Assembly (NCBI GenBank): GCA_008638375.1
Contig: CM018052.1
Location: forward strand, 16,619,950 to 16,683,949
Source: Nyssa sinensis
Lineage: Eukaryota; Streptophyta; Magnoliopsida; Cornales; Nyssaceae
Length of the DNA: 64,000 nucleotides
Reading direction: 5' to 3'
Each line of letters starts with the position of its first letter. The first letter of the stretch is position 1. Positions 1 to 64,000 of this stretch are shown here, piece by piece. The notes beneath the pieces are model-generated. The model worked only from the letters and a program-made list of their open reading frames with translations. It was not told the DNA's origin and did not search any database. The translations under genes and the position numbers were made by a program.

Positions 1-301
1 AAATTTCAATGGTAGTTGTCAACGTTAAAGATGGAAACGAACTTGAATTCACAAAGGATGATTCCCATACTTCCAAGAATATTGAACTTGTAGATGATCA
101 AGAAGACAATTTTTGATTCATTATAGGAACACTATTATCATTAATACACGGGCCAAGAGTTAAAGATTTCATGAAAGATGTGGTAGAAGAACTCTTTGAA
201 TATTTTCTTATTCAATTATTATTGTCGGGTTATGGACGAGTTCATGGCTGCATACATCTAGTTAACTAGAGGACGAGTTGTATTCAAGTGGGAGAGACTA
301 A
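1..301 (+). pseudogene. Tail of decayed Ty3/gypsy pol with polypurine tract
   Basis: The stretch carries the end of a Ty3/gypsy polyprotein followed by its plus-strand priming site. Around 150-175 a degenerate form of the TRAK-type motif that closes many plant gypsy pol genes can be read, but only with shifts and a stop. The residues before the LTR read as an acidic, Glu/Asp-rich tail ending in the purine-rich run AAGTGGGAGAGAC at about 287-299, which is the expected polypurine tract. The LTR begins two bases later. The 5' part of the element lies outside the window. The family assignment rests on the layout tail-tract-LTR and on general resemblance, so it is moderate. Confidence 0.5.
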
Positions 302-706
302 TGTAGGACAAATATGGGACCCTAAAAATAAGAAAAGTTGTTTTAGAATTGTATTAGAATTGTTTAGTTTCTAATTTTAATTTATTTCTAATTTATTTAG
401 TTTCCTCATTTTATTAGAATTAGAATAAAAAATATTGAAATTAATAGTTTCTTATTCGAATTACTAGTTTTTATTGTAGTAGGATTAGTATAAAAATAAG
501 AGTTTTGGATTCCTAGTCAAAATAGGAGTTCTCTAACACTATAAATTTGATGTAATAAGTCATTATGGTTAAGTTTTTTATCAATATTAATTCAATTACG
601 AATTTTGGAGAATTATTTTATCTTGTTGGGTGAAGAGTCCCCATGCTACTTATTTTATAAGGAATTCGACGTGTTTGATTCTTTTTTCCACATTTCCGTT
701 ATGCAT
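302..706 (+). mobile_element. Ty3/gypsy LTR, truncated by a LINE
   Basis: An LTR starts at TGTAGGACAAAT directly after the polypurine tract. The body is AT-rich, as in many plant gypsy LTRs, and includes a stretch near 630-700 typical of their 3' half. No CA end or primer site follows. Instead, between about 690 and 717 the sequence passes into LINE reverse transcriptase. The exact junction cannot be placed by eye, and no resumption of the LTR was recognised after the LINE. Confidence 0.45.
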
Positions 707-3700
707 TACTCCCACTATTGTATTTGGGCATGCCTCTAGGTGCTAAACCTAAAGCATGGAAAACATGGGCTCCAGTGATTGAGAAAATGAAGAAAAAATT
801 ATTCGCGTGGAAGAAGAGATGTTTGTCTTTTCCTGGGAGGTTAATTCTTATAAAGTCAGTTCTAAATTCCCTCCAAGTTTATTACATGTCTTTGTTTAAG
901 CTGCCAATGAAAGTGGCTAAGGAAATTGAAAGAATCCAGCGGGGATTTTGTGGCAAGATGAAGATACAAAGAGAAAAATTCATTTAATAAAATGGGAAAG
1001 AGTAACTATGAGCAAACATCGTGGAGGTCTTGGTGTTCGGAAACTTGAGAAAATGAATAATATATTCTTGATGAAGTGGTGGTGGATATTTGCTACGAAA
1101 AGGATTCCTTTTGGAAAAATGTGATTAAGGAGAAATATGGGTACGGGGACGAGGATTGGTTTCCAAATTGTGATATGAGCTATAAAGTTTCATCTATATA
1201 GAGGAATATTATTTTGGTGTTTCATGGAAATCCTATGATGTCTCAGTGCTTCGTTGAGAATATTAAATTCTAGATTGGTGATGGGAAGATGATAACTTTT
1301 AAGAAGGATCCGTGGTTGAGTCAAGTTCCTTTGAGAGTTGTTTCCTAGATTTTTTCTATCGCTGAATACAAAGAAGATAGATTGGAAAAGTGTGTGAGCC
1401 TAGAGAATAATTTAAGTAGGTGGGATATCAAGTTTAGAAGGTAGTTATTTAAACGGGAAGTAGAGGAAAGATCTAATCTTCTTGAGCATTTGGGGGAAGT
1501 TGTTTTAATTAAGTAAGGGTGCAAAGATTCAGTATGCTGGAAACTACAAAGTTATCCTCAGTTCGCTATTAAAGATCTATATGATCAGTGTGAGATTAAA
1601 GAGGTTTCAAGTCAATGAGAAGTTGCTAAATTTTGTGTGGCATAATGTGGCTTCGCCTGTTCAATGCTTTGGTTGGTTAGTCTATTAGAATAGAATCAAA
1701 TCAGCTGATAAATTAATTAAGTTAGGTATTATTATTGAAGAGGAAAAGGGGCTCTGTAAATTTCGTGGATTGGAATTTGAAACTTCTGATCATCTTTCTA
1801 AAGCTTAGAAGGTTTGGTCAGCATGCTTATATTAGTGAGGTGTTCAGTGGGTTCAACTAGGTTCAATTGGTTAGGTATTTGACTGGTGATATGGTTAGAG
1901 TTTTAAAAGTGCAGAAATGGATATGTGGCGCCTTATTCGATTAGCAATTTGGTGGTCCTTATGGAAAATTAGAAATCAGTGCATTTTTTAAGATAAAATC
2001 ATTGACTAGAGCAAGGAGATTGATAGGATTAAGTTTAGAGTTGTTTTATGGGTTAAGACCAATTAGTTATTTAAAGATTACTCTATTTTTGATGTGTTTT
2101 AAAGTTTACAAAGTATCAAAGGGTTAAGAAGCTGAGTTGTGATGTAGATTTAGTTGAAGTTGCAAGTGGTGTTGGTTATGTGAAAATCATTGAATGATGG
2201 GGGTGGTCTATAGGTGGTAATTTCTATATAGTGTTTTCTTGAAGGGTTAGTGGTTATTGTTGTTGGTTTTTTTGCCAAGCTATTTTGATTGCTTTGGGTT
2301 AGTGGTTTCCTTGTTGCGGTCTTATTATGGGCTTATTTATTTAGTTGGTATCTTGCCAATGACTCTTGGTGTTGGGTGAGTCTTATTGTTTGTCTTCGTA
2401 TGTTTATATGGGCATGGCTTTCGGAAGCCTCTTCTTGGTTTATCATCTTCTCTAGTTTGTTTCTTTGTTTTCTTGCATTGTTCCTATTAGTTTTTGGTCT
2501 TCGTGCCTTTTGTTTCCTTTTCCTAGTTTCTCTTTGAGTGTGTCTGTATTTTTTCTCTACTTTTTCTCTTCCTTGGTTCTTTTCTTTTGCATGTTGTATC
2601 TTTTCCTCTGATCTTTCTCTATCTTTGGTGTATCTTTTTCTTTTCTTGGTGTCTTTTGTTGTGGGGAGTTTGGGTTGTTGTTGGCTTCATTAATTTGTTG
2701 TTTCCCTTCTATTTCCTTTATTTTCTTTCTTTTTTCTTATCTCCCTTGATGGTGTGTCTTCGTTTCTTCCTTGTTCTTTTTGTTTTTAGTTCTGTCGTGT
2801 TTTATTATTATGAAATTTTGCTCTGTTTGTATTGCAGTTGTTTGTGGTTGGCGTTATGTATATCTTTGGTTCGAACGGTGGTGGTTTAATCAATTATATA
2901 CAAAATTTGGATAGAAGTCTTTAAATTTGTGGGGCAGGGTGTCTGCTTGGGTAAAGAGTTTTTCAGCTGCAGTTTATTTGGATATGGGTGGATTCAAGTA
3001 TGGGTGAAGATTCTTTTATAAGTAGTTAGGAATGGTTGGATTTGGTTGTTGATTGCTGAGACAGTGGAAGATGAAAATAAGATTAGTTGGGGTTTATGGG
3101 TTAGCGAGCTCCATTTTGCTACAAGGAAGTGTGCATCTCTACGATGCTGCTCTTGTTGGTACAATTTTAGTGAAATTTGGAGGCTTCGAAATCTTGTCTA
3201 TTTAGTTTCATGGGCTTTCGGGTTAGCTTAAAGTGGGGTGGTAGGGTGTTGAGCTTTGTTCTTGCTGATTCAGTTTCATGGTTTAAGTTTGACTATTTAA
3301 AGGAGTTGGTAATTTTGTGGGCTAAGCTTTGTTGTTGAATATGTTCAATTTGTGTTTTAATCTCTATGATGGCGTCCTGGTTGGTTCAGTTTTTTGGGCT
3401 TGTGTTGTAGCTGTTGCTGTGGAAGTTGGGTTGATCTTAGATTTTGTTGGTTCAGATTCATGGGTTGCAGTTTAGCTGATGCGGTGGTTATTTTGATTTC
3501 CTAGTTATGTTCCTATTGCCGGTTGTGGTTATTATCTTCTAGCCATTTCTTTTGTTTTATCTTCTTTGTGGGTTGGTGTCTTGCCAACGGTTTTGTTATA
3601 TTTTTCTCTTAGTTTCAAGTTTGTGTTTCTGGTGTAATTGTCTAAGATATTTGGGCCCAAGTAGTTTTGTTGGTGTTGGATCGTACTAGGGGTTATTGTG

Positions 3701-3775
3701 GCCGTATTTGGTCTGGTTATTGGGTGTATCTTTCAATTACCATTCAATAAAATTTTATCTTCTGTTGTTAAAAAG

Positions 3776-3777
<2 letters not shown>
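707..3777 (+). mobile_element. 5'-truncated L1-type LINE
   Basis: This is a non-LTR retrotransposon copy that lost its 5' part, as usual for target-primed reverse transcription. It starts inside the thumb of the reverse transcriptase, continues through the zinc-binding (zf-RVT) region and the short conserved C-terminus, and then has a GT-rich stretch of about 1.6 kb (2116-3777) without a convincing gene that I read as a long 3' UTR. It ends after an AATAAA-containing stretch in a short A-rich tail at 3770-3778 followed by a (TA)n tract. The left junction interrupts a gypsy LTR. I could not find a target duplication. The long 3' UTR is an inference and could include unrelated sequence. Confidence 0.65.
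718..2115 (+). pseudogene. LINE ORF2 C-terminal half (RT thumb, zf-RVT), broken
   Basis: The protein would copy LINE RNA into the genome. Residues YLGMPLGA at 718-741 and the following WKKRCLS..GRLILIKSVLNSLQVYYMS block are the classic end of plant L1 reverse transcriptase. After a shift near 985 the reading continues with a WERV....GGLGVRKLE block, then W-rich segments and IGDGK-like and DPWLSQVPL blocks near 1270-1335. A zf-RVT region lies at about 1620-1830 and a WSLWKIRNQ block near 1950. Several stops and frameshifts break the gene, so it is dead. The catalytic fingers and palm lie upstream and are missing because of the 5' truncation. Confidence 0.75.

Positions 3778-3822
<45 letters not shown>
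3778..3822. repeat. (TA)n microsatellite at LINE 3' end
   Basis: About 22 uninterrupted TA units directly follow the A-rich tail of the LINE. Such tracts commonly grow from the poly(A) or target site of a LINE insertion. Confidence 0.9.
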
Positions 3823-3825
<3 letters not shown>

Positions 3826-4412
3826 GCCCCAAAACTTCATCTGTTTGCATAAAACATGGACAACCCTTCAAAATTATATTAAATGCTTGTTTTGTTGTCC
3901 CTTTCACATGAGAAGTACATAAAAAAAATTGCTAAGCACCAAAAACAATTGAGTAATTCTGTTAAAATATGGAGTTAATTATTATTAGGTCCCTGAAAAT
4001 AAGTGTAATCAAACTAAGGTTTAAGACAAAATATTGTAACCTAAAAAGTCTTTAACTTTTTAAATTGTCCGAGTTCAGGTCATGGTGATATTTTTATTTT
4101 TGTAATGACTAAATTGCCCATTTTTCTCTCTCCACTTAATCGTCTCATCTGCCGATCTCACTCACTCAAGGTTGTCTCTCTCTTTCTCAAGTTAAAGCAC
4201 CACTCTTGTCGATTGATCTTTCAAGTGATATGGATGCGGTCTGCAGTGGCAACAGAGATAGAAGGAGTAGAGACCTTGGACGGTGAAGATGTGGAATCTG
4301 GGCCTTAAGAAGCAATATACTTTTAGTGGGATCATTGGTAAACCTGTAAAAGATAAGTACGCAAAGAAAAAAAATAGGAAAATGGATAGTGGGAAAAGGT
4401 ATCAAGCATTCC
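3823..4412. other. Unassigned spacer, ends in TSD attcc
   Basis: No gene or repeat family was recognised here. The stretch is AT-rich, contains short ORFs without recognisable protein features, and carries at 4408-4412 the 5-bp sequence attcc that is duplicated on the other side of the solo LTR. Confidence 0.5.
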
Positions 4413-7400
4413 TGTAATATCCCGACCCGGGATACCGGGTCATATGACACGTATTACGAGATAACGAACTGTAGTTAAAAATAACTGCAGATAAACCGAG
4501 GATCGAAGGATAGAAAATTTAATTACGTATCTATATGCATGTGTATATGAGCCAAGTATGTGTATATGTATATACACATGTATATGTATAAGAATGTATA
4601 TAAGATAATTAAAATATTATGTATGTATAGATATATAAAGGTATATTAAAACCCAAAATATCTGAGTGTGCGTGGCTCTAAGTGTGTGTGGCTGGTGTGT
4701 GTGTGTGTGTGAGTCTCAAATGTGTAGTGTGTGTGTATATATAATATACATATATACAAAAATATCAAGAAACAATTAATGTAAAGTAGAACTTGGGAAG
4801 AACAAAATTTGTTGAAAGAACAGAGAGATTAATGAGGGCTATGGAGTAGGGTTATGAGGTGTAGAGAGAGAGAGAAAGAGAGGAGAGAGAAAATGAAGTC
4901 GGTTAGTGGGTGTATATATATAGACGTGTGTATGTTGAGTTAGAGAAGGAAACAGAAGGAAGGAAGGAACTGAAGAGGGAAGAAGCAAAAGTGAACCAAG
5001 AGGAATAGAAGAGAAAGGAGGAACCTGCATAAAGAGAAAATCAGAAATTTAAAAGGTAAGTGGGTATTCTGTTTTCAAATTTATAGCATGATTCGTTTAG
5101 TTTAAAGCATAGGATTTTATAAAGCATGAAATAAGAAATTGAATGCAAGAAAAATCAGAAAAAATGGTTGAGAATTTAAACAGAAAAATGGAGTTGCAGG
5201 TATGAGAGAATAATCGGAAGTTTGGTATTTTATGTATAAAACTTGATTTAAATTACATAGGATTGATCTCATATAATGCAGAAATTAGATAGAGAAAAAG
5301 AGGGGTCAAAACAGTGAGCGACCGAGTGTAAAAATGGAAATTTTCAGGCCACCGGAGTTACGGGTTTGCCCAATTTCGTGAGGATTTAGTGGTTTAAATT
5401 GAAAACCAACATTAGAAATAAAATCTACATGAAATTTAGAAGAAAATGGCATTTAAAAACTGTTGAAAACTGACAAAATTCCGGTCGCTGTCGCCGGAGA
5501 AGGTGACTGTTCACACCGGAAACCTACCGGAGCTTCACCGGAAAAACAAAGAAGGTGACACTGTTGTTAGGGTCTGGATCCGGGTTCGGGTCCCGACCCG
5601 TTTGAAACGGATCCTTGAATAAGTTGAACGGTGCCGTTTTGATAAGTGGTTGATGACGTCAGCATGACGTCATGCTGACGCAGTAACCAAACTAAACTAT
5701 TTTGGTTTTTGACCGAACCGGACCGGCCCAATTGAATTGGGACTGAACCGGACGGTTCACTTAACAGTTTTCGAAAATCCTATTTTGACCCCCCAAACTT
5801 TCGGTTAATTACACAATTGCCCAGAAAATTAAATAATAATTAATTTAAAACCCTTTTTAAATTTAGAAAATTATTAAAATACCTTTAAACCAAAATTAGT
5901 CAAATGAAGTCCAAATAGAATAAACCAATAGTGCATTTTGACTATTTTGGGCGTTCTGAATCCAATAGTGGGGTCCGTTTCACAAGACAGAACTCCAAAA
6001 AAAAAAATAAGACATGTTAGAGTGTAAATTACCAAATGGCCCTTATTGTCCCTAAAACCAAATAGAAGTCATAGAGGGTCTAAATTGACTTTCTTCGACG
6101 TTCCAGACTCAGTGGTGAGGTCCGTATGTTGAAATAAGGTATGAAAAAATATGACACATAAATATGTAAGGTAATAGAATCAAACTTTAAAACTTAAAGA
6201 AGCTGCCCAAGAAATGTAACTAAAATAGGAAAAAGAATTAATGATAATTAAATCAGAGTAATATTATGGAATGTGACCGGACTTTGAAATGTGATTTTAG
6301 GGAACTTCAAAGGAAAGATTTTTGGAGTTAAGTCTTTGGAATTCAGGTGAGTGTTTCATACCATATTGAGGTAGAAACTTTCATTATAAATATAAATATT
6401 GAACTTTTTTTATGATATATCGACATATGAAATCGTTTTCCTTTATAGGATTTGTTTAACAGTTATACTGTATACGTTTTGAATGACCTATTGACAACTA
6501 TATTGTCTTCTTTGACTTAAGAAAATGTGTTTGTAAGATACTCAAACGTTATGTGATTTTCTCACAAATGTTGAGCTGTTTTAACTAAACATCAAATAAA
6601 GAACTTTGATTTGAGTAATTGAACTGCTATTGATGATTATTAATTTTGGATATGATTTGGTTATGATTTTGGTGCTTTGAATAGAATACTCTTCTATGAT
6701 TAATCACTATCGAATAGGTTGTGATTCTCTGAACCCTTCTCATAGGGTATATTGTGGTGAGCCGATGTTGATACGGCATATTGAACTAGCTAGCCTATGA
6801 TCTCAGTCAGCGGAGTCTAATTTGCTGACCATAGAAGTGGAATATATGATTTTGAATGTGAATATTGAAAATCGAACCATGAATCTGAATTATTGAACTA
6901 TGAATTTGGGTTATTAAACCATGAATATGAATTATTGAACTATGAATTGGGGTTATTGAACCATGAATCTGAATTATTGAACTATGAATTTGGGTTATTG
7001 AACCATGAATCTGAATTATTGAACTATGAATTTGGGTTATTGAACCATGGTTTTGAATTATTGAACTATGATTTATTGAACCATGATATTGAACTGTGAT
7101 TTTAATTTATTGAACTATGTTATTGAATATCGATTTACGATTTGCGTTAAATTGAGATTTATTGGAAGCGAATTTGATACCGTTATCTTGTATTATAAAT
7201 TAAGATAACATATGATATCTGATCATTGACATTTTCATATTGAATTATATAATAGTTTTGAAACCTTTGGTATATTATGGAATGCTCACGAGCTGGGATA
7301 CTTACGAGCTGTTGAGCTCATAGGATATTTTTATCCTATTTCAGGTGATGATATCGGAAAAGAAATAGCAGGTTCAGTCAGACTAGTTGGAAGCTTGTAA

Positions 7401-7697
7401 AGCTATGAACCCTTTTTGTAATAGGATTTTGCTAGTTATGATGTAGTTGCTTTTGGAAATTTTGGACTGTATATCGAATATGACATCAGCAGACTTTGGA
7501 AAAATTACATCATGTATTTTTTGTAAATACTATGGAATATATAAATAGATGACTAATATTGACTTGAGTGTTTATTAACGCTTCCGTAATAGAAAAAGAA
7601 ATTTATTCCGCTGCGTTTGATTAATGGAAATCACAAAAGGCCACGGTGGCCGATCACGAGCCCTCGATCCGCATAGGCCGGATTTGGGGTCGTGACA
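4413..7697 (+). mobile_element. Solo LTR, Tekay-like, 3285 bp, TSD attcc
   Basis: The sequence starts TGTAATATCCCG and ends GGGGTCGTGACA, and it is flanked by a perfect 5-bp duplication, attcc (4408-4412 and 7698-7702). No internal region is present, so this is a solo LTR left by recombination between the two LTRs of a full element. It shows the layout of the other long LTRs in the window: TA and TG microsatellites near the 5' end (4540-4760), a GA-rich stretch (4860-5000), a (c)cggagaaggtgac block near 5490-5530, and repeats of a CAATGGTGAGGTCCG-like core (about 5960 and 6110). The start and end match the solo LTR at 57275-60487, so the two belong to related families. Assignment to Tekay/Del rests on similarity in design to the full-length element at 14228-25137. 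Confidence 0.88.
6874..7095 (+). repeat. 42-bp minisatellite inside the LTR
   Basis: About five tandem units of 42 bp, each alternating GAACCATGAATCTGAATTATT and GAACTATGAATTTGGGTTATT halves, so the array is also a 21-bp repeat. The unit is a multiple of three and contains no stop in one frame. It lies within the solo LTR at 4413-7697 and was not seen in its relative at 57275-60487. Confidence 0.85.
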
Positions 7698-7979
7698 ATT
7701 CCCCCTTATGAAAAGATATGAGATATGAAGCCGACAAAGCCATGGAGTAAAAAAAGAAGGTCTAGTAAAAAAATATGACGTCGGCACTGACAAAGTAGCG
7801 GTGAGACTCAAGACTATAACAAGGATAACTCTTGTAAGTCTGAAAATACCAAAGAAAAACATATTTGTGAGCATGAGGGAATAATTTATCCTGGCCAGGA
7901 TCTAGAATATGAACAAAAACAACATAGCCAAATATACGAGGAGTAAGTTGAAAAAGAAGAAATACTGGGATATAAAGGA

Positions 7980-8420
7980 GAGAAGGTAGATTGATGATTC
8001 AGAACAACAAATGGCATATGATTAATGAGACAACATGTAGTAAAAACATCATCATGTTAAAAATGTTTTAGTACATTCATATTAAACTTCAAGGTGTGGG
8101 CAACATCTAACACATGATGATACTTTCGTTTAACAACAACATTTCGTTGAGAGGTGTGAATACAATTAGTTTGATGGATAATACCATGTGCAACACAAAA
8201 AGAAGTCATGACAAATTGTGTATATTTTAAAACATTATCTGAGCAACAAAATTTAATTCGTTTACCAAACCGAACAAAGATTTCATTAAAAAAATAACCT
8301 TTTCATATGAGAATTATCATCCATAAATATCACAAAATAATTAAATTCATTCAAACTAGAAGAATGGGAAGGATCCTATATGTTAGCATGAACTGTATTA
8401 AAAGATTCAAACTGAAAACC
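7980..8420 (-). pseudogene. Copia integrase core fragment
   Basis: On the minus strand the reading HQTNCIHTSQRN...KRKYHHVLDVAHTLKF (about 8180-8070) matches the copia integrase block that carries the catalytic Glu region (usual form: HQ-S-P-QNG-ERKHRH-LE-AR-L-F). The change of the usual Glu-Arg-Lys to Val-Lys-Arg and nearby stops show that it is not functional. It belongs to the element spanning 7703-10353. Confidence 0.6.
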
Positions 8421-8479
8421 ATGATGACTACTTGAAAAGGAACTACAATGATGCTTGGTAAACATATTCATTTTCAAAC

Positions 8480-10000
8480 TCAAATCATTTTTGCTTTATC
8501 TTTCATGCATTTTCTATATTTTCTTAAAAATTGAGTATGAGTAGTTGCATTAAAGTTAGAGGCCTTAACAAAGAAGTTTTGATAAGATTTTTCTTTGGTG
8601 TGAGTATTATATCCCAAATTGGCTTTATCAAAAAACACATCTTTATTATGAGATTATCTTATCTAGAATTTCACTACCTTTGTAAATGTCTTTATAGTGA
8701 AATTTAGATCGTTGCCTTCTTTTTAAGATAAGCATTTTCCTATTCGAGATCCTCATTTTTAAACACAAGTAATTTTTCTCTTTCTTCAAAATTTCATTTT
8801 GATCATTTGAAATAGAAGATTCTTTTTGTGGAGAATCTTATTTTTTAAAAGGATTTTCTTGAGCTTATCAGGCATTTCTTCAAAGTTATCTTACAATTCC
8901 TTCAAAAGAGATGAGTCAAGGTTATAATTTAACTCATCCTCTTGTGCTAGAGACAAAATTTGGCCACTTCTTAGTCTCTTAATCCTTCCTTCGAATCATC
9001 CCAAATGGCTTATATTGCATTCTTCTTTCTTTTTCTTCCTTCTCTTTTTAGTTGAGGACACTTCCCCTTTATGTGTTCCAGTTTGTGAAATTCATATCAT
9101 GTTGGAGGTTCTTTCTTACTTGATTCCCATTTTTGTTACTTTCTATTTTGTTGTTTCCTTCTGAGGTAGCTTTGAATTTCTTGTGATGGAAGCAACATCT
9201 TCATCATTTCATTGATTTTCTTATTCTTCTTATTCTTCTTCATCTTCATCTTTTTCATCCTTACTTTTATGAGAAGAAGATTTGAGGGCAAGGTTCTTCT
9301 TTGGCTTGCTCTCTTCTTCATGACTCCTTATAGTTAGCTTATAAGTCACTCATGACTCAAAAACTCATCTAGTCTTAGCTTGTTGAGATCTTTTGTTTCT
9401 TGGATGGTCGTTGCCTGATCTTTCCAATTTTTTAGTTGAGACCTAAGAATTTTTCTCACCATTTCAACATTAGTATAACTCTTGTCAATAGTTTCAAAGA
9501 GTTAATAATATTAGTAAAACGAGTAAACATTTTTTGAATGGATTCACTAACATCTACTTTAAATAGTTCATAACTATGAACTAACATGTTAATTTTAGAT
9601 TCTTTAACCTGATTGATACCTTCATAGGTAACCTCAAGTTTTTCCAATATCTCCTTTACGGATTCATAAGCGGAGATTCTATTAAACTTATTGTATCTAA
9701 GGAATAATAAAAACTACTCATGACCTTAGCATTTATTTGAATTAGTTTAAGGCCATTTTTATGCCATTTGCGTTTTTCCTTAGCTACCTTAGTGGTGATA
9801 TTAGAACTTTTGGCTTTCATAGGGCTGTGAGGTCTATTTACAATGACCTTTCATATTTCGTACTTTAAGGCTTGAAAATAGATCTTCATTCTAACATTCT
9901 AATATGTATAATTTTGGTCACTAAATAATAGAGGCCTACTGGTCAATCGCCCTTCGGTAAAGATGGTTTCTATAATATTTTCCATAACTTCTCTCTTAGA
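8480..10000 (-). pseudogene. Copia gag (UBN2-type) with degenerate zinc knuckle
   Basis: Gag would form the particle that packages the element RNA. Near 9650-9350 the minus strand reads ISAYESVKEILEKLEV-like and then ESIQKMFTRFTNIINSLK and LRSQLKNWKDQATTI blocks, which are typical of the UBN2 copia gag domain. A Lys/Glu-rich basic segment follows (about 9320-9140). Near 9100-9050 a zinc-knuckle remnant keeps the GH-like and final CP part but lacks the first two cysteines. Around 8900-8500 a coiled-coil-like, charged region ends in an LGY-like block. Frameshifts and stops are frequent. Confidence 0.6.
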
Positions 10001-10026
10001 GTTATAACTCTATTGTTAATAGACGA

Positions 10027-10039
10027 GGCTCTGATACCA
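10027..10039 (-). promoter_or_regulatory. Primer binding site, initiator Met tRNA
   Basis: On the minus strand TGGTATCAGAGCC matches the 3' end of plant initiator Met tRNA over 13 nt. It lies two bases inside the LTR edge at 10042, which is the expected spacing, and fixes the orientation of the copia element. Confidence 0.85.
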
Positions 10040-10041
10040 CT

Positions 10042-10353
10042 TGTTGGCTAGATATTATCCTAGAAGGGGGTGAATAGGGTCTTTTAAAAATATTGACAAC
10101 TTTTACAAACTTTAGATATGAATGCAAGTTAAGCACAAAATATGTGAAAGAGTAAAGAAAGAAAGAAAGAGAAACGCAAAAATTTTTACAACGTTCGAAA
10201 AACTTACTACGTCCTTGACTCAAGCATCCCCACATGAGTTTTTCTACTATCTTTATCTCATTTACAGGTAGAGGTCAAACCTTTACAACAAGAGCTCCTA
10301 ATTCTTTGCCTAAAAAAATCTTTCCTTTTTTTCCCCTGTGAACACCTCATTTT
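10042..10353 (-). mobile_element. Copia 5' LTR remnant
   Basis: The LTR edge reads TGTTGGCTAGATATTATCC on the plus strand, directly beside the primer site. This edge is common in plant SIRE-type LTRs. About 310 bp remain before the solo LTR at 10359 interrupts it. The rest was not recognised with certainty on the far side (13333 onward). Confidence 0.6.
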
Positions 10354-10358
10354 GAGAC

Positions 10359-12259
10359 TGTAGAGACCTGAAAAAATGAGACTGAATTTTTCGTTTTGCC
10401 GATAGAGTACTATTCATGCTCCATTTGTCGGTAGGGTACTATACATGCACATTTAGACATAAGTCATATTTAGAAGCATATTTTGAGTATTTCATAGAAG
10501 ATAAATATGCTTAGAATATTAAAATACACATCCTATAAAAATTTGAGCCTATTCAGAGATAATCTCAAAAATTAGACCAAAAGGGCATTGGGTGGCCCGG
10601 GTGGATCCGGCCAAACCCGGCCACAGGAAAAAATTTATTTTTTTAAAAAATTTCATTTAAAATAATTTTAAGAACTTTGGATAAATAAAAATATCGAATT
10701 GAGGCGTTTCGGGACAAGTTGTAATGTAACGAGGCCCGAACTCATTAAGGGCAAAAGGGTCATTTTGCCCCCTTTGCCTCTTCACTATAAATACAGCCCC
10801 TTAATGTAAAAAATTACATATTTTTGGTATGAGGAAGAGCAGAACACGTTCATGGAGAGAAAAGGAGAAAGAAACCTAGGTTTCTCCAACCTTCAAGCTT
10901 CCAAAACACACTTTTAGGCTTGGATTTTCACAAGACTTCCTTCTACAAAGTTGTTCCCCACTCCAAGGACTACATTCTCACCGATCGGTTTGGTTGCACA
11001 AAAAATACAACTCCTAAGGGTTGAGAAAAACCCTTTTAGGTATGATATTTTGCTAAGTAAGGAATAGGATTAAGTTTAGGAGTGATTTATATGTTGATTG
11101 AATAATTCATATGTTTATTTGATGTTAAAAAATCACTTAGAACATAGTTGCTTTGAAAAACCTAAAGTTGATTGTTTATGTACTTGTGTGTTCTTTGTTA
11201 TTCCTTGGGAATTTGGTAAAGTGATAAAAATGAACCATGACTATATGTATAATCCATTATGTTCTAGCTTATGTTCATGTAGACAAAATCTTGTAGTTGG
11301 AAAGTTATGATTTATTCAAGGTGTTGGTGCTTTATGTATTTTGTAATCTTAGAGAATTTATCAAAGTGATGAACATGTAACTTGTCTATATGTTTGATTC
11401 ATTGCATTTTAGCTTATGTTCATGTAGAGAAACTCTTGTGGTTTGAGAGTTATGATTTATCCCATGTGTTGGTACTTCATGTATTTTATGATCTTTGAGA
11501 AATTGTTAAGGTTGTGAATATGTAATGTGTTTATACGTATAATTGATTGGATTACATGCTAGGTTCATGTAGACAAAGTTTTATGGTTCAAAGGTTATTG
11601 TTACTTTAAGTATATTGCATCATTTGAAGCATACTCCATATGTTTGATGAAATGCTTCATTGACATTGCATTGTTGCATGGTGAAATCAAAGCATATTGG
11701 CATATGGTGAATCCTTTGAAAACATAGTGTGGGTTGAGCACTTGGTGCTATGCATTATGAGGATGTAGATCCTGTGGTGAAAAATCAAAAATTGGCCATT
11801 GCATTTGGGACTCGCTGATCCAATGGGGGCGATCCTTAAACCGAGACATGGGTATGGCATAGAGTAGCATGTGTGCGTCACACATATAGCCATTACATTG
11901 ATTTAATGAATTAGAAGGGCATATAGTTTATAAATGTACACTTGCACATGCCATGCCTTAATTTTGTTCTTTGCATTAGTATTATGTCATACCAATAGTT
12001 GAGCTGACCCCTCGTGGGATATCATATTACATATGAAACTCCCGGTACTTGAGACTTAATGAAGTCTTGAAGGAAGGAGGGAAAGGAACCTTAAAGGATA
12101 TTTGGTCCTTGGGGCATATTTTGTATGTATGGGCATAAGCCTAAAAGACTAGTATTTCAATGTGGATGAATGATGAACTATAAACCTTGAATCATTTTGT
12201 AATGTAAGGGTTTACAACCCAAATGACATTTGATGTACTTTTGTTAAATGTGTATCAAA

Positions 12260-12292
<33 letters not shown>

Positions 12293-13327
12293 GTTGAAAG
12301 AAATGATATGTAGGATATCTTTATTTAATGAGCATCATATGTATATATTGAGACAAATAGATGTGTATGTTGGAAACAAGGGATGCATGTTTAATTTACA
12401 TGAATTGTGGCAACCGAATGAGGGTGGGTTGTGATATACTTATACATATGAAGAATTGCAAAATATTAGGAAGAAAAATGCTTCGAAAATAAAGGAAACC
12501 ATGTCAAAATTTTATGAAATTAAAAGAGCCATTAGGTGTGTAAAATTTTCATGAATAAGTGAAAAAAAGTGCCACAAAGTGGGGGTTAAAAGCCTTGAGA
12601 AAATAGGCCAAAACTAGAGAAATTTAGCCGCAGTCGCTACAGTAAAAATTCAGAAATAGGAAAAATCAAGTTGCAGTCATGAACAGTAAAATTGCAAAAA
12701 AACAGCACTGCCGCCAGTGCGCCCGTGCGCCCTTTCCCTGCTTGTCGCGTGCGCGCCCTTGCTGCGCCCATGCGCGTGCCTGTTGGACCATACTGCCCAG
12801 CCACCTGGTAGCCCATGACACCTGCCCTTTGGCCACCCTTTTTTGAGCCATATTGACCCCCTTTTAAGCTACTTTTGGGCCCCCTTTTGGGCCATGTTTG
12901 GCCAATTCTTAGGTCATGTTTGGCCACCATTTTGGGCTATATTTGGCCACTCTTATGGGCCGTGTTTAGCCACTCACTTGGACTAATTTTTGGTAGACTT
13001 TTTGACCTATTCTTCGCCTATGTCTTAGGGCCTTTGGGGCTCAATCGGGCCATTGTTCCAAGACATATTTAGGGACATTTTGGGGGGGCGATCTTGGAGG
13101 CCATACTTGAACATACCTTAGATTAATTTTGACCATTAGTTAGGGGAGATGTTGACTACCATTTGGGACTTTTCTCTGGTAAGTTTAGTTAACGAATTTT
13201 CATTTTCATTTTGGGGAAACATGGGGAATGAATGTAAAATTAATTGAATTCACCTTAATGAATTTTCATTTACTTTTCTTATTTCATTTCACTCACTCCC
13301 CGGGTTTGTGGAAATTCGGGGCGTGCA
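10359..13327 (+). mobile_element. Solo LTR, 2969 bp, TSD gagac/aagac
   Basis: The LTR runs from TGTAGAGACCTG to GGGGCGTGCA. The flanks gagac (10354-10358) and aagac (13328-13332) differ by one transition, so the copy is older than the neighbours with perfect duplications. There is no internal region. Shared LTR blocks are visible: a GTAGATCCTGTGGTGAAAAA block at 11765, a degenerate GGGCATAAGCC palindrome near 12129, and a 22-23-bp minisatellite near 12786-13000. A 55-bp 5' fragment of the same family lies at 31042 and 3' fragments lie at 41052 and 42841. Confidence 0.8.
12786..13010 (+). repeat. 22-23-bp TGGCCAC minisatellite in LTR
   Basis: About ten imperfect units of the form TGGCCACNCTTTTGGGCCATGTT follow each other. 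The same array occurs in the related LTR fragments at 42990-43210 (plus) and about 41340-41640 (minus). Confidence 0.8.
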
Positions 13328-13332
13328 AAGAC

Positions 13333-14227
13333 CTTTGATACTTTTTTTTTTATTTGTTTCTTCACTAGTTGACATTATTTTTGGTTAGTTTTTTTTTTTT
13401 TTTATTATTATTATTATTTGAATTTGAATACATTCGTTATATATTTTTAGTATCATTGACTATGAATTTCTTGGAATTTTTCACCTCTTTATTTTTTTTT
13501 CCCTTATCTTCTTCTTTCTTCTTTACTGCTATCTCAATTTTAGTTTATATTAAAATTTGTTCATCGGATTTTCGTTCACAATCACAATCATTTTGTATTC
13601 TATTCATAATCAGGTATGTGATTATATAATTTTTTTTCATATTAGTTTTTTTGTTCATTATAGGCATTATATTCATAATTTTTTTTCATACAACATTTTT
13701 ATTATTTACATAATATTTTGTTCATTTTTTTTAGTTTATATAAATGTTTTGTAAATTTTTACATGTAGGTGTTTTGTTTATTATAAAAATGCATATGTTT
13801 ATGTTTTATTTTCTTTTATATTTTTTTATTAATGTATAATTTCATAGTTTCATATTGTATAATTTTATATTTCACATATTTCACCATAAATATACATATG
13901 TTTATGTTTTGTTTTATTATAATTTTACAGTTTCATATTGTATAAAAAATTGTTCTTTTATCTTTTTTATTTATCTTTTTTTTCCTTTTCAAGCTTCTAA
14001 TAATATTTGAAATTATAGGGATTTAGAAACCCCAATTCCAGCGTCGAAAATTGAAGGATTAGTAGATTGGAGCGTGGTTGCTTTTTTTGAGTAACGGAAA
14101 TCTTTTCCTTGTTTTGCAGCTACATAGAGTCATTTTTGTCTTTTGGTAGCTAGTTTTTTTTTTAGGACTATATTATCCATAAAATTCAACTGTACTTCTC
14201 GGATTATAAAAGTTAGAGTTGAATTCT
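13333..14227. other. AT-rich spacer, ends in TSD attct
   Basis: The stretch is very T-rich with poly(T), (ATT)n and repeated TTTCATAnTTT-like phrases. No coding region was recognised; the short ORFs are low-complexity. It ends with attct (14223-14227), the left copy of the duplication around the Tekay element. Confidence 0.6.
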
Positions 14228-17072
14228 TGTTATAACATGAATTTTTTTTTTTATGATTTTATTATTTATTCTTGCAAATATTAATTAATTATTATTGTTA
14301 TTATAATTATTGGATGTATGTGTATGTGTATATGTATATATATATATATATGTATATATATGTGTATAAATTTAAAGTATTTATTTGGTATATGTGTATA
14401 CATGTGAGTGTGTATAAATTGTGTAAATATACATGAGTGTATGTAAATATATACATGTGCAAAACAGTGTGTGTGGTGTATGTGTGTAACCGGTTGTGTG
14501 TGTGTGTGTGAGTTTGAGTGTGATACACTCAAACAAGCATGGGTTGGGGTTGTGTGTGTGAGTGGAATTCAGGGAGTGGGAGGTGCAGATTTGGCAGAGA
14601 GTAGTTGGTCTTGGGGAGAGAGAGAGAGAGAGAGATATAGAGAGAGAGAGAGTGAAGAGAAAAAAGAGTGTGTTCTCGGGTGGAAAGAGAAGAAAAGGAA
14701 AGAAGCAGAAAGTGAGAGAGAGAAACGGAGTTCTGAGAGAGAGAGTTGAAGCTTGGTTGGGCTCGGAGCAAGAAGGTGGAAGAGGGCACGGCTAGAGAGA
14801 GAAACGGCCGAAAGTTTTGGTAAGTGGGTTGCTTCTGTTTCGATTTTTTTTAGAGCATTTTAATTGATTTAAATTGTGGGATCTTGTAGAGCATAATGTA
14901 AGGATTAAAACGCAACAAGAATGATAGAAAACGGTTGAAAAATGAGGGAGAAAAGGGGATGTGCAGGTCACGGCCATGGGGGGAAATCTGGGTTTTTCGT
15001 TGTGATTGGGAGCTTCAAAACGGTATTAAAAGGCTCCAAAAATGTTTTAGAATAATTTGGGATTGAAAGGGGCTTCGAAAACACCAAGAAAATCAAGTTT
15101 GAAAACTTGATTTTCTGAAATTCCGGCCACCGGCGCCGGAGAAGGCGACCGGAGCTTCGCCGGAAAAACGGGGGATGAAGGACACCGTTCCGGGTCCGGG
15201 TCGGGTCGGTTCGGGTCGGGTCGGGCTTGGGCTGACCCGCCCCTGCCACGTGTCGGCCCACTGTTTAAAAAAAAATAAATAAATAAATAAAAAAAATAAA
15301 AATAAAAACCTGAATTGGACCGGTTAAAAGGGGAATGGGCTGAACCGGTCAGTTCAGTGAACTCTTAGACCGGTTTAGGGTTTTGGTTTAAAAACCCCCT
15401 GGTTCAAACCAAAATTTAGGTGATTTATGTTTTGAACCCCAAAACTTTTTAATAATTATATTTTGAACCCTCAGCCTTTAAGAAATCAGAATTTGACCCA
15501 AGACTTTTGGTTAATTATATTCTGACCCTCATGAATAAAATATTAATAAATTATTAATTAAATTAATTAATTAATTAATTAATTAATTTAATTTAATTAA
15601 TTAAATATCCAAAAACATTCCGGAGTCCAAAGGGGACAAGTCATTAGTGTATTTTGACTATCTCGACCATTCTGAGACCAATGGTGAGGTCCGTTTTACG
15701 AGACGGGGTCCCGAAAAATAAAAGACCCGTAGTAACCCTTAAAATTATCAAAATGCCCCTAACTTGAAACACTGTCAGACGAACTCCGAATTAGGTAAAC
15801 AAATAGTGAAATTTTAGTATCTCGAACATTCCGGACTCAACCGTGGAGTCCGATTTGTGAAAAGAGGTCACGGAATGTAAGGACACGTGTAAAGTGCAAA
15901 ATGACTGTTTTGCCCTTTTGAACCCCGGTGTCCGAATTGAGTTCTACGAGAACCTAGACTTACTTTCTTAAACGTTCTAGAACCAATGGTAGAGTTTAAT
16001 TTAGCAGAATAGAAACTTATGAATTAAAGGCATAAAATTTGATGAATAGCATAAATTCAAATAACAATAGACTGAGTTGTAATTTCTACTTTTAGGGACA
16101 CTGACAGGACAGGAGGGGGCGATCTGATCTTCTACATTTTCATCCGTCGGTTCAGTTACATATAGTGCACGATCTTCTAGGGTTGATACCAACCCATCAG
16201 GTATGGTGTTTTGCTAGTGTTAGAAATGAAGTTAAGTTAGGAATATTTGTGAATGACTGGAATGCTGTATGTGTTTATCTGTAATGTGTTTACCTGTTTA
16301 TTTGGAATTGGTTGTTCACATGTTATGTGTTACTTGCAAATTGATAAAGTGAAGAACATGAATCATGATGTACGAACATATGAGATATGCATGTTTATGA
16401 AACTGACTAGTGATTTATTTCTTATTGTCCAAGCATGTTATATTATTAAGATTCATGTTCATTGAGATTGCATTGGCATATTGGCATATGATGAATTCCT
16501 TGAGAACATGGCGTGGGTAAGCACATGGTGCTTTGCATTATGAGGGTGTAGATCCTGTGGTGAAAAACCCAAAATCGGCCATTGCAATGGTACTTCGAGC
16601 CATCGGGGAGTACCCGTAAATGAGACATGGGTGTGGCATAGAGTTGTGCATGGGTGCGTCATGCATACCATTCATATATTACTGCGATGCTTGAATGTCA
16701 TTTAGAAATAAATGTACACTTTGCACATGCCACGCCTTAGCTTTATTTCTGGCATTAGCATTTCATCATACCAGCAGTTGTGCTGACCCATTCATGGGCA
16801 ACATTTTCAGATGAGGATCCTCCAGCCACTAGAGACTCGGTGATGCCCTGATAGGGTGAAGCCTGTGATGTATTTGTGATTCGTGAAACTTGTATTTTGT
16901 TATGTAAGGGCTTAAGCCCGAATGACTGATGAACAATGTATTCGATGTTATTTGATGTATGGATGGTGATGGACGCATGTTTGGTGAATCTAATTACTTT
17001 TGTACTTTTATTTATTTTACTTTCTGTCTCGTCAGTCGCGCCTCGGGTTCGTCGGGAATTCGGGGCGTGACA
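14228..17072 (+). repeat. 5' LTR of the Tekay element, 2845 bp
   Basis: It runs TGTTATAACATG to GGGGCGTGACA. The 5' end holds TA, TG and GA microsatellites (14330-14740). A triplicated module of about 150 bp lies at 15640-16025. A conserved 20-nt block lies at 16548 and the palindrome GGGCTTAAGCCC at 16908-16919. It is nearly identical to the copy at 22284-25137. Confidence 0.95.
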
Positions 17073-17075
17073 ACG

Positions 17076-17087
17076 TGGTATCAGAGC
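17076..17087 (+). promoter_or_regulatory. Primer binding site, initiator Met tRNA
   Basis: TGGTATCAGAGC lies three bases after the LTR end and matches the 3' end of initiator Met tRNA. The match stops after 12 nt, where CATAGG replaces the usual CAGGT. Confidence 0.9.
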
Positions 17088-17281
17088 ATAGGTTCGAATA
17101 CCTAGAGACTGTGGGGTGTTGTTTAACACCATGAGACCCTAGAGAAGAGAATGAGACTTAGTATGAACTGTTAGCAGCATGTGATAGGATCTTATGTGCT
17201 ACGTGATTATGTGTCCTAATGCATGCCTTATTGTGATTACGTGAAGAAGTGATACTAAAATTTTCTCTTGGACTTGTAGAT

Positions 17282-18781
17282 ATGCCTCCTAGACGAGCTC
17301 CTACGAGAGGCAGACCACCCAGAGGGGGTAGGGGTAGGGGTGCGCCTCGAGGTGCCGCCCAGCCTCGTCGTGGTAGACCCAGAGCTGCTGCCCCTATTCC
17401 TGATGTGGTTGAGGAGGTAGTTGCCTCAGCTGACGTTCCCGAGCATAGTGCAGCTGAGGAGGATATTGCTCCAGCCCCTGTGGAGGAGGTGGGGCAGACT
17501 ATTGGCGCCAGAGATTTGGCGACCATTATACAGGAGTGCTTCCGTGCTATGCAGGAGGCCAGGACCACTGATGCTGAGGCCAGGGCTGCTGATGCCGAGG
17601 CCAGGGCTGCCGGTGCCGCGGCCAGAGCGGCCGGTGGGGAGACCAGAGACACCTTCGTCATGAAGGCGTTTCAGCGTATGAGGCCACCGTCATTTGCAGG
17701 ACAGCCTGATCCTTTGGTGGCCGAGGAGTGGCTGGACCAGATTGTGAGGATCCTGGACTCATTAGGGATTGTTGAGCCATACCTGAGGATCCGATGTGCC
17801 ACCTTACAGTTTACAAGGCTAGCGAGCCAGTGGTGGAAGGTATCTGCCGGCAGGATTAGCAGGTTCGGAGAGGGATGGGACGCATTTGTGGCCATGTTCA
17901 ATGACCACTACTTTCCAGCGACTGCTAGGGTCGGGTTCAGGAGAGAGTTTGAGACCTTACTACAGAGGGACATGACCGTGACACAGTATGAGTCCTAGTT
18001 TACCGCATTGGGCAGGTTTGCCCCGCACATTATTGGGGTGGAGGAGCTGAGAGTTTATCATTTTCTAGAGGGGCTGAAGACCTCTATCAGGGATAGACTA
18101 GCGGGTCATATCATTGACACTTACGAGGAGGCTGTGATCAGGGCCACGAGGGTAGAGAGGGAGTTGGCAGCTCTCAGAGGGATTAGGGAGTCCCGGACTC
18201 AGACCAGGCCAGCCACAGCACTAGCACTTACACCAGCTCAGCCTACTGTGACCGTCCCAGCTCATTTTGGTAGGAGGCCGCCGAAGAGATTCCGAGGCAG
18301 TACCTCTTCTCTATCTGCATCCCAGAGGCCTATGCAGCTTTTAGCTCCCCAGCCCACTGTGTCTATTACTCCTCGAGGGGGGGCACCACAGCTGACCATC
18401 ACATGCTACCAGTGTGGACAGCCTGGCCACAGGATGGCTGATTGCCCACAGAGAGATCCTAGTCAGGGATCAGGGACAGGGCCGAGCCAGCTACCACTCC
18501 CATCCCAGTCTCAGAGTTAGGCCTGGAGGGCCACCCCAGTGTGCTATACTTGTCATCAGCCGGGCCATGTCAAGGCCCACTGTCCTCAGGGGCAGACTTC
18601 CCAGAGTGCACCGAGGTCCCACTATTTCCAGCCTACCCAGGTACCTTTACCCCAGACACAGTCAGGCTATAGACCCCCGGCACCTTACTATCAGCCAGCA
18701 TCCTCAGCCTTGAGTGTTAGAGCCCCAGCCCCGAGAGGGGGAGGACAGCAGGGGCAGAGAGGGGGAGGCAGACAGGGTTAG
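17282..18781 (+). pseudogene. gag: gag of the Tekay element, in-frame stops
   Basis: Gag would form the cytoplasmic particle. The ATG at 17282 opens a basic Arg/Pro/Gly-rich N-terminus (MPPRRAPTRGRPP), followed by an Ala-rich heptad-like segment (about residues 95-125), the capsid-like retrotrans_gag domain (about 130-300, with WLDQI and a WW pair), and two CCHC zinc knuckles, CYQCGQPGHRMADC near 18404 and CYTCHQPGHVKAHC near 18542. In-frame TAG codons stand at 17996, 18518 and 18779. Each fits a C-to-T change of CAG (a G-to-A change of TGG is possible). The third stop lies between gag and protease, a place where some retroelements use readthrough, but three stops argue for decay. The frame is continuous into pol. 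Confidence 0.9.
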
Positions 18782-21700
18782 ACCGTGCAGGGCAGGGTGT
18801 ACGCAGTTACTACCCCAGAGGCTTCTACTGCTGGGCCATCAGTAGTACGAGGTACCTTTCTTATGTTCAGTTCATGGGCTAGCGTGTTGATAGACTCTAG
18901 TGCATCGCATTCTTTTATATCCACTATATTTGCCATGTCTTTGGGGTTGACTATAGATCGGATGGATCCACCACTACGTGTTGATACTCCTGTTGGGGGT
19001 AGTGTGACATTGACCAGGGTCTGTAAGGGTTGTTCACTTGAGATAGCTGACCGTACTCTCTGCTTTGATTTTATTGTGCCTGATATGACTAGCTTCGATG
19101 TTATCTTGGGTATGGATTGGCTGTTTACTTTCCGGGCTAGTATTGATTGTTTCAGAGGGAGAGTTACAGTGTGCACCCCTGAGGGGGATTGTTTTTATTT
19201 CACGGGAGATCGTGGAGACTTCTTGATACCACCCTTGTACGACTCTAGGAGTTGGGGAGCCCATAGCTATATGTTGGCTAGTATGATTGCAGGGGATAGT
19301 GAGGCTACAGGGGTTGTGTTGCCACCGGTGGTAGAGGAGTTTCCTGATGTATTTCCCGAAAGCTTGACTAGTTTACCCCCGAGGCGGGAGGTGGAGTTTA
19401 CCATTGAGCTTATCCCCGGTACTGTACCCATATCTATCCCACCATACCGCATGGCTCCAGCAGAGTTGAGAGAGCTGAGGGAGCAGCTGACTGACCTTCA
19501 GGGTAAGGGGTTCATCCGTCCTAGCACTTCTCCTTGGGGTGCCTCAGCACTCTTTGCGAAGAAGAAGGACGGGACGTTGCGGTTATGTGTGGACTACCGG
19601 AGGCTGAACCGGGTGACTATTAAGAACAAGTACCCGTTACCCAGGATCGATGACTTGTTTGATCAGTTGAGAGGTTCGAGATGTTTCTCGAAGATTGATC
19701 TTCGGTCTGGGTATCATCAGTTGAGAGTGCGAGAGGAGGACATAGCGAAGACAGCCTTCCGCACTCGCTATGGTCACTTTGAGTTCGTGGTGATGCCATT
19801 TGGTGTGATGAATGCCCCAGCGGCATTCATGGATTTGATGCACCGTGTCTTCGGCCAGTACATAGATCAGTTCGTGGTGGTGTTTGTGGACGATATTCTG
19901 ATTTACTCACCTTCTGAGGATGAGCATGCTTTCCACCTACGGACTGTGTTACAGATCTTGAGAGAGCATAGGCTGTTTGCCAAGCTCTCCAAGTGCGAGT
20001 TCTGGCTCCAGGAGGTACAGTTCTTGGGCCACGTGGTATCTGGGAGTGGAGTATCTGTTGACCCTTCTAAGGTCGACTCTGTTATGAGCTGGGAGAGGCC
20101 GAGGAACGTATTTGAGATACGGAGTTTCTTGGGGTTAGCAGGGTACTACCGCCGTTTTGTGGAGGGATTTTCCCGACTTGCCGCACCGATGACCCGGCTG
20201 ACGCGCAAGGGCGTCAGATTTCAGTGGACCGACGACTGTGAGCAGTCATTTCAGGAGCTGAAGAGGAGATTGACTTCAGCTCCTGTCCTGATTATCCCCG
20301 AGGGAGGCCTGGGTTATACAGTATACTGTGATGCTTCCCGAGAGGGATTGGGTTGTGTATTGATGCAGGAAGGATGGGTAGTAGCTTATGGTTCTTGCCA
20401 GCTGAAGAGCCATGAGAAGAACTACCCCACCCACGATTTGGAGTTGGCTGCCGTCATCTTTGCTTTTAAGAGCTGGCGACACTATTTATATGGGGTGAGA
20501 TTTGAGGTGTTCTCGGACCACAAGAGCCTCAGATATATCTTTACACAGAAGGATCTGAACCTTCGACAGAGGAGATGGATGGAGTACCTAGAGGATTACG
20601 ACTTTGACCTTCAGTACCATCCTAGGAAGGCCAACGTCGTAGCTGATGCACTCAGTCGGAGGCCGAGGAGCACCTTAGCCAGCCTAGCCATCAGAGAGTG
20701 GGAGATGATGGGAGCTATTGGGGAGTTTGACTTAGAGCTTACCGAGTCTGAGGGACACGCCACCCTATTCAGCTTGTGTGTACAGCCTACCCTTCTGACC
20801 AGAGTTATAGAGGCACAGTTGCTGGATACCGAGGCTGAGCAGATCAGGGCACGGATTGCTAGCCCTGAGGGATTTGAGGGATGGACGGTCCATTCTGACC
20901 TTGGTTTGAGATACAGAGGTAGAGTCTTCGTTCCCGAGTCTCTTAGGACTGATGTCCTTAGGGATTTCCACCATTCACGCTTAGCGGTGCACCTAGGGGG
21001 CACCAAGATGTATCATGATCTACGCCGTCAGTATTGGTGGACTGGGATGAAGGCAGATGTGGCACAGTTTGTGGCTAGGTGTCTCACGTGCCAGCAGGTG
21101 AAGGCTGAGCACCAGAGGCCTGGAGGTTTGTTACAGCCACTACCGGTCGCCGAGTGGAAGTGGGAGCACGTTACCATGGATTTCGTGATGGGTCTTCCGA
21201 GGTCACCTAGGGGCCATGATGCGATTTGGGTTATTGTGGACAGACTGACGAAGTCCGCCCATTTCTTACCGATCAGAGTGACTGACTCATCAGACGTCCT
21301 CAGTAGGTTGTACATTCGAGAGATAGTACGACTACATGGGGTACCGGTATCCATAGTTTCTGACAGGGACCCACGTTTCACTGCACGGTTCTGGCAGAGT
21401 TTCCAGACAGCCTTAGGGACCCAGCTGCAGTTCAGTACTGCCTTCCACCCACAGACAGATGGCCAGTCAGAGCGCACTATTCAGATCTTGGAGGATATGC
21501 TCAGGGCCTGCGTCATGGACTTTAGAGGTAGCTGGGAGGACTACCTTGCCTTAGTTGAGTTTGCCTACAACAACAGCTACCAGTCCAGCATTGAGATGGC
21601 ACCATTTGAGGCATTATATGGTAGGCCGTGCCGTTCCCCGGTATGTTGGACCAAGGTGGGAGAGACAGCTGCCTTAGGACCTGATATTGTTTGTGAGACC

Positions 21701-22219
21701 ACGGACAAGATACAGGTGATCAGACAGCGGTTGTTGACAGCTTAGAGCCACCAGAGGAGTTATGCAGATAGGAGGCGGTGACCCTTAGTATTTGAGGTGG
21801 GGGACCATGTGTTCCTCAAGGTATCTCCCAGACGAGGTTTGAGGAGATTTGGGCGCGATGGGAAGCTATCGCCACGATTTATAGGTCCCTTTGAGATACT
21901 TGGGAGAGTTGGTGAGGTGGCTTATAAGCTAGCCTTACCACCACAGCTATCAGGGGTCCACGACGTCTTCCATGTATCTATGCTGAGGAAGTACCATCCC
22001 GACCCCTCACATGTACTTGACTGGGTAGATCTTCAGTTAGAGGGGGACGCTTCCTATGACCAGAGACCCGTAGAGATATTGGACTCGAGGGACCAGGTTT
22101 TGCGAGGCAGGACCATCCCTTTGGTCAAGGTTCATTGGAACCACCATGGGGTTGAGGAGGCTACTTGGGAGCGTGAGGCCGAGGTTCGAGTTAGGTACCC
22201 TGAGTTGTTTGATCAGTGA
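18782..22219 (+). pseudogene. pol: pol of the Tekay element: PR-RT-RH-IN-chromodomain
   Basis: The polyprotein would process gag-pol, copy RNA to DNA and integrate it. Residues are counted from the ATG at 17282. The protease motif is LIDSSASHS (Asp538) instead of the usual D-S-G: the active-site Gly is Ser. RT has FVDD with Asp870-Asp871 intact. RNase H follows with an YCDAS start. Integrase has an HHCC finger (...[11 protein letters not shown]...C-TCQQ) and a perfect D-D(35)-E triad at Asp1300, Asp1361 and Glu1397. The C-terminus carries the GPFEI segment and a chromodomain-like end (VKVHWNHHGVEEATWE) as in Tekay. Internal stops are TAG at 21743 (from CAG) and TGA at 21779 (from CGA). The final stop is TGA at 22217-22219. 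Confidence 0.93.
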
Positions 22220-22270
22220 TGTATTTTCTTTTGTTCTATGTTATTTTAAATTTCGGGACGAAATTTTTGT

Positions 22271-22283
22271 AAGGAGGGAAGGA
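22271..22283 (+). promoter_or_regulatory. Polypurine tract of the Tekay element
   Basis: AAGGAGGGAAGGA directly precedes the 3' LTR, the expected primer for plus-strand synthesis. Confidence 0.85.
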
Positions 22284-25137
22284 TGTTATAACATGAAAAT
22301 TTTTTTTTTTTTTATGATTTTATTATTTATTCTTGCAAATATTAATTAATTATTATTGTTATTATAATTATTGGATGTATGTGTATATGTATATATATAT
22401 ATATGTATATATATATATGTATATATATGTGTATAAATTTAAAGTATTTATTTGGTATATGTGTATACATGTGAGTGTGTATAAATTGTGTAAATATACA
22501 TGAGTGTATGTAAATATATACATGTGTAAAACAGTGTGTGTGGTGTGTGTGTGTAACCGGTTGTGTGTGTGTGTGAGTTTGAGTGTGATACACTCAAACA
22601 AGCATGGGTTGGGGTTGTGTGTGTGAGTGGAATTCAGGGAGTGGGAGGTGCAGATTTGGCAGAGAGTAGTTGGTCTTGGGGGGAGAGAGAGAGAGAGAGA
22701 GATATAGAGAGAGAGAGTGAAGAGAAAAAAGAGTGTGTTCTCGGGTGGAAAGAGAAGAAAAGGAAAGAAGCAGAAAGTGAGAGAGAGAAACGGAGTTCTG
22801 AGAGAGAGAGTTGAAGCTTGGTTGGGCTCGGAGCAAGAAGGTGGAAGAGGGCACGGCTAGAGAGAGAAACGGCCGAAAGTTTTGGTAAGTGGGTTGCTTC
22901 TGTTTCGATTTTTTTTAGAGCATTTTAATTGATTTAAATTGTGGGATCTTGTAGAGCATAATGTAAGGATTAAAACGCAACAAGAATGATAGAAAACGGT
23001 TGAAAAATGAGGGAGAAAAGGGGATGTGCAGGTCACGGCCATGGGGGGAAATCTGGGTTTTTCGTTGTGATTGGGAGCTTCAAAACGGTATTAAAAGGCT
23101 CCAAAAATGTTTTAGAATAATTTGGGATTGAAAGGGGCTTCGAAAACACCAAGAAAATCAAGTTTGAAAACTTGATTTTCTGAAATTCCGGCCACCGGCG
23201 CCGGAGAAGGCGACCGGAGCTTCGCCGGAAAAACGGGGGATGAAGGACACCGTTCCGGGTCCGGGTCGGGTCGGTTCGGGTCGGGTCGGGCTTGGGCTGA
23301 CCCGCCCCTGCCACGTGTCGGCCCACTGTTTAAAAATAATAATAATAAATAAATAAATAAATAAAAATAAAAACCTGAATTGGACCGGTTAAAAGGGGAA
23401 TGGGCTGAACCGGTCGGTTCAGTGAACTCTTAGACCGGTTTAGGGTTTTGGTTTAAAAACCCCCTGGTTCAAACCAAAATTTAGGTTATTTATGTTTTGA
23501 ACCCCAAAACTTTTTAATAATTATATTTTGAACCCTCAGCCTTTAAGAAATCAGAATTTGACCCAAGACTTTTGGTTAATTATATTCTGACCCTCATGAA
23601 TAAAATATTAATAAATTATTAATTAAATTAATTAATTAATTAATTAATTTAATTAATTTAATTAATTAAATATCCAAAAACATTCCGGAGTCCAAAGGGG
23701 ACAAGTCATTAGTGTATTTTGACTATCTCGATCATTCTGAGACCAATGGTGAGGTCCGTTTTATGAGACGGAGTCCCAAAAAATAAAAGACCCGTAGTAA
23801 CCCTTAAAATTACCAAAATGCCCCTAACTTGAAACACTGTCAGACGAACTCCGAATTAGGTAAACAAATAGTGAAATTTTAGTATCTCGAACATTCCGGA
23901 CTCAACCGTGGAGTCCGATTTGTGAAAAGAGGTCACGGAATGTAAGGACACGTGTAAAGTGCAAAATGACTGTTTTGCCCTTTTGAACCCCGGTGTCCGA
24001 ATTGAGTTCTACGAGAACCTAGACTTACTTTCTTAAACGTTCTAGAACCAATGGTAGAGTTTAATTTAGCAGAATAGAAACTTATGAATTAAAGGCATAA
24101 AATTTGATGAATAGCATAAATTCAAATAACAATAGACTGAGTTGTAATTTCTACTTTTAGGGACACTGACAGGACAGGAGGGGGCGATCTGATCTTCTAC
24201 ATTTTCATCCGTCGGTTCAGTTACATATAGTGCACGATCTTCTAGGGTTGATACCAACCCATCAGGTATGGTGTTTTGCTAATGTTAGAAATGAAGTTAA
24301 GTTAGGAATATTTGTGAATGACTGGAATGCTGTATGTGTTTATCTGTAATGTGTTTACCTATTTATTTGGAATTGGTTGTTCACATGTTATGTGTGACTT
24401 GCAAATTGATAAAGTGAAGAACATGAATCATGATGTACGAACATATGAGATATGCATGTATATGAAACTGACTAGTGATTTATTTCTTATTGTCCGAGCA
24501 TGTTATATTATTAAGATTCATGTTCATTGAGATTGCATTGGCATATTGGCATATGATGAATTCCTTGAGAACATGGCGTGGGTAAGCACATGGTGCTTTG
24601 CATTATGAGGGTGTAGATCCTGTGGTGAAAAACCCAAAATCGGCCATTGCATTGGTACTTCGAGCCATCGGGGAGTACCCGTAAATGAGACATGGGTGTG
24701 GCATAGAGTTGTGCATTGGTGCGTCATGCATACCATTCATATATTACTGCGATGCTTGAATGTCATTTAGAAATAAATGTACACTTTGCACATGCCACGC
24801 CTTAGCTTTATTTCTGGCATTAGCATTTCATCATACCAGCAGTTGTGCTGACCCATTCGTGGGCAACATTTTCAGATGAGGATCCTCCAGCCACTAGAGA
24901 CTCGGTGATGCCCTGATAGGGTGAAGCCTGTGATGTATTTGTGATTCGTGAAACTTGTATTTTGTTATGTAAGGGCTTAAGCCCGAATGACTGATGAACA
25001 ATGTATTCGATGTTATTTGATGTATGGATGGTGATGGACGCATGTTTGGTGAATCTAATTACTTTTGTACTTTTATTTATTTTACTTTCTATCTCGTCAG
25101 TCGCGCCTCGGGTTCGTCGGGAATTCGGGGCGTGACA
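22284..25137 (+). repeat. 3' LTR of the Tekay element, 2854 bp
   Basis: It runs TGTTATAACATG to GGGGCGTGACA and is followed by the duplication attct. It differs from the 5' LTR mainly by transitions and microsatellite lengths. The 20-nt block lies at 24613 and the palindrome at 24973-24984. Confidence 0.95.
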
Positions 25138-25142
25138 ATTCT

Positions 25143-25939
25143 ATTATAATTGAAATTTTAACGAGAACTTATAACTGAATGTCCATTTTTTTAATTTAAA
25201 AAAAATTGAATACATTGTCTAGTCTTTTATTGGAATAAGGGAATGAGCCTTTTTGTTTTATTTTTCATCCAACCATAAAAGAGGGAGAGGATTCAAACTC
25301 ATGTCTATTGACCAACTAAAATATAACCTTGTCCCTAAAAGGAAATAAGGTTGGAACCTACAACCAACTTATGGGTGTGATAATCTTATTACCAGTATAC
25401 TATTCCCTAACCTCTAATACACAATAGTTTAACCACTAATGCACAATAGTTGAAGCCTAGTGTACCCTTTATCCTTTTTCCTCTTTTAATCCCACCTCTA
25501 ATAACCTACTTTTATCCCACGTTTTAGAATGCCAGATAGCTAACCTACCTTTATCCCATGTTTTAGAATGCCAGATAGCTAGTGAATAAAGATAACAACT
25601 TAACCCCCCTGTCTCCATCATTGAAGATGGAATGAGTAAAGAATTTTATTTTTTGGGTGAAACAAATTTTATAGGAGAAATCTATAGATGTACAAAGGGC
25701 ATGATGATGAACCCTAATCAAAATTTGTTTTATGATGATTCAAATCAAAATTAATTTTCCTTTAATCAGTGTAAATCATATGGAAATTAATAAAACATTT
25801 TTCTTCCAACTATCCAATGTTTTTGTTATAAGTAAAATTTATTAGAACAAAAAGGACGAAAAAAAAAACAGCGCCTTAGCAAAGCTAAGAGAAGCTACAA
25901 TGCAGGGTCAAGGCCTCGGATACAAGGGAAAACAAAAAC
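25143..25939. other. Unassigned AT-rich spacer
   Basis: This is the sequence into which the Tekay element inserted, continuing from 14222. It holds a local direct repeat of about 50 bp (CCCACnTTTTAGAATGCCAGATAGCTA, near 25517 and 25555, written here in consensus form). No gene was recognised. Confidence 0.5.
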
Positions 25940-28805
25940 TGTCACGCCCCGAATTTCCACAAACCTGGGGAGTGAGTGAGAAGCGAAATAAGAAAAGAAA
26001 AGAAAAGAAAACTTAACGGATTCAGCTAAACATGCAATCATTTCCTTCAATAGATAACACATAAAGTACATCCCATAAATATATCGTTCACATGTCATTT
26101 GGGCTCAAGCCCTTACGTCACAAAATATGCCCCAATGGCCAAATGTACTTCTAAGTTCTTTTCCCCTCTCTTTGTCTAGATCTCAGCAAATCTCATGTAC
26201 CAAGGGCGTCATCTGTAATATGGTATCCCACGAATAGGTCAGCTCAACTGTTGGTATAATACAATGCTAATGCAAGGAACAAAATTAAGGCGTGGCATGT
26301 GTAAGTGTACATTTATATCTACATGTCATTCAATATCATCAATGCAGTACGTGAACAATGCAGTACGTGAACAATATGCGTGACGTACCCATGCAACTCT
26401 ATGCCACACCCATGTCTCGGTTTAACGGATCGCCCCCGATGGTCACTCGAGTACCACACCTGTCTCACAAACCGTTCCCGTCGGATCAAGCAGGCACCGA
26501 TACATTGGCCAAATTTTGGGTTTTTCACCATAGGATCTACATCCTCATCATGCATAGCACTAAGTGCTCAACCCACACTATGTTGTCAAGGAATCACACC
26601 ATGCCAATATGCCTTGATTCCACCATGCAATAATGCAACCTTAATGAAATATTTTATCTACACATGAAGCATGCTTTAAACAATGCATTTCACTTAAAGC
26701 AACAATAACATTTAAATCACCAAGCTTCCTTCCTCATGTGTACAAGCTATACATATTTCATTTAATTGCATGCTCAAGTTACATATTCACAATTTGAATG
26801 ATCCTCAAAGAACACCAATCGCACATTGTGCCAACACATAAAATATGCATATAATCATGATCCACATTTATCACTTAACCAAACTCTCAAGAAACACATA
26901 AGCACATAAACAATCGACTAAATATACCAATCGTGAGATCAACATGAAAACCAATCCTAAACTTAATCCTATTCCTAACTTAGCAAAATATCATACCTGA
27001 TGGGTTGGTCTCAACCCTAAGAAATTGCGCTCGCGGTGTAGCTGAACTAATAATGATAATGTAGAAGGTCAGACCACATTCTCCTTTCCTTTCAGTGTCC
27101 CTAAAATCATGAAATGTAACTCAGTCTATTGCTACTTAAATTATGCTATTCATCAAATTTTGTCTTTATTTTACGAGTTTTTATTTTGCTAAAATAAACC
27201 CTACCATTGAGTCCGGAACGTCCAAGAAAGTCAGTTTAGGCTTTCGCGGAATTCAATTTGGGTATCTGGACAAAAAAGGGCAAAATAGTCATTTTACACT
27301 TTTATAGGCTCTTACATCCCGAGACCTCTTTTCACAAATCAGACTCTACAGTTGAATCTGGAATGCTCGAAATAATAAAAATTCACTATTCGTTCACTTT
27401 AATCGGAGTTCGTTTGATTGCTTTTTAACTCAGGGGTATTTTGGTAATTTTTAATGTTCCTACGAGACTTTTATTTTTTGGGACCTTTTTTCGCAACACG
27501 GACCTCGTTGTTGGATTCAGAATGATCAAGATCATCAAAATACACTAATAACTTGTCCTATTTTGACTCCAGACCATTTTGTGATATTAATTAAATTAAT
27601 ATTTTATTCTGGGGGGTCTAATCATAATAATCAAAAGTTCTGGGGGTCACTTTTTAATTTCTTAAAGTTGTGGGGTTAAATCAGAATTCTTGATTTTCCT
27701 ATTCTCAATCGAATAGCCAAACAGTTGCTAAGTCCCAAAACAGGGATAAGATATCCCTATCTTTAATTTCAATTTCAATTTGAATTTACTAAACTTGTAG
27801 CCAAACACTCCCAATCCCATTTTAAATTTATAACATGCGTCTGACACATGTGGGTGGGGCCGGTCTAACCAGACCTGAATCCAAGACCCTGAACAGTCCC
27901 CTTTTTCCCCGACTTTCTGGTGGGGTTCCGGCGTCTTCTCCGGCGCTGGCAACACTGTTCCGATAAGATTTTCCCCCTTTTTCAATGCCATTTCCTTCAG
28001 TTTTTCATTGGGGTTTCATATCAAACCTCGGTTTTGGATTTAAATCATTAGGTTAACACGAATAGAGGGTCAAACCTCCCTGATTAACTTTCCGGCCAAC
28101 CCTTTCCTTTTAGTTTCGTGACTGTTCCCCCATTGTTTTAACCCCATTCTTCTTCAAATCATTTTCTGCACTTAAGAGGAACACTTCCTCATGGTTTAGA
28201 CAAGTTTTTAAAGTATTCAACCCACACACCCGATTATCTCTTTGTACCTGCAACTGCCAAGTTCTACCTTGATTTTCAATCTTTCAACTTGATTCTTTTT
28301 GCAATATTCTCCATTTTTCATGCTCTATATGGCCCTACGCTTCAAACTACTTAACATGCTTTCTAAAAATTAAAATAGAAACCAAATGAGACATACCTAT
28401 TTTCTGATTTCTCCTTTAAGCTCCCACTTCTGTTCCCTGCTTCCAAGCCTTTCGAACTCCTCAAGTTGCTCTCAGTTCCTCTATCTCTCTTTCCAATCTC
28501 CTCTGCTTTTTCTCACAAACCAACCGTACCTATACACATATATATTTATATATATAAAACCACCTACACAGCCCATCGTTTCTCTCTCTCTTCCTACCCT
28601 ATCCTGACCTCTCTTTTGCTCTTTCTGACTTCTATTTTCCCCCTTTTTCTTTGCATTAAAAGTTTACTTGCTTCCTTGGTTTTACATATATATATATATG
28701 CATATTATATTGCACACACACATATACTCCAATAATACACGCACACACCCACTTGCTCACACATACCTCCCTTCTGGCCGACACTCCCAATTACACACTT
28801 CACAA
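25940..28805 (-). mobile_element. Long LTR, minus strand, 5' end lost
   Basis: The plus strand starts TGTCACGCCCCGAATTTCC, the reverse complement of the common LTR end GGGGCGTGACA. The shared LTR blocks follow in reverse order: the palindrome GGGCTCAAGCCC at 26101, the 20-nt block at 26521-26540, the triplicated module (about 27540-27180), a (c)cggcg block near 27930, a CT-rich stretch near 28580 and TA/CA microsatellites near 28690-28760. The order and content match the solo LTR at 31653-34798. The expected outer ACA end was not found. The LTR appears to stop near 28805, where LINE-like sequence begins. Confidence 0.75.
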
Positions 28806-29048
28806 GCATGCTTTGAAGCTAAACAAAGAATCTTGGAGGGTTCACTGGCATTCCTTTTGGGAGCCATGCTCATTTTGGTTCAAACAATAGAAGTTGGGGA
28901 GCCCTTTCTTTATGTCTGAAGATCATGCCATTTCTCTCTTGCCACATAGTAAACAGTGGCAGGTAGACACCATTTCAAACCAGCGGAGAAAGAAGAATTC
29001 CCTAGCATAGAGAAACAAACCAAGTTTTAACTAAGTTACAGATGTGGG
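28806..29048 (-). pseudogene. Scrap of LINE C-terminus
   Basis: On the minus strand near 28970-28900 the reading LFTMWQERNGMIFRHKERAPQ resembles the W-x-x-W-x-ERN-x-x-IF block at the end of plant L1 ORF2 (one more copy of this block type is in the LINE near 1950). Only about 240 bp are present between two LTR fragments. The call rests on one motif and is tentative. Confidence 0.35.
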
Positions 29049-30655
29049 TGTCATGCCCCGAATTCCATGAACCCGAGGTGTGAGCGGAAATGAAATAAGA
29101 AAAGGAAATAAAAGGACAATTTAATGGATTCAATTAAACATACATTCATTCCCTTCAACATATATACACGTAAGACACATTCTATAAATACATCTTACAT
29201 GCCATTTGGGCTTAAGCCCTTACATCACAGAATACGCCCCAAGGCCAAATATACTTCAATGTTCTTTTCCCCTTCTTCCTTCAAGGCTTCATCAAGTCTC
29301 AAGTGCCAGGAGAGTCATTTTTAATATGATATCCCACGAATGGGTCAGCTCAACAACTGGTATAGTATAATGCTAATGCAAGAAACAAGGTTAAGGCGGG
29401 GCATGTGTAAAGTGTATATTTATAATCTAAATATTTTCCAGTTCATTAATATGATGCAATGAAAATATGCATGATACACCCATGCATTCTATGCTACACC
29501 CATGTCTCGTTTACGGACCGCGTCCGATGGATTTGAGTACCAACACCCGTTCACGGACCTCCCTCGTTGGATCTGGGTACCATTGCAATGACCAATTTTG
29601 GGTTTTTCACCACAGGATCTACACCATCATAATGCATAGCACCACGTGCTCAACCCACACTATGCTTCCAAAGGATTCACCATATGCCAATATGCTTTAA
29701 TTTTGCCACGCAATAATATAATCTCAATGAAGCATGCTTTAATTAATGTATCATACTCGAAACAACAATAACATTTGAATCACAAAACTTATTCCACATA
29801 AATACATGCCACATATGATTAATTTAAACATGTTGTTATGGTTCACGTTCATCACTTTACTAAATTCTCAAAGAATGCAAGAAACACACAAGCACATAAA
29901 CAACCAACTCTAGATTATCAAGCAACCATATTCCAAATAATTTCCCAATGACAGTTAAGCATATAAATCATTAAATTTACTCGCAAAATATTCCTAAGCT
30001 TAATCCTATTTCTTACTTAGCAAAACATCATATCTGGATGGGTTTGTCTCAAACCTACGGAGTGGTGTTCGCTGTGTAGCCGAACCAACTAGTGAGAACG
30101 TAGTCCTCTTTACTGTATCTTTCTAGAAGGTCAAATTGCCTTCTCCTTTCCTTTCGGTGTTCCTAAGATTCACAAATATGTCTCAGTATATCGTTACATG
30201 AATTTATGCTATTCATCAAATTTTATGTCCCTTTACTATTGATATCTCTTTTATTTGAATAGACTCTACTATTGAATCTGGAATGTCAAACAAAGTCGAT
30301 TTAGGCTTTCGCAGATTTCAATTCGGATTTTGGTACTAAAAAGGAAAAAATGGTCATTTTGTACTTTCACGAGTTCTTACTTCTCAGGACCTCTTTTCAC
30401 AAATTGAACTCCACGGTTGAGTCCGGAATGCTCAAAATAATAAAATCTCACTATTCTTTTATTTTAATCGGAGTGCGTTTGACTACTTTTCGACTTAGGG
30501 TCATTTTAGAAATTTTCCCTCTTTAATTTATTTAAATTAAATATTATTTTATTGCTTGGGTCAATTTACAATTAACCATAATTTCTAGGCATAATTATAA
30601 TTTCACAAAGTTCTATTTAGATTTGAAATAGCTAAACAATAATTAAGTCTAACCT
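29049..30655 (-). mobile_element. 3' part of a long LTR, minus strand
   Basis: The plus strand starts TGTCATGCCCCGAATTCC. The palindrome GGGCTTAAGCCC is perfect at 29208-29219 and the 20-nt block lies at 29603-29622. The triplicated module can be followed from about 30480 back to 30250. The LTR then stops near 30655, where an F-box gene fragment begins, so about half of the usual length is missing. Confidence 0.7.
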
Positions 30656-30659
30656 TGTC

Positions 30660-31030
30660 TGGTTGCAGTTAATATTCCACCGGCACTGAAATCGTCATTT
30701 GGCAACCCCATAAACACTAATGGACCCTCAGTTGGTCCATTAACTACTTCCCCGTAAGTCTCTTTTGCTAAATCAAAGGAAACAATGACCTACAAATAAC
30801 TAGATCCTTTATTGTAACTAGTTGTCCAATGCATAGCTCCATTGCTATATTCACTTGAAGCATTTAAGGAAATACCACAAGGAAGCCCTAAATCTCTCTA
30901 AGAATCAATCTTCCGGCCTCAAGTGTTGCTCAGAACAATTTCTGCAAGTAGAACCATCAACCTATCCGCAAGCCCATCACAGAGCTTCCATTTCCTTCAA
31001 TCCGCAACATGGAGTTCACCTGTTGCTATT
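30660..31030 (-). pseudogene. F-box protein C-terminal fragment
   Basis: On the minus strand a reading with KIDS, one stop, RDLGLPCGIS, then NGAMHWTTSYNKGSSYL, one stop, VIVSFDLAKETYGEVV matches the F-box associated domain (usual form: NGALHW...I-SFDL--E-F-E). Proteins of this family choose targets for SCF ubiquitin ligases. Both stops are TAG at places where the family has Trp, so each is explained by TGG to TAG. There is no F-box and no start. The fragment lies between a minus-strand LTR piece and a plus-strand LTR start. It may be an old host pseudogene cut by insertions or a captured piece. Confidence 0.6.
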
Positions 31031-31041
31031 GAGGCCTGCGA

Positions 31042-31096
31042 TGTAGAGACTTGAAAATTGAGAGTAAATTTTTCGTTTTGCCAGTAGAGCACTAAG
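31042..31096 (+). mobile_element. 55-bp start of an LTR (10359 family)
   Basis: TGTAGAGACTTGAAAATTGA and the following TTTTTCGTTTTGCC match the first 55 bp of the LTR at 10359. The piece ends abruptly at the next LTR-like start (31097). Confidence 0.6.
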
Positions 31097-31652
31097 TGTA
31101 ATACCCGTTGTAACCGAACATGAGTTCCGAATAAAATAGAATAATTGTAATTAAGTCCAAAGAGTCAAATAAAAATACCGAGCTTTGATCAAGCAATGAA
31201 CATAGTATCAAAAATAAACTGAGACCGGTTCAAACTGAGAATAGTAGACCCCAAAATATATCGAACTATTTTAATAAGTAATATACAGTGATGGGTATGA
31301 TTACCGAGGCAATTAGTAGAAGTTATAATCTCAGAAAATTTTGAGATCAAGAAAAACCAAGTACGAACAGACTGAGCCGATAAAAATAATACCAAAAGAG
31401 ACCGAGCCATCATAATAAATTATGTACAGTAATAGGCACACAGTTTGAGACAAACAGTGAGAGTCACTAATAGAGCAGTTACGATATTTAAAAAAATACG
31501 AGAAGTGAATTATAAACAATCCTGAGTACCCAAGAGTACCGTGCGATAAACCCGAGTAGTACGAAGAATCATGTACATAGGCCAGTACATGCCTTGATAT
31601 ACGTGCACAATGTATTTTAATAAATACAAGAATATATATATATATATATATA
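31097..31652 (+). mobile_element. Probable LTR 5' fragment, interrupted
   Basis: The sequence starts TGTAATACCCGTTG, like the TGTAATATCCCG start of the LTRs at 4413 and 57275, and reaches a (TA)n tract after about 530 bp. The tract is then interrupted by the solo LTR at 31653 and seems to continue after it (34799-34940, TA-rich). No end was identified. The call is tentative. Confidence 0.4.
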
Positions 31653-31803
31653 TGTAAAGATCCGAAATTTTGGAATGAATTTTTTTTTTAAGTGTGTAAA
31701 TATGAAATGTGTATTATGTATGTGTAAATATATATATATATATGGTGGAATATACATATATATATGTATTATGCATGTGTGATATATATGTTGTCCATGT
31801 GTA

Positions 31804-31838
<35 letters not shown>

Positions 31839-31985
31839 TTAATGTATTGTATGTATGTATGTGTAGTAAATTATATATATAAGTATATGCATATACTAAG
31901 AGGGAGTGCAAAACAGTTGTGTGCGTGTGTGCTGCTGTGTGCGGTTGTGTGTGTGTGATGGCTGACAATGTGTGTGGTGGGTGTA

Positions 31986-32017
<32 letters not shown>

Positions 32018-34798
32018 AACCAAAGGAGCAAGTAATGCATTTAATGCAAAGCTGCATTGGACAAAAAAAAGAAGTCAGAAAGGGGTGTGGGAAGAGAGAG
32101 AAATGGGGGGACAATAGCTAGCCTTGTGTGAGGTGATATATGTGTATATCTATATGTGTGCATTAGGAGTATCCATTCGGTTAAAGAGAAAACGGAGGGA
32201 AAGAAAGCAAAGTGAGAAACTGAGAAGGTAGAGAGAGGTCCAAAGAGTTAAAGCAGAAAGGGGGAGGAAGAAGCTACACAGAGAAAACCAGAAAATAGGT
32301 GAGTTGGTGCATTTTTGTTTTCGATTTCTTTAAAGCATGATAGTTAGATTTAATTTTAGGAACTTACAGAGCATGAAATGTGGTTTATTTTGCAAAAAGA
32401 ATCAATGAAAAAGATTAAGAAATGAAGGAAAACTAGCTAGTTGTAGGTATGAATAATGATTCGGGTTCTATAAATTTTTATGTTTAAAACCTCATTTAAA
32501 TAGTGAGGAAATGTTCCTCTTAAGTGCAGAAAGTGAATAGGTAAAGAAAAATGGTTAAAACAGTGGAAGAATCCTCATAAAATGTAAATTATTCAGTCAG
32601 CCGGAGATTCAGTTTCCCTCAATTCCATGAGGATTTGATGAACCAAATGGAAAACTAACTTTGGAAATAAAATGTACGTATAAAGTAGAAGAAAACAACG
32701 TTTGGAAAACATCAAAAAGTCACTGGAAAGGGGTTGCCATCGCCAGAGATGGTGACGGAACCCTAATTGAGCTCCACCAAAATAACGAGGGAGACAGTGA
32801 ACAGTCCCCCTCGAAGCAACACCGTTTAGGGTTAAAAAGGGTTAAAGCTACGTCGTTTGGATTGATTTGTTTTAATTTTAAAAGTGAAATTGGGCTGTTT
32901 GGTTTTGAGGTTAATGAATTGAAATTAGGATTGAATCAGAAATGGGGTTGGCTAATTCTTGAATTAGCTTAGCCGCCGTTTGGTTTTGGAAAAGTTTGAA
33001 AAATAAAAAGGGCGCGCACAGAGGCTGTGCCCCCTGAGTTTCGAACTTGGGATCAAACGGATGGAGGGAACACGTGTGAGCCAAGGGGACGGGACAATCC
33101 CGTGTTAACAAACCGCACAAATATATATATATATATATATGTATTATACTTAATAATTTAATTTAATTAAATTGTTTTAATTAAATTAAATATCCTGAAA
33201 TAGCTCGAAGCCCAAATTAGACAAGTCATAGGTGTATTTTAACTATCTTGGACCTCCTGAGACCAATGGTGAGGTCCTTGACGTGAGAAGAGGCCTTGAA
33301 AAATAAAATACCCGTGGGAACATTAAAAATTACCAAAATGTCCCTAAGTTAGAAAGCAGTCAAATGAACTCTGATTAAAGTAAAAAAAATAGTGAATTTT
33401 TTTTTATTTCGAGCATTCTGGACTCAACCATGGAGTTCGATTTGCGAAAAGAGGTCTCGAGACGTAAGAACCCGAAAAAGTGCAAAATGATTGTTTTGCC
33501 CCTTTTTAGTACAGAAGTCCAAATTGGATTCTGCGAAGCCTAAACTGACTTAGTTTGACGTTTCAAACTCAATGGTAGAGTCTATTCTAGAAAAATAGAA
33601 ACCCATAAAATAAAGACATAAAATTTGATGTATAGCATAGTTCAAGTAGCAAATGGACTGAGTTATATTTTATAATTTTAGGGACACTGAAGGGAAAGGG
33701 AAAAGCGGCCTGACCTTCTACATTCTCGCTGCTTAGTTCAATTACACAGTGAGCACGACTACTTAGGGTTGAGACAAACCCATCAGGTATGATATTTTGC
33801 TAAGTAAGGAATAGGATAAAGTTTAGGATTGATTTTCATGTTGATATCATGATTCGTACATTTAGTCGATTGTTTATGTGCTTATGTGTTTCTTGAGAGT
33901 TTGGTTAAATGATAAATGTGGATCATGATTATATGCATATTTTATGTGTTGGCACAATGTGTGATTGATGTTCTTTGAGGATCATTCAGATTGTGAATAT
34001 GTAACTTGAGCATGCAATTAAAGGAAATATGTACAACATATACACATGAGGAAGGAACTTTGTGATTTAAATGTTATTGATTAAAGCATGTTTCATGTAT
34101 GGATGAAAGGCTTTGATGAGATTGCATTGTTGCATGGTGGAATCAAAGCATATTGGCACGGTGTGATTCCTTGAAAGCATAGTGTGGGTTGAGCACGTAG
34201 TGTTATGCATTATGAGAGTGTAGATCCTGTGGTGAAAAACCAAAAAATTTGGCCAGTGTATCGGTGCCTGCTTGATCCAACGGGAGTGGTCCGTGAAATA
34301 GGCGTGGTACTTGAGTGACCATCGGGGGCGATCCATGAAACCGAGAGATGAGTGTGGCATAGAGTTTGCATGGGTGCGTCATGCACATTGTCATTACATT
34401 GTATGGATGATTTGAAGGGCATGTAGATATAAATGTACACTTGCACATGCCACGCCTTGATTTTGTTCCTTGCATTAGCATTGTATTATACCAGCAATTG
34501 AGCTGACCCATTCGTGGGATATCATATTACACATGACGTCCCTGCTACATGAAACTTGATGAGGTCTAAATGAAAGAAAGGACTTGGAACTACATTTGGC
34601 CTTTGAGGCATATTTTGAGATGTAAGGGCTTAAGCCCAAATGACATGTGAACGGTATATTTACGGGATGTACTTTATGTGTTATGTATTGAAGGAAAGGA
34701 TTGCATGTTTAGCTGAACCCGTTAAGTTGTCTTTTATTTTCTTTTCTTATTTCGTTATTCACTCACCCCCCGGGTTGGCGGAAGTTTGGGGCGTGACA
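31653..34798 (+). mobile_element. Solo LTR, 3146 bp, inserted in a TA tract
   Basis: It runs TGTAAAGATCCG to GGGGCGTGACA. Both flanks are TA repeats (atata before, tatat after), so the duplication cannot be read exactly but insertion into the microsatellite is clear. It holds TA and TG microsatellites (31725-32015), a GA-rich stretch, the triplicated module (about 33230-33600), the 20-nt block at 34220-34239 and the palindrome GGGCTTAAGCCC at 34626-34637. The LTR starting at 62128 is a close relative. Confidence 0.85.
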
Positions 34799-35230
34799 TA
34801 TATGTGAGATAATATATATATATAATTATAAAAATATATATACAAGTATAAATATACATATGGTAAAGTACGTATATGTATTGTATAAATATATGTATTA
34901 GTATAGATGGATATATTATATATATATATATAACTGAGTGCGTATGCATATGCAAGGGAAGGCGGTATAACCAGCTATAAGGGGAATGGGAATGTAATGA
35001 TAAATTATGAAACTTAAAATATGAAACTTGAACTTTAATGAAACTGGAAACTAGAATATATAAATAATAACTTACAATTAACTTAAAGGCTAGAAGCCTG
35101 TTTTACTGAAAAGGAAAATAAAACTGAATACATGATGAAATCTAGAGACATATTATGAATGGTTGCTCTCGTTAGAGGATTTTCTCTCCAGTGTTTTCTG
35201 AAGGTGTCTTGAACTGGGAAGGGGCATTCC

Positions 35231-35238
35231 TTTTATAG
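35231..35238 (-). promoter_or_regulatory. TATA box of the viral promoter region
   Basis: The minus strand reads TCTATAAAAGGAATGCCCC in the non-coding region downstream of ORF2, where caulimovirids have the promoter of their genome-length RNA. The position and the CTATAAAAGG form are typical. Activity cannot be judged. Confidence 0.5.
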
Positions 35239-35589
35239 AAGAGGGAGACACCTAGTGAATGACTGACTAGATTGGCTGTATCTGGCAGGAATCTTACTAT
35301 TCATCTGGTGTTGCAAGAATCTGACTGATGCTGCAGGAATCTCACTATTCATCTGGTGCTGTAGGAATCTCATTATATCTTTATGAAGCTTTATTCACGG
35401 GTTTACTAAGAAACTGATAATGCAGGAATCTGGCTGTTACTTCATGATGCTTTCTTTGACTACTCACTGGTCTGCTATGGTTATGATGACTGAAGAGTTC
35501 AGATTTTCACGAGCTTGTCACATTTGTTGAATAATTTACTGATGATATTATTACTATTTTAAATTTCAAAGTCACTGTCTAAAACATAT

Positions 35590-36813
35590 GGGTCTTGGTT
35601 GAACTCATCATTTACGGGATTGTGAGGAGGACAACTGGATTCAACATCTGATTGGGTATCTTGGTCTTCACCCATCTGTGATACATGAATCATTAACTGC
35701 CTGGCTAATTCTTTAAGTTATTCTTTGGTCTGTCCTTGGATCAAGGTTTGGTCAATACTAGAGGATGACCGAGTCCTGTGAGCAATGGGCTGAGGCTGAG
35801 GAACTGCTGGGGGGAATTCTTCATTGATGAAAGAGATGAACCTTTCATAATTAAGTCTATCCCACCATTTACTGAGAATTCTCTGATTACTTTATTTTGA
35901 TTGATTGCATAATTTCACTTAGTAATCCATGAAATCTTATATTTATTGGCCATTAAGAGGATTATGGGAAACTGGGCTGTGTGCTGGTCAGTTTTATATA
36001 CTGAAGCAAAGTATTGCATTGCCATCTTAAGAGGGGTGGAAGTATTTCTGGAACAAGTCCAAATTTATTCCACCATTCACTGAACCATGTGGGAATCTGG
36101 CCTTTTAACTTTTGATCAAACATGAGAAACCATGAATGATTATTGAACTCATTCTGCATATAGAGGGCCCTGGTAAATGCTTGACTGTAATCATAATATG
36201 AGTACTGGATGGAAGAATTGGGAATAGATTGGAGCTGAGAGAGGTGAGATCCCCAGGCTTTTTCAGAAATGATATTTACGATGATGACTTTCTGGTACAA
36301 AATTTGACTAGGATCTTGTTTACTAGGGATATCTTCAAATCTAGCTGACCCAAAATGGAGAAGGATGGCTTTGTACCATTTAACTGATTTAGATGGATGG
36401 TTGGGAACAAAATGCCATCCAGGAGGAAAATAACTAGTGGCTAGAGCCCATGGATCTTGGATGTTAATTTTGTGAGGCTCAATGAAAAAGATGTTGACCG
36501 CGTATGGTTTTTTGAAATATGGGGATGAAGGAGTTTTAACTAGAGGCTTAGCTGGGATGAACCTTTGTTCTTAGAAGGGGTCAAAGGGGTTTGTAATTTC
36601 ATAAGGACTAGGGGGTAACCTGACAAGGGTTGAACTGTAACTAGGCTGACTGGGTCTTGGTAGATTGTAATTGGGGCGAATAGGACTACCAAGGACAGGG
36701 AAGCAGCTGCCTTGGGAAGAGGTTGTTGGGGCTCGTAAAAAGCTGGGAGTAACTGGGATTATTTTTCCTACGGAAGGAGTTGACTGTGGTTGCTTGTCTT
36801 TCTTCCCGCTCAT
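35590..36813 (-). pseudogene. Pararetroviral ORF2, unknown function
   Basis: The ATG at 36813 opens a Pro/Ser-rich N-terminus (MSGKKDKQ). A TAA at 36571 interrupts it, consistent with CAA to TAA. The same frame stays open to about 35962 and has conserved-looking aromatic blocks (WGSHLS, SWFLMFDQ, PTWFSEWWNKFG) typical of the second ORF of florendovirus-like sequences found in many plant genomes. After 35962 the homology seems to continue in a shifted frame to about 35590. The start overlaps the end of the RT-RNase H ORF. The function of this protein family is not known. Confidence 0.6.
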
Positions 36814-38280
36814 TTTTGGGCTGCAAAAATTCACAAGTAAGAAAATCAAGGAGACTATTATCCTCCCCGGGTATGTACTGGATATCAAAATCAAAAACAG
36901 AAAGAATGGCTTGCCATCTTACAAAAATTTGTTTAGAAGCAATGTTTTTAACATCTTTTTCCAAAACATGTTTGGCACTTTTACAATCAATTTTAACTAA
37001 AAAGCATTGATTTAATAAATCACTTTGAAATTTACTGATGCATAAAACAAGGGATAAAACTTCTTTTTTAATAGTACTATAATTTAACTGGGTAGAATTC
37101 CAGATTCCGGAGTGATAACAGATGATCTGTTCTGGAGAATCAGGACTTAATTTTTGACTAAGAATGCCACCGTAACCAATATCAGAGGCATCTGTTTGAA
37201 CTATTTTGAAAGCAGAGGGAGAGGGAATACCAAGACAGGGAAGGGTCTTGATGTATTGCTTAACTTGCTGGATAACAGCTGTATAAGCAGGTGTCCATGG
37301 AGGTGGATTACTACGGAGACGATCAAATAAAAGTTTACACTGAGATCGTAGATTGGGATAAAAATCTGAAATATAATTAAGGGATCCTAGAAATCGTTGC
37401 AACTGGGTTTTATCAAGGATTTGATCTGGGAATTTATCAGCAAATTGGATTGACCGATGAATGGGTTTGATTTGACCATAAGAAATATCCAAACCTAGAA
37501 ATCTAACTGAAGTTTGAAATAACTTGAGTTTAGATGCTGAGAGGACTAAACCATTGCGTTTAATTACATTCAGAAAAGAATATAAGTGTTTCCGATGTTG
37601 ATCAGTGGAATCTGAGTAGATGAGGACATCATTTATGTAAACTATAATATGACTGTAGAAAGGATTGAAGATGTCATTCATGACATTTTGAAATTCAGTA
37701 GGAGCATGTTTATTACATTCCATTCGTATTGACCAAAAGGGGTTGTGAATGCGGTTTTATATCTATCTGATTCATGGATCTGGATTTGCCAAAATCCACT
37801 TTTCATATCGAATTTACTAAAAATAACTACTTTGTGTAACCAGTTAACTAAGTTTCTCTTGTTTGGAATAGGATACCTGATTCATTCTAAGACTTTGCTT
37901 AATGGTTTGTAATTAATAACTAAGCGAGGGACTCCTCGTTCAATTTCTGCATTTTTGTTAACATAAAAGGCAGAACAGGACCATGGTGACTTAGAAGGCC
38001 TAATGATTTGTTTCCTCAATAATCCTTTGATTTCTTCTTGGCATGTTTCCATAAGGGTTTGACTCATTTGTATGGGCCGTGCTTTGGTAGGAATATTGTT
38101 TTCACTAAAACCTTTAACATAGGGAAGATGAACAATGTGTTGTTTCCTATGCCAAAATGCAGTGGGTAACTCAAAACAGACTTCTTGTTTGAGTAGTGAC
38201 TCAATTGACTAATTCGTTGTTGAAGTATAAGGTTAAGTAACTGTTGTTCAACTCTTTTAAACTGAATTTCTTCCAAAAGA
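36780..38280 (-). pseudogene. Pararetroviral RT-RNase H, inactive
   Basis: The enzyme would copy pregenomic RNA to DNA. The N-terminal part is broken (short frames at 38276-38064 and 38067-37882, with RPSKSPW and a downstream FSKFDMKSG block). A shift near 37705 precedes the long frame 37723-36686. The catalytic box reads VYINDVLIYS, so the first Asp of the usual Y-x-D-D is Asn and the enzyme could not work. The connection (LGLDI, FLGSLNYISDF) and RNase H (QTDASDIGYGG, a KKE block, GEDN near the end) are clear. Its form, without integrase after it, supports Caulimoviridae. Confidence 0.8.
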
Positions 38281-38399
38281 AAGTCAACATGGGACTTTTT
38301 CTTAGAAAGAAGATTAACTAAGCGTCTAATAGAGAGATCTTATAATGAATTTATTTCTCTGGACTGAGGATTTTTTATGAAGTTAAATCTAACTGTTTG

Positions 38400-38840
38400 G
38401 CCTAGAGGTTTAGTGGTAATCCCTTCACTGTCGGTGCTGAAAGGGTATAATAAGCACATGAATGGGTTACCGAGGATAACTTTATCAAACATGTTTTTGA
38501 CTAACACAAAAGGAGTTTTGAAACATACTTTATCTTAGCACACATATGCATTGGATAATTTTTACTGGATTTGCATGGAACTGCCATTAGCAGATTTTAA
38601 CTTTTCTCTGGTTTTTTCAAAGTATTTAGTAGGGATAATGCCTTCTTGAATACAGTTAAGATCTGCGCCTGAGTCGATGAGAGCAATGGCTTCAATTTCA
38701 AACTCTTCGCAAACTATGATCTTGACTGGGCATCGCCATTTTTGGAAGTTAATTCTAGTGATTGCGGTTAAGAAACTAGTGTGATCATCTTGATTTTAGC
38801 TGGAAGTTAGTAACTCAGGGGAAGTAGTGATGTTATTGGT
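38400..38840 (-). pseudogene. Pararetroviral aspartic protease region
   Basis: The minus strand near 38690-38665 reads ALIDSGADL, with the D-S-G active site kept. About 60 codons later a VILGNPF block near 38490-38470 fits the second conserved protease segment (the usual form has I-L-G). Stops interrupt the stretch, for example near 38538. It lies between the coat-protein region and RT as expected. Confidence 0.6.
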
Positions 38841-39311
38841 TGGACTAAATTCATCACTTGGGGATGGTTGAACTGGAACAAGAGGGGGAGGAAATAGGTG
38901 ACTATCAACTTTGCTTTCTAAAGAATCATGGTCGATTCTGAGTGTATAAATTCACTGTTTTAATTTGGTGATCTCCTTTTTGGTTTGGTTCACCTTTTAT
39001 TGTAAATCTTGGATGGTAAGTGGTTTGGTGTTACTAGTAAATCTATCAAAGATTTTATTAAATTGAACATGCGGGCTAAAAGGGATAATTGGAGATGGTT
39101 TAAGAGTGTCTATGACTAATGTCGTTTTAAATTGATTTAAATATTGAGATTTAGTTATCGGGTCTTCTACATTATTAATTAATTCTAGTAGGAGTTCTTC
39201 TTGTTTATTTAAAACATTAACTGTTTTACAACAGCTGCGGGTGCAATTATCTGTGCATCCTATCTTAACTAGAGGGCTGTCTGACTGATAGTGAGAACTA
39301 TGGTCAGAAGA

Positions 39312-40235
39312 TTAGTCTAACTGTTCAATTTCGTTTTCACTGTCACTTGAACTATAAGAGGAGGAATTAGGGGGTTCACTATCTGTATTTCTGAGATTTA
39401 AAATTTTAAGTAACTCTTGTTTGTGATCCTGGTTTCCTTGAAGGGTATTAATCAATTGTTTAACTTTACAATCTGACTGGAAGTGGCCTGGTTTTTCACA
39501 TTTAAAGCATACATCAATAGATGTTGCCTTGCGAGAAGTGTGTTTATTAGTAGGGTTTTTCTTCCTACGATTGGTTTTGTAGTAATTACGTGTTTGTTTG
39601 TTACTAGACTCGCCTTGGTGATGGGTTTTTTTGTACTTATGGCTGCGGCGGTGACCTTGGTGGTGACTGCCATGGGTGCGATGATACTTGTGGTGGCTCT
39701 CTTGGTGATGTTGACGAGAGCGTCGTTTTGAGGGTGCTAATGGGGGTAGGCCATACTGGACACAAAAATTACCAAGCTCATATTTGGCTCTTTTCGTGTT
39801 CTTGGCGGCTTGATTACTAATTTTCATGTCTATACACATCCATATGCCTTCTTTGCGAACTATGCAAATGATGTCACCGTATGTAAGATTGGGGTAATCT
39901 ATGACTCCTGTGTCTTTACTAAGGATTTCTCTAATCTTATGGGCAAAAAGACTAGGAAGCCTATTAATGAACTTTTCTTTCCAGAACGAAGAATTACTAT
40001 CATCTCTAAGCATAACTCTAAAGCAGAAGACATCTGCATACCATTCAAAGTCACTAAGTGTAGGATATTTAAGGTTAGTTAACTGATCATGAATCCTAGC
40101 GGTTACATGACTGGGGGTTCCTATGAAATGTTTAGTAATGGTGTAAATGAGGGTGTTAACTGCATCTGGTACTCCTTGTCCTATTGTTTCGTCAAAGACT
40201 GGGTTACTATTAGGGTCTCTTTTAACTACATCCAC
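39312..40235 (-). pseudogene. Pararetroviral coat-protein region with zinc knuckle
   Basis: The open frame of about 307 codons contains the capsid-like core with the block FWKEKFINRLPSLFAHKIRE (about residues 83-102), a very basic His/Lys/Arg-rich segment (about 170-240), the CCHC knuckle CFKCEKPGHFQSDC (about 245-258) and an acidic Ser-rich end. These features in this order mark the caulimovirid coat protein, which packages the DNA genome. Homology extends upstream beyond the frame start, to about 40330, across a stop, so the frame start is not a true initiation site. The movement-protein region upstream is lost. Confidence 0.75.
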
Positions 40236-40405
40236 AGTTAACTGTTATAAGTCCCATCTAAATCTTTTTAGGAATAGGAACCACTACTTTAGCGAAGCAT
40301 CCCCACATTTCTTAAGTATTTATAAGAAAGTCTATAACCTTTCTATAATTCAAAAGGGGTTTTATTGGTTTTCCTTTTGAGGTATTTGATTGAAAATATA
40401 ATTTG

Positions 40406-41000
40406 TGTAGAACATAGGTTCCCCTACAAATTCTGAGATAATCTAGAACTTATTAACATAGTATTAAGAATATCTTCAAAAGTTCTATTTTTTCGTTCAT
40501 CAACTTCATTTTTCTAAGATGACTAAGGTGTAGAATAGTACCACATTACCAATGAGTGATTTGTATTCATTATTTCTTAGCACTTTAATCTTCTTATTAA
40601 GTTGGTTCTCAACCTCACTCTTGGAATGTGTAAACATTTTTAAGATTCAGCTTTACTTCTCAACAAGTAATCATAACAGTAGCTTGTGTTCTCATCAATA
40701 AATGTAAGAAAATATTTCTTATCACCTCTAGTTTTAATATACCTTCAAATCACAATAATTTGAATTAATTCTAGAGGTCTAATGCTTCTTGCAAAATTGA
40801 AAAGAAGTCATTGTAAATTTTATTTCCACACATAAATATGTCAGGCGAAATAACTAAATGCTTAATAATGATCTAAACATTTATTTTTGCCTTTTTAACT
40901 AAACAATAATCCATGTTTAAGATTTTCTCAAATATCTACCACATGTAGTAAAGAAAAATCTTCCTAATAAATTCCATAAGGAATTGCATATAAAAATTAA
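40406..41000 (-). pseudogene. Ty1/copia integrase fragment
   Basis: The minus strand reads a PLELIQ block (about 40780), DKKYFLTFIDE, then EVENQLNKKIKVLRNNEYKS and finally ERKNRTFEDILNTMLIS (about 40500-40440). This is the copia integrase core from the first catalytic Asp to the Glu region, with a large deletion between EYKS and ERKNR. It abuts the viral sequence. The bases beyond 40800 are uncertain. Confidence 0.65.
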
Positions 41001-41051
41001 TGCAATATATCTAGATCAAGAATGACTTTAAAGAATGATCATCATATTCTA

Positions 41052-41640
41052 TGTCACGTCCCAAATTTTTAGAAATTGGGAAATGATTGAAAATGACCTA
41101 AAAAGAATTAATAAAATACAATTGAATGGATTTAATTGATTACATATAAATTTTCTCATGTTTTCCAAAATTAAGAATGAAAAATTCTAACTAGACTCAC
41201 CCAAGATGAGTTCCAAATACTAGTCCAATACCTCTTCAACCGATAGTCAAAGATAATCTAAGTCATGTCCAAGCATAATTTCCAAGATAGCCCCAAAAAT
41301 ATCTCTAATGCACCTTGAAACAATGGCCCAAAATGGCCCCAAATATTGTTCAAAAACATTTTAAAAGGTTGACCAAAAATAGTATAAGACATAGGTAAAA
41401 AAAAAAAAAAACTAGCCAAAAAGGTTTCCTAAGGTGACTCAAATTGATGGCTAAAGTAGGCTAAAAATGCCCTAAGGCAAAGACCAAGGATAGGTCAAAA
41501 AGCTTACCTAAAGTGGTCTAAGGAGGTGGCCAAACATGGCCTTGAATAATGACTAAAATGTGTTTCAACAAGGTGCCTAATAATGGCTTGGTACAATGGC
41601 CAAAAGTGGCCTAAAAGGGGCTCCAAAAGGTAGTGTCACT
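41052..41640 (-). mobile_element. LTR 3' fragment, minus strand (10359 family)
   Basis: The plus strand starts TGTCACGTCCCAAATTT, the reverse complement of an LTR end, and continues with reversed minisatellite units of the TGGCCAC type (41340-41640). It is a diverged relative of the 3' part of the LTR at 10359. Confidence 0.6.
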
Positions 41641-42000
41641 TCTCTGGCCTCTTTCCACAATAACAGCTGCCTCCTTCATCACTCTCCTAAGCCTTAGCCA
41701 CCTCTTGCTCTTTCACTCTCAGCCTTAGGCAGAAAAACCCACCAATTATCTCCATTTTCGTCCCTATCGAACGCGAACCCACACGCTTCGTCGGTGCCAT
41801 TGTACTTTGGTTGAACAGTTGGCTGTTGGCGCACGAAACTGAAGGAGGCAGAGTCTCATCTCAACTCTCAAATCTCAACTCCGGCCCTTCGACTTCTACT
41901 CTCAACTCTTATACTCGCAAGATCTGGTCGGTTTCCGCTTCCCTCTCCTGCGAATCTGCGATTTCTAGGTTAGATTTCTTTTTTTTTTTTTGATTTATTA
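41641..42000 (+). other. Exon-like stretch, possibly a host gene 5' exon
   Basis: The stretch is CT-rich, much less AT-rich than its surroundings, and ends in CGATTTCTAGGTTAGATTTC with a poly(T) run after it, which could be a splice donor and the start of an intron. No protein was recognised in it. The following 42001-42657 looks like intron or spacer. This is a guess based on composition. Confidence 0.25.
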
Positions 42001-42657
42001 GTGTATTTCTTGCATGATGACAATAAAAACACCAATTTGTATTTGAAAAAGTGTTTTTGAAAGTTGTTTTGAAAAATTTCTTGAAAATAGTCCTTTTTTT
42101 TTAGAAAACTATTTAATGGAAGGTTGTATTTAGATGAGAAGAATCAGAGACTGTTGCTTCGAGGGAAAGCCATCACTGTAATGGAAGGTTCCCTTTTGGT
42201 TTAGATTTGTATTTTACTTCCATGTTATATGTACAACATGATTGAAGTAAATGGCTATTAATGTGGGAAAGAGTTGCCTTGAGTTTTCATTGTAACTTCT
42301 GAAATCTAAGCTGATTTCATTCATTGTGCTAGACATCATTTTGTAATTTTGTTCGAGCTCCTCGAATTGAAATTTGCTGATTTTGTCTCCTTTTCTGTCT
42401 CTGCTAAGTATTTCATAACAGTACAATGTGCTTTCATTCTATTACAAGGCATTTTTTTCAATAGCTTTGACTAATGGAGCAACCCATCTAGCTGAAGATT
42501 AATTATAAACAAAAATCTCTTGATTCAAGCCCTGAATCATTGTTATATGTGCCAAAAGGAAAAGGTTTGGGTGTGAATGGATTATGCCTAGTACAGTGAT
42601 AAAGTTTCTTGATGAGTGGCAAGGTTGCAGTGAAAAAAGTAGTATCAGGAAAATTTT

Positions 42658-42839
42658 GGTTGTTAACGGATCGGATCGGATTAACGGATCGGATATCCGA
42701 TTGTTAACGGATTCGGATACGGATTAACATTTGCATGATCCGTCGGATTAAAGAATTGGATCGGATCGAGTTTTTTATTAAACGGATCGAATTCGGATCG
42801 GCTCTGATCCAGTCCGAATTCGATCCGTTTACAGCCCTA
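42658..42839. repeat. CGGATCGGAT-rich foldback repeat
   Basis: The left end GTTAACGGATCGGATCGG and the reverse complement of the right end, GCTGTAAACGGATCGAATTC, are imperfect inverted copies, and the interior holds many ATCGGAT and ATCCGAT units that pair with each other. The structure resembles a small foldback or MITE-type element. No clear target duplication was found. Confidence 0.45.
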
Positions 42840-42840
42840 A

Positions 42841-43525
42841 TGCTAGCCCCCTGTCGCGCTCCCAGCCCCCGTGCACGCGTGTTCACCCCACACGCCTGCT
42901 GCTGCCCCCATGCGTGCCCACGTGTGACAGCCTGGTGCCTTGTCATGGCACCCAGCCTAACAGCCCCCTTGACACCACCCCTTAGCCACATTTTTTAGTC
43001 ATGTTTGGCCACCCTTTTTAGCTATGTTTGGATACCCTTTTGGACCATGTTTGGCCAATCCTTAGACCATGTTTGGCCATCATTTTGGGCCATGTTTGGT
43101 CACTCTTTTGGGTCATGTTTGGCCACCTTATGGGACATGTTTGGCCATTCTTATAGGTCATATTTGGCCACTTCCTTGGACCACTTTTGATAGACTTTTT
43201 GACCTATTCTTGGCTTATGCCTTAGGACATTTTGGGGCCTATTTGGGGTCACTATTCCAAGACATGTTTAAAGATATTTTGGGGCTATCTTGGAGGCCAC
43301 CCTTGAACATGCCTTAGAATAATTTTGGCCATTGGTTAGGGAGATATTTGACTACCATTTGGGACTTATCTTGGGTGAGTCTAGTTAACGAATTTTCATT
43401 TTCATTTTTGGGAAACATGGGGAAATAGATGAGTAATCAACTAAATCCACTTTAATGGCCATTCATTTACTTTTCTTATATCATTTCACTCACTCCCGAG
43501 GTTTGTGAAAATTCGGGGCATGACA
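42841..43525 (+). mobile_element. LTR 3' fragment, plus strand (10359 family)
   Basis: It starts in the GC-rich CCC/GTGC part of the LTR, continues with the 22-23-bp minisatellite (42990-43210) and ends GGGGCATGACA. It matches the 3' quarter of the LTR at 10359-13327 and is opposed to the minus-strand fragment at 41052. Confidence 0.7.
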
Positions 43526-45057
43526 CTAATCAATATTAGAATTTCATATTAAAGCATTATTATTTTCTTGCTTTAAATAGTAACATGAAAAAATATTTAT
43601 ATTGATAAAATAAATATCATGTCAAGTTCAAGTAACATACTAATTGTAAAAGCATACAATTTTCAGTATACAAAAAACTAGAATTAACCAAGTACTATAT
43701 CTCATAAGTAAACTTGATATAATTATACATAAATTAAAATATGTACATTAACAAACTAGTAAATAAAATACAAAATCTGAAATTTTGTAACTTAAATTTA
43801 AAGTAATCAAATCAGAACTAATTCTGAAATTCTATAAATTAATACAGTATATAAACTGATAAAGATAAAGTTAGATATTGTTTCAAGATTGCTAGGAAAA
43901 ATTATATTTTATCAGAATACTGTACTTGAAAAAAAACTTACAGCACTTTAATAAATATTATATTATAAAAATTATATGAAATTATTTCAGAATCATATAA
44001 AATAGAAATTAAATTTTCAAAATACTGCAAATACAAGAAAAAAAATTAAATGGAAACAAACAAAAATTAGAACTTACAGTTTTTCACGAAAATACAAAAA
44101 GTAAAGCAATGGTGATTGACCAAGGCTAATGTCTTACACTATGTTCTTAAGACAATATCGCCTTCGCACTGGTACTTTCGAGTTTTTAGTGATGGTTATC
44201 TCCTAGGATACAATGGTCACGCACAATAGATGAAAGCACTCCAATCTTATGTGCACAGCGAACCAAAACTTGTCCTTGAACTTTTTTAATATGCAGACTC
44301 ACAGTATGCATGAACTTAATTCTAAAACTCATGAAATTTAATGAATGATGAGGAAGGCGAACTGGGTTTATATACTTGACTTGGTGGCTGTTCAAATAGA
44401 CACGAACCTAAAGGGTGCATATGTTCACGCGAACAGATATAATGCTTCAATTTGAATAGATGCATCCAATGGTGAACAGACGCACTAATCTGAATGGACA
44501 CAACTATTCTTTGAATTCAAAAGGACGCACCTGTTCATGGTGACTATTCAATCAAAATTAAAAAACGTAACATTTTAAAAATATAATTTAAATAAATAAA
44601 TTTATTTAAATAAATTTTCTCCCAAAAAATTATATATACAACGGGTCAAGGTCCAAGCCCAACCCAAGGTAATTGTATATATACTCTTTAAAAACTTTGT
44701 TCCCAGCCAATGTGAGACACAAGCTTTTCACAAGTTTCAAGCTTTGTTACCATTTTCAAGTGGTGATATTTAGAGTCAATTTCTCATTCGCCCCTTAATA
44801 GTTTTGAGCAACCTTATATACATGTTCTTAATATCTTCATCGATAAGAACATATTTTCATGTGGACCAATCTAAAATAATGTATGGGACTCATTTTAATT
44901 TTGGCTTAAAGATAGCCAAAAATTATTACTCAATAATCTTTTTTTCCAACGGTTTTTGTAGGAGTTTAGTTTAGTTTCCTAATTTCTAAATCATATGCCA
45001 TATTACAGTTATATAACAAACTATTCCTAAGTTTTATAACAAACTTATATGTGTTTG
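43526..45057. other. AT-rich spacer, ends in TSD gtttg
   Basis: No gene was recognised. Around 44400-44530 there are repeated GAACAGAYGCA / GAATGGACAC-like phrases of a kind seen in some copia LTRs, and 44636-44780 contains a GTCAAGGTCCAAGCCC phrase, but no LTR edge was found. The last five bases (45053-45057, gtttg) are the left target duplication of the Tat element. Confidence 0.45.
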
Positions 45058-45655
45058 TGATGCTGCACTTTTCGGCTCGCAATAAGTGAGGGCTCTACGA
45101 CCTGTAGAACACTCAGAAAGATGATCAGAGGTCCACCGGATTGGCTCCGGCGGTAGCCGCTCCGATGCTTAAGTAAGTAAAAAGGAATTGAAAGACTGTA
45201 TTAAAAGCCAAAGAATGAGCATAAAAATAAAGCGTACCTTTAGGGTTTAATTTATAGACCGTGGCCTTCCTAAGTTGATTAGGATTTGATGCCATGAATA
45301 TAGGGATTTGATCATCGGAGATTGCAGTTACCTTGTGGAGTATCGCATAGAGATAACCATAAATGGTAGTTCCCTTGTTGAAGACTGTTTCCTTGCTTGA
45401 AGACTGTTTCTTTATTCCCTGCTCGGCATCCGCTAAAGCGGTGACGATGTCTGGAGTGTTGATCTAGACCCTATGATAAGTTCTGAGGCCCTTGTCCGGA
45501 TATGTATGCTCTGAAGGTATAAGTTTGGTCACTTTCGACCTTTTGTGCTGATCTTTTTGGTTATTGGCTGAGTGGAAACCATGTCGGCAGTGCATGAGTT
45601 GGATTATGGTCATACGTGTCAAATGCTGATTGGTCTGCTCTTTTATGGGATATCA
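45058..45655 (-). repeat. 3' LTR of the Tat element, about 598 bp
   Basis: In element orientation it starts TGATATCCC (45655) beside the polypurine tract and ends GTGCAGCATCA (45058) at the duplication gtttg. U3 is about 433 bp. From the TATA box at 45256-45248 to A at 45222 is 34 nt, so transcription and the R region should start at 45222. R-U5 is therefore 45222-45058, 165 bp. The exact U3 edge could shift by a few bases because TAAC lies between tract and TGATATC. Confidence 0.75.
45248..45256 (-). promoter_or_regulatory. TATA box in U3 of the Tat element
   Basis: The minus strand reads TCTATAAATTAAACCC. Its first T lies 34 nt upstream of the base where the homology to the flipped right end begins, the normal TATA-to-start distance. 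Confidence 0.65.
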
Positions 45656-45659
45656 GTTA

Positions 45660-45671
45660 CTCCCCCCAAGT
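45660..45671 (-). promoter_or_regulatory. Polypurine tract of the Tat element
   Basis: The minus strand reads ACTTGGGGGGAG just before the 3' LTR, a usual plus-strand primer in plant gypsy elements. It confirms that the left LTR is the 3' LTR of a minus-strand element. Confidence 0.75.
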
Positions 45672-45900
45672 CCTAGTTTGATGCTAGCAAGCAACTAGGG
45701 CTAAGCCTTTTTCGAAGAGTCATGTGTCCTGCCTGTTCGCCTTTCAAGGCAACTATTGGGGCGCCATTTATTGGGCAGCCGGAGATTAGGTCTTTTCAAG
45801 GTCATTATTTGTACTGGCCGATAGTTGGGTTTCCCAAAATCATCATTGTTCCGAACTGTCATGGCGTTTGGGCTTGGTGGGTCCCTTCTGATACTGTGTT

Positions 45901-45908
45901 TATAAATA
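45901..45908 (+). promoter_or_regulatory. TATA box of the antisense gene
   Basis: TATAAATA stands 171 nt before the ATG at 46079. No ATG occurs between the expected start site (about 45930) and 46079, so that ATG is the first in the predicted mRNA. Confidence 0.6.
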
Positions 45909-46078
45909 CGGGGTAAGATTTTGAAATAACCTTTTCCCTGTCATTTTCACTGTGCTAGAAGACTTCATCTGCCATTGTTGGTTTGTGCGACTTTGCAGAA
46001 TACCGACTTCCTGAGTTAGACCAGGTTCGACTGATTTTTCCTCTTCTCTTGCTTCTTTTCTTCTTAAGTCTAGGAATA

Positions 46079-47997
46079 ATGTCTGCCCCTTTTGAGTCCC
46101 CAATTGTAAGCGAGGGAGTAGGGAATCCTTCTGAGATGGCTGTACCGTCTCCTGTGGAAGACGTAGGTAACCCTGCTCCCGAAGATATTGGGGAGAGGCT
46201 TGTTGAACCTCCCCCTAGTCCTGGGATTAGGATAGTCGATGCCTTTGAAGAGCCCCGAGACAGGGCTGGGGAGACCTCTGGTAGGTCTTCTCATAGAGAA
46301 GAGGGTGAAAGTGCTGTCGGTCAGAGCCTTTTGGACGAATGGAGGGTAAAATACAGTTTTCCCCCCGACGTGACTTGCAGAGCTCCAGGCCCCATGGATC
46401 GTCCCCAAAATGTTGGAGCCGGGGAGATTTGTGTTTATCTTGCCTGGTTTGAAATGGGCTTGAGACTCCCATTGCCGGATTTAGTCAAGCAATTCTTTTG
46501 TTGGTTCAAGCTCTGCCTTGCCGACCTAAATCTCAATAGCTGGCGGCAGCTTCTAGGGTTCATAGTATTGGGACACCAAAACAAGGTGGATGTGTCCCTG
46601 GACTTGATCCATAGCAATATGGATTTGAAGTTCAAACAGGCAGAAGGCCTTTTCTATATGTCCTTCGAGGAGCGGTTCCAACCCCTGTCCTCCTTTCCTA
46701 CTTCCAACAAAACGTGGAAAAAGTGGTACTTCTTCGTCGGAGGAGGATAGGAGCATGAAGACTTCCAGAAAGGAGAAGCCTCGCCATTCCCTCGTGCTAC
46801 GGGTCATAAGGGTGAGGCTTATTCCCTTAGGTTTGCTTTAGCTTTGTTTATGCCTTTAGACCTGATAAACTGATATATCACTCCTTACTTCTTGTGCAGT
46901 CAAGAGTGCTTGGAAGAGGCCCGATTTTACTAAAGCACTGCGAGATCAATACCGAGTGCTGCTTTCGACTTCTAACCGGGCTCATTCTGTTATTGTGACT
47001 CCGGAGAACTTGATGGCTGCCCGTTTCGCAGAGCTTAAGAAGAGGCTGACGACGAAGTGGGCTGTGCCGGAGGCCCCGGTGGTGGGGGAGTCTTCCTCCC
47101 GAGCTGAGCCTGATGCCCCCCTTGAAGTAAAAAGGAGGAGGTTGATTTCTGGCTCTCCCAAGCCAGCCCCTGCCGAGGCTGAGAAGGAGGCCGAACCTGC
47201 CGTCCCTGTTTCGGCTGCTCCTCCTGCCTCTTCTGGTCTGAGCAGGAGGACTAGGAAGGGGAAAGCACCTGCTGCGCTGTTCGAGCCGTTTGCTGAGCCG
47301 GACTGTCAAATTTCCAAGAAGGCATTTGATCAAATATGGGCTCAGGGCCAGCACCGATATAGAGGGGATGACCCCTCCAAGCTGATGACTGAGATGATGA
47401 ATCTCCAGATGAAGGTAACTTCTGAAGCCTTTCTTGACTTTCCTGTTTGTTCATTTGTTCAATCTAAATTGTCTGTCTTGCTTTGTGCAGAGCATGCATA
47501 GTTTGGCTGCTCTGATGGTGACCCCTATGGGCCTTGAGGAGGCTGAGAAGTTGAGGGCTGAAGTGGAAGAGATGAGGATGGAGCTTGGGACAGCCCGATC
47601 CAAGATTCAGACCACTGAGGAGGATCTGAAGGAAGCTACCACCAACCTTACCGTGGCAGAGTCTGAGAGGGACATATATGCTCAGAAGGTTGAGGGGCTT
47701 CAGACGGAGTTGGTTAATCTCCGAAGTTCCTTCGATCAGAAGGTTCAGGAGGCAGTTGATCATGCCAGGGCTGAGACTGAGATGGTATTGAAAGATGAAG
47801 TTGAACAGATGGGTGATGACCTGATCCGGTTCGGTTTCGAAAGCTTCCGAACTAGATTCCAGATTCAGTTCCCAGGTTTTGACGTTTCATCAATCGTTCC
47901 CCTTGAACCTACCTCATCTCGTCCTGATTCGGACAAGACGGCTGGGGCTACTACCCTTAACTTGGAAGAGGACGCAGGCCTTTCTGGGAAGTCTTGA
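46079..47997 (+). pseudogene. Antisense additional gene of Tat element, three exons
   Basis: The protein resembles the plant 'putative gypsy type transposon' family: an acidic Pro-rich start, a core with YSFPPDVTCRAP and GEICVYLAWFEMGLRLPLP (about residues 85-130), a middle part rich in Pro/Ala with KRRR, and a C-terminal coiled coil (about 425-510). Exons are 46079-46811, 46900-47414 and 47491-47997. Introns 46812-46899 and 47415-47490 begin GTGAGG and GTAACT, end TGCAG, and splice in phase (1 and 0). Total about 584 residues. One in-frame TAG at 46748 replaces a likely Trp (TGG to TAG). Its own TATA box and AATAAA make it a complete transcription unit opposite to pol. Its function is unknown. 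Confidence 0.8.
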
Positions 47998-48058
47998 GGC
48001 TTTATGGGTTTTTATTTTTGCTACTTCTTTTTGATGTAATGAATGTATTCTTCCAATC

Positions 48059-48064
48059 AATAAA
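48059..48064 (+). terminator. AATAAA signal of the antisense gene
   Basis: AATAAA lies 62 bp after the stop codon, preceded by a T-rich stretch with TTTTGATGTAATGAATGTA, the U-rich and TGTA-type upstream signal usual in plants. Confidence 0.6.
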
Positions 48065-48069
48065 ATTGA

Positions 48070-49760
48070 CTTTCCTTCAGATTCTGCTTGTGTTCTTTCC
48101 TCCCGTGCAATTTTGTCGTAAGTGTGGCTGCTTTGAGCCTTTTGTATGTTAGATCAACTGTCCAGCAATCAGTAGTCGCTTTCCGAACTTCGATACTTGT
48201 CACTGAATAGTGAATGTAGATTAACTTCAACTGTTTTATTATAATAAGACAAGAAAGTAAATATAACCAGATAGGCAGAGCCTGGTAAAGTGGGAGTAGG
48301 CTTCTGTAGGGCTCTGAGATAGACTGCTCTGAATCAAGAGCTTGTGAAGATAACCAGGCAGCTTGTGCTTGTAGTTATGATGCTCGGCATGCTGTGTTCG
48401 AGTACTCAGGATCGGGATATATCCGAGCTGTTTGGCCTTTGTCATATGACTGGCCTGTCATTAAATAGTTAAGACTGGAAGATCTGAATCTTGAATAGAG
48501 GGTCTGTACACTTAGACTTTGTTCCCCTCTCTGTCAATTCGGGAGCTTCAGTGCTGGACTGTGGTCTCTGTTTAGAGAGTTCTGTACCCTGTCTCTTGGT
48601 ATATCGAAGAGGCACATTTAATGCACCGTTTATTTATTCGATCGTCGTTTAGGATTTCGAGGCCACTCTCTTTTTCATCGTTGCGACGGCTCAGTTGGGT
48701 GGCTTTTGGACTTCAAGGGTCTATATATATGGTTGTGCTCAACCTTTTTGTTCCCAAATCGTTCCCTTGTGAGAGAGACTTTATATGCTGCCGGAGTTTT
48801 GCCACTCACCCGGAGATGATGGATGATTCTCTGTCTGAGTTAAGAATGATTGAACTGTAGTTGAGAGTTAACCTTCTCCCTTTTTCAGTCTCCAAGGAAG
48901 GATTAAATGAAGCACAAGTCTTCTTGTTTCCTCTAGCCTTCGGGCGAGATTCCTTCGGTTGGTGGTGTTCCCTCCCTGATTCAACCAAGGCTTGGAGCGC
49001 CGGTGATGGAGACGCAAGTGGGGTGCCGCCTCTTCTTCATGTTTCGTCAGTGACCCCTGCTTCAATCGGCTGGGGTGTAACAACTGACGTGAGGAAGACG
49101 AATGGCGATCCCCTGAGACCCAGAGCCCTCATCCTCTGTTGGTCGTGAGACCAGTGATAGTGATAATGAAATGGCCTGGGTGCTTCTTGATGCGGATTGG
49201 GGTTCAGGGTTCATTCCTTTCAAACGGAGCCGGTGACGGCGGTAATGGAAGTTTTGGATCCTGTGCCCTTCTATCATCCCATAAAGAAAAGCCGTGATGT
49301 TGCCAAGTGTAGCTTCTGTAGTAACTTCTGTAATAGTTTCTGTAACAGCTTCTGTAATAGCCTCTGTTTTATTTCCATTCTTTGTACTGATGTAAATCTT
49401 CCGATTTATTAATAAGATTGAGCTCCTTTTTCTCAAATCTGATGTTTTCTTTTGTTTGAGTGTGCCCTTTTGAGTTAGACTACCCTTTTGTGCACTTCTG
49501 ATCAATAACTCCTCCGTATGTCTTGAGAATAGATCAAAGAACTTAGCAAAATGCTTGAATCAAAATACTTTACGTCTGATCGGTACCATAGTACTTGTTG
49601 CTTGTTTGACAGATAAGCCAAATAATATAAGTATCAGATCTGAGGTGTTCCGATCTAGGAAACTTTAGTTTGTGGATACCTGGAACTTCTGTCTTTGGAT
49701 GGACTGGATCATAGAATCTGCTAGTTGAGGATGGATCAGGCTCGGAAGGCCTGTGCATTA
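48070..49760 (+). other. Non-coding part of Tat element, possible second antisense unit
   Basis: No clear protein gene was recognised between the antisense gene and the 63-bp array. A TATATATAT box at 48722-48730 followed by short ORFs (for example MMDDSLSELRMIEL near 48818), a CTTTTTCAG acceptor-like site at 48889 and a TTATTAATAAGATTG end near 49405 could form a second plus-strand transcription unit of about 0.7 kb. The evidence is weak. Confidence 0.3.
49311..49367 (+). repeat. 12-bp tandem repeat CTTCTGTAATAG
   Basis: Four to five units of CTTCTGTAATAG and close variants. In one frame the array reads as alternating NSFC-like residues. Confidence 0.8.
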
Positions 49761-49762
49761 GG

Positions 49763-50056
49763 GTGGTCCAGGCTCTAAAGGCCTGTGTATTTAGAAAAAT
49801 GGACCAAGTATTTAAGACCTGCATATTATGGACCAGGTTCTGAAGGCCCGTGCATTAATAGATGGACCAAATGCGAAGACTTGTACATTTATGGACCAGG
49901 CTCTGAAGGCCTGTGCATTAGTAGATGGACCAAGTACTGAGACTTGTACATTTATGGACCAGGCTCTAGAGGCCTGTGCATTAATAGATGGACCAAGTAC
50001 TGAGACTTGTACATTTATGGACCAGGCTCTGGAGGCCTGTGCATTAATAGATGAAC
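49763..50056 (+). repeat. 63-bp minisatellite downstream of integrase
   Basis: Exact 63-bp spacing of ATGGACCAGG (49828, 49891, 49954, 50017) with an older unit to the left. One frame is open through the array and reads a 21-residue unit with MDQALEACALIDGP. It ends just past the stop of the integrase on the other strand. Confidence 0.9.
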
Positions 50057-50082
50057 ATTCTATGGAAGTAAAAGAAACATAT

Positions 50083-51400
50083 CTATTGATAATACTTCCG
50101 TAAGTGCTCTACGTTCCATGGCCTAGGAACATGCTTCCCAGTCATGTCTTCTAGCCAGTAGGTGGTAGGCCGAACAACCTTTGTTACTTTGTAGGGGCCT
50201 TCCCAGTTTGGTGACAATTTTCCCATGGTGGGATCCTTGGTGTTTTGAAAGACTCTTCTTAAGACGAAGTCTCCGACTTGAAAGCTGACTGTCTTGAGTC
50301 CTATCTTGGATTTGTTGACCATTCTCTGTTGATAGGCTTCCATCCTGATGCTGGCCTGATCCCTTCTCTCTTCGAGCAAATCCAAGTTTTTCATCAGCTG
50401 CTGATCATTGGATTCTTGCTCAAAGGCCTCAGTCCTCAGGGTTGGCATACCGATCTCAACCGGAATTACTGCTTCTGTTCCATAGGATAGAGAGAAGGGA
50501 GTTTCAGAGGTGGGAGTTCTTCTGGTTGTTCTGTAGGCCCAAAGAACTCCAGGGAGTTCTTCTGCCCACTTCCCTTTGGCCTGTTCCAACCTTTTCTTTA
50601 ACCCGTCAAGGATTGTTCGGTTGGTGACCTCAGCTTGCCCATTTGCTTGTGGATGGCCTGGAGAGGCAAAGTGTTGCCTAATGTTGAGATTTTCACAGAA
50701 TGCTTTAAAGCCTTTACCAGTGAATTGTGTTCCATTGTCGGAGATAATCACGCGTGGTATGCGAAACCTGCATACGATGTTCTTCCAGGTGAAGCTCTCA
50801 ACTTCTTTTTCTGTGATATGTGTTAGAGGTTCGGCTTCGGCCCATTTAGAGAAGTAGTCGATGGCCACCAAGAGATACTTTCTGTTTGGAGGTGCCCTTG
50901 GTAAGGGGCCCACAATGTCCATCCCCCATTGAGCAAAGGGTCAAGGACTAAGAATCGGGATAAGCTCATGGCGAGGCTAATGTTGGTACGGGGCAAATCT
51001 CTGGCATTTTTCGCACTTCCGAACATATTCCTTAGCCTGTTTCAACATGCCGGGCCAGTAATAGCCCTGCGATAGAGCCCGGTGGGCTATAGTTTTGCCC
51101 CCATTATGATTCCCGCAAATTCCTTCATGTATTTCAGCCAGGACATATTGTGACTCTTCTAGAGCTAAGCATTTTAACAGAGGTTGAGAATACGACCTTC
51201 TGTAAAGCTTGTTGTTTAGGATCAGGTACCGAGCCGCTCTGATTCGGATTCTCCTGGCTTTGTTTTTGTCCTCTGGGAGAAGCCCGGATCTTAGATACTG
51301 GAGGATTGGAGTCATCCAGTTCTGAGGCTGTTCATCAATTTGGGCAATTTGGGCTTCCTCAATGCTGGACCTTGGCTGAAAGGAGATTTTAATCGTGGAG
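50083..51400 (-). pseudogene. Integrase of the Tat element
   Basis: Integrase joins the cDNA ends to the target. The HHCC finger ([13 protein letters not shown]...C-KCQ) lies at about 51140-51005. The core has MDIVGPLP with the first Asp, VIISDNGTQF with the second, and HPQANGQAEVTNR with the Glu. The C-terminus (VGDFVLRRVF, GKLSPNWEGPYKV) ends with a stop at about 50083. In-frame stops at about 50974-50979 (TAG, from CAG) and 50947 (TGA, consistent with TGG) lie between finger and core. The frame is otherwise continuous with RT. Confidence 0.85.
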
Positions 51401-51459
51401 TTTGCTTCAGACTTGAGGCGGGAGGCCATGTTAGCCAGAGCATCTGCTCTGCAATTTTG

Positions 51460-51942
51460 GCTTCTCTCAATTTTCTGGATAGTAAATGTCTGGAAGGAAT
51501 GCTTCAAATGGTTCACCAGTTCGGAGTACCGGAGCATCCTGTCATCTTTAATGGCAAATTCTCCCAAGACCTGGCTCACTACCAGTTGGGAATCAGAGAA
51601 GACGTCGAGGTTTTGAGCCTCGCATCTCATGGCAAGCTTCATGCCTAAGATTAGGGCTTCATATTCGGCTTCGTTGTTAGAAGCTTTGAATCCCAGGCTG
51701 ACTGCTTTTTCTGATGTGAGCCCATCAGGGGACTATAGTACCAGGCCTACCCCTGCGCCTTGATCGGTTGACGACCCATCAATGTATAGCAGCCAGGTTC
51801 CCGAAGTCTTGGTAAGTTGCGCTTTGTTCTGAAGTGCCGGGGTGAACTCTGCCACGAAATCAGCTAGGGCCTGCCCTTTGATGGAGCTTCGGGGTACATA
51901 TGATATGTCGAACTCCCCTAGCTCCACAGACCACTTCACCAA
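51460..51942 (-). pseudogene. Second (archaeal-type) RNase H of the Tat element
   Basis: WLLYIDGSSTDQGAGVGLVL, then [16 protein letters not shown] and [12 protein letters not shown] give the D-E-D acidic residues of RNase H. A second RNase H after a degenerate gypsy-type one is a mark of the Tat lineage. One in-frame TAG after GVGLVL (about 51733) fits CAG to TAG. Confidence 0.75.
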
Positions 51943-53370
51943 TCTTCCCGATACCTCAGGTTTCCTCAGTATTGACTTCAGAGGATAGGCAGTCGGGATC
52001 TCGATTGGATGGGCTTGGCAATAAGGTCAAAGCTTCCGAGCTGATATGACCAAGGCATAGGCTAGTTTCTCTACTTCTGGGTATCTTTTCTCCGTGTCAA
52101 GTAGTGCCCTACTGACGTAGAAAATAGGCCTCTGTACTCTTCTGTCCTGTCTGATTAATGCGGAGCTGACCGCATTTTCGAAAACTGCGAGATATAGGAG
52201 TAGCTTTTCTCCTTGTACTGGTTTTGACAGGAGTTCTAGAAAGGCTAAATACTCTTTTAGTCCTTGAAAGGATTCTTCGCATTGTTCCGTCCACTGCAAA
52301 GCTTTGCTGCCCTTCAGAGCTTTGAAGAAAGGTAGGCAGCGGTCAGTGGATTTGGAAATAAATCTGCTCAGTGCCGCAATTCTGCTATTCAATGCCTGAA
52401 TTTCCTTCTTGGTTTTCGATGACTTCAGTCCAATCAAAGCTTGGATCTGAGTGGGATATGCTTCGATACCCCTCTGAGAGACAATGTATCCCAAGAATTT
52501 TCCCTTCGTAACTCCGAAGGTGCATTTCGAGGGGTTGAGCTTCATCCTATGCTGTCTGAGGATATCGAAGGTCTGGGCTAAGTGCTGGAGGTGGCTGCCT
52601 TTCTGAAGACTCTTTACCAGCATGTCGTCGATGTATACCTCCATGGTGCTGTCGAGCAGTGAGCTGAACATCTTGTTCACCAACCGCTGATAAGTGGCCC
52701 CAGCATTCTTCAAACCGAAAGGCATCACTCTGTAGTAGTAGAGCCATCTTTCGGTTATGAAGGCAGTCTTCTCTTGATCTGGAGGGTACATTTGGATCTG
52801 GTTGTATCCAGAGTAGGCATCCATGAAGCTCATAAGCTCATGCCCCGCAGTGGCGTCAACCAGTTGGTCTATTCTTGGCAGTGGAAAGCTGTCCTTGGGG
52901 TACGCCTTGTTGAGGTCTGTATAATCAACGCAGACTCTCCATTTGCCATTTTTCTTCTTGATGAGCACGGTGTTGGCTAGCCACTCGGGATAGAATACTT
53001 CCCGTATCATCCTGGCATCCAGCAGCCTTTGGACTTCTTCATTTATAACCCGATGCCGTTCAGGAGCGATCGGCCTTCTCTTCTGTCTGACTGGCGGGTG
53101 ATCCGGATCCACCATCAGCTTGTGAGTTATAAGATTGGGATCTATTCTTTCCATGTCTTTGGTCTCCTATGCAAAGATAGAGAGGTTATCTTTCAAGAAC
53201 CAGACTATCTTTTCCTGCTCAGTGTGTGTGAGGTCTGGGCCGATGTACAAATAACGCTCCTCAGCTTCTGAACTGACCTGTATCTTAATGGGCTCGCCAA
53301 CAGGTTTGGCTTGGCTGTCACATCCCCTTGGGCTCAAGGGTTCTTCAATGTTGGATGGGCAATCCTCCAC
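51943..53370 (-). pseudogene. Reverse transcriptase and first RNase H of the Tat element
   Basis: RT copies the element RNA. The reading shows KKKNGKWRVCVDYTDLNKA, MDAYSGYNQI, the MPFGLKNAGATYQ block and the intact active site VYIDDMLVKS, followed by the connection and a gypsy-type RNase H that has lost its acidic start (LLLYLAVFENAVSSAL). Stops are TAG at about 53165 (usual place of Trp, TGG to TAG) and TGA near 52030 (usual Arg, CGA to TGA). Upstream the frame reaches 53370, where a shift separates it from the protease. Confidence 0.85.
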
Positions 53371-53880
53371 TTCAGAAGAGTGAGTGAGAACCGAATCTGC
53401 ACAGTCCCGGGTGTACTGTAATTGCTATTTAGGGGCCTTCTCCTTAAGGGCAATAGCATGGCATTCCCGGCGGTTGGTTGACACCCTCTGACATAATGAA
53501 TGCTCTGGTTGTGGACGTACTTCAGACACTGATGGAGGGTTGAAGTGATTGCCCCTATCTGATGCAACCAGGGTCTCCCGATTATGACGTTGTAGGGAGA
53601 TCTCATGGTTAACACCATGTACTCCGAGATGGTGGTCTTCTGCCCTTCACCCTCTCCTACAGTGGTAGGAAGGTTGACTCTCCCCAACGGGGTGCTGAGA
53701 TTGCCATCAAAAACTGCCATCACGGCAGTGGTGGGCTTGACGTTGTCATGGTCTATCCCCATCTGTTTGAGCGGCTCATAGAATAATATGTTGACGGAGC
53801 TGCCAGTATCGACCAGGACTCTCCTGGTCTCGAAGTTGGAGATTCTGAGGGTAATAACAAGGGCATCACTGTGAGGGCAG
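53371..53880 (-). pseudogene. Protease of the Tat element
   Basis: The minus strand near 53825-53790 reads RRVLVDTGSSVNILFY, with the D-T-G active site intact. PYNVIIGRPWLH at about 53600-53565 is the second conserved block. The region is in a different frame from RT. Confidence 0.8.
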
Positions 53881-53900
53881 TGTACCCCTACTAGATCTTG

Positions 53901-55788
53901 CTAGGTGAATTGGATCTCTGGTGCTGGCTTGAGCCTCTTTTCGACGTTGGAGATCTGTAATACGTTCGGGGCGGCTCTGGCTTCCCGAGCATATCTCTTT
54001 CTTGCCCTATTGGACATTCCTGTGACAGGGGAGTCAGCATGGAGGACGTAGATGACGTGGTTGTTCTGCCTCTGAGGCTCGTTTCGTCCCTCCCTCTGCT
54101 CCTGCCTCTGTTCGGGCCTCTGGTCCGGCCGTTGCTGAGGCTTGTCTTCTTGGGGGTTCTGCCTTCCATCCGGCTTGACGAACTCCCGAAGACGCCCCTT
54201 CTTTATGAGCTGCTCTATCTCATATCGAAGGGTCCTGCATGTGTTAGTTGTATGTCCATGATCTTTTTGGAAATTACAGTACTTACTTTGGTCCCGCAGG
54301 CTGGGATCTCCTTGGATTGGTTCCGGCCACCTCAGGTTCTCCCGATCTCGGATCTGCCGGAGTACCTGGTTTGGTGTAGTGTTCAAAGGAGTGAAGTTGG
54401 TGAACTCCCTTGGTCCGGAGTTGTACACAGCTCTGGGTGCTGTTCTATTCTCTGGGCTCCTGGCCCTCTTTTTGTTGGAGTCTCTTCTGTGATCCTCCTT
54501 CTTGTGGTCCTCCCGCTTCGGATTGTCCATCTGGATCTGATCTCCACCCTTCTGGGACGTGCGGTTGGCTTCTTCCAGGTTGATGTATTTCCTGGCTCCG
54601 ATCCATTAACGCCGCCATATCGGCTAGAGGGCTTTTTGTCAAGGAGTCTCTGAACCCACCTTTGGGCAAGCCCAGCAGTTAGGGCTGCTACAAGGAACTT
54701 TGGGCTGCAGTCAGTGATCTCAGTGAGTTCGGTATTGAAGCGCGCAATGTAGGCGCAGAGGGATTCCTCCCTGGTCTGCTTGACGTTCAGCAGGAATTCT
54801 GGCCCCCTTCTGAGCCTCCTGCTGGTCATAAACCTGTCCAAGAACTGTCTACCGAGCTCGTAAAAGCTGGTAACTAAGTTCGGAGGGAGGTGGTGGAACC
54901 ACTTCAGAGCAGTTCCCTTCAAGCTGGTGATGAACGTTCGGCACATGAAAGCATCAGAGGCTCTGTGAAGGGCCATCGTATGCTGGTAATGAGAGAGATG
55001 ATCTCCTAGATCTCCAGATCCATCGTATAGGGTGAACTTGGGCACCATGAACTTTCTGGGCCTCTCTTCTAACATGATGGCATGAGTGAATGGGGTGGCT
55101 AGTCTTCCGAGCAGCCTGGCCAGTTCGTCTTGCTCTGGAGGGTTCTGAGGTCCTCTCAAGGTAATTGTCCGGTCCATCGACTCGGCAATTTTCTCTACCC
55201 TCCGCGGGTCTCTGAGTCTGACATCTTGTGAACCCTGCCTAACAGCCTCGGCTTCAGAGTAGTAGGGTTGATTACGCCCTTCGAACGGAAGAGGATTCTG
55301 AACCGGAGGGATTGGTGCTGCATGATGAGGCTCCTGTGGTGCCGGGTGTGCTCTCAAGGCCCTTGGCGTTGGGGCTCGAGTAGTGCTCCGGTAATGGACG
55401 TCGGGAACGAAGGCGGATGTTCCCCAGCCAGGACTGTTGATGGCTGCGGATCTCGGCCAGCGCGAGCAACGCCTGATGGGTGCCCAGGCTGGTTAGTTGG
55501 AGACTGCGCATGAAGTTCTTCATTCTCCGTGGCAACAGGAGGTTGCGTTCCCGCAACGAAGTTGACCGGCGGGCTAGGAGAACCCGCCGCTTGGTTCTGC
55601 GTGAGTGTTGCCAGCGTTCTAGTGATGGCAAGCAACTGCTCCTGCACTAGTTCATTGTGTCGTTTTATTGCTTCGATCTCTTGTCGCATAGGATTGGCCG
55701 CTGGCCCCTTTGTGCGAGGAGCAGGTGGCTGACGTTGAGCGTTTTGCGAACTCTGAGTATTCTGTCGCTGTCGGAGATTTGGTGCCAT
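53901..55788 (-). pseudogene. gag: gag of the Tat element, frameshifted
   Basis: The ATG at 55788 lies 59 bp after the primer site and opens a Gln/Pro-rich N-terminus (MAPNLRQRQN) with a short coiled coil (IEAIKRHNELVQEQL). A shift near 55350 leads to the frame 55357-54620 with the retrotrans_gag domain (KFTLYDGSGDLGDHLSHY, TFITSLKGTALKWFHHLPP). A second shift near 54610 leads to 54530-53901, with the CNFQKDHGHTTNTC knuckle-like motif. The frame changes could be indels from decay. Confidence 0.85.
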
Positions 55789-55846
55789 GGTTTTCCGGTG
55801 AGGAAAGAGATGAATTTATGAATAGAGCACTTGGAGATTAGTCGTT

Positions 55847-55862
55847 CCCACAGACGGCGCCA
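55847..55862 (-). promoter_or_regulatory. Primer binding site of the Tat element
   Basis: The minus strand reads TGGCGCCGTCTGTGGG three bases after the flipped R-U5. The first bases, TGGCGCCGT, agree with the 3' end of a plant Asp tRNA. This motif is common at this place in plant gypsy elements. Confidence 0.75.
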
Positions 55863-55865
55863 AAC

Positions 55866-56032
55866 TGATGCTCATTCTTTGGCTTTCAATACAGTCTTTC
55901 AATTCCTTTTTACTTACTTAAGCATCGGAGCGGCTACCGCCGGAGCCAATCCGGTGGACCTCTGATCGTCTTTCTGAGTGTTCTACAGGTCGCAGAGCCC
56001 TCACTTATTGCGAGTCGAAAAGTGCAGCATCA
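55866..56032 (+). repeat. Flipped R-U5 replacing the 5' LTR
   Basis: Bases 55868-56032 match the R-U5 of the left LTR (45222-45058) over 165 bp with four transitions and no gap, but in opposite orientation. The U5 end GCATCA faces outward to the duplication gtttg. The R start ATGCTCATTC faces inward and is joined to TG (CA on the element strand) and the primer site. No U3 is present. Confidence 0.9.
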
Positions 56033-56037
56033 GTTTG

Positions 56038-57063
56038 TATAGGAATATACTATCGGGGGAATATTATACATATAAATATATATTTATAATTATGACTTTA
56101 AGCAATTATAATTTTCAGATCATATATACAATAAAATAGTTATAAATAAGAAAAAAACAAACTAGAAGATAAGATAAATAATAATTGAAGAATAATAAAT
56201 TAAACGAATATAATCAAACAACAGTAAGTAACACGAGCTGCATACCATTGGGGCTATTTTGGGTTGAGGAGGAATCTCAAAAGCATGAAGTCTTTTATAC
56301 ACATTAAGCTAAAGAGCAATCCCAAAAGCATTTTGGTACATATTCCTACTGGGATTCTAATTAATATTGAATTGTTACCATAGTTCTGTGTGAAACGTCA
56401 CAGTAGAAATTGTATTTGAGCAGAACTTTAATTTGTAATTTTTTTTCTGATTAACTATTAAAATTACCTTTTAAGTGGTCATTAACTATCCAAAATAAAG
56501 TTAACACTCTTATAATTAATATTTAATAAGTTAATAATTTTTTTACGGAACCAACTTGATTTTATGGTGTATAATTAATAATTCTATTACTTAATAATTA
56601 ATATTTTTTATATAAAAATCCTTTATAATATTAATTATTAGAGAGATAAAATAATTATACATTTATTTATATATATTTGATTTACAATATATTTTTGTCA
56701 TTATATTTTTAAATTCTATTTAAATTAGAGTTAAATGTATTGTAAGTGAGAAAAATTATGGCATGAGTAAACGTAGAAACATAAACTTTTTAGTTTAAAA
56801 ATATATTATCAATTTTTATACATAAGTTGAACATTATATATATATTTTTTTATGAAATATCGAAATGTCATTAAAAAGTTGAATATGATGTCTCTTTTTG
56901 TCTCTAAATTCATATACATCTATGAAATATTTTTTATTAATAAAAATTTAAGAACATTTATAATTAATAATTCTAATCATTAATAATTTTTTTTATCTCT
57001 CAAGTCTATTAATTATAAGAGAGTTGATTATAGTATTGTACAAACGACATGTCTTAACTAAAG
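56038..57063. other. AT-rich spacer
   Basis: Very AT-rich DNA with many TTAATAATTAAT and TATAATTAAT phrases. No gene or known element edge was recognised. Confidence 0.5.
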
Positions 57064-57274
57064 ACTCCAACATCAAAACTTTAACTAAATAAACTAAATA
57101 AATAATAAAAAGGATTAATTACACTTACCTTTCCTGTGGTTTCTGACAATTGCAGATACCTCCTGCAATTGCAGACTCCAACATCAAAACTTTAACTAAA
57201 TAAACTAAATAAATAATAAAAAGGATTAATTACACTTACCTTTCCTGTAGTTTCTGACAATTGCAGATACCTCC
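57064..57274 (+). repeat. 110-bp tandem duplication at a MULE end
   Basis: GACTCCAACATC starts at 57064 and again at 57174. The unit ends with GGATTAATTACACTTACCT and a polypyrimidine phrase that resemble the terminal inverted repeats of plant Mutator-like elements. The second unit is interrupted by the solo LTR after CCTCC and continues at 60493. Confidence 0.65.
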
Positions 57275-60200
57275 TGTAATATCCCGATCCGGGATATAGC
57301 ATGTGCACCGGGCTGGACCGGGCTATAAATGTAATTCCGAATTATAAGCCGTGAAATGATATAAATAAAAGTGGATGCGTAATGGACTGTATTGTTTAAT
57401 TACGATGCATAGGTACGAGAGGCAAACAATCACGGGTGTCCGGGTGCCGTTGCACCGGAAGCTGAGTTTACTGAAAAACGTGCAAGTGAATGTCGACGCA
57501 TAAATTTTTATTGTAAATCTAAATGATTATGAATATCATATATATATATATATACGGTTGGATGATATATATATATATATATTATAATACAATATTATTT
57601 ATATATGTATATATGTGTATACGGTTGCATATATATATATATATATATATAATAGGTATGTAAAGTGGGCCTTGCATGATGAGGAGGTGGCAAAGCCACC
57701 GAGTGGGAAATCAGCAAAAGAGGGTTAGGGTGCAACGTGTGAGGAGGAGAGAGAGAGAGAAAGCTATGTGTGTGAGGTGTCTTGTGTGCATGTGTGTGCT
57801 GCCACCGTGGCTACAAGTGGCAAGGGCCACCTACTGGGGGGTCGGTTAAGGGAAGAAAGGAAGAGAGAGTTAGACAGAGATTGAAGATGTGAGAGAAACT
57901 GAATCGCAAGGAAGAAAGAAGTGGGAATAGAGAGAGAAAGAAAGAAAATGAATTTTGGAAAAAGGGTTGAGAAAACCTACAAACAGGTATATTCCTGATT
58001 TAAATTATGTTCATTTATATTTTTAATAGGTGTCGTTACTGTTAGAGTTGATGACAATCCGAAATAGAAAAGAAAAACAAGAAAAACCAAAACTGGGTTA
58101 CGGCTGGCAATGGTGATTAAAAATAGCTGAAACCAAACCAAGATTTGAACCATAATATGAATAGGAAACGTCTCTAGGGACCCAACGCACTTCGAATCAG
58201 CTTAAATGGTCAAGAAATGGCCATTCTGTGGCCAGTTATTCCCTCACCGGTGCAACGCCGGAAACTAGGGAATGGGTGTGTGAAACCGGTGATGTTGGAG
58301 GTTAAAATCAGTCCTAACATGTTCCTTATAATCCTAGAATTCATTGGGAAGAAAAACAGTGAATTTTGGACGTAAAACCATGAAGATCCGTGAGGAATTG
58401 CATTGCTCCGGCGACTGTGGCCGGAATTCCACCGGAGAAGATGACCGGATTGTCGAGGGAGCTATCGGGTCATAACGGGACCGGGTTTGGGTCGGACCGG
58501 GTCGGGACCCGACCGAAAATGATTAGGGGCAGTGATGCTATGTCGTTTTGAATGTAAAATTAAAATCAATTGGGCTTGTTTGGTCACAGGTATAAGGGAT
58601 TGAAATTGGGTTGGAGTTGTTCAAACCGTGGATAAGGTGAGAGAATTGGATATGTTAATCCGGTTCTCTAAATTTAACTGAACCGTTTGGTTCAGTGAAG
58701 AACCGAATCGGTTAGGGTTTCTAGTCAGTGAACCCAATGGTTCAGACCGCAACTCTGGCTATTTACATTTTGACCCCAAATGTTTTGGAAAATTCCACTG
58801 AGGCCCAACAGAAAAATGTTAATTTTACAAACATGCCCCTGACTCAAAAGTGGGTCAAACGAGGTCCAAATAGGGCAAATGAATAGTCAATTTTTATTAT
58901 CTCGGATGCTCTGAGTCCAATGGTGAGGTCCGTTTCACGAGACGGAGTCCCGAAAAGTTACGACTTGTAAAAATGACCAAAATACCCCTGCTTCATAGGT
59001 GAGTCAAATGGACTCCGATTGAATTAAATAATTAGTGAATTTTTATTATTCTGAACCTTCCGAATCTATTGGTAATGTCAAAATTATGAAAAGAGGTTCC
59101 GAGAACAACGGACATATAAAAGTCTAAATAAGTATTAGAAATACTGATCATAGCAAGGCATAGAATTTGGTGAATAGAAATTATTCTGAAACGTATTTAC
59201 TGATATATAGGGAACTCAACGGGAAAAGAAAAACCTACAGAAGACTGATTTAGCAATGCATTAGAGGTAAGTAGATACCCTTTCTCTTCCATGTGGTGTT
59301 ATCAAGCCAAGTTCATTCTTTTACTGCCAAACTTGTACTCCTGAGCGTATCTGATGTTATTGTCTCCACAATATGATATTGTTCTATCTGGTGGACATTG
59401 ATTTATTGTTGTACCATTGTTATCATGTTGAACCGTGCTTTGAATTGCCTATTGTTATGTTTCCATTGAATTGATGATATTCCATTTTTATATACTCCTA
59501 TGGAATCATTTATGATCATGAAATGTTTATGTATACTGGATTTGTGCTCAGTCACAATATCCATCCGATGCTTTTAAATACACTGAAGACCTTCGGGTCG
59601 AGTCCGTGAACGGACATATGGCCATACACTGGAATGCACTGAAGGGGGTAAACCGGGCCCCCAAAGACCGAGGGCATATCAAGCCCTGACACAGAACAAA
59701 AGCATCTCCTATACGATTGTTCAACTAAAATAGTTGAATTACATTGTTCTTATGATTATCTTGTATTGCGAGATATTCCTTTATTGATTTATTGTGATCA
59801 ATTATAATGGCAGTACTTTCTTGTTATTGTATTATCGTTGAGAGTTCCAGGACATTGTTATGCTATTCCTACTGATTACACATTGTGATCCCACTGTTCA
59901 TTTGCCACTGTTCACATGTTAAGAGTTTCATGTTGATGTGATGTCCCTTACTCCTAATTGTACATTGTGTTCTATTGTTTATTGGCCTTTATGGCAACTG
60001 TGCCCATTGGCTATCATAGCATCTTATTTCTTATGATTGGCTATCATATTCTTGTTCTTGGATTCATATTCTTTTATGATCCTCGATACCAGTGTCGGAG
60101 ATCTGTATTTACTTGCTGGGCTCTTGTAGCTCATTCCACCCTCCTCACCCCCATTTCAGGTACTGATGCCGCGAGACCCCGGTAGGAGTCTAAAGACATA

Positions 60201-60487
60201 GAAGGACGTTTGAGAAAATGCATCAGTTTATGTTTTAGTTCTCCCATGTATTCACCACCCTCGGGTGCTGGTCATGTTTGGTTCTTATTTTATTTATGTA
60301 GAACCATATTATGTATTGTAAAGACTTTCACTAACATTGTGTATTGAAAAGACTTCCGCTGTTATTGTTTTGAGGTTTTAGTACTTTGCATATTAGTACT
60401 ATGATACAGGAATGGAAAAAGTAGGGACGGCCTTCGGGTCGGCCCCGCGACACGAGATCCGCATAGGGTGGATTTCGGGTCGTGACA
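57275..60487 (+). mobile_element. Solo LTR, 3213 bp, TSD cctcc
   Basis: It runs TGTAATATCCCG to GGGTCGTGACA with a perfect duplication cctcc (57270-57274 and 60488-60492). Ends and layout match the LTR at 4413-7697. TA microsatellites lie at 57538-57650, GA-rich DNA at 57750-57950 and GAGGTCCG-type modules at 58870-59100. It sits inside the end of a MULE. Confidence 0.9.
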
Positions 60488-60492
60488 CCTCC

Positions 60493-62127
60493 CCTATGAT
60501 TTTTGAAATGACACTGACCCCTTGTCAAACATGTCGGGCAAACGGTGTTAACGGCGAAGTTGAAATTACGAAATTTCCCACTGTACAAAATATAGTAAAA
60601 TATTGTAAAAAGATAAGTTCGTGCGAAAAGATGATATTGCCCCTCTGTCATTTATGCGCCTTATACAACGCTTCGATTCTTTCAAGATTTGTAAATCCCA
60701 TTTCGATCCTCCCAGTCGCTCTCCTCTCTGACTTCTTTCTCTTTGATTCCCTCACGATTTGGATGAAATTTGATCGATCAATCAAATCTACACCAATTGT
60801 TCTCTTAATCGATGATAGGTGAAGCTTCGTACTGATTGTGAAAACCAAGTTTGATGATCTGAAGGTGCATGATCGTCGTTTTTTTTAGGTAAGTGTTGAT
60901 TTTCGTCAATTTTTAAGGTTTTTGGGTGTTTATTGTTTGAATCATTTATAAAGTAGTTAAATAAGAAAAAAGATTTGGATTTTTGGGTTAGGGTTTTTGT
61001 TACTTGGGGTTTTTGAGTTAGGATTTTGTTCTTTGCATTTAAGGTTAGAATGATTCGAATTTTCAGTTTAGGGTTTTTGTTAGTCTAGATTTCAGAGTGA
61101 GTGAGGACAGGTTTTTTACTTTAGCTTTTGAGATTTCAAATTTGTCAATTAGGGTTTTGTGTGTGGTCTTTGTGAATATTGCAACGACTTGTGTTATGAG
61201 TTTGAGTAGGTGATGATTTTTATTTTTTTTCTTTTGGTGAGTTCAATTGAGTTCTACTGTGTGTACAATATTGATTTTGTAACCAATATTGATTATGCCA
61301 ATTTAAACTGATCTGTGGAATATATATTTCTTTATGACTGTGTATTTGTCCCTTTTTAGGTTTGCACTGCAATGCCTAATTTGAATGATTGTGATGATGT
61401 TTCCCACTTTTGTTTTATTATGTAATGTGTTGTGCCTAATTTGAATAGTTGTGTTGATGTTTTATAATTTTGTTTCATTTTATTAATATATTATCCTTAT
61501 TTCTGTGTTTTTTAGCAATGGCTTGTCATATATATGATTTAGTGGTCTATTATAGTCAAACAATGAATATCATAAGAAATGTTGATCTTGATAGATATAC
61601 TTCACTAGATCTGATAGAAGATATAGGTCAAGTGTCACTGTCTCATTTGTCCTTAAGGGTTGGTTTGGCACTAACAATATTATGTGATGTTCATGGGTCC
61701 AATGATAAAATGCTAGTGAAGAGTGATGAAGACATGTTAAGATGTTTGAGATTCATAATAGTAGGGAAATTAAGTTGTATGTGGACATAATGTGCAGTAC
61801 TTTGTCTCAGTTTGGAGATGTTGGCATGTTGCCTACAACCTCATCACTGCCTGCAACTAGTGTGGGGTACATATAGTTACTGTTGATTGCAATGATAATA
61901 TGTCATATAATTGAAATTTTGAGGACTACAGTGAGGGTATTTATGGGTTAAGTTCTGAAGATGATGATTTAGATATGAATAGAACTGATTGTGTTGAGAA
62001 TATAGGTAAAAACAATAGTGACTTCACAATTGAACATGGTGATGGGTTGTCAGATTTTGAATCTGATGATGATGTTGAATATGACCCTAGTACTGATGAT
62101 AGTTCTAGCAGTGAGGAGGGCAACGTA
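60493..62127 (+). mobile_element. 5' part of a Mutator-like element (MULE)
   Basis: The sequence continues the MULE terminal region from 57274 across the solo LTR. It has a leader exon (about 60640-60820) ending in GATAGGTGAAG-like donor sequence, an AT-rich intron, and a coding exon from about 61515. It is cut by the LTR at 62128, so the catalytic transposase domain and the other end are not visible. Identification rests on the N-terminal protein pattern and the terminal sequence. Confidence 0.55.
61515..62127 (+). pseudogene. MULE transposase N-terminal region, broken
   Basis: The reading starts after a TTTTTTAGC acceptor. A MACHIYDLVVYYSQTMNIIRNVDLDRYTSLDLIEDIG stretch (shown here only in part: NVDLDRYTSLDLIEDIG), then DEDMLRC and, after a shift near 61760, LYVDIMCS fit the N-terminal region of plant MuDR-type transposases. 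The acidic, Ser-rich linker DFESDDDVEYDPSTDDSS (about 62055-62108) precedes the break by the LTR. Stops and shifts show decay. The catalytic part is missing. Confidence 0.55.
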
Positions 62128-62275
62128 TGTAGAGATCTAAAATTTTTATATTTTTTTTTTGAATAAAACTTTCATTTAAATAAATATGTGTGTATGTATG
62201 AAATGTGTATGAGTGGTGTATTACATATGTGTATATGTATATGTATATGGTATTATATACTATAGGTATGCATGT

Positions 62276-62310
<35 letters not shown>

Positions 62311-64000
62311 AGGTGGGAAACAGGCTTTGTGTGTGTGCAAGTGGGTGTGTGTGTGTGTGGCTGTGTGTGTGTGTGACGGCTGACAATGTGTGTGGTGTGT
62401 ATGTAATATAATATATATATATATATGTATATGTGAAAACCAAAATGCAAGCAATGCATTTAATGCAAAGCTGCATTTCTGAAAAGAATAAAAAGAAGAA
62501 GAAAGAAAACAGTAAGGGAAGTCAGAAAATGGGAGAACCGAGAGGGAAAGTGAGATTAGACTTGGGGCAGAGGGGTGATATATGTATATACATAGGTATC
62601 CATTAGGTTAGAGGAAAACAAATCAGTAAGAAGGAGGCTGAGTTAGAGAGGTCGTGAACATTGGGAGAAGCTCAGAGGGTAAACCAAAGAGAGGGAAGAA
62701 AGAGAGACCTGCACCAGAAAAACCCAGAAAATCTGGTGAGTTAGCTCAGTTCTATTTTTTTTTTAAGATTTAAAGCATGATGTTAGTTTTAAAACATGGG
62801 ATCTTGTTGAGCATGAAATGTAGTTTATATTGCAATTTGAATCAAGCTAAAAGATCAAGAATAGAGGTAGAACCTGGCAGTTACAGGTTGAGAGAATAAA
62901 AGTTGAACCACGTGATTTTATGCATCAAACCCAAATCTAACCATGAGGAACTGATCCTCAGAGGTGCAGAAACTGATCTAAACCCTAGTTAGATTTAAAC
63001 AGTAACAAAAAAAACCTTAAATGGAAAAAGTTACAGTTGACCGGAGTTCGGGTCTCCCTTAGTTTTGAAAAGATTTAGTGAAGGAAATTAAAAAAAAATG
63101 TTAGAAATGAAATCTGCGTAAAGAATGGAAGGAAATGGTGTTCAAAAGGCATTAAAAATCAATCGAAATTTGGTCGTCGTCGCCAGAAGTGACGACGGAA
63201 ACCTAATGACCTTCACAGGAATATCGAGGGGGGCGATAAACAGTGTCCCCCCTTGCGACGTCATTTAACTTGGAACCGTTTTAAATTTTTAAAATCCTAG
63301 ATTGGGGCTGTTTGGTTTGGGGTGTAAGAAATTAAAATGGGGATTAAAAACAAATGTTAAAAACAAAAGGAAAAAAGGGTGAGGGAAACTGCTGCTTGTG
63401 GGATTCAACTGGGGGACCGGGTGTGTGGGAGAGGCGTGTGTAACCAATTGGGATGAGACAATCCCGTACCCTTTTAGGCACAAAATATATCTATATATAG
63501 ATATTACATTTTAACTTTATTTAATTAATTAAATTAAATTAAATATCACGAAATGGGCCGGAGTCCAAATGGAACAAGTCATTAGTGTATTTTGACTATC
63601 TCAACCATTCTAAATCCAACGGTGAGGTCTGTGACACGAGACGAGGTCCCAAAAAATAAAAGACCCGTAGGAACATTAAAAATTATCAAAATGCCCTTGA
63701 GTTAAAAAGCAGTCAAACGAACTCTGATTAAAGTAAACAAATAGTGAATTTTTATTATTTCAAGCATTCCGGACTCAACCGTGGAGTCCGATTTGCCAAA
63801 AGAGGCCTCGAGAAGTAAGAACCCGTAATAGTGTAAAATGACCGTTTTGCCCTTTTTAGCTCGAACACTCAAATTAAATTCTGCGAAAGCCTAAACTGAC
63901 TTTCTTCGACGTTCCGGACTCAATGGTAGAGTCTATTTTAGTAAAATAGAAACTCATGAAATAAAATCATAAAATTTAATGAATAACGTAATTCAAGTAG
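62128..64000 (+). mobile_element. Long LTR, right end outside the window
   Basis: It starts TGTAGAGATCTAAAATTT after acgta and follows the LTR at 31653 in order: TA tract (62278-62306), TG tract with ACGGCTGACAATGTGTGTGG, TA tract, GA-rich stretch, and triplicated module from about 63565. The last bases correspond to about 33640 of that LTR, so some 1.2 kb more is expected beyond the window. Solo LTR or full element cannot be decided. Confidence 0.8.

Follow-up and report, generated by a model that had tools for sequence, protein, structure and literature searches.

We describe an LTR retrotransposon in which the 5' LTR is replaced by an inverted R-U5 segment. This inverted strong-stop end is confirmed in the window, by which we mean the whole 64,000-nucleotide stretch of DNA analysed (C10:16619950-16683949), and comparable joints recur elsewhere in the one host genome that was searched for them (1.0 Gb, 211 contigs). 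From sequence comparison, we consider it probable that reverse transcription took a side route to make the DNA that integrated as the window copy, a route that is rare but repeated in this Retand family.

The 2 arms of the window element form an inverted match of 165 nt with no gaps and 4 differences, all of them transitions (window-against-window blastn, E 1.2e-75); they are the sole inverted pair of at least 25 nt reported within 44500-56600. The ends are thus inverted and without a direct LTR pair, and they are flanked by a perfect 5-bp target-site duplication (GTTTG on the plus strand, CAAAC in the sense of the element). The arm match ends at ATGCTC, with the TATAAAT of the 3' LTR's U3 lying 34 nt above it, and the inverted arm joins CA, GTT, and the primer site via AGCAT/ATGCT. 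A preliminary description, made from the letters of this DNA, had claimed the gapless arms with their transitions, the duplication, the 34-nt spacing, and the AGCAT junction; the inverted-pair search, blastn, and the window sequence bear out all of these. On its domain content, the element is a Retand-type Ty3/gypsy retrotransposon lying on the minus strand. The antisense open reading frame (ORF) carries PF04195/TRP28 (29.3 bits, cut-off 26.2; E 1e-6). An antisense domain of this sort in the stretch from pol to the 3' LTR has been described as typical of Retand and confined to flowering plants (PMC11963269), which points to a plant host. The domain order is RVT_1, RT_RNaseH, RVT_3, H2C2, and rve; an extra RNase H is followed by integrase, and an additional RNase H is described as a mark of Tat elements (PMC10508981). 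Coordinates are collected in Table 1.

Table 1. Features of the inverted-end element, in window coordinates.
Feature	Position	Strand	Basis
5-bp target-site duplication, GTTTG on plus	45053..45057	.	sequence and comparison of both ends
Normal arm (R-U5 of 3' LTR), with the U5 end GCAGCATCA outermost	45058..45222	-	inverted match, blastn
U3 of 3' LTR, beginning TGATATCCCATAAAA	45223..45655	-	sequence, LTR starts of normal copies
TATA box TATAAAT, 34 nt above putative R start	45250..45256	-	sequence
Polypurine tract CTTGGGGGGAG adjoining 3' LTR	45660..45670	-	sequence, normal copies
Antisense ORF containing the Retand marker PF04195 (TRP28)	45983..46750	+	domain search
Tandem repeats, spacing about 63, between pol and antisense ORFs	49731..50056	.	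repeat search
pol: integrase core part	50083..50922	-	ORF and domain search
Second RNase H (RVT_3) and integrase zinc domain	50977..51642	-	ORF and domain search
Reverse transcriptase and RNase H	52027..53154	-	ORF and domain search
gag	54383..55357	-	ORF and domain search
Primer-binding site TGGCGCCGTCTGTGGGAA; 1 difference from the complement of the L070 tRNA-Lys(UUU) gene with CCA	55845..55862	-	
Junction: AGCAT, common to strong-stop 3' end and U5 end, then CA, GTT	55863..55872	-	
Inverted R-U5 replacing the 5' LTR; in the coding direction, its sequence is that of minus-strand strong-stop DNA	55868..56032	-	
5-bp target-site duplication, GTTTG on plus	56033..56037	.	sequence and comparison of both ends

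The window holds other repeats as well. A second Ty3/gypsy element at 14228-25138 encodes gag, a zinc knuckle, protease, reverse transcriptase, RNase H, and integrase; its direct repeats of about 2.85 kb are 98.5% identical, and parts of these repeats match elsewhere in the window at roughly 66-80%. At 36686-40235, minus-strand ORFs carry reverse transcriptase/RNase H and a Caulimovirus coat domain (just under cut-off) with a zinc knuckle, possibly the remnant of an integrated pararetrovirus. Just past the inverted-end element, at 57062-57280, is a direct repeat of 108 nt with 98% identity.

Normal copies of the family establish which end of the window element is the unusual one. The normal U5/primer-site joint GTGCAGCATCAGTTTGGCG occurs 2846 times (1469 + 1377; reversed control 0), and the first 30 of the listed joints served as a sample. 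The exact motif ATGCTCATTC lies 159-166 nt from the LTR end in 16 of these 30 copies; TATAAAT stands 34-35 nt above it in 11 of the 16 and was not found at that distance in the remaining 5. A motif search located the 5' LTR start, TGATAT.CCAT, in 12 of the 30, with LTRs of 547-674 nt and differing flanks. Because LTRs of normal relatives begin in this way, we take the window's 3' LTR to span 45058-45655, and from the LTR and R starts of the normal copies it follows that this LTR is normal and that the 5' end is the odd one. The LTR start near 45655 and the R start at the match limit, both proposed beforehand, agree with the normal copies, the latter also with the arm starts at ATGCTC. We infer the R start itself from its spacing to the TATA box. 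The possibility that the 167-bp form is the true LTR, considered after a locus with a diverged arm (L006) was seen, is ruled out by the 2846 normal joints and by the LTR starts. Three normal copies (L014, L016, and L031) have ATC rather than GTC in the primer site, the letters of the L070 tRNA-Lys(UUU) gene; these sites look as if they had been fixed from a tRNA copy.

The preliminary description had proposed a genome search for the inverted junction, and it shows that the window is not alone. The inverted joint GAATGAGCATCAGTTTGGCG has 16 exact matches (9 + 7), the window's included. A gap-tolerant search, allowing 0-30 nt from the R start to the primer site, gave 15 matches, 14 with AGCATCAGTT and 1 with AGCACCAGTT, a point change (AGCACCA) at locus L062. 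A shortened 18-mer pattern that also fits sister subfamilies gave 21 matches, 5 of them new; reversed controls for the exact and 18-mer patterns gave 0. Counting the point variant, there are 22 inverted-joint loci, which are spread over several subfamilies and include bodies of other families. Normal joints outnumber inverted ones by more than 100 to 1, so that the 167-bp form is not the family norm and the left end of the window element is the normal one, as first described; the inverted share, below 1% of the 2846, is rough, because the search patterns differ in length.

The arm is complete to the U5 end in 19 of the 22 loci, ending in TGATGC (TAATGC in L044). The others are L006, with a diverged arm and no clean outer end, and L065 and L069, in which a normal LTR end precedes the inverted arm and the upstream U5 end is unlike that of the arm. 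Flanks of the 19 complete loci, compared over 600 nt for 15 and 82-155 nt for 4, are mutually unrelated, except for one repeat common to L039 and L066. On these counts, the inverted form is a recurrent product rather than a single freak, rare but repeated in this Retand family.

Target-site duplications accompany these ends wherever both could be compared. Among the 19 complete loci, 12 have a located 3' end, and in 12/12 the 5 bp after the 3' U5 end are the same as the 5 bp before the 5' arm. When 5' and 3' duplications were crossed between loci, 2 of 132 pairs matched, both between the 2 TATAT loci (L001 and L044), where the duplications sit in TA repeats. The 3' end of L040 has AA for the terminal CA. 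The search for 3' ends covered 15 of the 19 loci (all but L062, L066, L067, and L068); in L004, L041, and L043 none was found within the part of the expected range searched. The agreement points to integrase joining 2 U5 ends. It also bears on the quality of the assembly: an artefact is exceedingly improbable, because this joint turns up at further sites that have their own duplications, the complete copies occupying 19 distinct sites and all 12 located ends being matched.

The inner limit of the arm is equally constant, starting at ATGCTC in 15/15 aligned inverted loci; in L040 the limit is ambiguous by 2 nt, because the 2 U3 bases before R are also TG. Arms were compared with the R-U5 of their own 3' LTR in 10 copies. 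Identity is 100% in L005, L007, L045, and L046, 99.4% in L002, 98.8% in L003, L042, and L044, 97.6% in the window, and 96.9% in L040. LTRs recombine often, and one might imagine that inversion, gene conversion, or ectopic recombination after integration swapped a normal 5' LTR for inverted R-U5. Nothing specific speaks for such a rearrangement, and we regard it as very improbable: the 5-bp duplications that flank the inverted U5 end in 12/12 largely contradict it, the breakpoint is identical in the loci found, at the R start and the primer site, and 4 copies have arms of full identity.

A different possibility is that one inverted ancestor gave rise to a transposing lineage with terminal inverted repeats, in keeping with the existence of several inverted copies, some within one subfamily. 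A tree was built from the first 900 nt after the primer site, using the 27 of 45 rows that share more than 600 nt with the window's leader (10 inverted and 17 normal copies). Placing the inverted copies on it requires 9 label changes, at least 6 of them forced by starred branches (shuffled mean 8.3); 2 normal rows, L029 and L032, have long branches and uncertain places. The 27-row tree contains no well-supported clade of inverted copies alone. Inverted copies are instead interspersed with normal ones, which argues that they arise repeatedly, and they extend to several subfamilies and to bodies of other families. In addition, the RNA should not carry the inverted piece, since transcription is expected to start downstream of it. 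A transposing inverted lineage is therefore highly unlikely. Duplications, fixed breakpoint, scattered places on the tree, and distinct sites are the grounds on which we reject this lineage, post-integration inversion, and assembly error.

The explanation that we favor begins with the 3' end of minus-strand strong-stop DNA, ...GAGCAT-3'. Rather than pairing with R at the 3' end of the RNA, its last 5 bases could anneal to the ATGCT that a minus strand, either its own or that of another molecule, has close to the 5' end (tRNA-AAC TG ATGCT GC...). Once primed there, the strong-stop DNA would be extended by CA and GTT and then along the tRNA primer, acquiring a 3' primer-site sequence like that of plus strong-stop DNA. 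The extended molecule would then take over the role of plus strong-stop DNA in the second strand transfer, and the finished DNA would have U5 at both ends, which integrase would trim and join with a 5-bp duplication. We infer this order of strand events, and reverse transcriptase and integrase as the agents, from the final products. The arm corresponds to R-U5, given the putative R start, and its end is complementary to the proposed priming site. When the strong-stop sequence is folded as DNA, 3'-AGCAT is paired with 5'-ATGCT in the structure of lowest energy; the fold is no more stable than those of shuffled sequences (z 0.75; 151/200 shuffles fold at least as well). The interpretation given to the window element in the preliminary description is supported.

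One part of that interpretation, that strong-stop DNA primed on its own U5 complement, does not account for locus L001. A search for the 3' end of L001 by arm similarity found none, because its 3' LTR is foreign to the arm: this LTR (TGATGAGCC...GCAGCATCA, followed by TATAT) belongs to another family and has no match to the arm. Since the arm is unlike the copy's own 3' LTR, the strong-stop DNA came from a different RNA; L001 shows, on this comparison, that the partner can be another RNA's product. L004 and L041 have the leader of L001 and for that reason are probably of its kind, with a foreign arm. A foreign arm is also consistent with another order of events, in which the growing minus strand continues beyond the primer site into the beginning of U5, switches at ATGCT onto free minus strong-stop DNA, and copies it to the 5' end, without a self-primed intermediate. 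For simple copies like that in the window, this order would end in an identical sequence. We nonetheless hold it to be unlikely: the strong-stop 3' terminus is used in all loci seen, which fits priming at least as well as switching, and locus L045 argues more directly against it.

In L045, the inverted arm is followed by GTT and by 40 nt matching CCA and the complement of the putative tRNA-Lys(UUU) gene L070; the 3 CCA positions, which the gene does not encode, were added by script for the comparison. The stretch matches at 36/37 encoded positions, leaves after position 37, and then enters U3 at about nt 63, the joint having a 3-nt overlap (GTT). An exact 29-mer of the tRNA copy has genome matches only in L045 and in the L070 gene. 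ARAGORN gave no result of use on L045, and Rfam reported nothing at gathering score on the tRNA stretch, the best tRNA-clan match being a tmRNA T arm (E 5e-4). A review treating HIV-1 with tRNA-Lys3 describes plus strong-stop DNA as halting mainly at m1A58 and ms2t6A37 as the last minor plus-strand stop, with a product that is not used in transfer (PMC13191261); L045, departing at position 37, joined U3 instead. A strand extended along the tRNA would readily give an arm joined to a tRNA copy out to position 37, whereas the switch of the minus strand would need an extra switch, and L045 therefore favors self-priming.

Several copies are composites. L005 exits the primer site after GTTTGGCGC and enters the LTR without about its first 5 bases. 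The claim that such an element is promoterless from birth applies to the window copy. In L005 and L045, by contrast, the greater part of a U3 is retained behind the inverted piece, and in L065 and L069 this piece is preceded by a normal LTR end. L069 has AAC ahead of TGATGC, as in an untrimmed minus-strand start, and L065 is similar and slightly longer; since GGCGCC in the primer site is self-complementary, these joints may be the remains of a palindrome. An added A or T marks the primer-site edge in 5/15 inverted copies, besides the longer tRNA copy of L045; we do not use such additions as evidence because normal copies show them too (7/30, by eye). About 195 nt past its joint, L043 has a short leader, then partial sense U5, a second primer site, and another leader, which by its arrangement is a further switch within the same copy. 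L039 is a copy of less than 1 kb with an inverted arm and the duplication GTTGT; its AT-rich interior does not resemble the leader of the window element, and its 3' end is partial R-U5 preceded by GAGCATCAGTT.

A broader proposal, to which we give an even chance, is that the minus strand of one packaged RNA can receive minus strong-stop DNA made on another packaged RNA where plus strong-stop DNA would normally act. This would constitute a second, low-rate route in LTR retroelements, with integration joining 2 U5 ends, a rate set by the chance match between R start and U5 end, and products that are fossils of heterodimer packaging. These naturally occurring copies suggest that self-primed strong-stop DNA, a source of abortive products in HIV-1, can be completed and integrated, and their sequences are evidence that integration with an ordinary 5-bp duplication needs no more than 2 U5 ends. 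L001 and its like record RNAs of 2 families meeting during reverse transcription, and L045 how far a tRNA primer was copied. Annotation tools that seek direct LTR pairs would be expected to miss such elements, so the junction rule offers a means to search for them in other families.

In the open-licence PubMed Central literature searched, we found no description of an integrated element of this form. DIRS-type elements are likewise retroelements with inverted terminal repeats; they employ a tyrosine recombinase and a different replication scheme, whereas the elements described here have integrase and 5-bp duplications. In HIV-1, self-priming of minus strong-stop DNA is described as TAR-dependent and as giving abortive products (Guo 1997, cited in PMC4668388). 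The likeness is that the minus strong-stop 3' end primes on strong-stop sequence, skipping the first strand transfer (PMC4668388); HIV-1, as described there, needs TAR and gives abortive or heterogeneous products, whereas we propose pairing at the U5 end, gain of the primer site, and integrated elements. HIV-1 proviruses with asymmetric LTRs also have unequal ends, ascribed to template switching between 2 packaged RNAs, but those reported are 3' LTR deletions and not an inverted strong-stop end (PMC9278108). The closest parallel in the normal pathway is plus strong-stop DNA in the second transfer, where a DNA 3' end derived from tRNA copying, normally to m1A58, is used for transfer and a stop at position 37 is known (PMC13191261). 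In the route proposed here, minus strong-stop DNA would stand in for plus strong-stop DNA, which would leave the 5' end as inverted R-U5 without U3.
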